A stretch of DNA of 64,000 nt from Streptomyces sp. ML-6 (GTDB taxonomy: Bacteria; Actinomycetota; Actinomycetes; Streptomycetales; Streptomycetaceae), in NCBI RefSeq assembly GCF_030116705.1, contig NZ_JAOTIK010000002.1, positions 868,001-932,000 of the forward strand, written 5' to 3'. A program made the position numbers and the translations under genes. This document shows positions 1 to 64,000 of the stretch, piece by piece; positions within the stretch are counted from its first letter, which is position 1; each line of letters starts with the position of its first letter. Under the pieces are notes generated by a model. It was given only the letters and a program-made list of their open reading frames with translations, had not been told where the DNA came from and ran no database searches.

Positions 1-662
1 TTGTGGGGGAGGGAGCTGCCGTCGGCTGTGCCGTCGCTCGCCACGGTCTGGTGAGGCCGGGTACGTCGATGAAGTACGCGTCGTTGTCCAGCATGCGCTG
101 CTTCGTGCAGAAGCCCGACAGGCGGGATCCGGCACGCTCGTTCTGGGCGCCCGGCAGGGTGGTGCGGGCGCACTTCTCGGGGCAAGTGGGTGCGGTGTTC
201 GGCGCCCTCAGGTCGTCATAGAGACGCCACTTGTCATCGGCGTCCTTACGGGCGTAAGCCTGGAGGCACTGTGTGCCGTTCTCGGCACCTTGCTGAGATC
301 CGCCGCTCTCCTTGGTTGCCGCGAAGGCGTACTCGTCGCACCGGGTCTTCTTGCCGGCACCGGTTGCCTGCGGGTGCAGTGCCAGTGCGTACTGGCCGGA
401 GTCCGGGCAGACCACGGCTCGGTTCGCGTCCCGCTCGGCAGAGTCGAACTCACGATGCAGCGGGCTGTTGTCCTTCTTGCTGCCGGGGTGCCAGGCGAGT
501 TTGTCGCGCATCTCCATGTAATAGAGGGCGGCGCCTTCGACGTACTTGTGCTTCAGCTCGAAGGTGGGCGTGTACTTGGTGAAGACACAACCGACAGATG
601 CCGTGTTCGGCGTCATCTGGTCGCAGCGGATCTGCTCCCGGAACACCCAGCTGGGTTCGGTA
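1..662 (-). pseudogene. NucA/NucB-type nuclease domain protein, 5'-truncated remnant running off the window
   Basis: The minus strand carries an open frame from about 660 down to base 1, so its C-terminus lies outside the window. It reads like the C-terminal half of an actinobacterial secreted NucA/NucB-type DNase: WVFREQIRCDQ, then VGCVFTKYTP, then RCDEYAFAATKE, which matches the family's C-DEYPFAST signature, followed by several spaced cysteines and a QRMLDNDAYFIDV tail. There is no start codon or signal peptide. At about 655-664 the frame runs directly into antisense TetR coding sequence, so the 5' half has been lost by recombination. Family assignment rests on the DEY-FA-T motif and cysteine pattern. 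It could instead be the effector end of a larger polymorphic protein. Confidence 0.5.
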
Positions 663-663
663 G

Positions 664-1176
664 CGCGGCTTCGCCGCCACGACGGTACGGGATATCGCCG
701 GGGCGGCCGGCGTCAGCACCGGGACCGTGATGATGGTCGGTGACAAGAACGCACTGTTGGTCAGGGTTTTCGACTCGATGGTGGCTGCGGAGCATGCCCG
801 GCGCGCCGACATCGACCTGCAATCAACTGGCCCTGACGTTTGCGTGGACCGCTTGGGCGTTCTGGTCCAGCCGTTCGTCCTACTGTTCACCGACAGTCCC
901 GAGCTGGCGCGATCGTACGCGTCGATCCTGGTATCCGGCGCGCATTCCTCCTCGCTGTTCACTGACCTCGCCGCCCAGCTCATCGACGATTTTGCGGCCG
1001 CGATCACCATGCGCGGGTGCAGCTCGCAGGCTGACGCACCGGCCAAGGCGAAGGCGCTCTATGCCGCCTACGTCGGCACGCTCTTCACCTGGTCGGCACT
1101 TGGCTCCGCCGATCCCTCCGGCCTCACGGACAGCCTCCGAACCACCTTCGCGGCCATCTGCACCTGCAAGGAGTAA
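664..1176 (+). pseudogene. TetR-family regulator lacking the start of its HTH domain
   Basis: The plus-strand frame from 664 reads RGFAATTVRDIAGAAG, then VSTGTV and GDKNALL. This is the second half of a TetR HTH followed by the usual ligand-binding helices (PFVLLFTDSPELARSY near the middle). An in-frame TAG at 661-663 lies immediately upstream, so the first 25-30 residues, including the start and helix 1, are missing. The GTG at 727 would make a protein with no DNA-binding domain. The break coincides with the end of the opposing nuclease remnant. The stop TAA is at 1174-1176, 4 bp before the DoxX gene, so the pair was probably a small TetR-DoxX operon. Likely non-functional. Confidence 0.65.
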
Positions 1177-1180
1177 CCCC

Positions 1181-1540
1181 ATGCCCCTGACCCCCGATCC
1201 GTGGTGGCCCCCGGCCGTCCTCGCCATCGCCTTGTTCAGCGACGCGGCGATGTCACTGCGGCCGCCGAAGTTCATCCGCGACTGCCTGAACGGCGTGGGC
1301 TTCCCTCGCGAGTGGTGGTGGACGCTGATCGTGATCAAGACCCTCGCCGTGATCGGGCTCATTGCCGGGATCTGGATTCCCGGCATCGCTCTGGCTACCA
1401 ACACTGGCGTGATCGTCTACTTCGTGAGTGCCGCCGCGGCCCATGTCCGAGCCCGCTTCACCGGGCAGGCGTTCTGGCTCAACTGCCTTGGCATGCTTGC
1501 ACTCTCCATCACAGTTCTCGTGCTCTCGTTCGCGCTCTGA
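1181..1540 (+). CDS. DoxX-like small integral membrane protein
   Basis: A 119-residue hydrophobic protein with about four predicted membrane helices, around residues 7-22, 43-65, 68-90 and 98-118, in the layout of DoxX/DoxX-like small membrane proteins. In Streptomyces these often sit beside TetR or MarR regulators and are tied to redox or electrophile responses. The ATG at 1181 follows AAGGAG at 1168-1173 inside the end of the truncated TetR frame. The stop abuts the GTG start of the IS481-type transposase with no spacer, so its last residues may have been altered by the insertion. The specific function is unknown. Confidence 0.65.
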   Translation: MPLTPDPWWPPAVLAIALFSDAAMSLRPPKFIRDCLNGVGFPREWWWTLIVIKTLAVIGLIAGIWIPGIALATNTGVIVYFVSAAAAHVRARFTGQAFWLNCLGMLALSITVLVLSFAL

Positions 1541-2947
1541 GTGGCCGATACCTCAAGACGCGCCCCCTCCGGCACGACGCCCCCGCGCTCTCACCGGAAC
1601 GCGCCCCTCACGCCCGAGGGGCGCAAGCGGCTGATCGAACGATGCCGCACCCGTCCGATCGCACACGTAGCCGCAGAGACGGGTATCTCCCGAGCCACCG
1701 CGTCGAAGTGGGTAAACCGGTACAAGGAGTTCGGCGAGCTCGGTCTCATCGACCGATCGTCCGCTCCGACACGGCAGCCGACCGCGACGCCCGGATGCTT
1801 GGTGAAGCGGACCGAATCGATGCGGCGCGAGCACAAGTGGTCAGCATCCCGCATCGCGTTCGAGCTGCATCAAGACGGAACCCCGGTCAGTCGCCGCACC
1901 ATCACACGGCTGCTCGCGCAGCTCGGCTTGAACCGGCGGAAATTCATCGACCCGAATGGCGAGACGAACCGGGAGCCACAGAAGATCATCGCCGAGCGTC
2001 CCGGCCACATGGTGCATATTGACGTGAAGAAGACCGGCCGCATCCCGGACGGCAGCGGCTGGCGTGTGCATGGGAAGAGCAGCATCGAAGCCAAAGCCGT
2101 AGCGAGAACAAAGAAGCGCGGTGCGAAGACCGGCTACGTCTTCCTCCACTCCGCGATCGACGGCTACTCCAGGCTCGCCTGCACTGAAGCGTTGTCTGAC
2201 GAGAAGGCTGTAACAGCAGTCGCCTTCCTCGACCGGGCGCGAGCATGGTTTGCAGCTCACGGCATCACCCGGCTCGAGCGAATCGTGACCGACAACGGCT
2301 CCTGCTACCGCGCGGCCGTCTTCGCCGAGGCAATGGGCGAGAGCCGGCACCAGCGGATCACCCCGTGCACGCCACGACACAACGGGAAGACCGAGCGCTA
2401 CAACCGCATCCTTGCCGAGGAGTTCCTCTACGCCTGCACCTGGCACACAGAAGGGGAACGCACTGCCGCACTCGAGGTCTGGAACCAGCACTACAACTAT
2501 CGCCGACCCCACGGCGCACACGAAGGCCAACCGCCGGCCTCGGCGACGCCATCACGCGTCAACAACGTCCTGACCTCGTACATGTGCCCCGGGCAGGGGT
2601 GGTCGTACGCGCCGGGCGGAGTTGGTCGTACATCCCGGGCAGGGTTGGCCGTACGCCCCCGGCGGGACCGGCCCCGCCGGGGTGTGTGCGGCTACCTCGG
2701 CGGGGGCAGGGCCTCGAAGGCGCCCATCAGCAGCGGGTCCAGGGTGCCGGAGCGGCGGATCGCGCGGGGCGGGCGGGCCTGGAGGGTGGGACCAACGGCC
2801 CGCAGCAGGTTCAGGTACGCCGCCTGGGTCTCGGCCGCCGGGTCGATGCCGAGCTCCTCGGCGAGCACCTCGCGCAACTGCTGGTACGCGCGCAGGGCGT
2901 CCGCCCGGTTGCCGGCCGACGCGTACGCCGCCATCTGGCAGCGGTAG
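1541..2947 (+). CDS. IS481-family transposase with 3' read-through
   Basis: DDE-type integrase. It has an N-terminal helix-turn-helix region (residues about 20-75, LTPEGRKRLIERC then AAETGISRATASKW), then an rve-like catalytic core with D161 (HIDVKK), D251 (VTDNGS) and E285 (GKTERYN), giving IS481-like D-E spacing. The homologous part should end near 2582, after a VNNVLTSY-type terminus. There is no stop there, and the frame runs on through the 23-bp tandem repeats and antisense to the SARP gene to 2947. No terminal inverted repeats were found: the start abuts the DoxX stop, and the right end seems deleted or rearranged. Probably a dead or immobile element remnant. The catalytic triad is intact, but the long tail makes activity doubtful. 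Confidence 0.75.
   Translation: MADTSRRAPSGTTPPRSHRNAPLTPEGRKRLIERCRTRPIAHVAAETGISRATASKWVNRYKEFGELGLIDRSSAPTRQPTATPGCLVKRTESMRREHKWSASRIAFELHQDGTPVSRRTITRLLAQLGLNRRKFIDPNGETNREPQKIIAERPGHMVHIDVKKTGRIPDGSGWRVHGKSSIEAKAVARTKKRGAKTGYVFLHSAIDGYSRLACTEALSDEKAVTAVAFLDRARAWFAAHGITRLERIVTDNGSCYRAAVFAEAMGESRHQRITPCTPRHNGKTERYNRILAEEFLYACTWHTEGERTAALEVWNQHYNYRRPHGAHEGQPPASATPSRVNNVLTSYMCPGQGWSYAPGGVGRTSRAGLAVRPRRDRPRRGVCGYLGGGRASKAPISSGSRVPERRIARGGRAWRVGPTARSRFRYAAWVSAAGSMPSSSASTSRNCWYARRASARLPADAYAAIWQR
2586..2654. repeat. Three 23-bp tandem repeats after the transposase
   Basis: Units at 2586-2608, 2609-2631 and 2632-2654 share the pattern CCGGGC-G-G-TGG-CGTAC and differ at a few positions. They lie immediately after the expected C-terminus of the IS481-type transposase and are read through by its frame. 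They may be derived from the right end of the element or be a separate local duplication. Confidence 0.8.
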
Positions 2948-3543
2948 GCGCTCTCCCGGAACGGCGCACGGCGCACCGCCTCGTCCGCGTACCGCAGCCC
3001 GTGGTGCTCGTCTCCCAGGGCCGAGGCGGAGAGGCTCGCCAACTCCAGTGCGTTCAGGCGTAGTTCATCCACCCGTTCCCGGACGCTGCTCACCCACTCG
3101 CCGTCGTGCGCCGGCAGGAACGAGCCGCGGAGATTGGAGACCGCCCCGGCGGCGAGCTGCTGCGCCACGGGATAGGCGTGCTCCGCGAACGCCTCCTGCG
3201 CTTCGGTGACCGCGGCGTCGGCCGCTTCCAGGTCGACCGCCGCGTCGTCGGGCAGTCGCAGCAGATAGCGCCCGCTGTGGGCGACCAGCGGTGTCTCACC
3301 CGGCCTCTGGCGCGGATCGCTGACATAGGCGCGCACCCGGCTGACGACGCTGCGCAGGGCCGACGCCCAGGTGTCGGGCAGTCCTTCCGGCCACACGGTG
3401 TCGGCGAGCTGGTCGCGGCCGGTCCCCGCGGAGCGTTCCAGGACCAGCCGGGCGAAGGCCACCTGGGCCTGGGCGCTCGACAGGTGCTGGGGCGGGGCTC
3501 CGTCGTGCTCCACGGTGACGAGTCCTACGAGTCTGATCAGCAA
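2692..3543 (-). CDS. SARP-family (AfsR/DnrI-type) pathway regulator
   Basis: A 283-residue regulator of SARP build: an N-terminal OmpR-like winged helix (about residues 1-95, with SALRSVVSRVRAYV in the recognition region) and a bacterial transcriptional activation domain (about 100-255, including LRLNALELASLSASALG and AYQQLREVLAEELGIDP). There are no NB-ARC or TPR extensions, so it is a short SARP. The TTG start at 3543 is supported by GGGGAG seven bases upstream. It is transcribed divergently from the biosynthetic operon that begins at 3905, and by family precedent would activate it. The 3' end overlaps the read-through tail of the transposase. Confidence 0.88.
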   Translation of the reverse strand: MLIRLVGLVTVEHDGAPPQHLSSAQAQVAFARLVLERSAGTGRDQLADTVWPEGLPDTWASALRSVVSRVRAYVSDPRQRPGETPLVAHSGRYLLRLPDDAAVDLEAADAAVTEAQEAFAEHAYPVAQQLAAGAVSNLRGSFLPAHDGEWVSSVRERVDELRLNALELASLSASALGDEHHGLRYADEAVRRAPFRESAYRCQMAAYASAGNRADALRAYQQLREVLAEELGIDPAAETQAAYLNLLRAVGPTLQARPPRAIRRSGTLDPLLMGAFEALPPPR

Positions 3544-3904
3544 ATCTGGCTCCCCAAGACATCGGCGGCTCCCCCTGGCCGAAAGCGCGTGGGTGCGGCA
3601 CGGAATGGATCGTGGACCATTTCGGGGACGATCACAGGATCGCCACTCCTTTTACATTCTCTTTCCCGTGCATTCGACCGTACCGGCGGTCGGTCGACCT
3701 GTTCAACCGTGGCCGTAAACATACCGGGGCGAATAGTCGGAACCGTTCCTTCCGGTATTTGGCGACTCGTCGTTCGACCTTTTCGCGAAGGAAATTCGAG
3801 CCGTCCGTGCCGTATTGCGCGCGTCTTGCGGCCGACCTCTAGAAATGACGTCGCGTTGGGACAAGGCCAAGAAGCCGAACGAAGCCGTGGAAGAGGAGAC
3901 GCAC
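3544..3904. promoter_or_regulatory. Divergent promoter region, SARP gene / cluster 1 operon
   Basis: This is a gap of about 360 bp between divergent starts and is visibly richer in A/T than its surroundings. It holds three copies of a seven-base element (T/G)TCGACC at 3673-3679, 3693-3699 and 3773-3779. SARPs bind direct heptamer repeats, but the 20- and 80-bp spacing does not match the usual 11- or 22-bp spacing, so the assignment is tentative. GAGGAG lies just before the GTG at 3905. No other gene is seen in the gap. Confidence 0.4.
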
Positions 3905-5125
3905 GTGAACGCACCCGGAGCATGGGAACGCCTCGAACCGAAACTGGCGGCCACCCGGCGGCGGGTGCAGGCGCTCGAATCGGAACCCGAACGCCGCAAC
4001 AGTTTCGTCGCCTACACCGTCGAACGCGACAGCGCCTACGCCGATCTCGACGGACGCCGGCTGCTGATGATGTCCGGATACAGTTACCTCGGACTCGCCG
4101 GGGACGAACGCGTCGTCGCCGCCGCCAAGGCCGCCGTCGACCGCTACGGGACCGGAAACCACGGCGTGCGCGCGCTGGCCGGATCCATTCCACTGCACGA
4201 GGAACTGGAGGCCGAGGTCGCCCGGTTCGCCGAGCGCGAGACGGCCATGGTCTTCGGCTCCGGCTATGCGGCCAACGTCGGCACCGTCGGCGGCCTCGTG
4301 GGCGCGGGCGACACCGTCTTCATCGACAAGTACGACCACGCCTCGATCGTCGACGGCTGCCGCCTCTCCGGCGCCACCGTCACCCGCTTCCGTCACAACG
4401 ACGTCGACCACCTCGACCGCAGGCTGCGGGCCGCCGGACCCGACGGCGTACGCCTCGTCGTCGTCGACAGCGTCTACTCCATGGACGGCGACATCGCCCC
4501 GCTGCCCGAACTGCGCAAGGTGTGCGACGAACACAACGCCCTCCTGATGGTCGACGAGGCACACGCGCTCGGCGTCATCGGCGCCACCGGACGCGGCATC
4601 GAGGAACACTTCGACCGGCGTGTCGAGGTCGACATCAAACTCGGCACGCTCTCCAAGGCGATCCCCTCCATGGGCGGCTGGGTCGCGGGCCCCGAGCGGC
4701 TGATCGGCCATCTGCGGTACGCGGCGCGGCCGTTCCTGTTCTCCGCCGCCCTCGGCCCCGCCCAGGCCGCCGCCGCCCTGGAATCACTGCGCATCCTGCA
4801 ACGCGAACCGGAACGGGTCGCGCACATCCAGCACCAGTCCGAACGGCTGCGCGCCCTCATCAACGCCGAGGGACTGCGCACCCAGGACAGCGAGACCGCG
4901 GTACTGCCGCTGATCGCCGGCTCGGACGAGGCGGCGTACGACCTCGCCACCGCCTGCCGCCGCAACGGCGTCATCGGACTGCCCGTGGTCACCCCGGCCG
5001 TCCCCAACGACCTCGCCCGGCTCCGGATCGCCGTCACGGCCCGCCACACGGAGGCCGACATCGACTTCGCCGCCGAGGTCTTCCTCAAGTCCGCCCGAGA
5101 GTGCGGCATCCTCCCCGCCCGATAG
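3905..5125 (+). CDS. Alpha-oxoamine synthase (AONS/KBL family), PLP-dependent
   Basis: First gene of cluster 1. Family enzymes condense an amino acid with an acyl thioester, with decarboxylation. Seen here: GYSYLGLAGD near the N-terminus, TGNHGVRALAG, the PLP-contacting DEAHALGV, and GTLSKA with Schiff-base lysine K251. At 406 residues it has single-domain size, without the ACP domains fused to the prodiginine homologue. The GTG at 3905 is chosen because GAGGAG lies seven bases upstream; an in-frame ATG at 3845 would add 20 unconserved residues. The KAS gene follows 11 bp later. With an ACP and ligase in the same operon, the acyl donor is probably an ACP-bound intermediate; the amino acid partner is unknown. 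Confidence 0.88.
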   Translation: MNAPGAWERLEPKLAATRRRVQALESEPERRNSFVAYTVERDSAYADLDGRRLLMMSGYSYLGLAGDERVVAAAKAAVDRYGTGNHGVRALAGSIPLHEELEAEVARFAERETAMVFGSGYAANVGTVGGLVGAGDTVFIDKYDHASIVDGCRLSGATVTRFRHNDVDHLDRRLRAAGPDGVRLVVVDSVYSMDGDIAPLPELRKVCDEHNALLMVDEAHALGVIGATGRGIEEHFDRRVEVDIKLGTLSKAIPSMGGWVAGPERLIGHLRYAARPFLFSAALGPAQAAAALESLRILQREPERVAHIQHQSERLRALINAEGLRTQDSETAVLPLIAGSDEAAYDLATACRRNGVIGLPVVTPAVPNDLARLRIAVTARHTEADIDFAAEVFLKSARECGILPAR

Positions 5126-5136
5126 GACGTGCCCCC

Positions 5137-6372
5137 ATGGCGACCTCCACCGGACCAGCGGTCGTGATCACCGGCATCGGCGTGGTCACCCCCGCCGGCT
5201 GCACCCCCGACGAGCTGTGGGCCGGACTGCGCGCCGGCCGGTCCACCGCCGCCGAGCTCACCCACCTCGACCTGACCCGCCACCGGGTGCGCATCGGCTG
5301 CCGGGTCCGCGGCCTCGACACCATGGACCTGGTGTCCGCGAAGGACGCCCGCCGGATGGACCCGTTCGCGCTGTACGGGACGACCGCCGCACTGGCGGCC
5401 CACCGGGACGCCGGCTCCCCGGCCCCGGACCCGGGCCGCACCGCGGTCGTCGTCGGCAACGCGGTCGGCGGACGGACCACCAGCGACCGGGAGTCCGCGC
5501 TGTTCACCGCGGACGGCCCGCACCGGGTCAACCCGCTGATGCCCCTGATGACCATGCCCAACGCGGCCGCCGCGCAGATCGCCATGCGACTGGGCTGGAC
5601 GGGGCCCGCCACCACCATCGCCACCACCTGCGCCAGCGGCGCCGACGCCATCGGCCAGGCGGCGCTGCTGCTGCGGACCCACCGGGCCGACATGGTCGTC
5701 GCGGGCGGCTGCGAATCCACCCTGACCCCGGTCACCCTGGCCGGCTTCGGCAACCTGAACGCCGTCTCGCTGCGCAACGACGAGCCGGACCGGGCCTCGC
5801 GGCCGTTCGACGCCGACCGCGACGGGTTCGTCATGGGGGAGGGGGCCGGCTTCGTCGTCCTGGAACGGGCCGACGACGCCCGGGCGCGCGGCGCGCGCGC
5901 CTACGCCGAGGTCGCCGGGTACGGCGCCACCTCCGACGCCCACCACCTGTCGATGCCGCTGCCGGACGGCGCGGGCGCGGCCGGTGCGATGGCCGCCGCC
6001 CTCGCCGACGCGGGCCTCGCCCCGTCCGACATCGCCCATGTCAACGCCCACGGCACGTCGACCCCGCACAACGACCGGGCCGAGGCCGCCGCCCTGACGA
6101 AGGTGTTCGGCACCGCCGGCCCCCCGGTCACCGCCCCCAAGGGCGTCATCGGCCATCTGATCGGCGCCGCGGGCGCCGTCGAAACGATCGCGGCCGTGCT
6201 GGCGATGCGGGCCCGCGAGGTGCCGCCCACCGCCAACCACGAACGCCTCGAACCAGGAATGGACATCGACGTGGTCCACGAGAAGCCCCGCCCCATCGCC
6301 TCGGGCCCCGCCCTGTCGAACTCCTTCGGCTTCGGCGGACACAACGCCTCGCTGGTGGTGGTGCCGGCATGA
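5137..6372 (+). CDS. Beta-ketoacyl-ACP synthase (KAS I/II, FabF-like)
   Basis: A 411-residue thiolase-fold condensing enzyme. The Cys-His-His triad is complete: C165 in TTCASGADA, H305 in NAHGTSTPHND and H340 in GHLIGAAGA, and the C-terminal NSFGFGGHN motif is present, so it should carry out real Claisen condensation rather than act as a chain-length factor. It would extend an ACP-bound starter with malonyl-ACP inside the pathway. The stop overlaps the next start (ATGA), showing translational coupling. No malonyltransferase is encoded in the operon, so primary-metabolism FabD would be needed. Confidence 0.9.
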   Translation: MATSTGPAVVITGIGVVTPAGCTPDELWAGLRAGRSTAAELTHLDLTRHRVRIGCRVRGLDTMDLVSAKDARRMDPFALYGTTAALAAHRDAGSPAPDPGRTAVVVGNAVGGRTTSDRESALFTADGPHRVNPLMPLMTMPNAAAAQIAMRLGWTGPATTIATTCASGADAIGQAALLLRTHRADMVVAGGCESTLTPVTLAGFGNLNAVSLRNDEPDRASRPFDADRDGFVMGEGAGFVVLERADDARARGARAYAEVAGYGATSDAHHLSMPLPDGAGAAGAMAAALADAGLAPSDIAHVNAHGTSTPHNDRAEAAALTKVFGTAGPPVTAPKGVIGHLIGAAGAVETIAAVLAMRAREVPPTANHERLEPGMDIDVVHEKPRPIASGPALSNSFGFGGHNASLVVVPA

Positions 6373-7232
6373 CGACGACGGCCGAGACCCCGCACACCAC
6401 CGAGACCTCGAGCACCACCGAACACACCGTCACCACCGAGGAGATCACCGCCTACCGGGCCGCCGCCCGCGCCGGACTGCCCCCGGCCGCGAACGACCAG
6501 GCGTCGCCCGTGCACGCCTTCGTGCTCGCCCACGCGGAGGCCGACCGCACCGTGCGGTCGCTGATCGCGGGACAGGAGGCATCGGTCGTCCACCTCGCAC
6601 AGGACATCCGGCTGCGGCGGCCGGTACGGCCCGGCGAGAGCGTCGGCATCACGCTCGACGTGCTCGGCGCCCGGCGCGAACCGCGCGGCACCCGGGTCGC
6701 CGTACGCACCCGGCTCACCGGCCACGACGGCACCGAATTCGCCGAACTGGTCACCGCCGCCCTCCTCGTGGGCGCGAACGGCATCGAACCGTTCGGCGAG
6801 ATCCCCCAGGGGAGCGCCCCGGCCCCCGCCGGCCCGCCCGGCGAACCGGCCACCGCCACCCACGAGCCGACCCCGGACGGCATCCGCGCCTACGCCCACG
6901 CCTCCGGCGACCTCAACCCCATCCACCTCGACCCCGCCGCCGCCCGCGCCGCCGGCTTCGAGAACGTCATCGCCCACGGCATGAGCGTCGTCGCCCTGGT
7001 CTGCGAGGAGATCGCCGACCGGTACGCGCACGGCGACATCGCCCGCATCCGCGCCGTCAGCGGCCGGTTCTCCGCCCCCGTCCTCCCGGACGAACCGCTC
7101 GACATCACCCTCCAGCCCGACGCCGGCCACACCGTCGTGCGGTTCACCTGCCGCACCGCCGGAGGAATCGCGGTCAAGGCCGGCCGGGCCGAGCTCGCCC
7201 CCGCACCGGAAGGAGACGGCCCCCATGACTGA
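6369..7232 (+). CDS. MaoC-like double-hotdog hydratase/dehydratase
   Basis: A 287-residue protein with a Thr-rich N-terminal tail of about 25 residues, a degenerate N-terminal hotdog half (about 30-140), and a C-terminal MaoC domain (about 160-280) bearing the hydratase-2 signature ASGDLNPIHLD followed by GMSVVALV. Family members add or remove water on enoyl/hydroxyacyl thioesters. It overlaps the KAS gene by 4 bp and the ligase gene by 8 bp. No ketoreductase is encoded in the operon, so its hydroxyacyl substrate must come from elsewhere or it does non-canonical chemistry. Proline-rich linker near 145-155. Confidence 0.8.
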   Translation: MTTTAETPHTTETSSTTEHTVTTEEITAYRAAARAGLPPAANDQASPVHAFVLAHAEADRTVRSLIAGQEASVVHLAQDIRLRRPVRPGESVGITLDVLGARREPRGTRVAVRTRLTGHDGTEFAELVTAALLVGANGIEPFGEIPQGSAPAPAGPPGEPATATHEPTPDGIRAYAHASGDLNPIHLDPAAARAAGFENVIAHGMSVVALVCEEIADRYAHGDIARIRAVSGRFSAPVLPDEPLDITLQPDAGHTVVRFTCRTAGGIAVKAGRAELAPAPEGDGPHD

Positions 7233-8742
7233 CACACCCCCGAGGCCCCCGGCCGGCGAACTCCTCCCCGGTTTCCTCACCCACGTCCGCGAGCGCCCCG
7301 ACGCACCCGCACTCCTCCAGCACGACGAGGAGACGACGTACCGCACGCTGCACGACATGGCCGGCCACGAACGCGAACGCCTCGCCCGCCTCTCCCTCGC
7401 CCCCGGCGAACCCGTCGGCGTCCTCGCCCCCAAGTCCCCCGGCACCATCGCCCTCGTCCTGGCCTGCCTGCTCACCGGACGGCCCTTCCTGCTGCCCTCC
7501 CCGGCGCTCGCCGACACCCAGCTCGCCGAACTGTTCGCCCGGGCCGGCTGCCGGCACGTCCTCGCCCCCCGCGGCGAACCGGAACGCGCCCTGCCGACGG
7601 TCACCGCCGAACCGCTCCCGCCACCCGCCGGCACCACCTTCATGCTCACCACCTCCGGCTCCACCGGACTGCCCAAGATCGTCCCGCTGGGCCGCGACGC
7701 CGTGGACCGGTTCACCGCCTGGGCCGGCCCGGCCTTCGGCATCGGCCCCGGCACCACCGTCCTCAACCACGCCCCGCTCAACTTCGACCTGTGCCTGTTC
7801 GACGTCTGGACGACCCTCGCGCACGGCGGCCGGGTCGTCCTCGTCGACCCGGCGGTCGCCGCCGACGGCCGACGCGTCCTGGACCTGGTGGCCCGGCACG
7901 AGGCGGACGTCGTCCAGGCCGTGCCGATGCTGTACGGGCTGCTCGCCGACGCCGCCCGCCGCACCGGGACCGCCCTGCCCTCCGTACGGCACGTCCTGTT
8001 CACCGGCGACGCCGTGCCCGACCGCACCTTCACCGAGCTGCCCCGGCTCTTCCCGAACGCGCGGCTGTACAACGTCTACGGCTGCACCGAGACCAACGAC
8101 AGCTTCGTCCACGAGGTCGACACCGGCACCACCGGGCTCCCGCCCGTCCCCCTCGGCCTCCCGCTGCCCGGCGTCCGGGCCCTCGTCCTCGACGACCGCG
8201 GCACCCCCGTCGAGGGCCCCGGCTCCGGCGAACTGTACGTCTCCACCCCCTTCCAGGCACCCGGCTACCTCGACCCCACCCGCCACCGCGGCAAGTTCAC
8301 CGGCCATCCGCTCGGCCTCGACGACCGCCCATGGTTCCGCACCGGCGACCTGGTGCGCCGCGACACCGACGGCCGGCTCCACCTCACCGGCCGCGCCGAC
8401 TTCCAGGTCAAGGTGCGCGGCATCGCCGTCAACACGGCCGAGATCGAACAGGTGCTGCTGCGCCACCCCGCCGTGCTCGAAGCGGGTGTCGTGGCCCGGC
8501 CCGACCCGCTCACCGGCCGCACCCTCGTCGCCGGGGTCCGCCGCGCCCCCGGCACCGGGCTCAACAGCCTCCAGCTCAAGGAGCACTGCGCCCGCGGCCT
8601 GCCCGGGGCGGCCGTCCCCACCGTCCTGCGGATCACCGACGACCCGCTCCCCAAGACCTCCACGGGAAAGGTCGACCGCAACGCGCTCGACCGCCCCGCC
8701 GAGCGGCGCCCAGCAGTCACGAACGAAGGAAGGACGTCATGA
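7225..8742 (+). CDS. Amino acid adenylation (ANL) ligase, possibly prolyl-type
   Basis: A stand-alone 505-residue ANL enzyme that would activate a carboxylic acid as its AMP ester and load it onto the adjacent ACP. Core motifs are visible: TTSGSTGLPK (A3, about residue 142), NFDLCLFDVW (A4), NVYGCTET (A5), FRTGDL (A7), and A10 STGKVDRNAL with catalytic K482. The A4 segment places Asp-Leu at the first two substrate-pocket positions, as in NRPS domains that bind an alpha-amino group. Together with the free ACP and the acyl-CoA dehydrogenase it resembles the proline-to-pyrrole cassette of prodiginine and pyoluteorin pathways. That parallel is inferred from context; the substrate is not proven. 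Confidence 0.85.
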   Translation: MTDTPPRPPAGELLPGFLTHVRERPDAPALLQHDEETTYRTLHDMAGHERERLARLSLAPGEPVGVLAPKSPGTIALVLACLLTGRPFLLPSPALADTQLAELFARAGCRHVLAPRGEPERALPTVTAEPLPPPAGTTFMLTTSGSTGLPKIVPLGRDAVDRFTAWAGPAFGIGPGTTVLNHAPLNFDLCLFDVWTTLAHGGRVVLVDPAVAADGRRVLDLVARHEADVVQAVPMLYGLLADAARRTGTALPSVRHVLFTGDAVPDRTFTELPRLFPNARLYNVYGCTETNDSFVHEVDTGTTGLPPVPLGLPLPGVRALVLDDRGTPVEGPGSGELYVSTPFQAPGYLDPTRHRGKFTGHPLGLDDRPWFRTGDLVRRDTDGRLHLTGRADFQVKVRGIAVNTAEIEQVLLRHPAVLEAGVVARPDPLTGRTLVAGVRRAPGTGLNSLQLKEHCARGLPGAAVPTVLRITDDPLPKTSTGKVDRNALDRPAERRPAVTNEGRTS

Positions 8743-8996
8743 GTCACACCACCACCATCAAGAGGTTCGTCATCGACGAGTTCCTGCCCGACCTCGGCAC
8801 CCACGAGCTCGCCGACGACCACGACCTCCTCTCGGACGGCGTCATCGACAGCCTCGGCGTGCTGAAACTGATCGCCTGGGTCGAGGACCACTTCGAACTC
8901 GCCGTCGGCGACGCCGACCTCGACCCCAACAATTTCCGCAGCGTGGCGGCGATCGACGCGTTCATCGCGGACTCCCGCCAGGGGGTGACCGGCTAG
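8739..8996 (+). CDS. Acyl/peptidyl carrier protein
   Basis: An 85-residue carrier protein with the phosphopantetheine site GVIDSLGVLKL; the modified serine is S38. It overlaps the ligase gene by 4 bp (ATGA), which argues that the ligase loads this carrier, and it would present the substrate to the acyl-CoA dehydrogenase, KAS and oxoamine synthase of the same operon. Length and acidity are normal for a free-standing ACP/PCP. It is the only carrier protein seen in cluster 1. Confidence 0.93.
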   Translation: MSHTTTIKRFVIDEFLPDLGTHELADDHDLLSDGVIDSLGVLKLIAWVEDHFELAVGDADLDPNNFRSVAAIDAFIADSRQGVTG

Positions 8997-8998
8997 CC

Positions 8999-10054
8999 AT
9001 GCACGACGCGCTCACCGGGCTGCTCGCACGGCGTCCGGTGGCCGGGCGCGAGACCTGGCGGTCACTGTGGGACCGGCTCGGCGACGGCTCGCTGGACAAG
9101 GAGCAGGCCGTCGCCCTGCTGGCCTCACTGACCACCCGGCTCCCCGGCCCCGAGACCCTGCACGCCCTGCGGGAATCCCTCCTCGAACGGCGACCCGCCG
9201 TCCCCGCCGGCCACTGGCACGGCACCGTCAACGTCGTCGGCACCGGCGGCGGCCCCGCCACCTTCAACATCTCCACGGCCTCCGCGTTCGTCGCGGCGGC
9301 CATGGGCGTACGGGTCGTCAAGTCCGGTTCGCGCGCCTACACCTCCGGCCTCGGCTCGGTCGACCTGCTCGAACGCCTCGGCGTCCGGCCGACCGCCTCG
9401 TACGAACAGACCGAACGGGCCCTGGAACAGTACGGGATCGCCTTCACCGGACCCTTCGTCTACCCGGTCGAACTGGCCCGGCTGGCCCGCACCATCGCCC
9501 CGCTCGGCATGAAACCCTTCGGCCGCTTCCTCAACGCGCTCGGCCCCTTCCTCGCGGACCTGCCCACCACCGCCCAGGTCACCGGCGTCTCGCACACCAT
9601 GCCCCACACCGCGCTGCGCGCCCTGGCGGACCGGGTGACGGACCGGCGGATCTGGCTGACCACCAACCCCGAGGGGGCCGACGAACTCCTGCCCTTCACC
9701 GACAACACCATCCACACCAACGACCCCACCGACCGGGAGATCCTGCTGGAGGCGGGTCAACTGACTGCCCCGGACGGGTCGTTCGACGACCTGCGCCCCG
9801 TCGCGCCCACCGCCGCCGCCGACCACTTCCTGGCCGTGCTCTGCGGCGACACCACCGCCACCACCACCCGGACCCTCTGCCTCAACGCCGCCGCGCTCGC
9901 GGTGGCGAGCGGCCACAGCACCGGCTGGCGTCCCGCCCTCGCGGCCGCCGAACGCGCCGTCGCCGACGGCGCGGCCCGCGAACTGGCCGAACGGATGCGG
10001 GCCCGGACCACCCCCGCAGGGGCAGGAGCCGGAACGGGGGCACGCCGTGGCTGA
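8999..10054 (+). CDS. Anthranilate phosphoribosyltransferase-like protein (TrpD fold) with altered substrate site
   Basis: A 351-residue TrpD-fold protein. The PRPP-binding part is kept: VGTGGG and FNISTASAFVAAA at about residues 78-100, and SVDLLERLG. The anthranilate-binding signature is not: where TrpD has KHGNR this protein has K108-S-G-S111-R112, and the segment that should carry the second anthranilate-contact arginine reads IAPLGMKP. It starts 3 bp after the ACP stop and overlaps the TrpA-like gene by 8 bp. It should still transfer phosphoribose, but perhaps to a different amine. The fold is confident; the substrate is unknown. It is unlikely to be the housekeeping TrpD because of these losses and its location. 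Confidence 0.82.
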   Translation: MHDALTGLLARRPVAGRETWRSLWDRLGDGSLDKEQAVALLASLTTRLPGPETLHALRESLLERRPAVPAGHWHGTVNVVGTGGGPATFNISTASAFVAAAMGVRVVKSGSRAYTSGLGSVDLLERLGVRPTASYEQTERALEQYGIAFTGPFVYPVELARLARTIAPLGMKPFGRFLNALGPFLADLPTTAQVTGVSHTMPHTALRALADRVTDRRIWLTTNPEGADELLPFTDNTIHTNDPTDREILLEAGQLTAPDGSFDDLRPVAPTAAADHFLAVLCGDTTATTTRTLCLNAAALAVASGHSTGWRPALAAAERAVADGAARELAERMRARTTPAGAGAGTGARRG

Positions 10055-10883
10055 ATTCTTCGTACGCGACCACCACAGCACCGGCCCCGGCCTCGCCCTG
10101 TTCCTCAACGCCGGCGACCCGCCCCTCGACGTCCTGGAGGACCTCGTCCTCATGCTCGACGAGGAGGGCGTCGACTGTCTGGAACTCGCCGTCCCCTTCC
10201 CCGACTCCGTCACCGACGGACCGGTCATCCGGCGCTCCGCACGCCGCGCCCTGGACCGGGGCACCGACCTCGGAGGCGTACTGGAGTTCATCGCCCGCGT
10301 CCGCCCCCGGCTGCACCGGCTGCGCATCGCCCTGCTCACCGACTGGAGCCACTCCCTCAAACACCGGGACCTCGCGGACGCCACCCGCGACATCGCCGCG
10401 AGCGGCGCGGACGGACTCCTCGTCCACGCCCTGCCGCCCCGGCTGGGCACCGCGTACCACGCGGCGGCCCGCGCCGCCGGACTGCCCGTCGTGACCACCT
10501 GCTACCAGAACAGCTCCGCGGCGACCATGGACCGGGCCGCGGCCCACGCCTCCGCCTACCTCTACCTCGTGGCCCACTACGGACGCAGCGGCACCGCCCC
10601 CGCTGCGGGACACACCGCGCTGGCCGGCACCGTCGCCGCGCTCCGGGCCCGTACAGCGTCCCCGATAGCCGTCGGCTTCGGGGTCAGGACCCGCGACGAC
10701 GTGGCGGCCGTCCACGCCTGCGGAGCCGATGCCGTGATCATCGGCTCCGCCGGTGTCGAGCGGATCGAGCAAGCCCTCGACGGGGGCGGCGATCCGGTCA
10801 CCGGCTTCCGCGCCTTCGTCCGGTCCGTCCAGCCCGTGCGGCAGGCCGTCGACGCCACCGCACCCGACAGAAACAGGAGTTGA
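10047..10883 (+). CDS. Tryptophan synthase alpha-like lyase (TrpA/BX1-type)
   Basis: A 278-residue TIM-barrel homologue of TrpA, which splits indole-3-glycerol phosphate into indole and glyceraldehyde-3-phosphate. The two catalytic carboxylates are present with the right spacing: E46 in ELAVPFPD and D57 in TDGP, 11 residues apart as Glu49/Asp60 are in the E. coli enzyme. The phosphate-binding end is recognisable (GFGVRTRDDV, IIGSAGV). The usual PDLP motif is replaced by HALP. No trpB lies nearby, so the split product would be released free, as by plant BX1. GTG start inside the TrpD-like gene. Confidence 0.82.
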   Translation: MAEFFVRDHHSTGPGLALFLNAGDPPLDVLEDLVLMLDEEGVDCLELAVPFPDSVTDGPVIRRSARRALDRGTDLGGVLEFIARVRPRLHRLRIALLTDWSHSLKHRDLADATRDIAASGADGLLVHALPPRLGTAYHAAARAAGLPVVTTCYQNSSAATMDRAAAHASAYLYLVAHYGRSGTAPAAGHTALAGTVAALRARTASPIAVGFGVRTRDDVAAVHACGADAVIIGSAGVERIEQALDGGGDPVTGFRAFVRSVQPVRQAVDATAPDRNRS

Positions 10884-10886
10884 GCA

Positions 10887-11261
10887 ATGATCATTCGTGA
10901 CATCGAGGACGTGAAGACCGTCGAGTGGGGCAACGGTCTGAGCCGCCGCTTCCTGCTGGCATCGGACGGCGTCGGCTACTCCCTCACGGACACGGTCGTC
11001 CGGGCCGGCACCAAGTCCCGCCTGGAGTACCGCAACCACCTCGAATCCTGCTACTGCATCGCGGGCTCCGGCGAGGTGGTCGAACTCGACGGCACCTCGC
11101 ACCCGATCACCCCCGGTGTCCTGTACGCGCTCGACAAGCACGACGCCCACTACCTGGTGGCGAGCCCGCACGAGGACCTCCGGCTCGTCTGCGTCTTCAG
11201 CCCGGCGCTCCAGGGCGACGAGGTGCACAGCCTCGACGCGCACGTGTCCTCCGCGTACTGA
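10887..11261 (+). CDS. Ectoine synthase-like cupin (EctC family)
   Basis: A 124-residue single-domain cupin matching EctC in length and across its whole sequence: MIIRDIEDV at the start, FLLASDGVGYS, SRLEYRNHLESCYCI, the GSGEVVELDG turn, and LDKHDAHYL with the conserved cupin histidine. EctC closes N-gamma-acetyl-diaminobutyrate into the tetrahydropyrimidine ectoine by intramolecular dehydration. No ectA, ectB or ectD is adjacent, so this copy is more likely a cyclodehydratase for the pathway product than part of osmolyte synthesis. The ATG lies 3 bp after the TrpA-like stop, with AGGAGT upstream. Confidence 0.85.
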   Translation: MIIRDIEDVKTVEWGNGLSRRFLLASDGVGYSLTDTVVRAGTKSRLEYRNHLESCYCIAGSGEVVELDGTSHPITPGVLYALDKHDAHYLVASPHEDLRLVCVFSPALQGDEVHSLDAHVSSAY

Positions 11262-11288
11262 AGAAAGCACCTATGAAGGCGGTTCCCA

Positions 11289-12434
11289 GTGATCCGATGG
11301 AACACCGACCAGGTCGACCTGCGGGAAGGCCTGGCACGGTGGGGTGAGGCGCTCAGCGCCGACCACCTGGAACAGGACGAGCGCGCCGCGTTCTCCTGGG
11401 ACAAGTGGAAGCTCGTGCAGAAGACGGGCATCCTCGCCCTGCCCTTCGAGGAGCGGTACGGCGGCCTCGGCCAGTCGCTCCTCACCACCATGTACGTGCT
11501 CGAAGGACTCGGCGAGCACTGCCGCGACGCCGGACTGAGCTTCTCGGTGACCACCACCCTGGCCAGCACCGGCGTCCCCCTGGAGAAGTTCGGCACCCCC
11601 GAACAGAAGGAGAGGTACCTGCCCCTGATCTGCTCCGGCGAGATGATCGGCGCCCACGCCATCACCGAGGCGGAAGGCGGCTCCGACGCGATGGCGATGA
11701 CCACGCGCGCGGAGCGGGACGGCGATCACTACGTCCTGACCGGCGGAAAGACCTTCGTCAGCAACGGCCCCGTCGCCGACGTGTTCGTGGTGTACGCCCG
11801 GACCCGTCCCGACGGCGGGGCGCTCGGGGTCACCGCGTTCCTGGTGGACCGCGCCACCCCGGGCCTGGCGGTCGGCGAACCGGTCAAGAAGATGGGTCTG
11901 CGCACCTCGCCGCTGAGCGAGTTGTACTTCGACGGGTGCCGGGTGCCCCGGGACCGGGTCCTGGGCCGGGTGGGGGGCGGATTCATCGTCCTCGACCACG
12001 TGATGAAGCGGGAGATCCTGTTCTCCTTCATCGTCAACGCCGGCGAGATGCGACACCGCCTGGAACGCATCGTGGAGTACGCGAAGACCCGCAAGTCCTT
12101 CGGGCAGCCGATCGGTTCGTACCAGTCGATCGCCAACAAGATCGTCGACACCAAGATCGGCCTGGAGACGGCACGGAAATGGCTGTACGACACCGCGGAA
12201 CGGCTCGTCGCCGGCGAGAACGTCACCACGGACCTGGCCATCGCCAAGCTGCTCACCAGTGAATCCAATCTGGCCAGCAGCATCACCGCCGTCCAGATCT
12301 TCGGAGGACACGGCTACATGACCGAGTACGGGCTCGAACAGGACGTCCGCAACGCGGTGGGCGGCACGATCTACTCGGGCACCAACGAGATCCAGTACAA
12401 CCGGATCGCCTCGATGCTGGGCCTGGGCAAATGA
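11289..12434 (+). CDS. Acyl-CoA dehydrogenase family flavoenzyme, probably acting on an ACP-bound substrate
   Basis: A 381-residue ACAD with all three domains: helical N-terminal domain, FAD/substrate barrel (AHAITEAEGGSDA, VSNGPVADVFVV), and C-terminal helices (AVQIFGGHGYMTEYG, GTIYSGTNEIQ). In the last motif the Glu that serves as base in short/medium-chain enzymes is replaced by Ser. A glutamate at E242 (VMKREIL) lies on the helix that supplies the base in isovaleryl-CoA dehydrogenase-type and prolyl-PCP oxidases. That fits an alpha,beta-oxidation of an aminoacyl-ACP, for example prolyl to pyrrolyl. GTG start; the stop overlaps the TrpF-like start (ATGA). Confidence 0.83.
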   Translation: MIRWNTDQVDLREGLARWGEALSADHLEQDERAAFSWDKWKLVQKTGILALPFEERYGGLGQSLLTTMYVLEGLGEHCRDAGLSFSVTTTLASTGVPLEKFGTPEQKERYLPLICSGEMIGAHAITEAEGGSDAMAMTTRAERDGDHYVLTGGKTFVSNGPVADVFVVYARTRPDGGALGVTAFLVDRATPGLAVGEPVKKMGLRTSPLSELYFDGCRVPRDRVLGRVGGGFIVLDHVMKREILFSFIVNAGEMRHRLERIVEYAKTRKSFGQPIGSYQSIANKIVDTKIGLETARKWLYDTAERLVAGENVTTDLAIAKLLTSESNLASSITAVQIFGGHGYMTEYGLEQDVRNAVGGTIYSGTNEIQYNRIASMLGLGK

Positions 12435-13147
12435 CCCGGGCGCCCGCACCGGTGCTCAAGGTCTGCGGGGCCACGGCCCCGCAGGACATCGAGGTACTGG
12501 CGGCCGCCGGTGCCGACCGTGTCGGACTCTGGCACGGCGTACCCGGCGGCCCGGCCGATCTGCCGGAGCGCGAGCTGACCGCCCTCGCGGCGGCGGCCCG
12601 CGCCACCGGCGTACTCGAACCCGTACTGGTCACCTTCCTCGACGACCCCGATGCCCTGGCCGGTGTCGCGCGCCGCGCCGGGGTGTCCCGGCTGCAACTG
12701 CACGCCTACCAACCCCCGGCCTTCGTGAGGGCGTTGCGCGCGGCACTGCCCGACGCCGTACTGATCAAGGTCCTGCACGTGCGGGACGGCACCTGCCCGG
12801 AGCGCCCGCTGATCGGCGCGTACGAACGGGCGGGCACCGATCTGTTCCTGCTGGACGCGACGTCCGGGGACGGCCGGGTCGGCAGCACCGGGCTGCGACT
12901 GGCCGAGCCCGATGTGCTGGCCCTCGCTGAACGGTTCACGCTGCCGTTCTGGCTGGCCGGCGGCATCACCCCGCGCAGCAGGGCCGACTTCGCCGCCGTC
13001 GCGGACCATCCGCGCTTCCACGGGATCGACGTGGACACCGCGGCCCGTGCCGGGCGGGGCCGTTTCGACGCGGACGCGGTGACCGCCCTGGCCCGTGCCT
13101 GGCGGACCGCCCGGCACCCCGTCCCGCACCCGAAGGAGCACCCATGA
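12431..13147 (+). CDS. Phosphoribosylanthranilate isomerase-like protein (TrpF fold)
   Basis: A 238-residue TIM barrel with TrpF landmarks: the catalytic cysteine C12 in KVCGAT, RLQLHAY for the usual QLHG strand, the catalytic aspartate D142 in LLDATSGDGRVGSTG, LAGGI, and GIDVDTAAR for the C-terminal phosphate site. TrpF performs the Amadori rearrangement of the TrpD product. Both acid/base residues are kept, so Amadori isomerisation of an aminophosphoriboside is likely, whichever aryl or heteroaryl amine it carries. It overlaps both neighbours by 4 bp. Confidence 0.83.
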   Translation: MTRAPAPVLKVCGATAPQDIEVLAAAGADRVGLWHGVPGGPADLPERELTALAAAARATGVLEPVLVTFLDDPDALAGVARRAGVSRLQLHAYQPPAFVRALRAALPDAVLIKVLHVRDGTCPERPLIGAYERAGTDLFLLDATSGDGRVGSTGLRLAEPDVLALAERFTLPFWLAGGITPRSRADFAAVADHPRFHGIDVDTAARAGRGRFDADAVTALARAWRTARHPVPHPKEHP

Positions 13148-13836
13148 CCTCCCGCTTCATCGAGGCCCTGCTGACCGCCGAGCGCCCGCTGATCATGGAG
13201 GTGAAGCGGCGGGACGCCCACGGCATCGACCTCATCGCGGGCCGCACCCCCGCGGACATCGTCGCCGCCTACGAGGCGGCGGGCGCACCGTGCATCTCGG
13301 TGGTGACCGGTCGCTGGTTCGCGGGCACGACCGAACTGCTCAGGGACGTCGCCCGGCTCACCGAACTCCCCCTGCTCCAGAAGGACTTCATCACCCGGCG
13401 CGACCAGATCGCCGCCGCCGGGGAACTCGGCGCCTCGGCCGTCCTGCTCACCGCCGCACTGCTGCCCGCGTCGAGCATGCGCACCCTGGTCGAGACCGCG
13501 CTGCGCACCGGGCTGACCCCGTTCGTGGAGATCACCGACGAGGCGGAACTGGAGGTGGTCCCGCACGCCGGGGAATGCGTGATCGCCGTCAACAACAAGG
13601 ACATCACCGCGCGCGAGCGGGACGCCGGCGACATCGGCCGCAGCCTCGACCTGCTGCCCGCGCTGCGGGCCGCGGGCACCCCCTGCCCGGTCAGCGCCAG
13701 CGCCATCGACAGCCCGGAGAAGGCCGCCCGGCTGCTGGCCGCCGGGTACCGGGGCCTGCTGATCGGCACCGCACTGCTGCGCGCCACCGACCTGCACGCC
13801 TGGCCGACCTCCCCGCACCGCCTGCCCACGGGGTGA
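13144..13836 (+). CDS. Indole-3-glycerol phosphate synthase-like protein (TrpC fold)
   Basis: A 230-residue TIM barrel, slightly shorter than most TrpC proteins because the N-terminal helical extension is reduced. Conserved catalytic positions seen: E19 and K21 in LIMEVKR, K80 in LLQKDFI, E129 in FVEITDE, N150 in AVNNKDI, and a GLLIGTALLR phosphate loop. The usual ESG motif before the last helix reads S184-A-S-A, losing the glutamate, and the SPSKG loop after K21 is replaced by RDAHG. It would carry out the decarboxylative ring closure that makes the indole glycerol phosphate skeleton, or its analogue. Last gene of the operon. Confidence 0.82.
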   Translation: MTSRFIEALLTAERPLIMEVKRRDAHGIDLIAGRTPADIVAAYEAAGAPCISVVTGRWFAGTTELLRDVARLTELPLLQKDFITRRDQIAAAGELGASAVLLTAALLPASSMRTLVETALRTGLTPFVEITDEAELEVVPHAGECVIAVNNKDITARERDAGDIGRSLDLLPALRAAGTPCPVSASAIDSPEKAARLLAAGYRGLLIGTALLRATDLHAWPTSPHRLPTG

Positions 13837-13954
13837 GGGGGCGGAGCGGTGGTGCGCAACGGCTCGATCCGGGCCGCGACCCCCTCGGGGCCCCTCGGGA
13901 CCCGCTGGAGACCCGGCGGAGGCCCGGTGGAGTCCTCCCCGCCCCGTCCCCGCT

Positions 13955-13981
13955 CCCGGCCCGCTCGCGCGAGGGGCCGGG
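13955..13981 (+). terminator. Candidate hairpin terminator of cluster 1
   Basis: A GC-rich stem, CCCGGCCC at 13955-13962 pairing with GGGCCGGG at 13974-13981 across an 11-nt loop, about 120 bp after the last cluster 1 gene. No clear T-run follows, so it is a plausible but unproven transcript end. Confidence 0.4.
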
Positions 13982-14106
13982 GGAGGGCGCTCGAGGACCG
14001 CTCGGGAACGGGTCGAAACCACCTGGTTGTGTTCCGCGCGCCACGCCTATGCTCTCTCCGCTCGCGCGCCGAGCGATCGGCCGAAGTCCACAGTGAGGAC
14101 ACTTCG

Positions 14107-14691
14107 ATGACCGCCAGTCCGTACTCCCCCTACAGCGCTCCCGGCCCCGGTGCGCCGCTTCCGCCGCAGACACCTCCGGTCCGGCCCGGCCGGGCCGCGG
14201 GCATTCTGCTGATGGCGTCCGTCATCGCCGTCGGATTGATGGCCGGTCTGTTCTTCGCCTACGACGTGTCGGTCATGCCCGGCCTCGCCCGTACCGACGA
14301 CCGGGTGTACGCGGAGGCCATGCAGAACTTCAACGAGGTGATCGACACCAGCGGCCTGTTCGTGCTCGTCTTCCTCGGCGCGCTCGCCGTGACGGTGGCC
14401 GTCGCCGTACTCGAGTACCGCAAGGGACACCGCAAGGTCGCCCTGTGGGCGGGGGTCGCCGCCGGCCTCTACGTGGTGGCGCTGCTGGTGACGTTCTCCG
14501 TCAACATCCCCCTGAACAACGAACTCGCCGCGATCGGCAACCCGGTGAAGGCCGGTGACCTGTCGGTCGTCGACAAGTTCAAGGGGACCTGGGAGGCGAC
14601 CAACATCATGCGCACCCTGCTGTGCACCGCGGCCCTGGGCTGCCTGGCGCACAGCCTGAAGCTCCACGGCCGCGCCACTCCCGCGGTCTGA
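14107..14691 (+). CDS. DUF1772 (anthrone-oxygenase-like) membrane protein
   Basis: A 194-residue membrane protein with a Pro/Ser-rich cytoplasmic tail (1-30) and four predicted helices (about 35-55, 82-102, 112-132, 165-182). The pattern MAGLFFAYDVSVMPGL, then FNEVIDTS, then NIPLNNELA and WEATNIMRT is typical of DUF1772, which includes some anthrone oxygenases and many uncharacterised proteins. It is separated from cluster 1 by about 270 bp with a hairpin, and is followed by its own strong terminator, so it is probably monocistronic. A tailoring role for cluster 1 is possible but unsupported. Confidence 0.75.
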   Translation: MTASPYSPYSAPGPGAPLPPQTPPVRPGRAAGILLMASVIAVGLMAGLFFAYDVSVMPGLARTDDRVYAEAMQNFNEVIDTSGLFVLVFLGALAVTVAVAVLEYRKGHRKVALWAGVAAGLYVVALLVTFSVNIPLNNELAAIGNPVKAGDLSVVDKFKGTWEATNIMRTLLCTAALGCLAHSLKLHGRATPAV

Positions 14692-14714
14692 ACGGAACTC
14701 CGGGGGAGCCCCGA

Positions 14715-14760
14715 ACGACGACGAACGGCGTGGCCTTCGGGCCACGCCGTTCGTCGTCGT
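14715..14760 (+). terminator. Long perfect hairpin terminator
   Basis: A perfect 21-bp stem (14715-14735 with 14740-14760) closed by a TTCG tetraloop, 24 bp after the DUF1772 stop. Among the longest perfect stems in the window. Confidence 0.85.
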
Positions 14761-14819
14761 TCTCCTCGGCCCCGTTCGTACCGGGGCCACAGGCCGAGGC
14801 CGTCATCGACCCGCCCCCG

Positions 14820-14957
14820 TCACCGTCGGGTGCCGGGCTTGGGGAGCGGTCGGGGACGGGGGACGGACCGGGGCTTCAGCGGCTGGGGGTTGCGCCCGCC
14901 GCGGTTGAACTCGATGAAGGTGCTGGAACCACGCCGGGCGGTCGTGCTGGCTCGCAT
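14820..14957 (-). CDS. Small basic protein, 45 residues, divergent from TetR gene
   Basis: A short frame with a credible translation signal: GGGGAG five bases before the ATG at 14957. The protein begins MRASTTARRGSSTF, then IEFNRGGRNPQPL, and ends in a Pro/Arg-rich tail; it has no cysteines and no membrane segment. It lies divergent from the TetR gene at 15053, with two palindromes between them, so it could be the repressor's target or an unrelated small gene. I do not recognise a family. The Pro/Arg tail could also be chance reading of GC-rich DNA. Confidence 0.4.
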   Translation of the reverse strand: MRASTTARRGSSTFIEFNRGGRNPQPLKPRSVPRPRPLPKPGTRR

Positions 14958-14984
14958 GTTGACTCCCCTGTGTCGTTGCGATGT

Positions 14985-15026
14985 ACTCCCTTTGGAGTGC
15001 TTCGAATGTAGTACTTCACTTGAAGT
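14985..15026. promoter_or_regulatory. Two palindromes between divergent genes; probable TetR operators
   Basis: ACTCC-CTTT-GGAGT at 14985-14998 and ACTTCA-CT-TGAAGT at 15013-15026 sit in the A/T-richer gap between the small minus-strand gene (start 14957) and the TetR gene (start 15053). The half-sites are related (ACTYC), and the centres are about 28 bp apart. They are natural operator candidates for the TetR protein encoded beside them. Confidence 0.55.
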
Positions 15027-15052
15027 GGTGTCAACGTCCTTGGGAGGTTTCC

Positions 15053-15640
15053 ATGCGTCAGAACCCGGCGCGCAGGGCCGCATTGCTCGACGCGGCCATC
15101 GAAGTACTGGCCCGGGAGGGGTCGCGCGGACTGACCCTGCGGGCCGTGGACACCGGGGCCGGGGTGCCGGTCGGCACCTCCTCCAACTACTTCGCCAACC
15201 GCGCCGAGTTGCTGCGACAGATCATGGAACGCACCACCGAGCGACTGACACCGGATCCGGAGGCGCTCGCCGAGACCATGAAGGCCCCGAAGTCCCCCGA
15301 ACTGGTCGCCCTCCTGCTGCGCCAGGTCCACGAGCGCATGGAGGCGGACCGCAGCAGCTACCTGGCCATGTTGGAACTGCGCATGGAGGGCGTCCGCCGG
15401 CCCGAACTGGGCGCCGAACTCAACAAGCGCCTCCGCGCGACGCTGGAGGACAACATCCGCTTCCACGAGGGGGCGGGCCTGCCCGGCGACCGTATCGCGG
15501 TGATCCTGATGTACCTCGCGGTGCACGGCATGATCGTGGACGACCTCACGGTGCCCGACGTCCTCATGGGCTCGGCGGGCGAGCTGATCGACGAGCTGTG
15601 CGAGCGGCTGCTCCCGCACGGGGCGCGGGAGACCGCCTGA
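15053..15640 (+). CDS. TetR/AcrR-family transcriptional regulator
   Basis: A 195-residue TetR repressor with an N-terminal HTH at about residues 8-55 (AALLDAAIEVLAREG, TLRAVDTGAGVPVGTSSNYF) and an all-helical ligand-binding domain. The ATG at 15053 has GGGAGG eight bases upstream. It probably autoregulates through the palindromes at 14985-15026 and may control the divergent small gene. The ligand is unknown. Confidence 0.88.
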   Translation: MRQNPARRAALLDAAIEVLAREGSRGLTLRAVDTGAGVPVGTSSNYFANRAELLRQIMERTTERLTPDPEALAETMKAPKSPELVALLLRQVHERMEADRSSYLAMLELRMEGVRRPELGAELNKRLRATLEDNIRFHEGAGLPGDRIAVILMYLAVHGMIVDDLTVPDVLMGSAGELIDELCERLLPHGARETA

Positions 15641-15797
15641 GCGACGGTCGTTCCCGCGTTACGGGAGGGGCAGGGGGCGACGGGTGATGCGGGCGATACG
15701 GGTGACACGGGTGCTTTCGAGGGGGCATCCGGTCCTCGGACCGGAGTTTCGGGGTCGGCCCCTGCCCGGGCTCCTGTCCGGATTTCCGCCCGGGTTC

Positions 15798-16004
15798 TCA
15801 GCCGGGGATCTCCGTGCGCTCCCACCACTCGTAGACGGGCAGCCGCCCCTCGGTGGTCTCCTGATGGCGCGTCGTGGCCCTGAAGTGTTCGTATCCGCCG
15901 CGGAACGGGACCTTGACGTCGAGCCCGGGGTCAGGGAGGGGGACGGTGCGGTCGGGGAGATCGTCGGGGCCGCCCTCGAGGACTGCTTTCAGTGCTTCGG
16001 TCAT
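15798..16004 (-). CDS. DUF5988-family small protein
   Basis: A 68-residue protein matching the small actinobacterial DUF5988 family along its whole length: MTEALKAVLEGGPDDLP, DVKVPFRGGYEHF and LPVYEWWERT. The family has no assigned function; members often lie near secondary-metabolite or mobile regions. No partner gene is evident: the TetR gene converges from one side and the 132-residue hypothetical gene diverges on the other. Confidence 0.75.
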   Translation of the reverse strand: MTEALKAVLEGGPDDLPDRTVPLPDPGLDVKVPFRGGYEHFRATTRHQETTEGRLPVYEWWERTEIPG

Positions 16005-16159
16005 GGTCAGAGTGTCCCCAGCGGGCGGCCCGGCTCCTTCGAGACGCGCCGATGGGGGCGCCGTCGCACGCCCCGTCCCACTCCGACGGCGCGCGTGCGT
16101 CCCGGGGACGCCGCCGTCGGCGACCCGGGCCAGGTCAGGTTGGTCGAGGGAGTGGCCGG

Positions 16160-16558
16160 ATGCTAACTTCGCAACAAGTTGAACAGTATCTTCGAAATCC
16201 CCTGGATCCCCTCGGAGGCGGCCGGATGCTGCAGATCCGGATCGGTGCCGAACGCGCCGCGGACGCGGACGACCGCCTGATGCGGACGACCCTCGGATGG
16301 CGCCGGGGCATGACCGAGGGCGAGGCGTGGGAGGCCGGCCGCGGCATCTGGAAGTTCAACGCCGACCGGGCCCTGTCGCAGGACGAGGCGCAGATCATCA
16401 ACGCCGAGGGCACCGTCCTCGCGGTCGCGAGGATCACCGGCATCTCCAAGCACGGCGACCGCTACGCTCTCGAGGGCGAGCTCCTGCGGGACGACCCCCG
16501 CGTCGGCCGCCCCACCGGGAGCCCGCACCTGTCCCGCAACCCCGTCACCTACATCTGA
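16160..16558 (+). CDS. Conserved-looking hypothetical protein
   Basis: A 132-residue soluble protein, MLTSQQVEQYLRNPLDPL at the start and DGDRY-like beta segments near the end (ITGISKHGDRYALEGELL). There are no membrane segments or recognisable motif. The ATG at 16160 is preceded by a GAGGGAGTGG stretch. It lies upstream of the Tap/Tpg-like pair in the same direction, with a 50-codon frame between, and could belong to the same transcript. Function unknown. Confidence 0.6.
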   Translation: MLTSQQVEQYLRNPLDPLGGGRMLQIRIGAERAADADDRLMRTTLGWRRGMTEGEAWEAGRGIWKFNADRALSQDEAQIINAEGTVLAVARITGISKHGDRYALEGELLRDDPRVGRPTGSPHLSRNPVTYI

Positions 16559-16567
16559 CGCGGCCCC

Positions 16568-16720
16568 ATGACGCTCCTGCTCCAGGCACCGCCGCACGAC
16601 GAAGAGAGGCCCACGGCCATGGCCGACACCGGACCGGGCATCCGCTCCTTCCACCCGGCCGCCGGGCGCACACCCCGGGGAACGACCGGCGCGACGGTAC
16701 GGAAGGGGCGGCTCCGGTGA
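16568..16720 (+). CDS. Possible 50-residue leader ORF coupled to the Tap-like gene
   Basis: An ATG-initiated frame of 50 codons whose stop (TGA 16718-16720) overlaps the GTG start of the Tap-like gene in a GTGA arrangement, the usual sign of translational coupling. A second in-frame ATG at 16619 has GAAGAGAGG upstream. The sequence is Arg/Thr/Gly-rich with no family resemblance. It may be a leader peptide or a chance frame. Confidence 0.3.
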   Translation: MTLLLQAPPHDEERPTAMADTGPGIRSFHPAAGRTPRGTTGATVRKGRLR

Positions 16721-18357
16721 GCGACTTCGACGCGATCGACGCGCTGCTCGCGGCCGTCGGCCCCCAGGCCGAGCTCCCGCCGCCGGACGTACGACGGGAA
16801 CTGCGGGAGCGGGCCAGGCTCTCCAAGGCGCAGGTGGCCCGCACGCTCGGCGTCAGCCCGAGCACGGTCGGCGGCTGGGAGAGCGGCCGGGACCCGGTGG
16901 ACGAGACCCGGAAGAGGTACGCGTACCTGCTGGACGGACTGGCCGCCAAGTTCCCCGCCGGACCCGGCACCGAGCCCTCGGCCTCACCCTCACTCGCACC
17001 CCCGCCCTCCCTCTCGACTTCACCTTCACCTTCGACCGCGGCCGAAGGTGAAGGTGAAGTCGAGGACGACGTGGAGTCCCTGACCGTCCCCGAGCCGTGC
17101 GTGCTGTGCGGTTCACCGGCCGGGCACCGCGTGGCGGGCTTCGCCCAGCACCTGGACCCGGCCGACTGCCGGCCCGCCACCGCCCCCGGGGCACGGGAAC
17201 CCTCCTCGGCCGCCACTGCCGTACCACCCGCACCGGCCCCGGAACCGCCCGCACCGGCCCCCGGGGCGGCGGCGTCGCAGGGACGGGGCGGACGGAGCGG
17301 GGCGCCTCGTTCCGGGCGTGCCACGGGCCCGGCCGGGCGCGCGTTCCAGGAACCCCACGGGCCCGGCGACCTGATCGGCGAGGCGGTCCGGGCCGCGCTC
17401 GACGAACACGGGGGCGATGTCGACGCGGCCCTCGCCGCGCTGCTGAAGCGGGCGATCCCGGACGCGATGCGGCTGCTGGACGAGACCCGCAAGGGCGCCC
17501 GGTACGACATCGTCGCGCACCCGTGGATCCCCGACATCCTGCGCAAGCAGACCTCCCGCGGCGCCGACCAGGTGTGGGAGGCCCGCCCGAAGTGGACCCG
17601 CCGCGAACTGCCGCCGGGCCGCCACGAGGTGACCGCGCTCGACATCAACGGCGCCTACCTCTCCGCCCTCAAGACGCACCTGCCGCTCGGTCAGCTCGAG
17701 CACACCGCCGGCCTGCCCCACGACCGCCGCCGCGCCGGTGTCCACCTGATCACCCCGCCGGAGTGGGAACACGAAGCAGTGCTCCCCAACCCGATCGGCA
17801 ACCGGGACGAGCCCGGCCCGCTGTGGGTCACCGAACCGACCCTGCGCCTCCTGCTGCGCCTCTCCGGCCCGAAGCACGCCCTGTGCGCGCCCCCCGAGAT
17901 CCACGAGTCCTACACGTCCGGCGCGACGGAGAACCTGCTGGAGAAGTTCCGCGTCGTCCTCAAGGACGCCCGGGACGCGGCGATCGCCGCCGACGACGAG
18001 GTGACGCTGGAGTACGTGAAGGCGATGTACTCGAAGTTCGTCTCCACGATGGGGGAGTCGAACTACAACCGGGAGCTCTACCGCCCCGACTGGATGCACA
18101 TCATCCGCAGCCAGGCGTTCTCCAACCTCTGGCTGAAGGCCCTCAAGGCCCACGACGAGGGCCTCACCGTCGTACGCGCGATGGGCACGGACGAGCTCCA
18201 CGTCATCGGCGACTGGCAGCGGGTCTTCCCCGAGGGCCGCGGCGTCACCGAGGTCAAGACGAAGGACATCTACACCGCGGGCAGCGGTGACACCGGCGAC
18301 ATGGGCGACACCGGGTACACGGGCGAGACCGGGGATCTTCCGGGAGAGGGGGAGTAG
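16717..18357 (+). CDS. Tap-like telomere-associated protein (XRE HTH + degenerate polymerase palm)
   Basis: A 546-residue protein. Residues 1-85 match the N-terminus of Streptomyces Tap proteins: DAIDALLAAVGP, ELPPPDVRRELRERARLSKAQVARTLGV, an XRE-type HTH. A long Pro/Ala/Ser-rich linker with a Cys-containing patch (CVLCGSPAGH) follows to about 215. The C-terminal half keeps the order of landmarks I know from Tap: ALDINGAYLSAL (polymerase motif A-like), PLWVTEPTL, KAMYSKFVSTMG (motif B-like), YRPDWMHIIRSQAF, and VVRAMGTDELHV (motif C-like). Tap works with the terminal protein to replicate linear chromosome ends. The sequence is divergent, so it may be a non-archetypal system or a plasmid/ICE replication protein. 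GTG start after GGAAGGGG. Confidence 0.6.
   Translation: MSDFDAIDALLAAVGPQAELPPPDVRRELRERARLSKAQVARTLGVSPSTVGGWESGRDPVDETRKRYAYLLDGLAAKFPAGPGTEPSASPSLAPPPSLSTSPSPSTAAEGEGEVEDDVESLTVPEPCVLCGSPAGHRVAGFAQHLDPADCRPATAPGAREPSSAATAVPPAPAPEPPAPAPGAAASQGRGGRSGAPRSGRATGPAGRAFQEPHGPGDLIGEAVRAALDEHGGDVDAALAALLKRAIPDAMRLLDETRKGARYDIVAHPWIPDILRKQTSRGADQVWEARPKWTRRELPPGRHEVTALDINGAYLSALKTHLPLGQLEHTAGLPHDRRRAGVHLITPPEWEHEAVLPNPIGNRDEPGPLWVTEPTLRLLLRLSGPKHALCAPPEIHESYTSGATENLLEKFRVVLKDARDAAIAADDEVTLEYVKAMYSKFVSTMGESNYNRELYRPDWMHIIRSQAFSNLWLKALKAHDEGLTVVRAMGTDELHVIGDWQRVFPEGRGVTEVKTKDIYTAGSGDTGDMGDTGYTGETGDLPGEGE
17013..17064. repeat. Perfect 22-bp inverted repeat inside the Tap-like gene
   Basis: Arms at 17013-17034 and 17043-17064 are perfect reverse complements, separated by eight bases containing the palindrome CCGCGG. 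The whole 52-bp unit is almost one continuous palindrome. It encodes the low-complexity Ser/Pro to Glu/Gly linker between the HTH and the polymerase-like part. Confidence 0.9.
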
Positions 18358-18927
18358 ATGCCCGAGAGGACCATCGACTTCGGGAAGTTCGGCGCCCGGG
18401 GAATCAAGGGCAGCGAAGCAGTCGCGCGCAAACTGGACGAGCTGTCGGGCGGCATCGTCACCCCCGTGACTGTGAAGCGCGGCCTGATGGCGCGCCTGCA
18501 CTACCTCACGAGGACCGACCACAGCCGCAGGGCGGCCAGGGACGCCGGTCTGACCGTCACCGACCGCACCCTCAGGGCCTGGCTCGACGAGAAGCGCCGG
18601 CCCTCGCGCGCCAACCTCGAACGCATCGACCTCGCCTACCGCCGGGTGCGCCGCCAGAACGTCGCCCGGCACCTCCTCGCCCGCCTGAACGCCGGTGGCG
18701 GCACCCGGGTGGAGATCCACCCCCTCAACCAGTCACAGGTGGCCAGGCCGCTCCAGCGGATGGTGGAGTACCGCACGATGAACGTACGCCGCTGGGACCG
18801 CATCGTCGACGCCTGGGCCACCGGCGACCGCCAGGGCCTCGACGAGGCATGGGTGGACACGATCGTCGACCTGGGGTCGCAGTGGGGACAGTACGAGTAC
18901 GTCACCAACATCGGCTTCGCCGCGTAG
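18358..18927 (+). CDS. Tpg-like small DNA-binding protein partnered with the Tap-like gene
   Basis: A 189-residue basic protein starting on the base after the Tap-like stop. Its centre has an HTH-like block (VKRGLMARLHYLTR, AARDAGLTVTDRTLRAWL, EKRRPSRANLERIDLAYRRVRR) laid out like the region of Streptomyces terminal proteins (Tpg, about 185 aa) that carries VSQRTVERYL and an Arg-rich stretch. The C-terminus (GSQWGQYEYVTNIGFAA) does not resemble the Tpg end (FTDI-like). Gene order, size and coupling to the Tap-like gene fit a divergent terminal-protein gene. Sequence alone cannot exclude a plain regulator of mobile-element origin. Confidence 0.5.
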   Translation: MPERTIDFGKFGARGIKGSEAVARKLDELSGGIVTPVTVKRGLMARLHYLTRTDHSRRAARDAGLTVTDRTLRAWLDEKRRPSRANLERIDLAYRRVRRQNVARHLLARLNAGGGTRVEIHPLNQSQVARPLQRMVEYRTMNVRRWDRIVDAWATGDRQGLDEAWVDTIVDLGSQWGQYEYVTNIGFAA

Positions 18928-19129
18928 ACCGCAGAGGCCGCGGAGACCGTGTAGCCGGCGGAGACCGTGGAGACCGTTGCAGAACGGCGAGCAGGCCGCG
19001 CAGGCCATGTGCGGGCCCGTATCCCCCGTGCGAGTGGTGCCGTGGGGGAGAGAGGAGTCTGCGGCACAGGAACGACGGGCCGCCCCCGGCGACGTGGAAC
19101 AGGGGCGGGCCCGTGGGGAGGTGGTCCGG

Positions 19130-20635
19130 TCAGTGGCCGGCTGCCAGTTCTCCGCTGAGCCGGTCGTGGAGGTGGGCGCTGGGTTCGTTCAGACCGGTGA
19201 TCTCCACCGTCTTGCCGCGCTGCTTGTACTTGGTCCCGATGGCGTCCAGGGCGGCGACGGAGGACGCGTCCCAGATGTGGGCGGCGGACAGGTCGATGAC
19301 GACCCTGTCGGGATCGGTGGCGTAGTCGAACCGGCCGACGAGGTCGTTGGACGAGGCGAAGAACAACTCACCGGTGACCCGGTAGACAACGGTGCTGCCG
19401 TCGGGGTCGGTGACGGCGGTCACCTCGGCGAGGTGGGCGACGCGCTTGGCGAAGACGACCATGGCGGTGACGGTGCCGACGACCACGCCGATGGCCAGGT
19501 TGTGGGTGGCGACCACGCACGCGACGGTGATCACCATGACGGTGATCTCCCCGGCCGGCATCCGCCTCAGCGTCTTCGGGGAGACGGAGTGCCAGTCGAA
19601 CGTCGCGAACGACACCATGACCATCACCGCGACCAGCGCGGCCATGGGGATGTCCGAGACCACCGGGCCGAAGACGATGCACAACACCATCAGGAACGAG
19701 CCGGCGAGGAAGGTGGACAGACGGGTGCGGGCACCGGAGACCTTCACGTTGATCATCGTCTGCCCGATCATGGCGCAGCCGCCCATGCCGCCGAAGAAGC
19801 CGGTGACGATGTTGGCGATGCCCTGACCGATGGACTCGCGGGTCTTGGAGGAGCGGGTGTCGGTGATGTCGTCGACCAGCTTCGCGGTCATCAACGACTC
19901 CATCAGGCCGACCAGCGCCATGGCGAGCGCGTAGGGGGCGATGGTGGTCAGGGTGTCCATGGTGAACGGCACATCGGGCAGGCCGGGGACGGGCAGGGAG
20001 GACGGCAGGTCGCCCTTGTCACCCACGGTCGGCACCGCGATCCCGGCGGCGACCGTGATGACCGTGAGGACGACGATCGACACGAGCGGGGCCGGGATCA
20101 CCTTGGTGACCTTGGGGAAGAACACCATGAGCGCGAGCCCCGCCGCGATGAGCGGGTGGACGGGCCAGGGCACGTCGTGCATCTCCGGCACCTGGGCCAT
20201 GAAGATCAGGATCGCGAGGGAGTTCACGAAGCCGACCATCACACTGCGCGGCACGAACCGCATCAGCTTCGCCACCCCGAGCGCCCCGAGAACGATCTGG
20301 AAGATGCCGGCCAGGATCACGGCGGCGACGAGGTACCCGAAGCCGTGCTCACGGTTCAGCGGAGCGATCACGAGCGCGACAGCGCCGGTCGCAGCCGAGA
20401 TCATGGCCCGGCGTCCGCCGACGACCGAGATGGTCACGGCCATCGTGAAGGAGGCGAACAGACCGATCGCCGGGTCGACTCCGGCGATGATGGAGAACGA
20501 GATCGCCTCGGGAATCAACGCGAGAGCGACGACGAGGCCGGCCAGGACCTCGGTGCGCCAGACCTTCGGGTCGGACAGCCAATCAGGACGCAGGCCCCGC
20601 AACCGCGCGGCCGGGGACACAGTGGACGTGGACAA
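19130..20635 (-). CDS. SulP/SLC26-family anion transporter with STAS domain
   Basis: A 501-residue transporter: 10-12 hydrophobic segments (about residues 25-400), including the SulP signatures ALALIPEAISFSIIAGVDP near the first helices and GGCAMIGQTMINVKVSGARTR in the second repeat, followed by a C-terminal STAS domain (about 415-495, VVIDLSAAHIWDASSVAAL). Such proteins move sulfate, bicarbonate or other anions. The frame opens with TTG at 20635; a GTG 15 bases further in is an alternative, and neither has a strong ribosome site. It is divergent from a MerR gene, with a MerR-like operator in the gap. Confidence 0.88.
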   Translation of the reverse strand: MSTSTVSPAARLRGLRPDWLSDPKVWRTEVLAGLVVALALIPEAISFSIIAGVDPAIGLFASFTMAVTISVVGGRRAMISAATGAVALVIAPLNREHGFGYLVAAVILAGIFQIVLGALGVAKLMRFVPRSVMVGFVNSLAILIFMAQVPEMHDVPWPVHPLIAAGLALMVFFPKVTKVIPAPLVSIVVLTVITVAAGIAVPTVGDKGDLPSSLPVPGLPDVPFTMDTLTTIAPYALAMALVGLMESLMTAKLVDDITDTRSSKTRESIGQGIANIVTGFFGGMGGCAMIGQTMINVKVSGARTRLSTFLAGSFLMVLCIVFGPVVSDIPMAALVAVMVMVSFATFDWHSVSPKTLRRMPAGEITVMVITVACVVATHNLAIGVVVGTVTAMVVFAKRVAHLAEVTAVTDPDGSTVVYRVTGELFFASSNDLVGRFDYATDPDRVVIDLSAAHIWDASSVAALDAIGTKYKQRGKTVEITGLNEPSAHLHDRLSGELAAGH

Positions 20636-21080
20636 GACGAGAACCCGTCGTGCTCGGGCACACCCCTGCGGCAGGGCGGGGCGCGCGAAGGAAGTAAGGA
20701 AGTACGGAATACCGGGCCGGCATCCGGGGCCGACCCATCGGAGGCGGGGCCGGAAAGTCGAGAGGGAGGGAACCGGGACGGCGTGAACGCGCGCGAAGCC
20801 CGGGTTCCGGTCAGGGGCGGAGCGTCACGGGGGCCAGGCGGCGGCGCAGGCCACCATGGACTCGCGCACGCGTCTCTCCCGCAGGACTCGGATCTTCACC
20901 GGGAGCGTCATCGGCCCCAACATGACGGAACGGGCAGTGAACGGCCCGCCATGGACTCTACCGTAACGTGAGAGTTGGTGTTCGGCGGTCGAGCGGCGGG
21001 ACGGCAGGCCGACGGGGCGGGGACGGTGGGGCGGTGGGACGGTGGAGAGGATCCGGGGCGGTATGACGCAGGAGCGGCAC
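20636..21080. other. Intergenic region between SulP and MerR genes
   Basis: About 445 bp with no convincing gene. A 32-codon minus-strand frame at 20825-20923 (MLGPMTLPVKIRVLRERR) has no clear ribosome site. The notable element is the MerR-type spacer palindrome at 20956-20976. Confidence 0.5.
20956..20976. promoter_or_regulatory. MerR-type operator
   Basis: ACTCT-ACCGTAACGTG-AGAGT, a 21-bp interrupted palindrome of the form that MerR-family proteins bind within long-spacer promoters. It lies about 100 bp upstream of the MerR gene and is read by both divergent promoters. Confidence 0.6.
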
Positions 21081-21533
21081 ATGCAGATCGGCGAGGTCGC
21101 CGAGCGGACGGGGTTGTCGCTGCGCACGATCCGGCACTACGAAGATGTCGGCCTCATCGTCCCTTCCGCCCGCAGCAAGGGCGGCTTCCGTCTCTACACG
21201 GAGGCCGACGTCGGCCGGCTCATGGTGATCCGGCGCATGAAGCCGCTGGATTTCTCCCTCGAGGAGATGCGCGACCTGCTGGAGATCACCGACCGGCTCG
21301 GCACCCGGGACGATCCGCCCGCGCCTCCGGAGCGCGAGCGGCTCCGTGCGCGACTCGACGCGTACCGCAAGGTGGCCGACGCGCGGTGCGAGACGCTCCG
21401 CGCACGCCTGGCGATGGCCGAGGACTTCGCCGCCACACTGCGTGACCGGACGGACGCGGACGCCCGGCCCCGGGCGGCAAGCGGGTCGATTCCTTCCGAG
21501 GGGCCCTCCACGGAGACCCCGGCTCGCGATTGA
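21081..21533 (+). CDS. MerR-family transcriptional regulator
   Basis: A protein of about 150 residues with the MerR winged HTH at its N-terminus (MQIGEVAERTGLSLRTIRHY, then GGFRLYTEADVGRLMVIRR) and a coiled-coil dimerisation helix (about 85-125). There is no Cys-based metal site, so it is probably not a metal sensor. The ATG at 21081 is preferred because GGAG lies six bases upstream; an in-frame ATG at 21063 adds MTQERH. The divergent position to the SulP transporter, common in Streptomyces, suggests it controls that transporter and itself. Confidence 0.85.
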   Translation: MQIGEVAERTGLSLRTIRHYEDVGLIVPSARSKGGFRLYTEADVGRLMVIRRMKPLDFSLEEMRDLLEITDRLGTRDDPPAPPERERLRARLDAYRKVADARCETLRARLAMAEDFAATLRDRTDADARPRAASGSIPSEGPSTETPARD

Positions 21534-21597
21534 CGCACCCGGCCCTGCCGGGGAGGCGCGCGGGTGCTCGGCGAGAGCAGGGCCGACTCCGGTCGGC

Positions 21598-22245
21598 TCA
21601 GGAAACCGCCGCTGCGCACCGGTCGGGGTCTTCGGGCGGAGTGGGGTCGTCGAACAGGCGGGAGAGGTGGTAGCGCATCACGTACCGGGCCTGTTCCGCC
21701 GACCGCTGCCCGACCAGCACGCTGATTCCGACACCGTGGCTGAGGCTCAGCAGGCGCGCGGCCTCGGCGGAGACATCCAGATGTGCCTCGATCTCCCCCG
21801 CCGCCCGCGCCGTGGCCAGGATGTCGGTGAGCTGCCGCTCGAGCCGGTTCGGCCCCTCGACGAAGGGCTGCTCCGCCAGTTCGGGGTCGGTCATGGCCAG
21901 TACCGCGTAGGACGTCCACACGAGGCGGAAGGTGTGGCTGTCCGCGTCGGCCGGCAGGACCTCGTCGACCAGTGCCTCCAGACGGGCGCGTGCCGAACCG
22001 GGGCCGTCCGGGCCTTCGAGCCGTGCCGACCACCGCTCGTGGCTCTGCCTCTCCAGGTGCTGCAACGCGGCGTGCATCAACTGGGCCTTGGTGTCGAAGT
22101 AGTACTGCACCAGGTTCAAGGACATGCCCGCTTCGGCCGCGACCGCGCGCATGGTCACCGCGTGCAGTCCCTCCCGGGCGGCCACCCGGACCAGGGCATC
22201 GGCGATGTGCGCCCGGCGCTGGGCGTGGTCCACCCGTTTCGGCAC
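21598..22245 (-). CDS. TetR-family repressor of the divergent MFS gene
   Basis: A 215-residue TetR protein. The HTH is at about residues 10-58 (RRAHIADALVRVAAREG, TMRAVAAEAGMSLNLVQYYF), with a helical effector domain. The GTG start at 22245 is supported by AGGAGGG upstream. It is transcribed away from the MFS efflux gene, with an AGTAC/GTACT palindrome in the gap, the classic local repressor-efflux arrangement. The ligand is unknown. Confidence 0.88.
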   Translation of the reverse strand: MPKRVDHAQRRAHIADALVRVAAREGLHAVTMRAVAAEAGMSLNLVQYYFDTKAQLMHAALQHLERQSHERWSARLEGPDGPGSARARLEALVDEVLPADADSHTFRLVWTSYAVLAMTDPELAEQPFVEGPNRLERQLTDILATARAAGEIEAHLDVSAEAARLLSLSHGVGISVLVGQRSAEQARYVMRYHLSRLFDDPTPPEDPDRCAAAVS

Positions 22246-22300
22246 CGTGTCCCCCTCCTGTCCGGCTTCCCGTCGGACTTCCCGTCCGCTCCGTTTTCAT

Positions 22301-22314
22301 AGTACCGCTGTACT
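22301..22314. promoter_or_regulatory. Palindromic operator AGTAC-CGCT-GTACT
   Basis: A perfect 5-bp-arm palindrome flanked by T- and A-rich runs (TTTCAT upstream, GTAAAA downstream), 32 bp before the MFS start and 56 bp from the TetR start. Likely TetR binding site overlapping the MFS promoter. Confidence 0.6.
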
Positions 22315-22345
22315 GTAAAAGCTCGCCGTAACGATGGGGAGAAGC

Positions 22346-23794
22346 ATGGGACGACGCGAGGCCCGTGATACCGAGGGACGAATCGACACCGGGAAAGAGA
22401 CGGGTGCACCGGCACCCCGTCGGGCGGCGTTGTTGTGGCTGTCCTGCGCGGCCCAGTTCATGGTGGTGCTCGACGTATCGGTGGTGAACGTCGCACTGCC
22501 GTCGATCCGGACCGCGCTCGGCCTCGACGCGGCGGGGCTGCAGTGGGTCGTGGGCAGCTACGCGCTGGTCTTCGCGGGCTTCCTGCTTCTCGGTGGCCGA
22601 CTCGCGGACCTGTACGGCCGACGGCGGACATTGGTGTGCGGGCTGGTGCTGTTCTCCGTCTCCAGTCTGGTGGGCGGGCTCGCCACCGGCCCCGGCCTGC
22701 TGATCGCCATGCGCGCGGTGCAGGGCCTGGGCGCCGCGGTGCTGGCCCCGGCCACGCTGACCGTTCTGACCACCACCTTCCCCGAAGGGCCCGGTCGCAC
22801 CAAGGCGTTGGCGATCTGGACCGCGGTCAGTTCCGCCGGAGGCGCGGCGGGCAACCTGATCGGCGGCGTCCTGACCGACGCGCTGTCGTGGCGGTGGATC
22901 CTGCTGATCAACGTGCCGATCGGTGCCGTGGCCGTCCTGGCCGCCCTGTACCTGCTGCCGTCCGAGCGCTCCCGCGCGGTGTCCGGCCGACTCGACGTGC
23001 CCGGGGCGGTGCTGGCCACCCTGGGTGTCACGGCGCTCGTCCTCGGGGTGAGCCGGGCCGGAACGCAGGGCTGGACGGGGCCGGCCGTCCTGACCGGCCT
23101 GGCGGTCGGCGTCGTGGCGCTGATCGCGTTCGCGGTGACGGAGACCCGGTACGCGGCGGCTCCCCTGGTGCCGCCGGACCTGGTACGGCTGCGACCGATC
23201 CGGGTCGGCAACGCCGCCATGCTGCTGGCCGGCGGCTGCTTCATCCCGATGTGGTACTTCCTGTCGCTGTACATGCAGGAGGTCCTCCACTACGGAGCCC
23301 TGGCCACGGGCTTCGGTTTCCTGCCTCACACGCTTGTCGGCATCGCGGCCGCCCGCCTCGCCCCCGCCGCCATGGAGCGCACCGGAGCCCGGGGTCTCAT
23401 CGTTCTCGGCGCCGTCCTCGGCGCCCTCGGTTTCCTCTGGCAGAGCGGTATCGACACGGACAGCGGCTACTCGGACGGCCTGCTCGGACCCGCGATCGTC
23501 ATGTCCGCCGGCATGGGCCTGCTCATCACCCCCATCATCACCACCGTCACCTCCGGCATCCGCGAGCAGGACGCGGGGGCGGCCTCCGGGCTGATGAACA
23601 CCACCCGGCAGCTGGGCGGTGTGGTCGGGCTCGCCGCCCTCGTCACCCTCGCCACCGCCGACGGCGGACCGGACCTGGCGTACCGGACCGTCTTCGTGGC
23701 GATGGCGGCGGTGTGCGCGGGCGTCGCGGTGCTGGCCCTGGCGCTGCCCGCGCCGCGGAAGGGCCGGGACGATTCGGTCGCGATACGGCGGTGA
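22346..23794 (+). CDS. MFS drug/H+ antiporter (DHA2, EmrB/QacA-type)
   Basis: A 482-residue transporter with about 14 helices. The DHA2 landmarks are visible: FMVVLDVSVVNVALPSIRTAL in helix 1, GGRLADLYGRRRTLV for motif A, and GPGRTKALAIWTAVSSAGGA for the helix 5 motif C region. The ATG at 22346 has GGGGAGA just upstream; an ATG 12 bases earlier is less well placed. It probably exports toxic or self-made small molecules and is repressed by the adjacent TetR. Confidence 0.88.
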   Translation: MGRREARDTEGRIDTGKETGAPAPRRAALLWLSCAAQFMVVLDVSVVNVALPSIRTALGLDAAGLQWVVGSYALVFAGFLLLGGRLADLYGRRRTLVCGLVLFSVSSLVGGLATGPGLLIAMRAVQGLGAAVLAPATLTVLTTTFPEGPGRTKALAIWTAVSSAGGAAGNLIGGVLTDALSWRWILLINVPIGAVAVLAALYLLPSERSRAVSGRLDVPGAVLATLGVTALVLGVSRAGTQGWTGPAVLTGLAVGVVALIAFAVTETRYAAAPLVPPDLVRLRPIRVGNAAMLLAGGCFIPMWYFLSLYMQEVLHYGALATGFGFLPHTLVGIAAARLAPAAMERTGARGLIVLGAVLGALGFLWQSGIDTDSGYSDGLLGPAIVMSAGMGLLITPIITTVTSGIREQDAGAASGLMNTTRQLGGVVGLAALVTLATADGGPDLAYRTVFVAMAAVCAGVAVLALALPAPRKGRDDSVAIRR

Positions 23795-23926
23795 GCCCCC
23801 GCTCGGGAGCCGGGCATCGGTCGACCAGCACGTTTTTTCCGGCCGCTCCGTTTCCCGGCCACTACGTTCCCCGACCGGTCCGTTTTCCCCGGCCGGAACG
23901 GGGTGGTCGGTCATGATGCCCGGGCG

Positions 23927-24013
23927 GACATCATGATGTCGCTGCCGTGATGAATCCTTTGACGGTGGTCGCGCCTCTTGTTCCTGTGCGGACAACAGGG
24001 TCGGCACAGGAAC
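23927..24013 (+). promoter_or_regulatory. Palindrome and 5'-UTR hairpin upstream of the sigma factor operon
   Basis: A perfect 14-bp palindrome, GACATCATGATGTC, lies at 23927-23940. GTTCCTGTGC (23980-23989) pairs perfectly with GCACAGGAAC (24004-24013), ending just before the GGAGG at 24015-24019 that serves the small ORF at 24026. The hairpin could influence ribosome access. TCATGATG also recurs at 23911-23918. Confidence 0.45.
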
Positions 24014-24025
24014 CGGAGGTTTGTC

Positions 24026-24115
24026 GTGATCATTGGTGCCGTCATTGTCGGGGCCGTGCTCATCTGCGCGTGCAGTGTCGCCGTGCGGCGTCGGCGGGGG
24101 CGCTCGCATGGCTGA
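24026..24115 (+). CDS. 29-residue single-span membrane peptide upstream of ECF sigma factor
   Basis: GTG at 24026 has a strong GGAGG six bases upstream. The peptide is one hydrophobic helix (MIIGAVIVGAVLICACSVAV) followed by an Arg-rich cytoplasmic end, the design of a small inner-membrane peptide. Its last 8 bp overlap the sigma factor start (ATG 24108), so translation is probably coupled. It could be a tiny regulator of the sigma factor or simply a translation-coupling leader. I know no family for it. Confidence 0.45.
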   Translation: MIIGAVIVGAVLICACSVAVRRRRGRSHG

Positions 24116-24668
24116 TTCCACCTGGCCCGGCGAGCAGTTGATCGTCGCGGCGAAGGAGGGCGACGTCGAGGCCGCGGCCGCTCTGGTGTCGGGCTCGCAC
24201 CCGCACGTGCAGCGGTTCGCGTACTCCCTGTGCGCCTCGCCCCAGGACGCCGAGGACGCCGCGCAGGAAGCGCTGATCATTTTGTACCGCAAGATCGGAA
24301 TGCTGCGGGCCTCCGGTGCGCTGGCGTCGTGGATGTTCCGCATCGTGCGCAACGAGTGCCTGCGGCGGGCGCGGCTGAGGCTGCGCAGTCACGGGCCGGT
24401 TCCGGAGACCGCCGTGCCCTCGTTCGAGGACGAGGTGCTGCAACGACTGGAAGCGGACCGGGTGGCGGCGGCGATCGCCGCCCTGCCCGCCGACCAGCGA
24501 CGCGTGCTGATCATGCGGGACATCCAGGGCCACAGCGGGCGGATGGTCGCCGACGCACTCGGCCTCAGCACCGCCGCGATGAAGTCGCGGCTGCACCGCG
24601 CCCGTACGACGGTCCGCCGGGCGCTGCAGGAGACACCCGATTCGTTCCGGGGAGCCATTCATGACTGA
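24108..24668 (+). CDS. ECF-subfamily RNA polymerase sigma factor
   Basis: A 186-residue sigma-70 protein of ECF type: region 2 at about residues 30-90 (YSLCASPQDAEDAAQEALIILYRKIG, SWMFRIVRNECLRRAR) and region 4 at about 118-170 (AIAALPADQRRVLIMRDIQGHSG, ADALGLSTAAMKSRLHRARTTVRRAL). No C-terminal SnoaL extension. It overlaps the small membrane ORF at its start and a CxxC-bearing membrane protein (24661) at its end, so all three form one operon. No classical anti-sigma factor is seen; the membrane protein may fill that role. Confidence 0.9.
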   Translation: MADSTWPGEQLIVAAKEGDVEAAAALVSGSHPHVQRFAYSLCASPQDAEDAAQEALIILYRKIGMLRASGALASWMFRIVRNECLRRARLRLRSHGPVPETAVPSFEDEVLQRLEADRVAAAIAALPADQRRVLIMRDIQGHSGRMVADALGLSTAAMKSRLHRARTTVRRALQETPDSFRGAIHD

Positions 24669-25020
24669 CCGTCAGAACTTTGCCAGTGCTTCAGTGCCCC
24701 GGCACCTGGCGCGCGGTGGGCTGGGGTTCGGAGCCCTGGCCGGTTCGGTCCTGCTCATCCCGGCGGTCGGACCGGCCGCACTCCTGCTCGTGCCGGTGGG
24801 GCTGCTCGTCCTGCGCGGATGCCCCATGTGCTGGACGATCGGGTTGCTGCAGACCATCTCGAAGGGGCGGCTGCGACGGTCGTGCGTGGACGGCCGCTGC
24901 GAGCTGTCCGTCGCCCGGCCCGCCGGGTCCGCCCGGTCGTACGGGGACGGCGTCGTGCGGCTCCGGGCACCGGAACCGGACGGCGTACCGCCTCGCGAAC
25001 CCGTCGCACCGGGCCGGTAG
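24661..25020 (+). CDS. Small membrane protein with CPMC motif, coupled to the sigma factor
   Basis: A 119-residue protein overlapping the sigma gene by 8 bp. Two hydrophobic segments (about residues 20-38 and 40-55) are followed by RGCPMCWTIGLLQTI and an Arg/Cys-containing cytoplasmic tail (RRSCVDGRCELS). The CPMCWT layout resembles small DUF2892/YgaP-transmembrane-like proteins. Four cysteines in two pairs suggest a redox or metal site. Operon position makes it a candidate anti-sigma partner, but no ZAS-type H-CC motif is present. Confidence 0.6.
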   Translation: MTDRQNFASASVPRHLARGGLGFGALAGSVLLIPAVGPAALLLVPVGLLVLRGCPMCWTIGLLQTISKGRLRRSCVDGRCELSVARPAGSARSYGDGVVRLRAPEPDGVPPREPVAPGR

Positions 25021-25110
25021 GCGACGAACCGGCCACCCGCGCCACGACGCCGCTCATGGCGCGGTGCCGTCAGCCCGGTGCCCTCCGCCCGGTGTCGCGC
25101 CGGAAGCCGT

Positions 25111-25140
25111 CGGCCCTTCCGAACCGGGTCGGAAGGGCCG
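25111..25140. terminator. Bidirectional hairpin terminator
   Basis: A perfect 12-bp stem CGGCCCTTCCGA / TCGGAAGGGCCG with a 6-nt loop, between the convergent sigma operon (ends 25020) and the minus-strand gene ending at 25180. Confidence 0.75.
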
Positions 25141-25179
25141 GGCCGCCGTCGTGCGCCCGCCGGGATCACGGGACGGTCC

Positions 25180-25536
25180 TCAGGCCGCGGCCCAGGGAAC
25201 GCGGCAGACGTGGGGCGCCGTGCCCGCCGGGCACAACGTCCTGATCACCGTCCTGCGGATCACCCGCCAGGTCCGCAGGGAGCACACCAGGCGGACGCGC
25301 AGCTCGACCGCCTCCCGCGCACCCCTGTCCAGGCCGGGGTTCTCCCAGTCCCACTGCTCCGTCAGGTGGTCGTACGCGTCGGCGGTCGTCAGCCCGCTCC
25401 CGGGAAGCTCGTGAACCACCGCCCTGTCCACGATCCGGGCGCTCCGGGAACCCACGGCCGCGTCGACGAGCCCCTGGACCCATGCCAGCCCCTGCTCGTC
25501 CGCGTACAGACCGAATCTCAGGGCGCGTGTCCTCAT
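25180..25536 (-). CDS. Hypothetical protein
   Basis: A 118-residue soluble protein from the ATG at 25536 (MRTRALRFGLYADEQGLAWV), mostly helical by eye (VVHELPGSG, AYDHLTEQWDWENPG, REAVELRVRLVCSLRTWRVIRR). The same frame opens upstream to 25659, but the extra 41 residues contain A/T-rich promoter-like DNA and an Asn/Asp/Glu-rich stretch, so the shorter form is preferred. No family recognised. Confidence 0.5.
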   Translation of the reverse strand: MRTRALRFGLYADEQGLAWVQGLVDAAVGSRSARIVDRAVVHELPGSGLTTADAYDHLTEQWDWENPGLDRGAREAVELRVRLVCSLRTWRVIRRTVIRTLCPAGTAPHVCRVPWAAA

Positions 25537-25700
25537 CGCTTCGACGTCCTCGTTCCCGTTCGTGTCGGTGTTCTCGTCGTGCCGGCCGTCTTTCCGATGC
25601 GTACCGTAACCGGTGGGGCGCGAGGGGAACGATCCGTACGGCCACGATTCACGTTCCATGTGCGTATGGGGGGATTACATGTCGAACGAGGAAGGATCTA

Positions 25701-26360
25701 ATGTCCTCACTCGTGACCGAACTCTCCTCGTACCTGAACACGACCGCGGACGCCTACGACGCCGTGGCCGTCCCCTACGCCGAACTCGTCCGTGATTCGC
25801 TCGACGTCCTCCCGCTGGACCGCTCGTTCCTCGCCACGTTCGCCGAACTCGTGACGACCGCGGGCGGCGGACCCGTCGTCGAGCTGGGGTGCGGCCCCGG
25901 GTACCTCACCGCGCACCTGCGGGACTCGGGGCTGGACGTCTCCGGCATCGACCTGTCGCCGGTGATGATCGACCTCGCCCGCGAGACGTACCCGGACCTG
26001 CGGTTCGAGGTCGGCTCCATGGACGCCCTGGACCTGGCCGACGGAACGTTGAACGCCGTCGTGTCCTGGTACTCGCTCATCCACACCCCGCCGCGGGACG
26101 TGCCCCCGTACTTCGCCGAGTTCCGCCGGGTGCTCGCGCCCGGCGGCCACCTCCTGCTGGGCTTCTTCGAGTCGGAGGGCGAACCGGTCACGGCGTTCGA
26201 CCACAAGGTGACGACGGCCTACCGGTGGCCGCTCGACGACCTCGCGGCGATGGCCCGCGAAGCCGGATTCGTCGAGATCGGCCGGATGCTGCGCGAACCG
26301 CAGGAGGGGGAGCGGTTCCGCCGGGGTCATCTGCTGATGCGCCGGGCAGAACAGGGCTGA
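25701..26360 (+). CDS. SAM-dependent methyltransferase (class I)
   Basis: A 219-residue Rossmann methyltransferase with motif I VVELGCGPGYLTAHL (about residues 55-70), the acidic ribose-binding residue in DVSGIDLSPVMIDLA, a motif II-like WYSLIHTPPRD and a post-motif LAPGGHLLLGFF. The ATG at 25701 follows GAGGAAGG. It stands alone between two convergent terminator regions. The N-terminal segment TADAYDAVAVPYAELV is typical of small-molecule methyltransferases in Streptomyces. The substrate is unknown. Confidence 0.85.
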   Translation: MSSLVTELSSYLNTTADAYDAVAVPYAELVRDSLDVLPLDRSFLATFAELVTTAGGGPVVELGCGPGYLTAHLRDSGLDVSGIDLSPVMIDLARETYPDLRFEVGSMDALDLADGTLNAVVSWYSLIHTPPRDVPPYFAEFRRVLAPGGHLLLGFFESEGEPVTAFDHKVTTAYRWPLDDLAAMAREAGFVEIGRMLREPQEGERFRRGHLLMRRAEQG

Positions 26361-26390
26361 CGACCACCTGCACCCGGCCCGGTGGCCCTT

Positions 26391-26438
26391 CCGCCGGACC
26401 CCGTGCGGGGTTCCCGCCCCGCGTGCAGGGTCCGGCGG
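26391..26438. terminator. Nested hairpin terminator between convergent genes
   Basis: Outer stem CCGCCGGACCC (26391-26401) with GGGTCCGGCGG (26428-26438), and an inner GCGGGG/CCCCGC stem. It separates the methyltransferase gene from the converging DUF7822-like gene. Confidence 0.7.
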
Positions 26439-26481
26439 GTCATCTGCCGGGTCCCATGGCTGGGGTACGACCCCGCTCCGG

Positions 26482-27021
26482 TCACCTTTCGGGGAACGAG
26501 AAGTAGAGCGCGTCGCTGTAGAAAGAAGCGAAGTGGTCCCGCCAGTCCTTCCGGACGGAGGCGAGCCACGCGTCGTCATTCCCGGCGATCGCGGCCTCGG
26601 CACGGGCAACGGCGTCGGGTATCTCGTGGGTGACCAGGTACTCCACCGATTCCTCGGGATCCTCGCCCTCCTGGAGCGAGACGATCTCCCCCGTCTCCAG
26701 GACGAAGAACTGATCCCGCTGCTCCTCCAGGTGGGCCGTGGTCCTGGCAACGCACTCGGTGAACTCGCTGTCTCCCTCGAGCCCCTGCCCGACCACACGC
26801 AGGAGGTCGCCGAGCAGGGTGGCGCCGCCGTCGAAGTCCGCGGCGATGCCGATGCGCAGGTTCCAGATCATGGACGGGACCCTGGTCGTCCCACGCCCGA
26901 CGAGCAGTTGGTGCGCCAGCGGGATGCTCCAGTTGTGCTCGGAGATGCACCGGATCTTCTTCGGGTTCGAGTCCGGGTCCGGCGGCGTGCTCGTGGAGTA
27001 GAGGTAAGAACGGTTGGCCAT
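26482..27021 (-). CDS. DUF7822-like protein (MANRSYLYS family)
   Basis: A 179-residue acidic cytosolic protein starting MANRSYLYSTS, a recognisable opening of a common Streptomyces family (DUF7822-type), with EHNWSIPLAHQLLVG and LEEQRDQFFVLETGEI further on. Function is unassigned; genomic neighbourhoods and acidity suggest SUKH-like immunity or regulatory roles in some members. The ATG at 27021 is preferred over a GTG 12 bases upstream. No toxin gene is adjacent. Confidence 0.6.
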   Translation of the reverse strand: MANRSYLYSTSTPPDPDSNPKKIRCISEHNWSIPLAHQLLVGRGTTRVPSMIWNLRIGIAADFDGGATLLGDLLRVVGQGLEGDSEFTECVARTTAHLEEQRDQFFVLETGEIVSLQEGEDPEESVEYLVTHEIPDAVARAEAAIAGNDDAWLASVRKDWRDHFASFYSDALYFSFPER

Positions 27022-27154
27022 GGCAGTGACCATAACCCCAGGGTCCGACAGTCCGGTTCGGCAGTCTGGTCCGGCAGTCCAGAGGGCGCCCGGACGAACC
27101 GCGGCGGGGCGCGGGGGAGTCGGGGCGGACGCCCGGTCGTGTTCGTCCGCTCCG

Positions 27155-27172
27155 TCCCTCCCGTGGGAGGGA
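27155..27172 (-). terminator. Short hairpin at the end of the methyltransferase gene
   Basis: TCCCTCCC-GT-GGGAGGGA just beyond the minus-strand stop at 27182. Upstream at about 27043-27085 three imperfect 13-14-bp copies of TCCGRCAGTCYGG lie in the promoter side of the next gene. Confidence 0.5.
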
Positions 27173-27181
27173 GCAGCCCGT

Positions 27182-27946
27182 TCAGCCGACGGGAACCAGC
27201 GTGAGGTAGGCCAACCCGAGCACTCCCCGGTAGCCCCTCAGCCAGCTTGCCCGGTGCCGGTCGACGCGCTCGCGGGTCTCCTCCGCCAGCGGGTGGTCCG
27301 GGTGGGTGGCCAGCCACTCCTCCACGTCCGACTGGTAGCCGGACTCGAAGTCCTCCCACTCGCCGGCGTCGGCCGTCTCGATCCAGGAGGGCCGGAATCC
27401 GGCGGACACCGCGAGGTCGACGAGTCCGGCCAGGTCCTGGTGCTCGCCGGCATGGGCGCCCGGCCACATCGCGTCGAGTTCGGCAGGGGTGGGGGGACGC
27501 TGCCAGAAGCCCTCGCCGAGCAGGACCCGCCCTCCCGGCGCGACCGTCCGGCGCAGTGCGTCGAGCGCCTCGGTGATGTGCTGCGGGGGTTCCGCCCCGC
27601 TGAGGGCATGACTGGCCCCCAGACACAGGACGAGGTCGGCGGGCCCGTGGTCCGTTTCAGCCGCCGACCCCTCGACGAACTCCACGCGCCCGCCCAGTCC
27701 GCGGGCCTCGGCGTTCGCACGCCCCCGGGCCAGGCTCTCGGCGTCGAGGTCGACCCCGACCCCGGTCGCCCCCGGCACCGCTTCGAGGATTCGGAGCATC
27801 AACTCCCCCCAGCCACAACCGATGTCCAGGATCCGACCGGGTGCCGCCCGGCCGAGCCGGTCGACCGTCCGCGCGGCGCGGGCCTCGGAAAAGGGGCCGT
27901 GGAAGGTGAGCCGCGTCAGGCGCGGGGGAAGATCCGTGTCGGTCAT
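27182..27946 (-). CDS. SAM-dependent methyltransferase (class I)
   Basis: A 254-residue methyltransferase from the ATG at 27946 (MTDTDLPPRLTRLTFHGPF). Motif I is ILDIGCGWGELMLRIL, followed by GVGVDLDAESLARGR and a motif II/III region (DLVLCLGASHALSG, LRRTVAPGGRVLLGEGFW). The C-terminal half has a long acidic/aromatic region (WIETADAGEWEDFESGYQSD) typical of small-molecule methyltransferases in actinobacteria. Monocistronic by appearance. Substrate unknown. Confidence 0.85.
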   Translation of the reverse strand: MTDTDLPPRLTRLTFHGPFSEARAARTVDRLGRAAPGRILDIGCGWGELMLRILEAVPGATGVGVDLDAESLARGRANAEARGLGGRVEFVEGSAAETDHGPADLVLCLGASHALSGAEPPQHITEALDALRRTVAPGGRVLLGEGFWQRPPTPAELDAMWPGAHAGEHQDLAGLVDLAVSAGFRPSWIETADAGEWEDFESGYQSDVEEWLATHPDHPLAEETRERVDRHRASWLRGYRGVLGLAYLTLVPVG

Positions 27947-28112
27947 ACGGTGCACGTTAACGCCGACGGGACCGTCCTGGACATCGAGTTTCGTCCCGGC
28001 GGCCCCGAAGCCGACCGGCTGTCACGACCGACCGTCATGGTCGGTCCTCACGGTCGGTTGCTACGGCTGGTTGCCACGACCGGTCGTCGCCACGGCTCGT
28101 CATGACCGGTCG

Positions 28113-28688
28113 TCACGAACGTTCGTCACGGGCGAGCGCGTGCAGGATCCTGTCGAGTCGGGCCTTCCGGGTGGCCGGGGTGAGCGCCTGCAGCAACGGC
28201 AGGATCAGCTGGTACCGCGCGGTCCTGTCGAGGGCCTCGAACGCCTCGCGTGCCCCGGGATCCGCGTCGAGTGCCGCCGCCAACTCGGGCGGTACCGTCG
28301 CCGTTCGCTGCGACGCGTAGGCCGCCGCCCACCGGCCGTCCTCCTGGGCCCTGCGGACCTCGGCCAGTCCGGCCTCGCGCATCCGGCCCGCCGCCGTCAG
28401 CTTCGCCACCTTGTCCACGTTCACCTGTGACCACAGGCTCCTGGGGCGGCGCGGCACGTACTTCTGCAGGTAGTACTGATCGTCGAACGACTGGCGTTGG
28501 CCGGAGACCCAGCCGTGGCACAGTCCGATGTCGACCATCTCGTCGTCGGTGACCGACGGGATGCCGGACTTCTTCCTGGCCACCTTGATCCACACGCCCT
28601 CATAGCGCGTGCCGTGCTCGGCCAGCCAGCTCTCGAATGCCTCCGCGTCCGCGAACGCGATGACTTCCACCCCATCGATCTCGTCCAT
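28113..28688 (-). CDS. YdeI/OmpD-associated family protein
   Basis: A 191-residue protein with the YdeI family pattern: EVIAFADAEAFESWLAEHG, EGVWIKVARKKSG, DIGLCHGWVSGQRQSFDDQYYLQ, PRRPRSLWSQVN, and a C-terminal bacteriocin-protection region rich in Ala/Leu helices (LQALTPATRKARLDRI). In other bacteria members are linked to antimicrobial-peptide resistance, though a mechanism is not established. The ATG at 28688 is chosen over an upstream in-frame start because it aligns with the family start. The gap 27947-28112 holds many overlapping copies of GACCGGTCGT-like sequence. Confidence 0.8.
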   Translation of the reverse strand: MDEIDGVEVIAFADAEAFESWLAEHGTRYEGVWIKVARKKSGIPSVTDDEMVDIGLCHGWVSGQRQSFDDQYYLQKYVPRRPRSLWSQVNVDKVAKLTAAGRMREAGLAEVRRAQEDGRWAAAYASQRTATVPPELAAALDADPGAREAFEALDRTARYQLILPLLQALTPATRKARLDRILHALARDERS

Positions 28689-28934
28689 GCGGCCGAGGTT
28701 ATCGCCCGACGGCAACAGCAACGCCCTGGTCGGAAGCATCGTCCCGGGTGGAAGCGGCGGCCCCACTCTTCCGTCGCGGCCGGCCGTCGGACAACGGTCT
28801 GGCAGGAAGTTGCCAGGTCGGAAGGCGGTACGGGACGGGGTGGCCGTCAGCTTCGTGCCAACCTTTCGGCCGTCGACGCGGATTCCAACAAGCGTGGTTA
28901 CGCTCCGTCCGAACTTCTAGGAAAGGCAAGGCCA

Positions 28935-29633
28935 TTGCGTAACCGAATGACACTCGCCATCGCGGCGGCGGCCGGTCTGTTCATGCTGTCGGCCGCTCCC
29001 GCAACGGCCGCCCCGCTCGGTGAGGCCTCGACGGGTGCCCGGGCCGGACAGGCGTGCACGGACGTGAAGCTGTCCGGGTCGCTGCCCGTGCCTCCGGCCG
29101 GTACGGCCGTGAAGCAGCAGATCACCATCGGCCCCGACTGCAAGCCGCAGCTGGGCCCGGTGCAGCGGGTGACGAAGGACGGCGCAGGAGCGGCCGAGGT
29201 CTCGGCGAAGACCATCGGTGCCGCCGTCGCCGCGGGCACCCGGCAGGTGAACAGCGCGTCCGAGATGTACGACTGCTGCAACATCCGGATGACCGGCCTC
29301 TACACCACCTCCACCTGGACCACCGACGGCACCAGGATCACCACCGCCTCCACCGACGCCACCCAGCAGTGGAACCGCGAGCCGTGGAACGCCGGCTGGT
29401 CGCTGGTGTCGTCGAGCAAGAACGCCGACTGCCTCGCCGACTGCGCGGTCTCCAACAACGAGGCGCACGCCGCGTTCTCCTACAAGGGGATCTTCGACGT
29501 CTCCGGCGACCGGTACGCCAACACGCACCACTCGTACGTGGAGCTGAAGGCCGACGGCACCGCGAGCTGCCGCTTCGACGTCGAGCTCAAGAACACCTTC
29601 ATCGGCTGGAACTGGCAGCGCAGCTGTCAGTGA
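28935..29633 (+). CDS. Secreted hypothetical protein with signal peptide
   Basis: A 232-residue exported protein. A typical Sec signal peptide at 1-31 (RNRMTLAIAAAAGLFMLSAAP, cleavage after ATA-A) precedes a mature domain with seven cysteines, including the pair in YDCCNIRMTGLYTTSTW and others in NADCLADCAVSN. The TTG at 28935 is preferred because AGGAAAGG lies eight bases upstream; the ATG at 28947 is too far from it. It is followed by a strong terminator. Mature region looks like a beta-rich, disulfide-bonded extracellular protein. No enzyme motif recognised. Confidence 0.7.
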   Translation: MRNRMTLAIAAAAGLFMLSAAPATAAPLGEASTGARAGQACTDVKLSGSLPVPPAGTAVKQQITIGPDCKPQLGPVQRVTKDGAGAAEVSAKTIGAAVAAGTRQVNSASEMYDCCNIRMTGLYTTSTWTTDGTRITTASTDATQQWNREPWNAGWSLVSSSKNADCLADCAVSNNEAHAAFSYKGIFDVSGDRYANTHHSYVELKADGTASCRFDVELKNTFIGWNWQRSCQ

Positions 29634-29644
29634 TCCCACCCCGC

Positions 29645-29682
29645 GACGGGGCCGTGCGGCAGAACTGCCGCACGGCCCCGTC
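29645..29682 (+). terminator. Strong hairpin terminator
   Basis: A perfect 17-bp stem (29645-29661 with 29666-29682) and GAAC loop, 11 bp after the secreted-protein stop. Confidence 0.85.
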
Positions 29683-29875
29683 GTGTCCCCGCACTCGTGT
29701 GCCGGAGCACCGACGCACGGGCGGCGGTACGACTGACGTTCCGCTGAGGCCCACGCCGTCGGCCTCCTGGCCAGTTCACACGACCCGTACCCCGATCGTG
29801 CCCCCGTTCCGTTTCCGTTTCGGCGCCCGGCCCCCAGCCGCGCCCCACACGAAACCCGGGTCCGGAACGCCAGGG

Positions 29876-29903
29876 AGGGTCCGTCGGCAAGCTGACGGAC
29901 CCT
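29876..29903 (-). terminator. Hairpin terminator of the MFS exporter gene
   Basis: AGGGTCCGTC (29876-29885) pairs with GACGGACCCT (29894-29903) across eight bases, 38 bp beyond the minus-strand stop of the MFS gene at 29941. With the hairpin at 29645 it fills the 307-bp gap; no gene is seen there. Confidence 0.65.
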
Positions 29904-29940
29904 CGTGCGGGATCGGGGCCGGCCGGGATCCGGAGACGGG

Positions 29941-31356
29941 TCACACCGTCCGACGGTCGCCCAACGTGACGTACTTCAGTGTGAGCAGGGCGGCCGCACC
30001 GTAACAGATGGCCGTGATGAGGAAAGAGGCCCGCGCTCCCTCGTACCAGCTGTCGGGATTTGTCAGAACGATGCCGACCGCGGCGACACCGACCAGTCCA
30101 CCGAACTGACGGTTCGCGTTGAGCGTCGAACTGGCGATGTTGGCGTGCTTCGGACCCGCGGACTCCATCAGTGCGAAGGTCATGGCCGGCGCGCCGAGAC
30201 CGATACCGAAGTTGGCGATGCCGACGGCCGTGGCCAGCATCCAGTACGGCGTGGAGTCGCTGATGCCGAGGAGCGCCGCGGACGCCACGCCCGCGAGGGA
30301 CAGGGCGGCGATCAGCAGTCGACGCGCGCCCCAGCGGGGGCTGTACCGGGCGAATACCAGGTTGCCGACCAGCGGGCCGACCATCATGGGCAGCATCTGG
30401 ATTCCTGCCAGGAAAGGTGAGACTCCTCGCGCGTTCTGCAGAAAGAGACCGAGCATGAAGATCCCTCCCATGAGTCCGAAATTGATGAGGAATCCGACGA
30501 GATTGGATGCGGTGAAGCAGGAATTACGGAAGAGCTCCAGCGGAACGATGGGCTTTGAGCTGCGGCGCTGTTGTACCACCAGCGTGACGAGAAACACCAC
30601 GGCTGCTGCACCGGACAGGAGAACGGGGACCGACGACCAGCCGAGGGAGGGCCCCTCGATCAGCGTGAAGGACAGCGCCACGAGCCCGAGAACTCCCAAG
30701 GCGTTGCCCAGGACTCGGGGCCGGACGTGCTGTGCCGGGATCTCGGCGACATATCGTCTGGCCAAAAGGATTCCCGCGATACCGATCGGCAGGTTGAGCA
30801 TGAAGATGCTGCGCCAGCCGAGCGTGCCGACCAGGACACCCCCGATCACCGGTCCCAGCGCCGTGAACGTGGACACGATCGCCGTCCACAGACCCACCAT
30901 GCGGGTCCGCATCTTGGGATCGGGGAAGGAGCTCGTGAGCAGCGTCAGTGAGGCCGGCATGAACAGGGCGGCTCCCACTCCCTGCACCATTCTCGAGATG
31001 ATCAGTGCCGGACCGTTCGAGGACAACCCGCACGCGGCTGATGCCACTACGAATACCGCCATGCCGAGAAGATAGATCTTCTTGGCGCCGTAGCTGTTTG
31101 CCAGCGAACCAGCGAGGAGCAGCAACGAAGCAAAGGTCAGAACATATCCGTCGATCACCCAAGTGAGTTCGGAGAATCTCAGGTGCAACAAATCCTGGAT
31201 CTTCGTGCCGGCGATATTTATGACGGTGGCGTCGACCGTCGCCATGACGAACCCGGCCGCGAGAGCGGCCAGCTTCAGACCGGGCCCACCGCCCGGATCA
31301 GATTTCCGGCCGACCGAGTCTCCAGTGACCTGGGTGCTCGCCGCATCGCTGGACAT
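29941..31356 (-). CDS. MFS exporter (DHA2 family), probable cluster 2 efflux pump
   Basis: A 471-residue, 14-helix transporter: GFVMATVDATVINIA in helix 1, GSLANSYGAKKIYL for motif A, RMVGLWTAIVSTFTALGPVIGG for motif C. The ATG at 31356 has GGAGACC upstream. Its DNA is less GC-rich than the flanking housekeeping genes and similar to the asnB-like gene of cluster 2. As the outermost gene on this side it is the natural exporter of the thiotetronate-type product. It could also be an unrelated neighbour, since 780 bp separate it from the next gene. Confidence 0.82.
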   Translation of the reverse strand: MSSDAASTQVTGDSVGRKSDPGGGPGLKLAALAAGFVMATVDATVINIAGTKIQDLLHLRFSELTWVIDGYVLTFASLLLLAGSLANSYGAKKIYLLGMAVFVVASAACGLSSNGPALIISRMVQGVGAALFMPASLTLLTSSFPDPKMRTRMVGLWTAIVSTFTALGPVIGGVLVGTLGWRSIFMLNLPIGIAGILLARRYVAEIPAQHVRPRVLGNALGVLGLVALSFTLIEGPSLGWSSVPVLLSGAAAVVFLVTLVVQQRRSSKPIVPLELFRNSCFTASNLVGFLINFGLMGGIFMLGLFLQNARGVSPFLAGIQMLPMMVGPLVGNLVFARYSPRWGARRLLIAALSLAGVASAALLGISDSTPYWMLATAVGIANFGIGLGAPAMTFALMESAGPKHANIASSTLNANRQFGGLVGVAAVGIVLTNPDSWYEGARASFLITAICYGAAALLTLKYVTLGDRRTV

Positions 31357-32138
31357 GGTCTCCTTCTGTCAGATTGATGTCGTCACCTCTTCCGCCCGCC
31401 CGTGCCCGAATTCTCCGCAGGCCGGCTTCGGGATACAGGTGAGGGGAAAAGAGGGCCCTCCGGGTCCATTGGACCATTCTCCGCGAGCCGGCCGATTCCC
31501 ACAGACGTGAATTCGCCATCGTGGACCAGGGGCGGCGGCACGTCGCGAGCACGGTGGTCGCCCGCGCGAGCCGACGGACCGATGCGCGCAGGGAGTGGGA
31601 ACCGGGCGGCCCCGGTCGTCGAAACGAACCCGGTGCCTCGCATCGGTCACGACCCTCCCGGCCAGTCGCGTTTCTTGCAGGTCGTGGGAGCCGAAGGGGC
31701 GCTTGTTCCGCGCTGACCCGGCGTCACCTCGTACGACAGCCGGCCCTCTCGACGTCCGGAACGCCCGGTGTCAGGGCGTGCCAAGTTACATGATCCGTCG
31801 TCAGCTTCCGCGTTTCATGGGAAAGATTTTGTATCCTGCAACCAGAAATATTTAAATTGCAACCATTGCTTTCGTCGTTCCGCCTGCGAAGCGGCTCGGG
31901 CTCGTCGCGTTCCACCGCAGTGGGCTCGCCGGACCGGCCTTCGCCGGCGGTGTCGGCCGCGCAAGGCTCCGTGGCGATGCCGAGATCCGGGTCGACGTCC
32001 GGCTCCGGGACCACGCCCAACTCCAGGCCGATACCGACCCCCCGGACGACCGCAGTGAGTGTCTTCTCCGGTCAAGGAGAAGGCTCGGGCCGGGCCCGGC
32101 CCCGTCAGGGGGCGCAAACCCGGCCCGAGGGCGGCCGG
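31357..32138. other. Long A/T-richer intergenic region, no convincing gene
   Basis: About 780 bp between the MFS start and the end of the amidotransferase gene. The part at about 31800-31870 is unusually A/T-rich and carries two copies of TGCAACCA/T about 23 bp apart. A minus-strand frame (31724-32020) reads an acidic stretch followed by GCNLNISGC, but it lacks a proper start with a ribosome site and I do not call it. The promoter of the MFS gene must lie near 31370-31450. Confidence 0.5.
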
Positions 32139-33974
32139 TCAGTCGAGCTTCAGTGTGGGGTTGCGCAGATCGAGCCACGTCGCCAGGTCGAGAGACCGTT
32201 CCAGTACCGTCCGCTGCTGGAGGCTGATGGTGTCCTTGTCCGCCTTCATCGCCTCGCCCAGCCGCTCCCGGCTGCACAGTGCCAGCGCCGGGTGATCGCC
32301 GGCGAGCAGGTCGGAGACCTGGGACTGGATCGCCGCGAGGTACCGCGGGTCGAAGGTACTGGGGTAGCCGCTCTTCTTGCGGTCGGCCACGGCCGGCGGC
32401 AGCAGATCGCGTGTCGCGGCACGCAGAAGGCTCTTCTCCCTGCCGTCGAACGCCTTCAGCGACCACGGGGTGTTGAACACGTACTGCACGAGACGGTGGT
32501 CGCAGAACGGGACCCGCACTTCGAGCCCGGCCGCCATGCTCATCCGGTCCTTGCGATCCAGGAGGGGTTGCATCTTCCGCGTCACGTTCAGGTAGCAGAC
32601 CTGGCGCATCCGCTTCTCCAGGCCGGTCTCGCCCTCCTGCAGCGGGACCTCCTTCAGGGCGTCGAGGTAGTGGTCCTGGACGTAGGTCTCCAGATCGAGC
32701 CGACGTGACAGCTCGTCGCTCAGGAGGCCGCCCGCCTCGAAGAGGGAGCCCTTGCCCGCGAGCCAGGGAAAGGTGTCCGCGTAGCGGAACCTGTCCTCGT
32801 GGAACCACGGGTAGCCCCCGAACAACTCGTCCGCCGACTCCCCGGAGAGCGCCACCGTCGAGTGCTCGCGGACGGCCTTGAAGAGGAGATGGAGCGAGTT
32901 GTCGCGGTCGCCGATCCCGTTCGGGAAGTCCCGTGCGCCGACGGCCGCCCGTCGTACCTCCGGGTCGGCCAGCGCGCTGCCGTGGAGCAGGATGTCCCGG
33001 TGGTCGCTGCGTACGTGCTCGGCCACCGCGTGCGCGTACGGCGTGTCCAGGGTGGGGGCGAGGGCGATCGCCCTGAAGTTCTCCTCCTGGCCCGGGAAGT
33101 CCACGTTGAAGCTGCGGACCGTCTCCCCCTGCTCCCGGAGCCGCTGAGCCGCGATGGCGGTGATGACGGAGGAGTCCAGACCGCCCGAGAGCAGTGTGCA
33201 GCGGGGGACGTCCGCCACGAGCTGCCGGGAGATGCTGTCCTCCAGCAGCTCCCTGACACGCGCGACGGTGGTCTGCCGGTCATCCGTGTGGTCCTCGGCG
33301 TCGAGGCTCCAATAGGCGTACTCCCGCAGCCCGTTGACATCGACCACGGCGACGTGACCGGGGCGGAGCTCGCGCATCCCCTCCCAGATCGCGTGCCCCG
33401 GGGTCTTGGCGAAGGAGAACATCTCCCGCAGTCCGTCCAGGCCCACCACGGCGGAACAGAGCGGGTTCGCCAGAATCACCTTGGGCTCGGAGCCGAAGAG
33501 GACGCCGTCCTCGGTCTCGTAGTAGTAGAAGGGCTTGACGCCCAGCCTGTCCCTGACCATGACGAGCTTCTCGGTGCGCGTGTCCCAGACGGCGAAGGCG
33601 AACATGCCGTTCAGGTGTTCACCGATCGCCTCGCCCCACTCCACGTAGCCGCGGAGCACGACCTCGGTGTCCGACGCCGTGGTGAAACGGTGACCGCGGC
33701 GGCGGAGTTCGTCGCGCAGCTCGGTGTAGTCGTAGGTCTCTCCCGAATAGACCATCACCACGTCGCCGTCGCCGGTCCCCACCCTCATCGGCTGCGCACC
33801 GCCGGGCAGGTCGATGACGGCGAGCCGCCGATGGCCGAGGGCGGCGTGCCGGTCCACCCAGGTGTCTCCCGCGTCGGGACCGCGGCAGGCCATGGTGCCG
33901 TTCATGTCGTCGAGGACCTGCCGCTGCTGCGTCAGGTCCCGACGGTACGACACCCAGCCGGCGATACCGCACAT
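32139..33974 (-). CDS. asnB: Asparagine synthetase-like glutamine amidotransferase
   Basis: A 611-residue class II amidotransferase: the N-terminal Ntn glutaminase starts MCGIAGW with nucleophile Cys2, and the C-terminal ATP-pyrophosphatase domain carries LLSGGLDSS (about residue 255) and SGESADELFGGYPW. Both halves look complete. In antibiotic clusters such enzymes convert a carboxylate on the product to a primary amide. Tü 3010, a thiotetronate, ends in a carboxamide, so this gene fits that decoration. The gene heads a minus-strand group with ferredoxin and P450 genes. A housekeeping asnB elsewhere would be expected. Confidence 0.85.
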   Translation of the reverse strand: MCGIAGWVSYRRDLTQQRQVLDDMNGTMACRGPDAGDTWVDRHAALGHRRLAVIDLPGGAQPMRVGTGDGDVVMVYSGETYDYTELRDELRRRGHRFTTASDTEVVLRGYVEWGEAIGEHLNGMFAFAVWDTRTEKLVMVRDRLGVKPFYYYETEDGVLFGSEPKVILANPLCSAVVGLDGLREMFSFAKTPGHAIWEGMRELRPGHVAVVDVNGLREYAYWSLDAEDHTDDRQTTVARVRELLEDSISRQLVADVPRCTLLSGGLDSSVITAIAAQRLREQGETVRSFNVDFPGQEENFRAIALAPTLDTPYAHAVAEHVRSDHRDILLHGSALADPEVRRAAVGARDFPNGIGDRDNSLHLLFKAVREHSTVALSGESADELFGGYPWFHEDRFRYADTFPWLAGKGSLFEAGGLLSDELSRRLDLETYVQDHYLDALKEVPLQEGETGLEKRMRQVCYLNVTRKMQPLLDRKDRMSMAAGLEVRVPFCDHRLVQYVFNTPWSLKAFDGREKSLLRAATRDLLPPAVADRKKSGYPSTFDPRYLAAIQSQVSDLLAGDHPALALCSRERLGEAMKADKDTISLQQRTVLERSLDLATWLDLRNPTLKLD

Positions 33975-34044
33975 GGCGATCAGTCCTTCCCTCGAAGATG
34001 GTCACATCACGTTCGACCCCGGCAACCGGTGCCGCCACTCGGTG

Positions 34045-34233
34045 TCATGCCACATGGATCACATCTGCCGGGCAGATGGCGATGGAGTCCTCGACCGCGC
34101 CCCGCAGCTCCTCGGGAGGCGTGGGGTCCAGAAGGATCACGATGCCGTCTTCGTCCTGGTCGAAGATCTCCGGCGCGACCAGTACGCACTGTCCGGCGCC
34201 GCAGCACATGTCCGTGTCGATGGAAATTCTCAT
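34045..34233 (-). CDS. Ferredoxin, [3Fe-4S] P450-type
   Basis: A 62-residue ferredoxin (MRISIDTDMCCGAGQCVLVAPEIF, then DSIAICPADVI). The Cys pattern C-x5-C with a distant CP is that of [3Fe-4S] ferredoxins that reduce bacterial P450s. It lies 42 bp downstream of the P450 gene (34276-35496) and in the same direction, so it should serve that P450 and possibly the second one at 43503. GGAGG lies just before the ATG at 34233. Confidence 0.9.
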   Translation of the reverse strand: MRISIDTDMCCGAGQCVLVAPEIFDQDEDGIVILLDPTPPEELRGAVEDSIAICPADVIHVA

Positions 34234-34275
34234 GGTTCTCCTCCTCAGGTGCCGACTCGGTGGTTTGCCGGCCGG

Positions 34276-35496
34276 TCACCAGGTGACCGGAAGCGCATGG
34301 CAGCCGTAGACCAACATGTCGCTGCGGAACGGGACTTCCGTGAAATCCACTGCCAGCCGCAGCCCCGGGAAGCGGGCCAGCAGCGTGTTCAGGGCAATCT
34401 CCAGCTCGGCACGGGCCAAGGACTGGCCCAGGCACTGATGCACGCCGTACCCGAAGGCGATGTGGTGCTGGGCGTTCCGGCGCCGGATGTCGACGGTGTC
34501 GCCGTCGGGGAACTGCTCGGGGTCCCGATTGGCGGAGGCGACGGCACAGATGATTCCCTCGCCCGCCCTGATGAGCCGGCCGCCCACTTCGACATCCGCG
34601 ATGGCGGCCCGCCGCGGCCCGCTGCGCGTGATGCTGTGGAACCGCAGCATTTCCTCCACGGTTCCCGGCATCAAGGAGGGGTCCTTGCGCAGTTCGTCGG
34701 CTGCCGACGGATTCTGGAACAGCGTCAGCGCGCCGAGCCCGATCATGTTGGCGGTGGTCTCGTGCCCCGCGATCAACAGCAGCGTGGCCGTCCCCGTCAC
34801 CTCTTCCCGGGTCAACTGGCCCTCGCGCATCCGATCGTGGACCAGCTCGCTGAGGATGTCGTCGCCCGGGTTCTCCTCCTTGCCGGCGACGAGGTGGCCC
34901 AGGTAGGTGCGCAGTTCCTTACGGGCCGCGGTGCGTTCGTCCTCCGTGTTCACCCGGGAGAGCACGGTGGCGGTGATCGACTGGAAGAGGTCCCGGTCCT
35001 CGTACGGCACACCGAGCAGCAGGCTGATGACGAGAGACGGAAGCGGAAGCGCCAGGGACCGGACCAGGTCCACGGAGCCGCCGGATCCGTCCTTGCGTTT
35101 CTGTTCCTCCATCTCGTCGCACAGCTGGTCGGTGATCTGCTGGATGCGGGGGCGCAGCCGGGACACACTCTTCACGGTGAAGGCGTGCGTCAGCATCCGG
35201 CGCCGGCGGCCGTGCTCAGGAGGGTCGGTGCGGATGAGGCTGGCGCCCTCGCCCGCGGTCACCATTCCGCTCCGGGGAAACCCTGGAGCGTTCACGTCGG
35301 AACTGAACCGGGGATCCGACAGGGCGCTGCGGATGTCCGAGTAGCGCGTCAGCAGCCACGCCCAGCTCTTGTCCGCCAGTGCGACACGACTGACCGGCTG
35401 TTCGATACGGAGTTTCGCGTATTCCTGCGGCGGGGAGAAGGGACAGCCCGGCGGGGGCTCGGCGGGCAGAGGAGGGAGTGCCTTCAACGGATCCAT
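34276..35496 (-). CDS. Cytochrome P450 (CYP105-like)
   Basis: A 406-residue bacterial P450: I-helix LLIAGHETTANMIG, K-helix EEMLRFHS, and heme loop FGYGVHQCLGQSLARAEL with the axial cysteine. The N-terminal PPGCPFSPPQEYAKLR is typical of CYP105-like actinobacterial enzymes. The ATG at 35496 follows AAGGA. It pairs with the adjacent ferredoxin gene. In thiotetronate pathways P450s act on the side chain and on the carbon that receives sulfur; which step this one performs cannot be read from sequence. Confidence 0.92.
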   Translation of the reverse strand: MDPLKALPPLPAEPPPGCPFSPPQEYAKLRIEQPVSRVALADKSWAWLLTRYSDIRSALSDPRFSSDVNAPGFPRSGMVTAGEGASLIRTDPPEHGRRRRMLTHAFTVKSVSRLRPRIQQITDQLCDEMEEQKRKDGSGGSVDLVRSLALPLPSLVISLLLGVPYEDRDLFQSITATVLSRVNTEDERTAARKELRTYLGHLVAGKEENPGDDILSELVHDRMREGQLTREEVTGTATLLLIAGHETTANMIGLGALTLFQNPSAADELRKDPSLMPGTVEEMLRFHSITRSGPRRAAIADVEVGGRLIRAGEGIICAVASANRDPEQFPDGDTVDIRRRNAQHHIAFGYGVHQCLGQSLARAELEIALNTLLARFPGLRLAVDFTEVPFRSDMLVYGCHALPVTW

Positions 35497-35832
35497 GTCA
35501 GTCCTTACGTCGTTGTCGTCCTGGAGCGAGCCGGTGATTCCCTCGGGGCGGGGAGGTTCCCGTGCTCGTTCCGTCCCCGAACCCCGCGAGCATCGCCCCG
35601 TCGGTCTGGTGCGGGAGGAAGCGGCGGAGCTCTTCCGGGGGGACGCGAGGGGGCGTGGGCAAGCCGTGAACGGCACGGGGGAGTTCCCGCGTCACGTGGT
35701 CACGGACCTCACGACCTGCGGTCGGTCCACTCCCGGGCGGTGCCGGTCGGGGCCGCCGGCTCCCCGATGCCGGCCGTACGTCTCGGCAGGAAGGAACCGG
35801 TGCCCGATCGCCCGAAATGCCCCGCGTTTTCC
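35497..35832. other. Gap between thioesterase and P450 genes
   Basis: 336 bp with no convincing reading frame on either strand. Both neighbours read leftward, so the promoter of the P450-ferredoxin-asnB group should lie near 35500-35560. No TAGGGG-type element of the kind seen at the other cluster 2 promoters was found here. Confidence 0.45.
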
Positions 35833-36594
35833 TCACCGGTGGCCGGCACCACGGAGGGTGCGCTCGATTTCGACGGCCATGTCTTCCTGGCCGTCGACGA
35901 GATAGAAGTGACCTCCCGAGAAGACGTCCAGTTCGAAAGGTCCCTCCGTGTGGTCGCTCCAATGGTGCAGTTCGCCGACTTCCACTCGTGGATCCGAGAA
36001 ACCCGTGAAACCGCGGATGGGGCATTTCAGAACGGGGCCGGGGGTGTATTCATACGTCTCCGCGGCGTGGTAATCGCTCCGAATCGCGGGGAGAAACATC
36101 TTGAGTACGTCCGCGTCGCCGAACATTTCCGAGCCGGTGCCGTCGAGTGCGCGGATGTCATCGGCCATCTCCTCGTCCGAGAGCCGGTGCAGTCCCTTGT
36201 CGACATTGCGGTGGGGGGCGGGCCGCCCGGAGACGAAGAGGGCTTCGGGCGGCTTTCCGTCCGACTGCAGCCTCAGCGCGACCTCGTAGGCGAGCGTCGC
36301 GCCCATGCTGTGTCCGAACAGGGCGTAGGGGCCGTCGAGGCATGGCCCCACCGCCTCCACGACGCGGTCGGCCAGCTCGTGAATGTGCGGAATATTGGCT
36401 TCGGACCTGCGGTCCTGGCGCCCCGGGTACTGCATGGACCACACGTCGATCTCCGGAGCCAGCCTGTGCGAGAACGGAAAGAAGAAGCTGGCGGACCCGC
36501 CTGAATGAGGGAAACAGAGCAGCCGGTATCGAGCCTCGGGCGAAGGATGGAACCTGCGCACCCAAGCTGTTTCTTCCACGGGATTACCCACCAC
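35833..36594 (-). CDS. Type II thioesterase (alpha/beta hydrolase)
   Basis: A 253-residue editing thioesterase: RLLCFPHSGGSASFFFPFS oxyanion strand, nucleophile serine in LFGHSMGA, catalytic Asp region FSDPRVEV and the His in SGGHFYLVD. Such proteins clear mis-primed or stalled acyl chains from PKS/NRPS carriers. The PKS here has no integrated thioesterase, so release occurs elsewhere (Cy domain chemistry). The GTG at 36594 has GGAG eight bases upstream. It diverges from the crotonyl-CoA carboxylase/reductase gene across a control region with LAL-type elements. Confidence 0.9.
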   Translation of the reverse strand: MVGNPVEETAWVRRFHPSPEARYRLLCFPHSGGSASFFFPFSHRLAPEIDVWSMQYPGRQDRRSEANIPHIHELADRVVEAVGPCLDGPYALFGHSMGATLAYEVALRLQSDGKPPEALFVSGRPAPHRNVDKGLHRLSDEEMADDIRALDGTGSEMFGDADVLKMFLPAIRSDYHAAETYEYTPGPVLKCPIRGFTGFSDPRVEVGELHHWSDHTEGPFELDVFSGGHFYLVDGQEDMAVEIERTLRGAGHR

Positions 36595-36680
36595 GCCGCG
36601 CACTCCAAATCATTCTTCCCAATGAACCGGGCGAAGCCTCGCGGTTGCACATGATGCCCGGACGGCATGACAGCAGCAAT

Positions 36681-36748
36681 CCCCCTACTCCCGAGGAGCG
36701 GGCCGGTAGGGGGGCAGGTGAAACCGGTCGTCGGCAGTAGGGGATTTC
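36681..36748. promoter_or_regulatory. Divergent control region with TAGGGG elements
   Basis: CCCCCTAC (36681-36688) and GTAGGGGG (36706-36713) form an inverted pair, and a further AGTAGGGGATTTC lies at 36736-36748, all between the thioesterase and ccr starts. The same core recurs at 42561-42684 between the LAL gene and the PKS operon. LAL regulators such as PimM bind a palindromic CTxGGGAWWTCCC-type box, and AGTAGGGGATTTC resembles half to two thirds of it. Confidence 0.5.
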
Positions 36749-36825
36749 GGTGCGAAAGGACCCTGCTTAACCTCTGGCGAGAAGGGCGTGCACTGCCCCA
36801 CCTCGCACTCGCCCCCGGAGGAAAC

Positions 36826-38172
36826 GTGAAGGAAATAGTCGATGCCATCGTCTCCACCGAGGCGACGCCCGACGACTACGCGGCGCTGCCACTCCCCGAC
36901 AGCTACCGAGGCATCGCCGTCCGCAAGACGGACATCGGAATGTTCGATGGACTGGACTCGGGGGTGAAGGATCCCCGCAAATCCCTTCAGCTCATGGATG
37001 TCCCGGTGCCGGAGCTCGGGCCCGGCGAGGCCCTGGTCGCCGTCATGGCGAGCTCGGTGAACTACAACACCGTCTGGACCTCGATCTTCGAGCCGATGCC
37101 GACCTTCGGCTTCCTGGAGCGGTACGGGAAGCTCAGCGACCTGGCCCGGCGCCACGACCTGCCGTACCACGTCATCGGCTCCGACCTGGCGGGCGTCGTC
37201 CTGCGCACCGGGCCCGGCGTCAACGCCTGGAACCCCGGGGACGAGGTCGTCGCGCACTGCCTGTCGGTGGAGCTGGAGTCCTCCGACGGCCACAACGACA
37301 CGATGCTCGACCCCGAGCAGCGCATCTGGGGCTTCGAGACCAACTTCGGCGGCCTGGCCGAGCTCGCGCTGGTGAAGTCGAACCAGCTGATGCCCAAGCC
37401 GCGGCACCTGAGCTGGGAGGAGGCCGCGGCCCCGGGCCTGGTGAACTCGACCGCCTACCGCCAGCTCGTCTCGCGCAACGGGGCCGGCATGAAGCAGGGC
37501 GACAACGTGCTGATCTGGGGCGCCAGCGGCGGACTCGGCTCGTACGCGACCCAGTTCGCCCTGGCCGGCGGCGCCAACCCGGTCTGCGTGGTCTCCTCGC
37601 CGCAGAAGGCGGAGATCTGCCGGCGGATGGGCGCCGGGGCGATCATCGACCGCAGCGCCGAGGACTACAAGTTCTGGAAGGACGAGCACACCCAGGACCC
37701 GCGCGAGTGGAAGCGCTTCGGCAAGCGCATCCGCGAGCTGACCGGCGGCGAGGACGTGGACATCGTCTTCGAGCACCCCGGCCGCGAGACCTTCGGCGCC
37801 TCCGTCTACGTCACCCGCAAGGGCGGCACCATCGTCACCTGCGCCTCCACCTCCGGCTACCACCACGAGTACGACAACCGCTACCTGTGGATGTCGCTGA
37901 AGAGGATCGTCGGCTCGCACTTCGCCAACTACCGCGAGGCCTGGGAGGCCAACCGCCTGGTCGCCAAGGGAAAGATCCACCCCACCCTCTCCAAGGTCTA
38001 CTCCCTGGAGGAGACCGGCCAGGCCGCCTACGACGTCCACCGCAACCTCCACCAGGGCAAGGTCGGCGTGCTGGCCCTGGCCCCCCGCGAGGGACTCGGC
38101 GTCCGGGACCGGGAGATGCGCGAGAAGCACATCGACGCCATCAACCTGTTCCGCACACCACCACGGACCTGA
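36826..38172 (+). CDS. ccr: Crotonyl-CoA carboxylase/reductase
   Basis: A 448-residue medium-chain dehydrogenase/reductase, full length for CCR. The signature regions are clear: GSDLAGVVLRTGPGVNAWNPGD, RIWGFETNFGGLAELALVKS, WGASGGLGSYATQFALAGG for the NADPH site, and FEHPGRETFGASV. CCR reductively carboxylates crotonyl-CoA (or longer enoyl-CoAs) to ethylmalonyl-CoA (or alkylmalonyl-CoA). In this cluster it would supply an ethyl-branched extender to the single PKS module. The GTG has GGAGGAAAC immediately upstream. Next comes the hydroxyacyl-CoA dehydrogenase, which makes its precursor. Confidence 0.95.
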   Translation: MKEIVDAIVSTEATPDDYAALPLPDSYRGIAVRKTDIGMFDGLDSGVKDPRKSLQLMDVPVPELGPGEALVAVMASSVNYNTVWTSIFEPMPTFGFLERYGKLSDLARRHDLPYHVIGSDLAGVVLRTGPGVNAWNPGDEVVAHCLSVELESSDGHNDTMLDPEQRIWGFETNFGGLAELALVKSNQLMPKPRHLSWEEAAAPGLVNSTAYRQLVSRNGAGMKQGDNVLIWGASGGLGSYATQFALAGGANPVCVVSSPQKAEICRRMGAGAIIDRSAEDYKFWKDEHTQDPREWKRFGKRIRELTGGEDVDIVFEHPGRETFGASVYVTRKGGTIVTCASTSGYHHEYDNRYLWMSLKRIVGSHFANYREAWEANRLVAKGKIHPTLSKVYSLEETGQAAYDVHRNLHQGKVGVLALAPREGLGVRDREMREKHIDAINLFRTPPRT

Positions 38173-38212
38173 GCATCCGGAACCCAAGCCGATGAGAACC
38201 AGGGGAACAGCC

Positions 38213-39958
38213 GTGCAGGACATAGTGGGACCCGGCCGTGCCGTCGGAATCGTGGGACTCGGGACGGTCGGCGAGTCGTTGTTGAACATGGTGGCCGCCA
38301 CCGGGTGCCCGGTGGTCGGCGTGGACCACGACCCGGATGTCATCACCCGGGTCGGGCAACGCCTCAAGCACACGGGCGGCGACGAGACCGGGGAGCCCGC
38401 CGCCTGCACGCTGACCACCGAGATCACCGCGCTGGCCGGTGCCGGTGTCGTGGTGGAGGCGGTGGCCGAGGATCCGGCCGCCAAACGCGACGTGCTTCGC
38501 CGGCTGCGTCAGGTCTGCCCGCCCGATACGGCGATCGTCACCACCACCTCCGCACTGCCTCTCTTCCCCCTCGCCACCGCCTCGGGGTGCCCCGACCGCA
38601 TCGCCGGCCTTCGCATGCTGCGCCCGCCGGCGAGGGGAAGGTGTGCCGAAGTCGTACGCACCTCACTGACATCCGACGAAACGGCCGATGCGGCGGAACG
38701 CCTCACGACGGCCATCGGCCTCGAACCCGCCGTTCTCGGGCAATGCGCGAGTGATACCGCCACCCGGCTCGTCCACCCCTGTCTCAACCGCGCCGTCGCC
38801 ATGGTCGTGGAGGGTTTCGCTTCCCCCCGCGACATCGACACCGCCATGCGGCTCGGCTGCGGACTGCCGTCCGGGCCGTTGGAGCTGATCGACGAGCTGG
38901 GCGTGGACAGGGTTCACGACTACCTGGAGTCCCGTTGGCGCCGCACCGGCGAGGAGGCATTCCGCCCGGTGCCGCTCCTGACCTCGATGCTTCGAAGGGG
39001 CCTCCTGGGAAGGAGGACCGGCCAGGGCTTTTACGGTCACGACGGCCAAGGACTGCCGGGCGCGCCGGCCCCCGGCGAGGAGGACCGTGCGCAATCGCCG
39101 GCGGCCGACCGGCCCGTGGGCCACGTCGGTGTGTTCGGTTCCGGCACGATGGCGCGGGGCATCGCGGAGGTGTGTGCCACGTCAGGGCTCCGCGTCACCT
39201 TGGTGGCTCGCAGCACCGACAAGGCCCGAAGTGCCACGACGGCCATCGAGGCATCGCTGGTCAGGGCGGTGCGCAGGGGCAGGATCACCCCGGCCCGAAA
39301 AGGGGCGGCGTGCGCCGCGCTCGCCACCGTCGACGACGTCTCGGCACTCGTCGACTGCGACCTGGTCATCGAGGCCGTCGCGGAGGACCTCCAGGTCAAG
39401 CGCGGCGTTTTCGCGCAGCTCGGAGCGGTGTGCCGGCCCGGCGCGATCCTGGCCACCACCACCTCCAGCCTGTCCGTCGCGGCCTGTACCGCTCCGGCCG
39501 GCCGCCCCGGGGAAACGCTGGGCCTGCACTTCTTCAACCCCGCGCCGGTGATGAAACTGGTGGAACTGGTGCGGACACCGGACACGGCCGACCAGGTGAT
39601 GGACGTGGGCCGCGCGTTCTGTGCCGGCCTCGGCAAGGTGTCCGTGGCCTGCCCCGACCGGGCCGGTTTCATCGTCAACCGGCTCCTCTTCCCCTACCTC
39701 GCGGACGCGGTGCGGCTGCTGGACGACGCAGCTCTCGACGTCGTGGCGCTCGACACCGCGGTGCAACGGGGATTCGGACACCCGATGGGACCGTTCGCTC
39801 TGCTCGACGTCATCGGCCTGGACGTCTCCCTGGCGATCCTGGAACGCCTGCACGCCGCGTTCCCCGGGGCCGGCTGCGAACCGCCGGCCGTGCTCCGGGA
39901 GTTGGTGAACGGAGGTCACCTCGGGCGCAAGACGGGCCGGGGGCTGCGCAGGGCGTGA
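38213..39958 (+). CDS. Two-module 3-hydroxyacyl-CoA dehydrogenase, N-terminal module degenerate
   Basis: A 581-residue fusion of two 3-hydroxybutyryl-CoA dehydrogenase-like modules. The C-terminal module (about 300-581) is canonical: GVFGSGTMARGIAEV for NAD(P), LGLHFFNPAPVMKLVELV with catalytic H439, and CPDRAGFIVNRLLFPYL. The N-terminal module (1-285) keeps GIVGLGTVGESLLN, but HFFNP is replaced by LRMLRPP, so the catalytic His is absent. It would reduce acetoacetyl-CoA to hydroxybutyryl-CoA on the way to crotonyl-CoA for CCR. The GTG at 38213 is preferred because AGGGGAA lies five bases upstream; the ATG at 38192 is an alternative. Confidence 0.85.
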   Translation: MQDIVGPGRAVGIVGLGTVGESLLNMVAATGCPVVGVDHDPDVITRVGQRLKHTGGDETGEPAACTLTTEITALAGAGVVVEAVAEDPAAKRDVLRRLRQVCPPDTAIVTTTSALPLFPLATASGCPDRIAGLRMLRPPARGRCAEVVRTSLTSDETADAAERLTTAIGLEPAVLGQCASDTATRLVHPCLNRAVAMVVEGFASPRDIDTAMRLGCGLPSGPLELIDELGVDRVHDYLESRWRRTGEEAFRPVPLLTSMLRRGLLGRRTGQGFYGHDGQGLPGAPAPGEEDRAQSPAADRPVGHVGVFGSGTMARGIAEVCATSGLRVTLVARSTDKARSATTAIEASLVRAVRRGRITPARKGAACAALATVDDVSALVDCDLVIEAVAEDLQVKRGVFAQLGAVCRPGAILATTTSSLSVAACTAPAGRPGETLGLHFFNPAPVMKLVELVRTPDTADQVMDVGRAFCAGLGKVSVACPDRAGFIVNRLLFPYLADAVRLLDDAALDVVALDTAVQRGFGHPMGPFALLDVIGLDVSLAILERLHAAFPGAGCEPPAVLRELVNGGHLGRKTGRGLRRA

Positions 39959-39966
39959 GATCCCGC

Positions 39967-42492
39967 TCATGCCCGCAGGACGGCCGCCGAGTTCAGCGCC
40001 GGGGAGAGTCCCGTACGGCCCCGCACCCCCAGCTTCCGGTAGACACGGGTCAGATGCTGCTCGACGGTACTGGGGGTGACCCCGAGCTGTTCGGCGATCT
40101 CCCGGTTGGTGAGACCCTCCTGCGCGAGCTGGGCCACCCGGTGTTCGGCCCTGCTCAGCGCAGGAAGCTCTTCGGTCACCACCGGCGGCCTCGCGCAGAC
40201 GCCGCACAACCGGTCGTACAGCGCCTGCGCCTGCTTGCGCAGCCACGGACTGCCCGTGTCGGGCTGGGCGAGCTCCTCGGTCAGGAGGCGCACCGCCTCG
40301 TCCCTGTCGCCGAGTTCGGCGAGCGCTTCGGCGGCGTGGACGCGCCAGGCCGTGAAGACGGACACCCTGAGGTTCCACGCGTCCATCAGGTCCCGGCACG
40401 CGTAGAAATCGCCGAGCGCCGCCTGGTGGCGCCCCGCGGCCAGGTGGAGGCGGCCCCGTGCCTGCAGGTAGTGCAGTCCGGGCAGGGACTGGAACATCAA
40501 CTGGGGTACGGGGGTGCGGAAGCACTCGGCCGCCGCGTCGAGATCCCCGAGACCGGTGCAGGCGAGAACCTTGGCGGAGAGCGGCAGGCCGATGGCCACC
40601 CCCCAGGCCGAGGGAGGCAGGAGTGCCAGGGCCTGTTCCGCGCGGGTCAGGGCGGTCGTGAAATTGCCCAGCCAGCTCTCCAGGATCGCGCTGGCGGCCA
40701 GCAGGAGCGCCTGACAGGTGGTCGTGTATTCCGAGCGGTCCACGACCAGCCGGTCGCACCAGTCCGCGGCCCGGGCGAGGCGCGCGGCGCGAATCAGCGA
40801 GATCAACGCGGCCATCGTCGGGGCCAGCTGCGGTCGATGCGGCACCTGTGCCTGCAGGAGCTGCTCGGCGGCCTCGCAGGCGTCCTCGGTGGGGCCCTCG
40901 GCCAGGAGTGAGGCGAGCACCAGCGCCCCGTCCCACTGCGGATCCACGGACACGATGCCCTGGCCCGGATCGTGCGGGGGCTCCAGGGGGTCGTCCCGGT
41001 AGCGCGCGCCGTAAGTGGGAAAGAAGTACGCGAACCAGACGCGCAGGGCCTTCAGGCGGGCACGTGTGTCCTGGGACAACTCCTCCTGCACGGATTCGAG
41101 TTCGGTGAGGATGGCGCCGGCCTCCTGCGTCCGCCCCGACCACAGCAGATACATGCCCAGCAGCAGACTGTGTTCCCGGCTCAGCCGGCCGGCCCGATGC
41201 TCATCGAGCAGATCGGTCAGGTGCCAGCGCACCGCCCCGGGGTCCATCTCCCACTCCGCCTGCGCCAGTTCGGCCCGGACCACCGCACGGGTCGAGCCGT
41301 CGGCGGACGCGTCGTACGCGGAACGGAGGAAGGCGATGGCCCGCTCGGCGTCGTGCTCGTGCAGGGCCTGGGCGGCCGCTTCCCGCAGGGCTATGACGGC
41401 CCACGGTTCCGGGCCGGGCCGGGCGTGAATCAAATGGCCTGCCACTTCGCCCAGTTCGGCGTTGCTCTCGCGCAGTGCCAGCGCGGCGCTTCGATGCAGC
41501 AGTGCCCGTTCGTCGCCGGGAATTCTGTCCAGCACCACGTCACGCGCCGCCTCCAGGTGGTAGCGGAGGCCGTCGGTCAGACCGGCTGCATCCAGGGCAT
41601 TGCGCGAACGCGCGGCCTCTCCGGCGGACATGCCCAGGTGGTGCAGCAGGCGCTCCACCCGCTCCGCGGTGGCCGACTCCCCGAGGACGGCGAGAGCCCG
41701 CGCGGTCCGCAGCCCGTCCTCGGTCATCAGACCGTGGAGGTACTGCACGGCGAACCGGACCGCGTCGCCCCCGGGAGGAGGAGGTACCGGGCCCCGGCCC
41801 GCTCCGCCGGAACCCGACCAGTCCTTCAGCAGCGCGTGCAGCAGAAGCGGGCTTCCTCCGGAGGCCCGACGCCACAGGGCCACGGTCCGGTCGCAGACGC
41901 CGCTCCCCATGTGCTCGACGAGCACTTCCTCGACACACGAAGCGCACAACGCGGCAAGGCGCACCAGTGAGCAGTTGGGATTGCGCATGTACTCGGCGGT
42001 CAGCAACAGGCTCTGCTGGGGGAGAGCGGAACTTCCGGTGAGCAGGACGAGAACGCGCAGAGGGGCCACCCGGTGGATGACGTAGAGCAGACACCGCAGG
42101 GACTCGTGGTCCATCTCGTGGATGTCGTCGACGGTGACGATCACGGGGGTGCGCTCGGCGAGCAGACTGACGGCATCGTGCACCGCAGCGGCGACCTGGG
42201 CCGACGAATCGCACATGGCCGCGATCTCGTCCATGGAGCAACCCAGGGAGGACAGGAGCTGGGCGACGACGCCCAGCGGGGACGAGCGCTCCGCAGCCGA
42301 TGCCGTGGCGCTCAGCACAGTGGCGCCCGCCCGTTCGGCCCGGCCTTTGACGTAGTCGACCACCCCGGTCTTCCCGACCCCGGGGGGCCCGAGAACCAGA
42401 GCGGCCTGTCCCCTACCGTCACGGGCATTCCTAAAAAGTCTGTCAAGAAGTTGTTGGGCTCGACATCGCTCTGCCAACTCCATTCCGGACAT
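39967..42492 (-). CDS. LAL-type LuxR regulator of cluster 2
   Basis: An 841-residue large ATP-binding LuxR regulator. Residues about 33-41 hold Walker A GPPGVGKTG, about 116-123 Walker B VIVTVDDIHE, followed by a long helical TPR-like middle, and at the C-terminus a LuxR HTH (about 775-830, LSRAEHRVAQLAQEGLTNRE, IAEQLGVTPSTVEQHLTRVY). LAL proteins usually activate adjacent polyketide clusters. It ends 8 bp from the converging hydroxyacyl-CoA dehydrogenase gene and starts opposite the PKS operon. ATGs at 42492 and 42483 are both possible; AAAAGGAG is close to the first. Confidence 0.92.
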   Translation of the reverse strand: MSGMELAERCRAQQLLDRLFRNARDGRGQAALVLGPPGVGKTGVVDYVKGRAERAGATVLSATASAAERSSPLGVVAQLLSSLGCSMDEIAAMCDSSAQVAAAVHDAVSLLAERTPVIVTVDDIHEMDHESLRCLLYVIHRVAPLRVLVLLTGSSALPQQSLLLTAEYMRNPNCSLVRLAALCASCVEEVLVEHMGSGVCDRTVALWRRASGGSPLLLHALLKDWSGSGGAGRGPVPPPPGGDAVRFAVQYLHGLMTEDGLRTARALAVLGESATAERVERLLHHLGMSAGEAARSRNALDAAGLTDGLRYHLEAARDVVLDRIPGDERALLHRSAALALRESNAELGEVAGHLIHARPGPEPWAVIALREAAAQALHEHDAERAIAFLRSAYDASADGSTRAVVRAELAQAEWEMDPGAVRWHLTDLLDEHRAGRLSREHSLLLGMYLLWSGRTQEAGAILTELESVQEELSQDTRARLKALRVWFAYFFPTYGARYRDDPLEPPHDPGQGIVSVDPQWDGALVLASLLAEGPTEDACEAAEQLLQAQVPHRPQLAPTMAALISLIRAARLARAADWCDRLVVDRSEYTTTCQALLLAASAILESWLGNFTTALTRAEQALALLPPSAWGVAIGLPLSAKVLACTGLGDLDAAAECFRTPVPQLMFQSLPGLHYLQARGRLHLAAGRHQAALGDFYACRDLMDAWNLRVSVFTAWRVHAAEALAELGDRDEAVRLLTEELAQPDTGSPWLRKQAQALYDRLCGVCARPPVVTEELPALSRAEHRVAQLAQEGLTNREIAEQLGVTPSTVEQHLTRVYRKLGVRGRTGLSPALNSAAVLRA

Positions 42493-42560
42493 CGCTCCTT
42501 TTCAGACACCTGTTTTCGGCCGTGTGTACTGTTCATGCAATCAGAGCATGCCCCGCGAGG

Positions 42561-42741
42561 TTTCCCCTATCCCAGTGATTTTCACGATGTCGAGGCCCGC
42601 GCGCCGCGATGCCGCAGGGGCCGTGGCCGGATCGGTCGGGGTCCCGGGGCGCGGAGAATTAGGGGTGGCTCCCACCCCCCTAATCATCAAAGCCTTTCCG
42701 GATGAGGGCTTCTTGCGACACGTCCGGGCATTGGCTAGCGT
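42561..42741. promoter_or_regulatory. LAL / PKS-operon divergent promoter region
   Basis: TTTCCCCTATCCC at 42561-42573 and an ATTAGGGG (42658-42665) / CCCCTAAT (42677-42684) palindrome share the TAGGGG core with the ccr promoter. Downstream lie TTGCGA (42713-42718) and TAGCGT (42736-42741), 17 bp apart, a good sigma-HrdB-type promoter reading toward the decayed KAS gene and the PKS operon. The palindrome is about 30 bp upstream of the -35, a normal activator position. Confidence 0.5.
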
Positions 42742-42878
42742 GCGAACGCCTCACGAAACCTCTCCCGGCAGTGCGGTATGCGTATGACACAGGGGCGCTT
42801 GCCCGGGAAAAACCCAGCCCTATACCGGATTTGTGGGAACGGGTCCCGACCGGCAGTAGTGAAGGGATGACGGAACAG

Positions 42879-43475
42879 TGGACTCATGGTTTGCCGCCCC
42901 GGGCGCCGTGACACCGCTCGGCGGGGACGTGCCGAGGGCATGGGCCGCAATGCGGAGCGGTGCCGACGGAATTGGGCGCAGGGCGGACGGGTGGACCCGG
43001 GGGCTGTCCGTCCGGATCGCCGGGAGCCCCGCGGCGGATCCCGCCGCCGGCCGGGCGCGAACCGGAGTCCGTCGACTCGACCGTACGGGGCGGATCGCCC
43101 CCGGCACGGCCCGGGGAGGCCCAGCAGGAAGCCGACTCTCCGGAACTTTCCCCTGACCGCCACGCCATGTCGTCGGGGCCGGCGGGTCCGCCCCTCGTGG
43201 GGGCCGGCGGGGTGGAGGGCCTGCGGGTCCGCCCCCGCCGCCCGCACCACCGTCCCGGGCTGTGGCGGGACGGGCGCGCGCCATGACCCCGGCGCCGTGC
43301 GGCGGTGCCCTCCAGCGACCCGCGACCCGCGACCCGCGACCTGCGGGAAACGGATGCGCGCATCGATCCGAATGCGGTCACGGACGAGCTGCGCACGGGA
43401 CGGTTCGGGGCCGTATTGGTCAATTCCTTCGGATTTGACGGGTGCGGCATCCCGCTCACCCCCGGCCATGCCCGA
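42879..43475 (+). pseudogene. Decayed FabF-type ketosynthase, core deleted
   Basis: Two separated fragments of one KAS I/II protein. From GTG 42879 the frame reads GAVTPLGGDVPRAWAAMRSG, ADGIG, LSVRIAGSPAADPA and RRLDRTGRIA, the N-terminus of an actinobacterial FabF. The match then ends, with a stop at 43154. From about 43345, in the frame of the P450 gene, comes RIDPNAV, LRTGRFGAVLVNSFGF, the C-terminal end of a FabF, with the following GGHN changed to DGCG. Only about 190 bp of GC-rich filler with short CGACCCG repeats separates them, so the catalytic core (Cys, both His) is gone. Thiotetronate clusters usually contain a KAS gene for self-resistance; this looks like its remains. Confidence 0.72.
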
Positions 43476-43502
43476 CATTCACGAGACCCTTGGAAGAAAC
43501 CC

Positions 43503-44777
43503 ATGAAATCCGAGATGCACGAGAAGTGTCCCATCCGTCTCGACGTCGATTTCTACAGAGATCCGCACTCCGTCTACCGGGCGATAAATAAAAACGGAAA
43601 CAAGCCCACCCGGGTCGTTCTCGAAACGGGTATGGCCTATCTGCCGCCGAACCTGCACGCCTGGCTGGTGACTTCCTGCGAGGACGTCGAATTCGTGCTG
43701 CGGGACCCTCGGTTCCGTAAAAGCATAGAAGAAGCCATGCCGTTGTTCGCGTCGAGCGCCCGGGACAACGGACAGGGGCAGGACCGGAGCTCGCTGCTCT
43801 ACGACAACATGGCGAACAACGACCCACCGATCCATACCGCCCTGCGCAAGCCGCTCAACAGTCACTTCACCGCGCGGGCCGTGGCGCCCAAGCGCCGGGC
43901 CATGCGGGAACTGGCCGATTCGGTCCTGGACTCCGTCGTGGGACAGGAGTCGTTCGACCTCGTCCAGGACTTCGCCTTCCCCTACTCGATCGGAGTCATC
44001 TGCGACACGCTCGGGGTTCCGCGCGAGGACCGCGAGACGTTCCACCACTGGGTACAGACGATCACCGGTGACGCGGCCCCCGAGGTGCTCCGGCGTGATG
44101 CGCAGCGGATGGTCGGCTATCTGCGCGGCCTCATCGCGCGGCGACGCGGGACGGGCACCGACGACATCCTGACGCAACTCGCCGTCTCGCTCACCGAGCC
44201 GCAGGCGGTCGCCCAGGCGTACGCGCTGCTCGCCGCCGGGTACGAGACCTCGGCGAACCTGATCGTCACGGGGCTGCTGGCGCTGGAGTCGGACCCGGAG
44301 CAGAAGGCCCGCGTCTGGCAGGACCGTTCGCTCGTGCCGACCGCCGTGGAGGAGATGCTGCGCCATCAGTCCCCCTTCAACCTGTCGCTGTACCGGTACG
44401 CCACCGAGTCGGTCGACGTGGGCGGGGTGACCATCCCGGCCGGCTCCATCGTGTTCCTGGCCTTCGCCGCGGCCAACCGCGACGAGGCGCGTTTCGAGGA
44501 CCCCGACCGCTTCACGGTCGACGAGCCGCGCCGTGAACACCTGGCCTTCGGCGGCGGCATCCACAACTGCATCGGAAAACACCTCGCGCGCCTGGAGGCG
44601 GAAGTCGCGTTCGACGCCCTTGTCCGACGCTGCCCGGAACTCTCCGTCCGCACCCCGCCCCAGGACATGGAGTGGAAGGCCAGCCCCACCTTCCGGGGAC
44701 TCAGGAACCTCGTCGTCGCCCCGGGACCCCGGCCGTCCCGCCCGGGCCCGGCAGAAGCAGCTGGAGCAGCCCGATGA
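43503..44777 (+). CDS. Cytochrome P450, first intact gene of the PKS operon
   Basis: A 424-residue P450 with I-helix LLAAGYETSANLI, K-helix EEMLRHQSPFN, and heme loop FGGGIHNCIGKHLARLEAE with axial C356. The ATG at 43503 is chosen over upstream in-frame codons, because those belong to the decayed KAS. The first 45 codons are noticeably A/T-rich (INKNGNK). The stop overlaps the KSQ-ACP start by 4 bp (ATGA), so it is coupled to the PKS. It probably oxidises the PKS/NRPS-bound or released chain, for instance at the carbon that will take sulfur; that assignment is by analogy with thiotetronate loci. Confidence 0.9.
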   Translation: MKSEMHEKCPIRLDVDFYRDPHSVYRAINKNGNKPTRVVLETGMAYLPPNLHAWLVTSCEDVEFVLRDPRFRKSIEEAMPLFASSARDNGQGQDRSSLLYDNMANNDPPIHTALRKPLNSHFTARAVAPKRRAMRELADSVLDSVVGQESFDLVQDFAFPYSIGVICDTLGVPREDRETFHHWVQTITGDAAPEVLRRDAQRMVGYLRGLIARRRGTGTDDILTQLAVSLTEPQAVAQAYALLAAGYETSANLIVTGLLALESDPEQKARVWQDRSLVPTAVEEMLRHQSPFNLSLYRYATESVDVGGVTIPAGSIVFLAFAAANRDEARFEDPDRFTVDEPRREHLAFGGGIHNCIGKHLARLEAEVAFDALVRRCPELSVRTPPQDMEWKASPTFRGLRNLVVAPGPRPSRPGPAEAAGAAR

Positions 44778-46894
44778 CCGCACCGACCCACCGGCAACGA
44801 CCGGCACCGTCGTACGGGGAACCGGGCGCCGTCCCCATGGCTGTCATCGGTCTGTCGTGCCACTTCCCCGGCGCCACCGACCCGGGAAAGTTCTGGCGCA
44901 ACCTCATGTCCGCGACGGACAGCGTGGGCACCGCTCCGCCCGGTCGCTGGGAGGAGCGCGTCGGACCCGCGCCCGCCGAACTCCGCACCTCCATACGGCA
45001 CGGCGGCTTCATCGAGGGCATCGACCAGTTCGACGCCAGGTTCTTCGGCATCGCCCGGCGCGAGGCGGAGCACATGGACCCGCAACAGCGACTCCTGCTG
45101 GAACTCGCGTGGCAGGCACTGGAGGACGCCGCTGTTTCCCCGCACCAACTGCGCGCGACGCGCTGGGGCGTCTACGTGGGAGCGTGCGCCGACGACTTCA
45201 GGACGCAGTACTTCGCCTCCGGGCGCCTCGACAGGTTCGGGCACATGGGTTCGAGCCGTTCGCTGCTGGCGGGGCGCGTCTCCCACCACCTCGGCCTGCG
45301 CGGCCCCAGCGAGGTCGTCGACACCGGCCAGTCGTCCTCCCTGTGCGCCGTCCACCGGGCGATCGCGGGTCTGCGGCTGGACGAATGCGATGCCGCGCTC
45401 GTCGCCGGCGTCAACCTCAACCTCCTGCCGGACGTCACCGACCAGATTCAGCTCTGGGGCGGCCTGTCTCCCGACGGCCGCTGCCGCACCTTCGACGAGC
45501 AGGCCGACGGATACGTCCGCGCCGAAGGGGGCGGAGTCGTCGTGCTCAAGCCGCTGGAGACCGCCGTACGCGACGGCGACCACGTCTACTGCGTGGTGCG
45601 CGGCAGTGCCACCAACAACGACGGGGGCCGAGCCGGTCTCGGCATCCCCAGCCCGGACGCCCAGCGCGAGGTGATCGAAGCCGCCCACCGCGTCGCGGGA
45701 GTCACGGGGGCGTCGGTCGGCTACGTCGAACTGCACGGCACGGGCACGCCCGTGGGAGATCCGGTCGAGGCCGCCGCCCTCGGCGAGGCCATCGGAAAGC
45801 GGCGCTCGCGGACCACACCGTTGCTCGTGGGCTCGGTCAAGTCGAACATCGGGCACCTGGAGTCGGCGGCGGGCATCGCCGGATTCATCAAGGCCTGCCT
45901 GGCACTGCACCACGGGCAGCTGCCGCCCACCCTGCACCACCACCGAAGCCCCCGGGAACTGCCGTTGGGGGACCTCAACCTCCGGGTCGTCGGTGCGGAC
46001 CGGGAGGAGAACCTGGGAGCCGGCGAAGTCGTCGGGGTCAGTTCGTTCGGGATGGGCGGCACCAACGTCCATGTCGTCCTGGCGAGTCCACCCGATACGA
46101 CGGACCCTTCCGGGCGCCCCGCCCCGGACACCGTGTGGTGTCTTTCCGGCCGCACCCGCGAAGCGGTCCGCGCACTGGCCCGCGCCTTCCTCGAACACCC
46201 CTTTCCCGGGGAGCGCTGCACCGTGGGCGATGTGGCGTGGTCCCTCGCCCAGCGGGACGAGGGCGAACACCGGGCCGCGGTGGTCGGCGGCTGCTGGGAC
46301 GAGATGCGCGACGGGCTGCGCAAGGTCGTGGCGGGCCACGACCTGGCCATTCCGGAGGACTGGCTCCACGAGGGAGGAACCGACCGGCTCGCCCGGGTCT
46401 CCGTCGCCGGCGCCTACGCCGCCCACGGAAACCTCGCCGAGGTCGCGGCCCGCCTGGGAACAGGACTGCGCAAGGTGCCCGGCCTGCCCACGTACCCCTT
46501 CGAACACGACACCTTTCACGGACCCACCCCGCCCCGCCCCGCCGCACCGGCCCCCGCGCTGCCGGAAGAGGCCCCGGAGGACTTCCCCGCCCGCCCCCTG
46601 CTCGACGACTGGGAGAAGACCGCCGACCCCTCGGAACGGCTCTGGCTCATCCGCTCCTTCCTGGAGCACACCCTCCTCGGTGTCCTGGGCGAGACGGGCG
46701 ACGAGCCCCCGCGCGTGGACCCCGACAGCACCTTCGAGGACCTGGGGGTCGACTCCATGTCCCTGCTGGAGCTCCATGACCTCGTCACGGCCGCCACCGC
46801 GGTGCGACTCCCGGAGTCCGCGCTCTTCGACCACCCGACGATCAACGACCTCACGGCACACCTGAACACCGAACTGGAGGCACTGCGTGGCTGA
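44774..46894 (+). CDS. PKS loading protein, KSQ-(AT core missing)-ACP
   Basis: 706 residues. A KSQ domain (about 20-440) has glutamine for the active cysteine: DTGQSSS with Q186; both histidines remain (ELHGTGTPVGD, KSNIGHLESAAG). KSQ decarboxylates malonyl-ACP to the acetyl starter. Where an AT should follow there are only about 130 residues: the KS-AT linker (VWCLSGRTREAVRALARAF) and the post-AT linker (LPTYPFEHDTF), with no GHSxG. The C-terminal ACP (about 625-700) has GVDSMSLLEL with S661. The malonyl group must be loaded in trans. It overlaps the next gene by 8 bp. This layout matches thiotetronate loading proteins as I know them. Confidence 0.88.
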   Translation: MTAPTHRQRPAPSYGEPGAVPMAVIGLSCHFPGATDPGKFWRNLMSATDSVGTAPPGRWEERVGPAPAELRTSIRHGGFIEGIDQFDARFFGIARREAEHMDPQQRLLLELAWQALEDAAVSPHQLRATRWGVYVGACADDFRTQYFASGRLDRFGHMGSSRSLLAGRVSHHLGLRGPSEVVDTGQSSSLCAVHRAIAGLRLDECDAALVAGVNLNLLPDVTDQIQLWGGLSPDGRCRTFDEQADGYVRAEGGGVVVLKPLETAVRDGDHVYCVVRGSATNNDGGRAGLGIPSPDAQREVIEAAHRVAGVTGASVGYVELHGTGTPVGDPVEAAALGEAIGKRRSRTTPLLVGSVKSNIGHLESAAGIAGFIKACLALHHGQLPPTLHHHRSPRELPLGDLNLRVVGADREENLGAGEVVGVSSFGMGGTNVHVVLASPPDTTDPSGRPAPDTVWCLSGRTREAVRALARAFLEHPFPGERCTVGDVAWSLAQRDEGEHRAAVVGGCWDEMRDGLRKVVAGHDLAIPEDWLHEGGTDRLARVSVAGAYAAHGNLAEVAARLGTGLRKVPGLPTYPFEHDTFHGPTPPRPAAPAPALPEEAPEDFPARPLLDDWEKTADPSERLWLIRSFLEHTLLGVLGETGDEPPRVDPDSTFEDLGVDSMSLLELHDLVTAATAVRLPESALFDHPTINDLTAHLNTELEALRG

Positions 46895-49800
46895 GAACAC
46901 AACGGGGCCCGAGGACATAGCCGTCGTGGGCATGGCCTGCCGCTACCCCGGCGGCATGAACACCCCGGAACAGCTGTGGGCGATGGTCGACGAGGGCCGG
47001 GACGCCATCACCGACTTTCCCGACAACCGCGAGTGGCACACCGAGGACCTCTACGACCCGAGCTTTGTGCGACAGGGCGGGTTCCTCCACGACGCGGACG
47101 TCTTCGACGCCGAATTCTTCGGGATCAGGCCCGCCGAGGCGATCTCCATGGACCCGCAGCAGAGGGTGCTCCTGCAGGTCGCCTGGGAGGCGGTCGAACG
47201 GGCGGGCATCGTTCCCTCGAGCCTGAAGGGCTCCCGGACCGGCGTCTTCGTCGGGCTGATGCCGAACGAGTACGGAATGCCGCTGTGGAAGTGGCAGGAC
47301 ACGACGGCCGGGTTCATGGGGACCGGCACCTCACCGAGCGTGGCGTCCGGACGGATCGCCTACCTCCTGGGCCTGGAAGGCCCCGCCCTGACCATCGACA
47401 CCGCCTGCTCGTCGTCCGGCGTGGCGATCCACACCGCCGTCCGGTCCCTGCGCAGCGGCGAGACGGACCTGGCGCTCACGGGCGGCTGTACCGTGCTCAC
47501 CGGGCCCGGCATGTTCGTGGACTACGCCAAGAAGGGCGCCCTCTCACCGGACGGGCGCTGCCGCACCTTCTCCGACACCGCCAACGGAACCGTCTGGGCC
47601 GAAGGCGCGGGCGTCCTCGTCCTGGAACGCCTCTCGGAGGCCCGGCGCAACGGGCGCCGCATCCTCGGCGTCATCAAGGGGACCGCCGTCAACCAGGACG
47701 GTGCGAGCAACGGCCTCACCGCACCGAGCGGCAGGGCCCAGGTCAAGGTGATCCAGCAGGCGCTCGCCGACGCCCGGCTCGCGCCCGGCGCGATCCAGCT
47801 GGTGGAGGCGCACGGTACGGCCACCAAGCTCGGCGATCCCATCGAGGCCAACGCCATTCAGGCCACCTACGGAGCGGACCGCGGCGACGAACCCGTGTGG
47901 ATCGGCTCGTTCAAGTCGAACGTCGGCCACACCATGGCCGCGGCGGGGGTCGGCGGCGTCATCAAATGCCTGAGCGCGATGCGCGCCGGCACCATGCCCA
48001 AGACGCTGCACGTCGAGAACCTCAACTCCCACGTGGACTGGTCCTCCTCGGTGAACGTCCTGCGGGAGAGCAGGCCATGGCCCGCGGAAACGGACGGCCG
48101 GCGCCGGTGCGCCGTCTCCTCGTTCGGCGTCAGCGGCACCAACTCCCATGTCATCCTGGAGAGTTGGCAGGAGGAGTCGACGGCTCCCACGCCCCCGGCG
48201 GACACCTCCGACCACGAAACGCAGGTGCTCACCCTCTCCGCCAGAACACCGGCCGCGCTGCGTTTGCACGCCACCAGGATCGCCGCACACCTCACCTCCG
48301 GGACCTCGTCCGTGGCGGCGACCGCCCAGACACTCGCGACCCGGCGCGAGCACTACCCCCACCGCGCCGTGGCCGTCGCGGGAGGACGGGAGAACCTGGC
48401 CGCCGCGCTCCGGGCGTTCGCCGACGACACCGACTCCCCGGAAGTCATGCACGCCGAGGCCCGGCGCATTCGGCGCCCGGTCTTCGTGTTCCCCGGCCAG
48501 GGATCCCAGTGGGACGCCATGGCCGTGCAGCTCCTGAAGAGCTCCGACGTCTTCCGGCTGAGGGTCGAGGAGGTCGCGGGAGCCTTCAAGCCCTACCTCG
48601 ATTACGACGTGCTGGCAGTGCTCAGGGGCGAGGACCGGGAGACGGACCGGGAACGCACGGACGTCGTCCAGCCGCTCATCTTCACCATGATGCTGGGTCT
48701 CGCGTCGATGTGGGGGCTCGCCGGTGTCCGGCCCGCCGCGGTGGTCGGTCACTCCCAGGGCGAGGTCGCCGCCGCCTGCCTCGCCGGTGCGCTCAGCCTC
48801 GACGGGGCGGCCCGGGTGGTCGCCTGCCGCAGCCGCATTCTGGAGAACGAGGGACGCGGGGGCATGGTGGCCGTGGCGCTCGACGCCGAGGAGGCGGTGA
48901 CCGCCACCCGCGAGGCGGATGCGCGGCTCACCGTCGCGGCGATCAACGGGCCCGCTTTCACCATCCTGTCCGGTGACGACGAACCCGGTGTGCGACGTCT
49001 GCTGGACCAGTGCGAGGACCGGGACGTCTACGCCCGCCGGGTTCCGGCCAAGTGCGCCTCGCACTCCCCCGTCATGGCCGAACTCGAAGGCCCGATCAAG
49101 GCCGGACTCGACAACCTCCAGACGTCCGCGGAGGACGTGACCTTCTTCTCCACGGTCGAGGGCGACCGGGTGCGCGGCCAGGATCTGACCGCCGCGTACT
49201 GGTACCGGAACCTGCGCGAGCCGGTCCGGTTCGCCGAGACCGTCGCGACCATGGTGTCGCACGGCTACGACGCCTTCATCGAGATCAGCCCCCATCCCGT
49301 GCTCCTCACCTCGCTGCACCAGATCCTGGAACAGGCCGGCAGCGACGCCCCGGTGTGCGCGACCCTCCGCCGGGACCAGGGTTCGTACGAGCGGTTCCTG
49401 ACGGCCGCCGCCGAAGCCCACGTACAGGGGCACGACATCGACTGGGCCGCCCTGCACACCGGTACCTGGTCCGGGGCTCCGGTTCCGGAGGACCTTCCCA
49501 CCTACCCGTTCGCAGGACGCCGGTTCTGGCTCCCGTCCCAGATGGACGCCATGGCCGCCCCCGCGCCGACCACCGTTCGGCCGAGTCCGGACAGGACGCG
49601 GATATCGGCCGGCGGCCACCCGTTCCTGACCTCCGTGCTCGAAACGGTCGACGGCACCACGGTGCTGAGCGGGCGGCTGTCCGTCCGCAGCCACCCGTGG
49701 TTGCTGGATCACCGGGTCGAGGACACGCCCCTGCTGCCCGGCACAGCCTTCGCGGAACTGCTGCTGTCGGCGGGGCGCGAACTCGACTGTCCCGCCCTCG

Positions 49801-52800
49801 ACGAGATGGTGCTCCGGGACCCGCTGCTCCTGCCGGTGGACGGGGCCCGGGTGGAGGTACAGGTGACCGCGCGCCCCGCCGACGAACAGGGGCAGCGGGC
49901 CGTGGCCGTGTACTCGCGCCCGACGGCCGGCACCGAGTGGCGGCAGCACGCGGAGGGCCTGGTGTCCCCCGGAACCGAGCGGCCGACCCCCGCCGGTCTC
50001 CCGGCCGGACCGGGTGCCGGACGCCTGGAAACCGGCACGCTGTACTCGCGGCTGCGCGAGAGGGGCTACGGCTACGGCGATGCGTTCCAGGGCGTACGCG
50101 AGGGAGAGCACGGCGACGGCTGGAGCCGCTCCCGCGTGGTCCTCCCGGACAGCGCCCGTATCGACCACAGCGGCTTCGCGCTGCACCCGGCACTGTCCGA
50201 CGCGGCCCTGCACGCCGCCGTGGCCTGTGGCCTGATCGACACGCCGGAGGCCGGGGACATCGCGGTCCCCTTCGTCTTCAACGGCGTGCGCACCGGTGAC
50301 CGCGACGACGCCGACCAGTGCTGGGCCGTTGCCCGGCGAGTCGCCCCCGACGCGATCGCCCTCACCCTGACCGACGACGACGGACACGTGCTGCTGAGCG
50401 TCGACCGCATGGTGGTTCGCGGCCTCGAACGACCCGCCCGGCAGCCGGAGCGGGACGAGGCCGGGCTCTACACGACCGACTGGGCGGAGGCCGAGGGCGA
50501 ACCCGGCGCGAAACGCCGTCTGTGCGTCGTGGGCGCCGACGGGCCGCTCGCCCCGTCCCTGCGTGCCACCGCACACGACGGGATCACCGTGGCCACGCTC
50601 GGCGAAGCCGTCATGGTCGTCAGGGCGTTGCCCGGTGACTGGCAGGTCGTCCTGGCCGCCCCGTCCACCGGCTCCGGGACCGCGGCCCACGTCCATGACA
50701 CGGCGGAGTGGACGCTGAAGGCCGTCCAGCAATGGATGCTCGCCGAGGACCTCGCCGGACGGGCCCAGCTCACGTTCGTCACCCGGAACAGCGTGGCCGT
50801 GCCCGGCGACGACGCGCACGACCTGGCATCGGCCGCTCTGTGGGGGATGGTGCGCACCGCGCAGACCGAGACCCCGGGGCACATCCGCGTCATCGACGTC
50901 GACGACGCCGCGGTCGCCGGACCGGGCCCGATCGAGGCGGCGTTGCAACGGTCCGAGGCCCAGCTGGCCGTGCGCGCCGGCCGGGTACTGCGCCCGTATC
51001 TGTGGCCGCACGCCCCCGTCGCCGACGCCTTCCCGGACTGCGGCGACGGCACCGTCGTGATCACCGGTGGCACCGGCACGATCGGCCGTGCCCTGGCCCG
51101 CCACCTCGTCACCCGGAGGTCCGTACGGTCCGTGGCCCTGCTCAGCCGCAGCGGCCGGCAGGCCCCCGGCATCGCGGCCGTCACCTCCGAACTGGAGCGC
51201 CTGGGCGCCTCGGTCCGCGTGTGCGAGGCCGACGTCACCGACGCGGAGCGCCTGCGCACGATCCTGGCCGAACTGCGCACGGAACGTCCCCTGGCCGGCG
51301 TCGTCCATGCCGCGGGGCTCCTCGACGACGCCATCGTGCCGAACATGACCCCCGGACAACTGCGACGGGTCCTGGCGAGCAAGGTCGACTCGGCACTCGC
51401 CCTGGACGCCGCGACCCGTGAGGACGACCTCCGCTTCTTCACCGTCTTCTCCTCCCTGTACGGCGTGCTCGGGGGCCCCGGGCAGGCCAACTACGCTGCG
51501 GCGAACACCTTCTTGGACCACTTCGCACAATGGCGCCGGGCCCGGGGCCGGCCGGCGAACTCCGTCGCCTGGGGGCTGTGGGACGAGGCGACGGGCATGA
51601 CGGGCCACCTCAACGAGGCGGATCTGCTGCGACTGCGGCGCAACGGAGTGGCGCCGTTCACGGTGCCGGAGGGACTCGCCCTGTTCGATGCCGCACTCAG
51701 CAGCGGCACCACCGCCGTGACAGCGGCGCGTCTCGCGGTGTCCGACACGGCGGAGGACGGCCCGTTCCTGTTCTCCCGCCTCGCGGAAATCGAAGCGGCG
51801 CGGACCGGGAAGGCCCGGACCGGGAAGGCCCGGACGCCCACCCCCACCGTCGTCCCACCGGTGCCGGTTCCGCAGGAGCTGCGGGAGACGAGGGAGACGA
51901 GGGAGCCGCGGGAGACGTGTAAGACGCACGAGAAACAGATGACGCAGCAGGCGCACGAGAAACAGGTGACGCGGCAGGCACAGGAAGCGCAGGGGGCGCC
52001 CACCGTTTCCGCTCAGCCGCGTGCCGGCGCGGCCCGGCCCACCCGTCCGCAGGAGACGGCCGCCATCCTCGATCTCCTGAACTCGGCGGAGGCCTCCCAC
52101 GACCAACGCGTCGCCGGCCTGCTCGCGGTGGTCAAGGAGAGCGTGGCCGAACTGCTCGGCACCGAGCCCCGGCGCGTGGATGCCCAGCAGTCCTTCTACG
52201 AGATGGGCTTCGACTCCCTGACCTCCATGGAGCTGCGCGTCCGTCTCGGCCGCAGGCTCGACATCCGGCTGGGCGCCACCGTGGTCTTCGACCACCCGAC
52301 TCCGGAGGCACTCGTCTCCCACGTCGTGGAGCTCTTCCGGCCCGACGACGGGCAGGAGTCGGACGACTCCGAGGAGTCCGACCCAGGCCGGGTCACCGAA
52401 CCGGGCTCCGCGCCGGCCCCGGCGGCGGACGAGCCCTCCGCGCCCGACTTCGCCCCGTTTCCCCTGACCAAGCTGCAGGAAGCGTATCTCGCGGGGCGGG
52501 CGGGCGACTTCGAACTGGGCAATGTCTCCACGTACTTGTACGTGGAGGTCGACCTGACCGACTTCGACGTGGCGGCAGCCGGGCGCGCGCTCGACCGGCT
52601 CGTACGGCGTCACCCGATGCTGCGGGCCGTCTTCGACCCGAAGAGCGGGAGCCAGCGGGTGCTGGGCACGGTGCCACGGGTGTCGATCCCCGTCGAGAAC
52701 CTGACCCGGCTCACCGAGGACGAGCGCGAGAAGAGGCTCGCCGCGATACACACGGAGCTGAAGGCCAAGGAGTTCGACGTCACGACCTGGCCCTTGTTCA

Positions 52801-53759
52801 TGGTGCGTGCCACGGTCATCAGCCCGACCGTGACGCGACTGCACTTCGGCATCGACGTCCTCGTCTCGGACGGCAGCAGCACCTCCGTCCTCTTTCGGGA
52901 ATGGGCGCAGCTCCATGAAGCCCCGGACCGGGAACTCCCCGAACTCCGGTCCGGATTCGACCAGTTCGTGCTCGGAATGCGCGAGCAGGCCACCACGGCG
53001 GAAAGCGGGCGGAGCAGGTTGTACTGGGAAGACCGGCTCCCGAGCCTGCCCCCTGCTCCGGAACTGCCCCTCGCCGTCCGCCTCGCCGATGTACGACGCC
53101 CCGTGTTCACCAACCGCTTCGTACGCATCGAGGCCCCGGACTGGGAACGGTTCAGGCGCAATGCCGCGGCAGCCGGTCTGACGGCGTCGGGCGCGGTGCT
53201 GGGGGCGTACTGCCACGTGCTCGCCGCATGGTCCAAGACACCGGACTTCACGGTCACCTGCCTGGTGTCGCAGCGGGACGCGCCAGCCGGCGTGGACACA
53301 TCGAACGTCATGGGGAACTTCTCCTCCACCAGCCTGCTCGAAGTGCATGTCGACCAGGCCGCTCCGTTCCGGGACACGGCCCGGCGGATCCAGCGCCGGT
53401 TGATGCAGGACATGGAACACACGGCCCACTCCGGCCTCGACGTGCTCAGGGACCTCGGCCGCAGGGACGCGAGCGCGGGGCGGGCGCGTATGCCGGTCGT
53501 CTTCAACAGCACGATCGGTGGGGCCCCGGCGGGCGGCCGGGAGACCGGACCGGTGGGCTGGCTGTGCCGCATGGGGAAAACCGGCACACCGGTATGGAGC
53601 GGGGTCCGCACCCCGCAAGTCATCCTCGACCACACGGCGTTCGAGGAGAACGGAGGTCTGATCCTCAACTGGGACGTGGTGGAGGAAGTGTTCCCGGAGG
53701 GTGTCGTGGACGGCATGTTCGCGGCCTACGAAAGGCTGATTCGTGAACTCTGTCGCTGA
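46887..53759 (+). CDS. Polyketide synthase, KS-AT-DH-KR-ACP-Cy
   Basis: 2290 residues with one extension module and a terminal heterocyclisation-type domain. KS: C174 in DTACSSS, EAHGTATKLGD, KSNVGHTMAAAG. AT: GHSQGE with S623 and a C723-A-S-H726 specificity motif, away from malonyl-type HAFH. DH: H942 in HRVEDTPLLPG and D1105 in HPALSDAALH. KR: GGTGTIG, L1479-D-D (B-type), S1523 and Y1536. ACP: S1777. Cy: FPLTKLQEAYLAGR near 1857 and D1990-VLVS-D1995, the DxxxxD signature. No ER and no TE. One module with a tri- or tetraketide product implies iterative use, as in thiolactomycin synthesis. The KR-ACP linker contains DNA-level repeats. Confidence 0.93.
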   Translation: MAENTTGPEDIAVVGMACRYPGGMNTPEQLWAMVDEGRDAITDFPDNREWHTEDLYDPSFVRQGGFLHDADVFDAEFFGIRPAEAISMDPQQRVLLQVAWEAVERAGIVPSSLKGSRTGVFVGLMPNEYGMPLWKWQDTTAGFMGTGTSPSVASGRIAYLLGLEGPALTIDTACSSSGVAIHTAVRSLRSGETDLALTGGCTVLTGPGMFVDYAKKGALSPDGRCRTFSDTANGTVWAEGAGVLVLERLSEARRNGRRILGVIKGTAVNQDGASNGLTAPSGRAQVKVIQQALADARLAPGAIQLVEAHGTATKLGDPIEANAIQATYGADRGDEPVWIGSFKSNVGHTMAAAGVGGVIKCLSAMRAGTMPKTLHVENLNSHVDWSSSVNVLRESRPWPAETDGRRRCAVSSFGVSGTNSHVILESWQEESTAPTPPADTSDHETQVLTLSARTPAALRLHATRIAAHLTSGTSSVAATAQTLATRREHYPHRAVAVAGGRENLAAALRAFADDTDSPEVMHAEARRIRRPVFVFPGQGSQWDAMAVQLLKSSDVFRLRVEEVAGAFKPYLDYDVLAVLRGEDRETDRERTDVVQPLIFTMMLGLASMWGLAGVRPAAVVGHSQGEVAAACLAGALSLDGAARVVACRSRILENEGRGGMVAVALDAEEAVTATREADARLTVAAINGPAFTILSGDDEPGVRRLLDQCEDRDVYARRVPAKCASHSPVMAELEGPIKAGLDNLQTSAEDVTFFSTVEGDRVRGQDLTAAYWYRNLREPVRFAETVATMVSHGYDAFIEISPHPVLLTSLHQILEQAGSDAPVCATLRRDQGSYERFLTAAAEAHVQGHDIDWAALHTGTWSGAPVPEDLPTYPFAGRRFWLPSQMDAMAAPAPTTVRPSPDRTRISAGGHPFLTSVLETVDGTTVLSGRLSVRSHPWLLDHRVEDTPLLPGTAFAELLLSAGRELDCPALDEMVLRDPLLLPVDGARVEVQVTARPADEQGQRAVAVYSRPTAGTEWRQHAEGLVSPGTERPTPAGLPAGPGAGRLETGTLYSRLRERGYGYGDAFQGVREGEHGDGWSRSRVVLPDSARIDHSGFALHPALSDAALHAAVACGLIDTPEAGDIAVPFVFNGVRTGDRDDADQCWAVARRVAPDAIALTLTDDDGHVLLSVDRMVVRGLERPARQPERDEAGLYTTDWAEAEGEPGAKRRLCVVGADGPLAPSLRATAHDGITVATLGEAVMVVRALPGDWQVVLAAPSTGSGTAAHVHDTAEWTLKAVQQWMLAEDLAGRAQLTFVTRNSVAVPGDDAHDLASAALWGMVRTAQTETPGHIRVIDVDDAAVAGPGPIEAALQRSEAQLAVRAGRVLRPYLWPHAPVADAFPDCGDGTVVITGGTGTIGRALARHLVTRRSVRSVALLSRSGRQAPGIAAVTSELERLGASVRVCEADVTDAERLRTILAELRTERPLAGVVHAAGLLDDAIVPNMTPGQLRRVLASKVDSALALDAATREDDLRFFTVFSSLYGVLGGPGQANYAAANTFLDHFAQWRRARGRPANSVAWGLWDEATGMTGHLNEADLLRLRRNGVAPFTVPEGLALFDAALSSGTTAVTAARLAVSDTAEDGPFLFSRLAEIEAARTGKARTGKARTPTPTVVPPVPVPQELRETRETREPRETCKTHEKQMTQQAHEKQVTRQAQEAQGAPTVSAQPRAGAARPTRPQETAAILDLLNSAEASHDQRVAGLLAVVKESVAELLGTEPRRVDAQQSFYEMGFDSLTSMELRVRLGRRLDIRLGATVVFDHPTPEALVSHVVELFRPDDGQESDDSEESDPGRVTEPGSAPAPAADEPSAPDFAPFPLTKLQEAYLAGRAGDFELGNVSTYLYVEVDLTDFDVAAAGRALDRLVRRHPMLRAVFDPKSGSQRVLGTVPRVSIPVENLTRLTEDEREKRLAAIHTELKAKEFDVTTWPLFMVRATVISPTVTRLHFGIDVLVSDGSSTSVLFREWAQLHEAPDRELPELRSGFDQFVLGMREQATTAESGRSRLYWEDRLPSLPPAPELPLAVRLADVRRPVFTNRFVRIEAPDWERFRRNAAAAGLTASGAVLGAYCHVLAAWSKTPDFTVTCLVSQRDAPAGVDTSNVMGNFSSTSLLEVHVDQAAPFRDTARRIQRRLMQDMEHTAHSGLDVLRDLGRRDASAGRARMPVVFNSTIGGAPAGGRETGPVGWLCRMGKTGTPVWSGVRTPQVILDHTAFEENGGLILNWDVVEEVFPEGVVDGMFAAYERLIRELCR

Positions 53760-55653
53760 CTCTGTCGCCGGCTCCGCCTGGCTCGCGCCCGCCTGGGCGA
53801 ACGACCCCGAGCTGGGCCCCGGCAGGCTCCGGCCCGCTCCGGAGCCCGAGTTCCCCCCGGACCACACGCTCCACTCCCGTTTCGCCGAACGGGCTGCGCG
53901 TACCCCCGACGCCGTCGCCGTGATCGCCCGGGACCGGCGGCTCAGCTATGCCGACGTCGACGCGGAATCGGCTCGTGTGGCGTCCCTCCTGGCAGGACAC
54001 GGCACCACCACGGGAACGCTGGTCGGCGTGGTGATGCACAAGGGATGGGAGCAGGTGGTCGGCAGCCTGGGCGTGCTGCGGGCGGGAGGCGCGTACGTCC
54101 CCATGGACCCGCACTGGCCGGCCCGGCGTCTGGCCGACGTGATCGCGGCCGCGGGACTGGACACGATCCTCACCCAGCCCGCGGTGCGCGACGCCGTCGA
54201 CTGGCCCGAGGGCCTCACGGTGCTGGACGTCGAGGCGCCCACCCCGTTCGGGAGGAACGCGGCCCGCACGGCGCCGGACCGCCCGGTGACACCTCGTGAC
54301 GTCGCGTACGTGATCTACACCTCGGGCTCCACGGGCGTCCCGAAAGGGGTGGTGATCGAGCACGGGCCGGCGGTCAACACGATCCTGGACGTCAACGACG
54401 AGCTGTCGCTCACCGCGCACGACCGCGTTCTCGGCCTCTCGGCCCTCCACTTCGACCTGTCGGTCTACGACATCTTCGGCCCCCTCTCCGTCGGCGGCGC
54501 GGTCGTGCTGCCCGGTCCGCAGGACGCGCGCGAACCCGGCAACTGGCTCTCCCTGATGGCCGAGGAGGGCGTCACGGTGTGGAACGGCGTTCCCGCCCTG
54601 ATGGCCATGGTGTGCGAGTACCTGACGTCGTCGCAGTACCCGGACCCCCGGCCCCCGGACGCCCCGTCCGCACTGCGCGCCGTCCTCATGAGCGGGGACT
54701 GGATTCCCGTGGCCCTGCCCGGCGAGATCCGGCGCTTCTTCCCCCGGGCACAACAGTGGAGCCTGGGAGGCGCGACCGAGGCTTCGATCTGGTCGATCCG
54801 GCACCGGATCGTGCCCGAGGACATGGCGTTGCCGTCCATCCCCTATGGCACGTCCATGCGGAACCAGAAGGTCTTCGTGGCGGACACGCTCCTACGGCCA
54901 CGCCCCACCTGGGTCGTGGGGGAGATCTGCATCGCCGGCACCGGCCTGGCCCGTGAGTACCTCGGCGACGAGGAGAAGACGGCGAAGAGCTTCACCGTCT
55001 CCCCGCACACCGGGGAACGCGTGTACCGGACCGGTGACTGGGGACGTCTCCTGCCCAACGGCGAGATCGAGTTCCTCGGTCGCGACGACATGCAGGTCAA
55101 GATCGGTGGCCACCGGGTCGAGCTGGGTGATGTGGAAGCCGCGCTGCTGCGGTGCCCGGAGGTCGCGGGCGCTGTCGTCACGGCCCCGGGCGACCGCAGG
55201 CGCAGGCGGCTCGTGGCGCACGTCGTGCTGGAGGCGGGCGCCGGGCGGACGGGCGCGGACATCAAGAAGGCCGCAGGGGAGCTCCTGCCGCCGTACATGG
55301 TCCCGGCCCTGGTGACCGTGTGGGACGCCCTGCCCCTGACGGCGAACGGGAAGGTCGACCGCGCCTCGCTGGCCCGGCACGAGGAGGAACCGGACACGGA
55401 GGACGAGAACGCACGCCCGGCCACGGCGGAGGAGCGGACCCTGCTCTCGTTGTGGAAAGGGTTCTTCGAGACGTCCTCGCTCTCCGTCCTGGACAACTTC
55501 TTCGAACTGGGCGGAGATTCCCTGCAGGCCGTACGGCTGATGGCGAAGGTGAGGGAGGAACTGGACGTCTCCCTGCCGGTTTCGGCGCTCTTCTCCGCGC
55601 CGACGGTCCGGTCCCTGGCGGCCCGCGTACAGGAATCGCGCGCGGCCGCGTAA
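53743..55653 (+). CDS. NRPS adenylation-PCP protein, cysteine-type
   Basis: 636 residues: an A domain (about 30-530) and PCP (about 555-630, LGGDSLQAV with S593). The pocket segments read HFD238-L-S-V-Y242-DIF, VWN281GVPALM, LMSGDWIP and GGATEASIWSI, the pattern of cysteine-activating domains (Asp-Leu-Tyr-Asn...Ile-Trp). Paired with the Cy domain of the preceding protein, it would present cysteine for condensation with the polyketide. In thiotetronate biosynthesis this step precedes sulfur insertion and thiolactone closure. It overlaps the PKS gene by 17 bp and is followed by a strong terminator. Confidence 0.92.
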   Translation: MNSVADSVAGSAWLAPAWANDPELGPGRLRPAPEPEFPPDHTLHSRFAERAARTPDAVAVIARDRRLSYADVDAESARVASLLAGHGTTTGTLVGVVMHKGWEQVVGSLGVLRAGGAYVPMDPHWPARRLADVIAAAGLDTILTQPAVRDAVDWPEGLTVLDVEAPTPFGRNAARTAPDRPVTPRDVAYVIYTSGSTGVPKGVVIEHGPAVNTILDVNDELSLTAHDRVLGLSALHFDLSVYDIFGPLSVGGAVVLPGPQDAREPGNWLSLMAEEGVTVWNGVPALMAMVCEYLTSSQYPDPRPPDAPSALRAVLMSGDWIPVALPGEIRRFFPRAQQWSLGGATEASIWSIRHRIVPEDMALPSIPYGTSMRNQKVFVADTLLRPRPTWVVGEICIAGTGLAREYLGDEEKTAKSFTVSPHTGERVYRTGDWGRLLPNGEIEFLGRDDMQVKIGGHRVELGDVEAALLRCPEVAGAVVTAPGDRRRRRLVAHVVLEAGAGRTGADIKKAAGELLPPYMVPALVTVWDALPLTANGKVDRASLARHEEEPDTEDENARPATAEERTLLSLWKGFFETSSLSVLDNFFELGGDSLQAVRLMAKVREELDVSLPVSALFSAPTVRSLAARVQESRAAA

Positions 55654-55660
55654 CCGCACG

Positions 55661-55697
55661 GGTGTCCGGCCGGTGCCGGTGACACCGGCCGGACACC
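55661..55697 (+). terminator. Intrinsic terminator of the PKS operon
   Basis: A perfect 15-bp stem, GGTGTCCGGCCGGTG (55661-55675) with its complement (55683-55697), 7-nt loop, followed by TTTCT. It lies 7 bp after the last cluster 2 stop. Confidence 0.9.
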
Positions 55698-55824
55698 TTT
55701 CTCGGGCGGCGGACCGGCACCGGGGAGCCGTGCGCGAGGAGCGAGGGCCGCGCTCCTGCTCAAGGACCCGCCGCACAGCGAACCCGCCCGCCCGGTCCGC
55801 CGTCGCGAACCCGCCCGGCCCGGC

Positions 55825-56304
55825 TCACCTGTTGAGGAAGTCCGCACACCGGTAGGGGCCCAGCGCGGCGCCCTCGGACGGCCGCAGGGTCACCTCCACG
55901 TCATCGGGCCCGACCTCCGGTTCGAGCACGGACTGGGCGCGTGCCAGCGTGCACACCAGCTGGCCCGTGCCCTGGTCGCGCCCCGAGTCGCCGTAGAGGC
56001 CGTCGATCCCGACCGTCACCCGGGCGCCCGAGCCGGTCGCCGAGTAGCCGCCGAGACGGACGAGGGAGATGAGCCCCTCCGGCGGCTCCTGGCCGAGCAG
56101 CTTCAGCACCCCGTTGAGGTCGTCGACCTCCCTGTCGATCAGGGGCACCGCGCGCAGCCCGTCGGCGGACGCGTAGTACAGCCGCATGCCGCGCGTCAGC
56201 CCGGACGCGGGTTCGCCCGCGTCCACCACCCCGGTCGGCTGGACCCCGCACCCCACCAGGACCATCCCCAACACGGCAGCCGCCCCCGCCGGTCGCACCC
56301 TCAC
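55825..56304 (-). CDS. Lipoprotein coupled to a two-component system
   Basis: A 159-residue protein with an N-terminal lipobox (AAAVLGMVLVGCG, Cys at about 19) and a mature domain with LYYASADGLRAVPLIDREV and VTVGIDGLYG. It resembles GerMN-like or small envelope-stress lipoproteins, but the match is weak. The GTG start overlaps the histidine kinase stop (GTGA), so it is the third gene of an RR-HK-lipoprotein operon. It could act as an extracellular accessory sensor. Confidence 0.75.
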   Translation of the reverse strand: MRVRPAGAAAVLGMVLVGCGVQPTGVVDAGEPASGLTRGMRLYYASADGLRAVPLIDREVDDLNGVLKLLGQEPPEGLISLVRLGGYSATGSGARVTVGIDGLYGDSGRDQGTGQLVCTLARAQSVLEPEVGPDDVEVTLRPSEGAALGPYRCADFLNR

Positions 56305-57866
56305 TCCGCGTCCTCTCCCGTCCGTCGCAGGGGCAGCCGCAGCGTGAACACCGCGCCGCGCCGCGGCCCGTCGGCGGCCGTGCCGGTCACCTCGGCCGTA
56401 CCAGCGGCCTCGGCCATGTCGCTCACCTCGATCGTGCCGCCGTGCAGCCGGGCGTTCTCCAGCGCGATCGCCGTACCGAGACCGCTGCCCTGTCCGCTGT
56501 CGTCGGCCGCACCGCGCGTGCGGGCCGCGTCCGCCTTGTAGAACCGGTCGAAGACCCGCTCCCGCGCCTCGGGCGGCAGCCCGGGGCCGTGATCGGCGAC
56601 GGAGAGGACCACCCACTCCCCGTCCGCCGCCCGGGACGTCCCGAGGGTCACGGTGACCGGCGGGGCGCCGTGCCGCAGCGCGTTGCCCACCAGGTTCGCC
56701 ACGATCACATCGATCCGGCGCCGGTCCACCACCGCCCGCACGCCCTCGCGAAGATCCGTCCGCACCCGGTCCGTCCAGCCGCGCAACGCCAGCGACGCCC
56801 GTACGGTGTCGGCGAGGTCGGTCTCGGCCGCGTTCAGCCGCACCGCCCCGGCGTCGAAGCGGGAGATCTCCATCAGGTCCTCGACCAGCCGGGACAGCCG
56901 GGCCGTCTCCGCGCCGACGGTACGGGCCGCCCGCGCCGCGTCCGGCGGCAACTGGTCGGCGTCCTCCTCCAGGACGGTCGCCACCATCGTCATCGCCGCG
57001 AGGGGCGTGCGCAGCTCGTGCGACACGTCCGCCACGAAACGGCGCGCCTTCGCTTCCTGCTCGCGCAGCTCCGCGTCGGACGCCTGGAGGGCGTCGGCGG
57101 TCTCGTTGAACGTCCGCGCCAGATCGGCGAGTTCGTCGCGCCCGGTGACGGCGACCCGGCTGCCGAGGTCCCCGGCCGCCAGCTCGCGGGTGGCCCGGCC
57201 CAGCTTCCGCACCGGACGCAGGACCGTCCCCGCCGCCAGCAGCGCCAGGACGGCGGCCAGCAGGACCACCGGCACGATGCCGGCCCGTACGGAGTCGAGC
57301 AGGGCGGCCGTGTCCTCGCTCTCGGCCCGCAGATCGGTGATCGCGTAGACCTCCAGACCGGAGGCCCGGCGGTCCCCGTCGGCGAACATGACGGGCGTGC
57401 CGACGATCAGGTAGGGCTCGCCCCGCCACCGCACCCGCTGGAACCCCGCGCCGTCACCGGTCATGACGGCGGCGCGCAGCTCGACGGTGATCCGGGACTT
57501 CGTGTCGGCGAGCGAGTCGGAGGTGGCGGACAGGTCCTGGTAGCGGGCGACCACGATCTTCCCGCCGACGCGCTCCGACACCTTCGACGCGAACCGGGAC
57601 AGCGACCGCTGGTCGGGCGGCAGGTCGAAGTCGGCGGCCACCGCGCCGACCTGTTTCCGGAAGTCGTCCACGGCCGCGTTCTGGGTGCGCTGGAGGACGG
57701 CGGTGCGGGCGTCCCGGTAGGCGAGGGCGGTCGCGGTCGCCGCGCTGAGGAGGGCGACGACGACGAAGGCGACGAGGAGCCGTACCCGCAGGCCCCCGGT
57801 GAACTGCCGACGACGCCGCTCCGGAGCACGACCCCCGCCCCTGCCGCCGCCGCTCGTACGGCTCAC
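56301..57866 (-). CDS. Sensor histidine kinase
   Basis: A 521-residue membrane kinase: TM1 at about 27-48, an extracellular sensor of about 150 residues, TM2 near 205-228, HAMP (LRPVRKLGRATRELAAGDL), dimerisation H-box FVADVSHELRTPLAAM, then ATPase motifs NLVGNALRHG (N box), DHGPGL (G1) and GSGLGTAIALENARLHGG (G2). It overlaps the response regulator gene by 4 bp. The signal is unknown; the divergent efflux operon suggests cell-envelope or antibiotic stress. Confidence 0.93.
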   Translation of the reverse strand: MSRTSGGGRGGGRAPERRRRQFTGGLRVRLLVAFVVVALLSAATATALAYRDARTAVLQRTQNAAVDDFRKQVGAVAADFDLPPDQRSLSRFASKVSERVGGKIVVARYQDLSATSDSLADTKSRITVELRAAVMTGDGAGFQRVRWRGEPYLIVGTPVMFADGDRRASGLEVYAITDLRAESEDTAALLDSVRAGIVPVVLLAAVLALLAAGTVLRPVRKLGRATRELAAGDLGSRVAVTGRDELADLARTFNETADALQASDAELREQEAKARRFVADVSHELRTPLAAMTMVATVLEEDADQLPPDAARAARTVGAETARLSRLVEDLMEISRFDAGAVRLNAAETDLADTVRASLALRGWTDRVRTDLREGVRAVVDRRRIDVIVANLVGNALRHGAPPVTVTLGTSRAADGEWVVLSVADHGPGLPPEARERVFDRFYKADAARTRGAADDSGQGSGLGTAIALENARLHGGTIEVSDMAEAAGTAEVTGTAADGPRRGAVFTLRLPLRRTGEDAE

Positions 57867-58555
57867 AGCGGCCCGAAGCGGTAGCCGAAGCCCCGCACCG
57901 TCTGCACGTACCGGGGCTTGGACGGTACGTCCTCCAGCTTGGCCCGCAGCCGCCCCACCGCCGCGTCCACCAGCCGCGAATCGCCCAGGAAGGTGTGGTC
58001 CCACACCGATTCGAGGAGCTGCTCGCGGCTGAGGACCCGGCCGGGGGAGGCCGACAGCTCCAGCAGCAGCCGCAGCTCGGTGGGCGGCAGCGGGACGGGG
58101 GTGCCGTTCTTGGTGACGGTCAGCCCGGCGCGGTCGATCACCAGCCCGGCGAGATCGGCGTCCGGGCCCCGGCGCGCCGACGGCTCCGCCCGGCGCAGCG
58201 CGGCCCGGATGCGGGCCTCCAGCACGGGCGCGGTGACCGGCTTGACCACGTAGTCGTCGGCGCCCGCCTCCAGACCCGTCACGATGTCGTGGTCGTCGCC
58301 GCGCGCCGTCAGCATGATGATCGGCAGGGCGGCGGTCCGGGCCCGGATGCGGCGGCACACCTCGAAGCCGTCCATGCCGGGCAGCATCAGGTCCAGCACG
58401 GCCAGCTCGACCTTCCTGCCGGCCGGGCCGTCGAGCAGGGCGAGGGCCAGCTCCCCGGTGGCGGCGGTCTCTACGTCGTATCCGTGCCGACGCAGCACGA
58501 GCTCCATCCCGTCCCGTACGGACATGTCGTCCTCGATGAGCAGTACATGCGGCAT
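57863..58555 (-). CDS. OmpR/PhoB-family response regulator
   Basis: A 230-residue regulator. The receiver domain has acidic pair EDD near the start, the phospho-acceptor Asp in LAVLDLMLPGMDG, and Lys in VVKPV. A winged helix follows, with PPTELRLLLELSASPG and the C-terminal RYVQTVRGFGYRFG. The ATG at 58555 is chosen because upstream in-frame codons have no family match. It is divergent from the lipoprotein-ABC operon at 58690 with about 135 bp between, and so probably regulates both directions. Confidence 0.95.
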   Translation of the reverse strand: MPHVLLIEDDMSVRDGMELVLRRHGYDVETAATGELALALLDGPAGRKVELAVLDLMLPGMDGFEVCRRIRARTAALPIIMLTARGDDHDIVTGLEAGADDYVVKPVTAPVLEARIRAALRRAEPSARRGPDADLAGLVIDRAGLTVTKNGTPVPLPPTELRLLLELSASPGRVLSREQLLESVWDHTFLGDSRLVDAAVGRLRAKLEDVPSKPRYVQTVRGFGYRFGPL

Positions 58556-58689
58556 GGGGCCGATTATGGGCATGCCGCAACCGTTTCCCCCACCCCGGAC
58601 CGGGACGGAGGCCCAGGCCGGAGGCATTGTTACGTTCCCATCATGTGGCCATGGACGGGCCATCATCCGCGGCGGCGAGCGTGGGACGC

Positions 58690-59340
58690 ATGAACTTCCC
58701 CGACACGAACCCCCGTGCCACCGCCCGGCTGCGCCTGGCCACCCTCGTGGCACTGCCCCTCCTCGCACTCTCCGTCGCCTGCGGTGGCGGCGAATCCGAC
58801 GGGGCGGACAAGAAGGACACCGCGATCGCCGACGTACCGGACGCCCCGACGGCGGGCACCGGGAAGGACGACGACGGGCCGAGCGCCCCGCCCGCCGGCA
58901 AGAGCGCCTTCTACGACGCCCAGCTGAAGTACGTCCAGTGCATGCGCGCCAAGGGCGGCTACAAGGACTTCCCCGACCCCAAGCTCAGCGGGTACCTCGA
59001 CTGGGACAAGGTCAACGAGATCGGTGCCCAGCCCGGCCGCAACGCGGGCATCAAGGGCGGCAGGAACGGTGTCTGCGTGACCGAGCTGCAGGACGCCCTG
59101 GCGGCCGAGCCCGAACGCGACCAGCAGAAGTCCTACGAGTCGATGCTCGCGCACGCCAAGTGCATGCGTGACAACGGCGTCTCCCGGTTCACCAACCCGA
59201 CCATGAGCGGCGGCAACGCCCAGCCGGGCGGCGACCCGAACCCGATGTCCCCGTCCATCGACTCGAACTCGCCGGCCTACAAGAAGGCCCGCGAGACGTG
59301 CGCGCCGAAGCTGCTCGACGGTCTGGACGGCATGCAGTGA
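58690..59340 (+). CDS. Lipoprotein, first gene of a MacAB-like export operon
   Basis: A 216-residue protein with a lipoprotein signal ([15 protein letters not shown], Cys at about 32), an Asp/Lys/Pro-rich spacer, and a domain with paired Cys motifs ([11 protein letters not shown] and [11 protein letters not shown]) that look like a duplicated unit. The stop overlaps the GTG of the adaptor gene (GTGA), so it belongs to the same operon as the ABC genes. It may bind a substrate on the outer face of the membrane. No experimentally known function that I can name. Confidence 0.78.
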
Positions 59341-60410
59341 GGCGCGGCACCGCTCTGCGCGCGCTCGGCGCGGCAACCGCCGCCGTCGCCGTCACCGGGG
59401 GAGTCCTGCTCCTCGGCGACAGCGGTGGGGACACCCCGGGGCGCGGCGACGACCTGCCGCCCGCCACCACGACCGTCGTCCGCACCGACCTCGTGCAGTC
59501 CAAGACGGTCGACGGCAGGCTCGACTTCGCGCAGCGCCGCCCGGTCAAGTCCGCCGTCGAGGGCACCGTCACGGTGGCCGCCGTCGAGGGGCGGACACTG
59601 ACCAGGGGACAGGCGCTGTACGAGCTGAACGACAAGCCCGTCACCCTCCTCTACGGGCCGGTCCCGATGTTCCGCGAGATGAAGACCGGCGACCGGGGCA
59701 GCGACGTGCTCCAGCTGGAGCGCAACCTGCGGGACCTGGGCTACGGGGCGGGGCTGTACGTCGACGTCTGGTACGACAAGGACACCGAGGCCGCCGTCAA
59801 GCGGTGGCAGAAGTCCCTCAACCGCGACACCACCGGCCGGGTCGGCAAGGGCGACGTGGTCTTCCAGCCGGGACCGGTCAAGGTGGTCTCCGCCGACGCG
59901 GCGCTCGCCGACCAGGTGGGCCCCGACGGACCGGTCCTGACGGTCGCCTCCACCAAACCCGTCGTACGGGCACAGCTGGACCAGACCGACGGCCCGCTCA
60001 CCTCGTCCGGCACCAAGGTCGAGGTCACCCTGCCGAGCGGGCGGACCGTGGCCGGCAAGGTCGCGGGAACGGTACGCCCGGAGGAGTCCGGGTCCGGCGG
60101 CGCGGGCGCCGAGGAGGGCATCACCGTCGAGGTCGTCCTGGAGGGCGGGGCGAAGGCCGTGTCCGGCGAGGACCCCAAGACACCGGCGAGCGTGAAGTTC
60201 GTCAGCGAGGCGCGCGAGGGCGTCCTCGCGGTACCCGTCGAGGCGGTCGTCGCCCTGCGGGGCGAGAACGGCGGCTACGGCCTCCAGATCGTCCGGGGCA
60301 CCACGTCGAAGATGGTGCGGGTCGAGACGGGCATGACCGCCGACGGGCAGATCGAGGTCAGCGGCCCGGACCTGCGCGAGGGCCTGAAGGTCGGGGTGGC
60401 GGCGTCATGA
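59337..60410 (+). CDS. Membrane-fusion-type adaptor with peptidoglycan-binding domain
   Basis: A 357-residue protein anchored by an N-terminal hydrophobic segment (about 8-25). It has a HlyD/MacA-like lipoyl hairpin split around an inserted PG_binding_1 domain (about 115-165, [19 protein letters not shown], then [10 protein letters not shown]) and C-terminal beta-barrel/MPD segments ([14 protein letters not shown]). Gram-positive export systems often use such adaptors with MacB-type transporters. It overlaps both neighbours by 4 bp. Confidence 0.85.
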
Positions 60411-61219
60411 CGGTGCCCCCGGTGGTCGAACTGCGGGCCGCCACCAAGTCGTACCCCGGCGGCGTCCACGCCCTGCGCGGAGTGGACCTCACCGTCGAGG
60501 CGGGCGAACTGCTCGCCGTCGTCGGCCCGTCCGGCTCCGGCAAGTCCACGATGCTCAACATCATGGGCACCCTCGACAAGCCCACCACGGGCACCGTCAG
60601 GATCGCCGGGTACGACGTGTCCGGGCTCTCCGACTCCCGGCTCTCCGCACTGCGCGCCCGCCACATCGGCTTCGTGTTCCAGCACTTCCACCTGGCGACG
60701 GGCCGCGACGCGGTGGACAACGTCGCCGACGGGCTGCTGTACGGGGGCGTACCGCTGAGGCAACGGCGCGCGCGGGCGCGGGAGGCCCTGGCCAGGGTGC
60801 GACTGGACCACCGCGCCTCGCACACGCCGAACGAACTGTCCGGCGGCGAGAAGCAACGCGTGGCCATCGCCCGCGCCCTGGTGGGAAATCCTTGGCTGCT
60901 GCTGGCGGACGAACCCACCGGGGCGCTGGACACCGCGTCCGGCGGGATCGTCATGGAGCTGCTGCACGAGCTGAACGCCTCCGGCACCACCGTCTGCGTG
61001 ATCACCCACGACAACGAGATCGCGGACGCGCTGCCGCGCCGGGTCCGCTTCAGGGACGGCGAGATCGTCTCGGACACCCGCTCCGGGGCGCGTTCGTCGG
61101 CCTCGGACACGGCTTCAGGTACGGGCTCGGCCCCGGGTTCCGGCAGGGGCTTCGGTGGGGGCCGGGGCGCGAGTCCGGGTACCTCCCCCGCCTCCCGCCC
61201 GACGGAGGACGGCACATGA
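60407..61219 (+). CDS. ABC transporter ATP-binding protein (MacB/LolD-type)
   Basis: A 270-residue ATPase: Walker [11 protein letters not shown]-loop [11 protein letters not shown], signature [15 protein letters not shown], Walker [13 protein letters not shown] and H-loop CVITHD. The sequence class is that of MacB/LolD/FtsE ATPases. A Ser/Gly-rich tail of about 45 residues follows the ABC core. It is coupled by 4-bp overlaps to the adaptor and permease genes. Confidence 0.95.
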
Positions 61220-62409
61220 GCAACGACCTCAGGCCCTCCCGCCTCTCGCCCCGCGACGTCCTCCGCGTCGGCGCGGTCGGTCTCCGCGCCCGCCGGGCGC
61301 GCGTGGTGCTCTCGGCGCTCGGCATCGCCATCGGCATCGCGACCATGGTCGCGGTCGTCGGCCTGTCCGAGTCGAGCCGCGCGGACCTGATGGCCCGGCT
61401 CGACCGCCTCGGCACCAACCTCCTCACCGCCGAGGCGGGCAAGAACGCCCTGGGGGATGAGGTGAAGCTCCCCAAGAGCGCGGTCGCGATGGTCGAGCGC
61501 ATCGGGCCGGTGCAGCACGCCACGGCCACTGCCGACATCGACGTCCGCATCCGCCGCAGCGACGTGGTCCCCGAGGAACGCACCGCGGGCGTCACCGCCC
61601 AGGCGGTCCGCCGCGACCTGCTGTCCGCGCTCGGCGGCGAGGTGCACGAGGGCGGCTGGCTGGACCCGGCCGGCGAACGCCTCCCGACGACGGTCCTCGG
61701 CGCGGTGGCGGCGGACCGGCTGGGCATCACCCGCGTCGGCGAGACGATCATGATGAACGGGACCAGGGTGGCCGTCGTCGGCATCCTCGAACCGCTCGAA
61801 CTGGTCCCCAACCTGGACCGGGTGGCCATGGTCGGATTCCCCGCCGCCGAACGCTACTTCGGCTTCGACGGCCACCCCACCACCGTCTTCGAGCGCTCCA
61901 CGGACGCCTCGGTGGAGGACGTACGGGCGATCCTGGCCCGCACCATCAGCCCCGGCGAGGAGGCGGGCATCAAGGTCTCCCGCCCCTCGGACGCCCTGGC
62001 CGCCAAGGCCGCCACCGACGAGGGCCTGACGAACCTGATGCTCGGCCTGGGCGCGGTGGCCCTCCTGGTCGGCGGGGTGGGCGTCGCCAACACCATGGTC
62101 ATCTCCGTCCTGGAGCGCCGCCAGGAGATCGGCCTGCGCCGCGCGCTGGGCGCGACCCGGGGAGCGATCCGGCTCCAGTTCCTGACCGAGTCACTGCTGC
62201 TCTCGGCGCTGGGCGGGGTGACGGGCGCGCTGCTGGGCGCGGCGGCGACGTACGGCTTCGCACGGTTCCAGGGATGGACGGCGGTGGTCCCGCCGCAATC
62301 CCTGGCGGGCGGCCTGGCCGCCACCCTCCTGATCGGCGTGGTCGCGGGCCTCTACCCGGCGATCCGGGCCTCCCGCCTCCACCCGACGGTGGCCCTGAAC
62401 GCGGCCTGA
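61216..62409 (+). CDS. MacB/FtsX-type ABC permease
   Basis: A 397-residue permease with a first helix at about 27-47 ([20 protein letters not shown]), a large extracytoplasmic domain (about 50-270), and three C-terminal helices (about 275-300, 325-350, 365-385) with the FtsX signature [18 protein letters not shown]. Together with the ATPase and adaptor it forms a mechanotransmission-type export system, expected to remove antimicrobial peptides, lipids or other envelope-active compounds. Confidence 0.92.
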
Positions 62410-62421
62410 GGCGGCCGGGGT

Positions 62422-62456
62422 CCGGGCGACGGGGTGCGGCACGCCCCGTCGCCCGG
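62422..62456. terminator. Bidirectional hairpin terminator
   Basis: CCGGGCGACGGGG (62422-62434) pairs with CCCCGTCGCCCGG (62444-62456), in the 50-bp gap between the converging permease and SMI1/KNR4-like genes. Confidence 0.85.
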
Positions 62457-62459
62457 CCG

Positions 62460-63050
62460 TTACCAGGGATCCCCGGTGGACGGATCGAGCCCGGCCTCCC
62501 AACGCCGTTTCTCTTCACGCCAGTTGACGAACGAATGCTCCTTCGGCAGGACGACGCTGATCGTCTCCTCCTGGAACTCCTCATCGGTGAGCAGCCGGTG
62601 CAGGAACTCCGCCATCCCGAAGGGATGGACCTGGAAGGGGGGAGCGGTGTGGCGCCCGCACACCAGCACGGGCCACCGGTCGGGATCGTCGTCCGTGGTC
62701 AGCCAGCAGTAGATGTCCGCGCCGCTGGTGACGCCCCAGGCCAGGATGGACTCCGGGTCCACGTCGAGGGCCGCTCTCCCGCCGCGCATCTCCCAGGTGC
62801 CGCGGGCGTTCGCGGTCTCCTGCCGCAGACCGGACCCGTCCGACCAGGCGTCGGGCCGGGGAACCGGCAGCAGTATGCCGATGTCCCGGCTGAGCCGGCC
62901 CGCCCCGTACGTCTTCATGAAGGCGACGTAGTCGGCCGGGAACCGGGTGCCCCAGATCCCCTCGACCTCGCTCCAGTCGATCCGCTCGTCGACGCCGGGC
63001 GCCGTCGGGACGACCTGTTCGAGCGCCGCCGTTCCGGGTGTCGTGCTCAC
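62460..63050 (-). CDS. SMI1/KNR4 (SUKH)-family protein
   Basis: A 196-residue protein from the GTG at 63050 (GGAGCGG upstream). The SUKH core is recognisable: IDWSEVEGIWGTRFPADYVAFMK, GAGRLSRDIGILLP, AWGVTSGADIYCWLT, and FQVHPFGMAEFLHRLL. Many SUKH proteins are immunity factors for polymorphic toxins, others are of unknown role. The next gene upstream is of the same superfamily. No toxin is visible in the window. Confidence 0.78.
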   Translation of the reverse strand: MSTTPGTAALEQVVPTAPGVDERIDWSEVEGIWGTRFPADYVAFMKTYGAGRLSRDIGILLPVPRPDAWSDGSGLRQETANARGTWEMRGGRAALDVDPESILAWGVTSGADIYCWLTTDDDPDRWPVLVCGRHTAPPFQVHPFGMAEFLHRLLTDEEFQEETISVVLPKEHSFVNWREEKRRWEAGLDPSTGDPW

Positions 63051-63108
63051 TGCCGCTCCCCCTCCTCCTGTACGTGTCCGTGGTGCCACGCCCCGAAGGG
63101 ACCCGGTC

Positions 63109-63690
63109 TCACGCAGCGTCGTACCAGTCCTTGTCGGCCGCCCAGTGCCCGACCCAGCCGGCGAAGCCGGGCTCCGAGGTGGTGTGGCCGAACTCGGCGC
63201 CGAAGGGCACGGCGCCCTCGCCGCTGATGTTCCAGATGTGCCCGCGATGGGGGCCGGTGACGACGAGGTGCCAGTACATCCCGCATCCGTCGGTGCCCAG
63301 CACGATCGAGCCGTGGTAAAAGACCTGCTCCAGAACCGCGTCGATCTCCTCCTGGGGCCGCGGATCGTCCTCCTCCCCGTCCCACGCCCACGCGCCGGTC
63401 AACGGGAAGGGCTTGGCCAGTACGCGCTCGGGGCGGCCGTCCCCCCAGTCGGAGGGCATCTCGGTCAGGGCGACGAGTCCGTAGTACGGCGGCCCCGAGA
63501 AGGACCCGTCGCAGATCTCCGCGACGAACGTCCGGTACGGCTCGGGCAGCACGATCCCGTGCGCGGCCTCGAAGGCGCACACCGCGTCCCACCCCAGGGG
63601 CGGGGAGCACGAGTCGGTGTCGAAGGCGGCACGGAGCGCCTCCAGGTCGGCGGGGAGGGCGTGATCCACATTCATGGGCATGGAGCCCAT
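63109..63690 (-). CDS. SMI1/KNR4 (SUKH)-family protein
   Basis: A 193-residue acidic protein with the SUKH-like layout LGWDAVCAFEAAHGIVLPEPYRTFVAEICDG, GPPYYGLVALTEMP, VLGTDGCGMYWHLVVTG, and GHIWNISGEGAVPFG. The start is uncertain among three close ATGs at 63690, 63681 and 63675. It is transcribed in tandem with the SUKH gene at 62460, 58 bp away. Possibly an orphan immunity gene pair. Confidence 0.75.
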   Translation of the reverse strand: MGSMPMNVDHALPADLEALRAAFDTDSCSPPLGWDAVCAFEAAHGIVLPEPYRTFVAEICDGSFSGPPYYGLVALTEMPSDWGDGRPERVLAKPFPLTGAWAWDGEEDDPRPQEEIDAVLEQVFYHGSIVLGTDGCGMYWHLVVTGPHRGHIWNISGEGAVPFGAEFGHTTSEPGFAGWVGHWAADKDWYDAA

Positions 63691-63928
63691 GGGTATCACC
63701 CCCCACTGACACCGCCCGCCGCCGCCCCACGACCGTGCTCCCACCCAGGGCGACGACGACACCCCCCCCAATCCGTCGGCCCGGCCCCGAGGTTGCTCCG
63801 TCGTTTCCGGCTCCGGTCCCGGGCTGCCGGGAACGGTTCACCGGTCGGTGCGCGCATGCCCGCCGGGCACATGGACCTGGTCGACACGCGCCTGCCGCGA
63901 CCGGCCGGACGCGCGCCTGCCGGGCCGG

Positions 63929-64000
63929 TCAGCCGAGGACGAACGGGAGCCGCGCGGCCAGTTCGCCCAACTCGGCCTTCTCCGCTTCGGTCGGGGCACG
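63929..64000 (-). CDS. 3' tip of a gene continuing beyond the window
   Basis: The minus strand reads RAPTEAEKAELGELAARLPFVLG followed by TGA at 63929-63931, open to the window edge. The composition is normal for a coding region. The 238-bp gap before the SUKH gene (63691-63928) shows no gene. Too short to name. Confidence 0.45.
   Translation of the reverse strand, partial: RAPTEAEKAELGELAARLPFVLG

Follow-up and report, generated by a model that had tools for sequence, protein, structure and literature searches.

The bipyrrole logic of prodiginine (red/pig) biosynthesis combines an adenylating enzyme, a carrier protein and a prolyl-type dehydrogenase (ACAD) with a ketosynthase (KAS) and an alpha-oxoamine synthase (AONS). 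A second point of comparison is the producer of kosinostatin (a quinocycline), where kstB and kstC genes have been assigned to the pyrrolopyrrole (PMC7918784, Table 5) and disruption of the TrpF-like gene ksnC3 abolishes kosinostatin (PMC13099267). In their passages on kosinostatin precursors, PMC7918784, PMC8400222 and PMC5321127 cite Ma et al. 2013 as showing that these are nicotinic acid and ribose. For ectoine synthase, the sections of PMC6344544 and PMC5924519 on H. elongata EctC report conversion of glutamine to ADPC, a reaction that in the latter is reportedly very inefficient and reversible, with its equilibrium towards glutamine; the sections of both papers on orphan EctC proteins call their role unresolved.

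An eleven-gene operon with a recurrent core

Within the window, the 64,000-nucleotide stretch of Streptomyces sp. ML-6 DNA analysed here, eleven genes form an operon at 3905-13836, every one of them on the + strand (Table 1). The coordinates and tight packing given in the preliminary description were confirmed, with intergenic distances of -8 to +27 bases, as were the divergent SARP gene beside the operon and the lack of TrpB and TrpE, neither family matching any operon protein in searches with Pfam and NCBIfam profiles. An in-frame ATG at 3845 is an alternative start for the AONS gene. The DUF1772 protein downstream is possibly part of the cluster, and its relatives lie close to the core in 23 of 73 related loci.

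Table 1. Genes of the operon and its flanks, with the profile or structure matches of their products
Feature	Position	Strand	Evidence
SARP-family regulator	2692..3543	-	PF03704 BTAD 92 bits; divergent from operon
AONS-type PLP enzyme (alpha-oxoamine synthase)	3905..5125	+	Aminotran_1_2 201 bits
KAS II-type ketosynthase	5137..6372	+	FabF models 466 and 464 bits
MaoC-type dehydratase/hydratase, 287 aa	6369..7232	+	PF01575 79 bits
Discrete adenylating enzyme	7225..8742	+	AMP-binding 180 bits
Stand-alone carrier protein (ACP)	8739..8996	+	PP-binding 20.5 bits (slightly below cut-off, scored on longer ORF); ACP models
TrpD-like phosphoribosyltransferase	8999..10054	+	Glycos_transf_3 116 bits (above cut-off)
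TrpA-like retro-aldolase	10047..10883	+	Trp_syntA 151 bits (above cut-off)
EctC-like cupin	10887..11261	+	Ectoine_synth 134 bits (above cut-off)
ACAD, prolyl-carrier dehydrogenase kind	11289..12434	+	prolyl-ACP dehydrogenase 4irn 305 bits
TrpF-like isomerase	12431..13147	+	PRAI 29 bits only, yet above cut-off
TrpC-like annulating enzyme	13144..13836	+	IGPS 131 bits (above cut-off)
DUF1772 (anthrone-oxygenase-like) membrane protein	14212..14691	+	PF08592 53 bits on longer ORF 13849-14691

The 73 loci were collected via the TrpF-like family. All eight genes from the adenylating enzyme to the TrpC-like enzyme (A, ACP, TrpD, TrpA, EctC, ACAD, TrpF and TrpC) are present in 61 of them, and 59 of these 61 complete cores are colinear on one strand, so their grouping is not due to chance. 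The AONS-KAS-MaoC genes occur in 28 of the 73 loci, in many of them with a SARP relative upstream on the - strand, and 27 complete cores are found without AONS or MaoC. The eight genes are one fixed module and AONS-KAS-MaoC is a separate, optional cassette, which replaces the earlier picture of two arms as equal partners. Among 392 sampled genomes of the same genus, 21, including the window's own, carry the TrpF-like marker.

One locus (L065), from assembly BBZF01 of strain TP-A0468 (Micromonospora okii, the kosinostatin producer), holds a counterpart of each core gene, in unchanged order and at 50-70% identity to the operon (adenylating enzyme 54%, carrier protein 50%, TrpD-like 51%, TrpF-like 52%, TrpC-like 61% and TrpA-like 60%), its tie to kosinostatin consisting of assembly of origin and gene content, with kst names absent from the sequence records examined. 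The operon core is thus very probably a kosinostatin-type module. Unlike the kosinostatin genes, the operon is without a type II PKS pair and has AONS-KAS-MaoC and the SARP gene upstream instead; the operon profile searches found a single chain-extending KAS, with no ketosynthase pair and no neighbouring type II PKS for an anthraquinone. What is new is probably the coupling of a known core to a different chain-building system. The preliminary view that no described pathway has this gene set therefore fails for the eight-gene core and stands for the cassette type, for which we found no product in the open-access full-text literature; nor did that literature yield a matching pathway of Trp-like, EctC-like and adenylation genes beyond kosinostatin. 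In the cluster listings of PMC7375171 that bear on this point, kosinostatin appears as a weak antiSMASH match and an AONS is named in another listing.

A proposed route to a bicyclic amidine

We lean, by a little, towards a two-part cluster in which the core would make an ACP-bound bicyclic amidine and the cassette would extend it, and we infer the following step order and substrates. The adenylating enzyme would load L-glutamine, or the cyclic amidine ADPC, onto the ACP, and the EctC-like cupin would close glutamine to ADPC. By removing one hydrogen pair (C-alpha/C-beta), the ACAD would convert ADPC into aromatic 5-aminopyrrole-2-carboxyl-ACP, an aromatisation that could pull the otherwise unfavourable cyclisation. 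The TrpD-like enzyme would then place phosphoribose on the exocyclic amine, the TrpF-like enzyme would perform the Amadori shift, the TrpC-like enzyme (assumed here to be catalytic) would build the second ring at the electron-rich carbon of the pyrrole while keeping the CO2, and the TrpA-like enzyme would take off glyceraldehyde 3-phosphate to leave pyrrolo[2,3-b]pyrrole-carboxyl-ACP. From this starter, KAS would add a malonyl unit, MaoC would dehydrate following a borrowed ketoreduction, there being no ketoreductase in the operon, and AONS would join the acyl chain to an amino acid and release an alpha-amino ketone.

We rate the glutamine/ADPC route as evenly balanced; in its favour we count the polar adenylation pocket, the intact EctC ligands, the altered TrpC and TrpD residues and the sister clusters with UbiD and TrpB2, and against the pathway the poor efficiency and unfavourable equilibrium reported for the EctC reaction on glutamine, and the fact that TrpA-like catalysis with an ACP-bound substrate is not known to us. 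That KAS, MaoC and AONS act on the core product is somewhat more likely than not, a different acyl chain being a conceivable substrate for AONS and KAS. The AONS (bioF model 389 bits, below the cut-off of 426) keeps its catalytic Lys in 30 of 30 sequences and the KAS its Cys-His-His in 33 of 33. The preliminary suggestion of an ACP-tethered, oxidised amino acid joined to an indole-like set survives as chemistry, and was incomplete in that the core is shared with the kosinostatin producer.

Active-site residues and rival readings

Residue counts cover only rows passing a length filter (loci L002, L066 and L071 excluded and, for KAS, also L049, L052, L061, L065 and L072). With tryptophan biosynthesis the operon shares the TrpD, TrpF, TrpC and TrpA families and most of their catalytic residues: Glu51, Lys53, Lys110 and Glu159 of the TrpC-like enzyme are kept in 61/61, Glu49 and Asp60 of the TrpA-like enzyme (trpA model 140 bits, above cut-off) in 66/66, and the Cys and Asp of the TrpF-like enzyme in 70/70. 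In contrast, the TrpC-like enzyme has Ala at Glu210 in 60 of 61 sequences (Pro in one) and Lys for Arg182 in 59 of 61, and is without about 35 N-terminal profile positions; the TrpD-like enzyme (trpD model 152 bits, below the cut-off of 199) has lost the Asp of GTGGD and the His and Asn of KHGN in 66/66. Placing Ala at the Glu210 position of M. tuberculosis IGPS (MtIGPS) leaves no activity towards that enzyme's normal substrate. In favour of the ring closure assumed for the TrpC-like enzyme, IGPS can act weakly without the carboxylate; against it stand the inactive MtIGPS variant and, in the P. aeruginosa enzyme, a 41,000-fold lower efficiency when this group is missing (PMC7681013). Because of the Ala in the TrpC-like enzyme and the TrpD-like motif changes, free indole is unlikely; the earlier claim for a TrpD-F-C-A set without TrpB and TrpE stands in so far as this set should yield an indole-like bicycle. 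Anthranilate-type chemistry, with indole released or joined to the AONS product, would suit the missing TrpB and TrpE and the conserved general catalytic residues, but given these substitutions, and given that kosinostatin needs a TrpF-like relative and contains a pyrrolopyrrole rather than an indole, we consider it very improbable; judged from sequence, the product is probably a bicyclic amidine. We give almost no credence to duplicated tryptophan and ectoine genes working in primary metabolism, to which family resemblance and nothing more points. Elsewhere the genome holds separate, higher-scoring genes for TrpA (267 bits), TrpC (268), two TrpD (263 and 262) and EctC (179), so those of the operon are extra copies, and their altered active sites and constant clustering with A-ACP-ACAD also oppose a primary role.

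As in ectoine synthase and orphan EctC proteins, the iron ligands Glu57, Tyr84 and His92 and most substrate residues (Trp21, Ser23, Arg25, Thr40, Tyr52 and Phe106) of the EctC-like cupin are kept in 70/70, in an alignment referenced to solved structures only (5onn, 117 bits); the cupin gene, however, lies between the TrpA-like and ACAD genes rather than beside ectA/ectB. Asn38, a residue that in ectoine synthase touches the carboxylate of the substrate and assists the amine, has been replaced by Thr in 68 of the 70 sequences and by Cys in two, and the chemistry therefore has to depart to some degree from that of ectoine synthase. In the adenylating enzymes D235, L236, Q278, D330, S331 and K517 are invariant across 61/61 core enzymes (an unrelated row, window 53743-55653, excluded), position 278 being set by alignment with three prolyl-type enzymes. 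These three adjoin or belong to a cluster of RedW-type genes, and their ten pocket positions read D, L, F/L, Y, L/V, A, L/W, V, C, K. Where they have Y, A, V and C the core enzymes have Q, T/S, D and S, so that the pocket resembles that of prolyl ligases turned polar; with Asp235, which usually holds the alpha-amino group of the substrate, it argues for an alpha-amino acid, proposed here to be glutamine or ADPC. The stand-alone adenylating enzyme, carrier and ACAD, with KAS and AONS, could instead follow the prodiginine logic, turning proline into pyrrole-2-carboxyl-ACP for a bipyrrole, with the Trp-like enzymes supplying a partner unit of their own. The ACAD is nearest to prolyl-ACP dehydrogenase and its two best NCBIfam models are RedW and PigA, but both scores are below the equivalog cut-offs (360 bits against 650, and 344 against 500), the AONS is not fused to ACPs, the EctC-like and TrpD/F/C/A-like genes are additional, and A, ACP and ACAD keep company with Trp-like genes even in cores free of AONS or MaoC; with the polar pocket, this makes the proline reading improbable. 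The glutamine step is contradicted by the citation of nicotinic acid and ribose as kosinostatin precursors. In a route with the same module and product class, nicotinic acid would be loaded on a PCP and undergo ring contraction to a pyrrole ahead of the TrpD/F/C/A steps, in line with the published kosinostatin route; Table 5 of PMC7918784 assigns both loading and conversion, and the relevant passages of PMC8400222 and PMC5321127 repeat the origin. We nevertheless hold it to be unlikely here, with Asp235 invariant, no evident role for the EctC-like cyclase found in 70 aligned sequences, and KstB7, to which the deformylation is assigned, missing from the second kosinostatin cluster, where its involvement was judged unlikely (PMC7918784).

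Wider reach of the module

Extending the glutamine/ADPC route, we tentatively suggest, at somewhat below even confidence, a transferable actinobacterial eight-gene 'aza-indole' module that would make pyrrolo[2,3-b]pyrrole-carboxyl-ACP from glutamine and PRPP, via carrier-bound glutamine cyclised by an orphan EctC and a non-decarboxylating IGPS-like enzyme, with host-specific plug-ins; the window's class would then be unreported bicyclic-amidine amino ketones. If so, the module would be plugged into a type II PKS (kosinostatin), an NRPS or the KAS-MaoC-AONS genes of the 3905-13836 operon, and a group of orphan EctC proteins would gain a function. Four tryptophan-pathway enzymes would have been rebuilt jointly for another ring, the nicotinic-acid origin of the kosinostatin pyrrolopyrrole would have a testable alternative, and at least four gene-cluster contexts, the window's included, would be likely sources of bicyclic-amidine compounds. 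Sister clusters with a UbiD-family gene (nine loci), four of which also carry a TrpB2-family gene (one representative sequence scores 699 bits, cut-off 366), would turn the module product into a tryptophan analogue. At one of these four loci a 2620-aa NRPS comes next.

Conservation and distribution of the operon

The eleven genes of the operon are, as the preliminary description had stated, nearly all overlapping or closely spaced (-8 to +27 bases between neighbours), and we found the operon to be real and conserved. Elsewhere in the 9.1-Mb genome (5 contigs) there are other TrpA, TrpC, TrpD (two) and EctC genes with family scores far above those of the operon copies, so the latter are extra paralogues. 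The closest relatives of the operon are Streptomyces loci, with 95% identity for the TrpF of L003.

No other operon protein is as divergent as the TrpF-like one, which scores 29 bits against Pfam and belongs to a family of its own: of 7997 scored candidates, 406 proteins passed E ≤ 0.001, with the top 120 listed. Scanning genome contigs with an alignment of the window protein and 24 family members gave 73 loci, one of which (L075, Clostridia, 32% identity) is merely a distant relative. Based on tblastn with twelve window proteins and score thresholds, 61 of the 73 contain the complete eight-gene core from the adenylating enzyme to the TrpC-like protein, on one strand and colinear in 59 (L069 is reordered and L074 split). 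The twelve incomplete cores are L021, L026, L032, L064, L071, L073, L075 and five on contigs shorter than 9 kb (L009, L013, L015, L016 and L066). Of the 73 loci, 28 have AONS, KAS and MaoC genes beside the core, which is complete in every one of them; KAS and MaoC without AONS occur in five further loci, and 27 complete cores lack both AONS and MaoC. The TrpF family is uncommon and patchy: a sample of 392 genomes from the window's genus contained it 21 times, and a sample of 396 from the whole phylum once, in the window's own genome. Across 51 of the 61 loci with a complete core, distances of seven core proteins correlate at r 0.78-0.94 without correction for species history, which means only that the core genes travel together.

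L021, from Actinocrispum wychmicini, has relatives of AONS, EctC, ACAD and TrpF without A, ACP, TrpD, TrpA and TrpC, and the same strain carries two complete cores (L019 and L059). Three Streptomyces genomes (G129, G199 and G272) each have two TrpF-family copies of equal score and opposite orientation, one towards either end of a single contig, as would be seen for a cluster located in terminal inverted repeats.

Features of the window and of related loci
Feature	Position	Content
Transposase-like ORF	1541-2947	IS481 type (rve_3, HTH_32); reaches into the SARP gene at its 3' end, away from the operon
SARP	2692-3543	Divergent from operon
AONS-KAS-MaoC cassette	3905-7232	+ strand
Eight-gene core	7225-13836	+ strand
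Separate PKS/NRPS cluster	43503-55653	P450, KS-ACP, KS-AT-DH-KR-ACP-C (2290 aa) and A-PCP proteins
TrpF-like/TrpC-like fusion	10007-11365 of L067	Single 452-aa ORF
Context (i), SARP-AONS-KAS-MaoC		Often with alpha/beta hydrolase (18 loci)
Context (i), alternative set		DUF6875 (16 loci), unknown protein (17), PLP-decarboxylase-like (16), multicopper oxidase (16)
Context (ii), kosinostatin type		KAS pairs in L049, L052, L061, L072, one KAS at L065 edge; L046, L052, L061, L065 and L072 (five loci) have a cyclase-like protein
Context (iii)		Transglutaminase-like protein (15 loci), UbiD family (9), UbiX-like flavoprotein (6), TrpB2 family (4)
Context (iv)		NRPS condensation-adenylation proteins and ELFV dehydrogenase (6)

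Relation to kosinostatin biosynthesis

The window core is probably of a known kind, the kosinostatin-type bicyclic-amidine module. Locus L065 matches it at 54% (A), 50% (ACP), 51% (TrpD), 60% (TrpA), 70% (EctC), 64% (ACAD), 52% (TrpF) and 61% (TrpC) identity over tblastn best segments. The abstract of the primary kosinostatin paper (Ma et al. 2013) reportedly mentions a process resembling tryptophan biosynthesis. L065 comes from the producer, Micromonospora okii TP-A0468 (strain and BBZF accessions in PMC8698034), in which kstB is assigned the loading of nicotinic acid and its conversion to a pyrrole, and kstC the formation of pyrrolopyrrole from the pyrrole and phosphoribosyl pyrophosphate (PMC7918784). 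Strains listed there as bearing the cluster include Nocardiopsis alkaliphila and Actinokineospora bangkokensis, and loci of both species are in our set (L062, L072). Disruption of ksnC3, a putative phosphoribosylanthranilate isomerase gene, abolished kosinostatin (PMC13099267). That the L065 core is kstB/kstC is a strong inference. The claim that no described pathway has this gene set is half right: it fails for the core, but the AONS arm, like the proposed EctC-glutamine chemistry, was not found in the open-access text searched.

Predicted chemistry of the core

From residue conservation we infer a scheme in which glutamine would be converted to its cyclic amidine ADPC, then to 5-aminopyrrole-2-carboxyl-ACP and pyrrolo[2,3-b]pyrrole-carboxyl-ACP. 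In the alignment of 61 core adenylating enzymes, Asp235, Leu236, Gln278, Asp330, Ser331 and Lys517 are identical throughout, with Thr (57) or Ser (4) at position 301. For comparison, we took three adenylating enzymes whose genomes encode RedW-type dehydrogenases (one above the RedW cut-off, two below); they have Y, A, V and C at 278, 301, 330 and 331. The core pocket thus resembles a proline pocket turned polar, with Asp235 favouring an alpha-amino acid as substrate.

All 70 EctC-like proteins conserve the iron ligands and six more substrate or product residues, with Asn38 replaced by Thr in 68 and Cys in two (roles from PMC6344544). ADPC and 5-aminopyrrole-2-carboxylate are, by our arithmetic, two hydrogens apart, so a single desaturation by the ACAD would be enough to aromatise ADPC; among solved structures the ACAD is closest to 4irn, a prolyl-ACP dehydrogenase, and its presumed base Glu is conserved in 70 of 71. 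The reported nicotinic-acid origin of kosinostatin, known here via citing papers, contradicts the glutamine step, and known EctC acts poorly on glutamine: the Halomonas elongata enzyme forms ADPC with very low efficiency, in a reversible reaction with equilibrium on the glutamine side (PMC5924519). Should the nicotinic-acid data prove sound, our scheme would lose its upstream half and keep the annulation half.

For annulation, all 66 TrpD-like proteins have other residues in place of His107, Asn109 and the Asp of GTGGD, and retain Lys106, Gly108, Asp223 and Glu224. Among 61 TrpC-like proteins, Glu51, Lys53, Lys110 and Glu159 are invariant, Asn180 (58) and Ser211 (56) nearly so, and two sites are replaced: Ala stands for Glu210 in 60 and Lys for Arg182 in 59. 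On chemical grounds, the attacking carbon of an aminopyrrole is expected to be a much stronger nucleophile than that of aniline, which would fit lost decarboxylation machinery. Mycobacterium tuberculosis IGPS with Ala at the Glu210 site has no activity (PMC10591298), and the Pseudomonas aeruginosa enzyme closes the ring without the carboxylate 41,000-fold less efficiently (PMC7681013). Catalytic pairs are conserved in all TrpA-like (66) and TrpF-like (70) proteins, and the annulation product would be an acyl-ACP with seven carbons and two nitrogens.

Gene surroundings and the AONS-KAS-MaoC arm

Using our own gene caller and clustering, with Pfam and NCBIfam run on single representatives, we found four contexts around the core, of which (iii) bears most on the mechanism. 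UbiD/UbiX would strip a heteroaryl carboxylate and TrpB2 would add serine, which is what one would expect of a core whose product is an indole analogue still bearing a carboxyl group. All four TrpB2-family loci belong to the nine with UbiD; the UbiD representative lies above the Pfam cut-off and below that of NCBIfam TIGR00148 (179 versus 245 bits), and the TrpB2 representative exceeds both TrpB-like cut-offs. L042, L044, L059 and L067, which combine the core with both families, are candidates for a tryptophan-analogue route; an NRPS of 2620 aa comes directly after these genes in L067.

In the upstream arm, the KAS Cys-His-His (33/33) and AONS lysine (30/30) are conserved, so both enzymes are probably active; the ketoreductase needed before the MaoC step is absent within the operon. 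A multicopper oxidase and a PLP-decarboxylase-like protein recur near the core in 16 loci, L007, L008 and L011 among them, nearly always together with DUF6875 and a protein of about 200 aa without a Pfam match.
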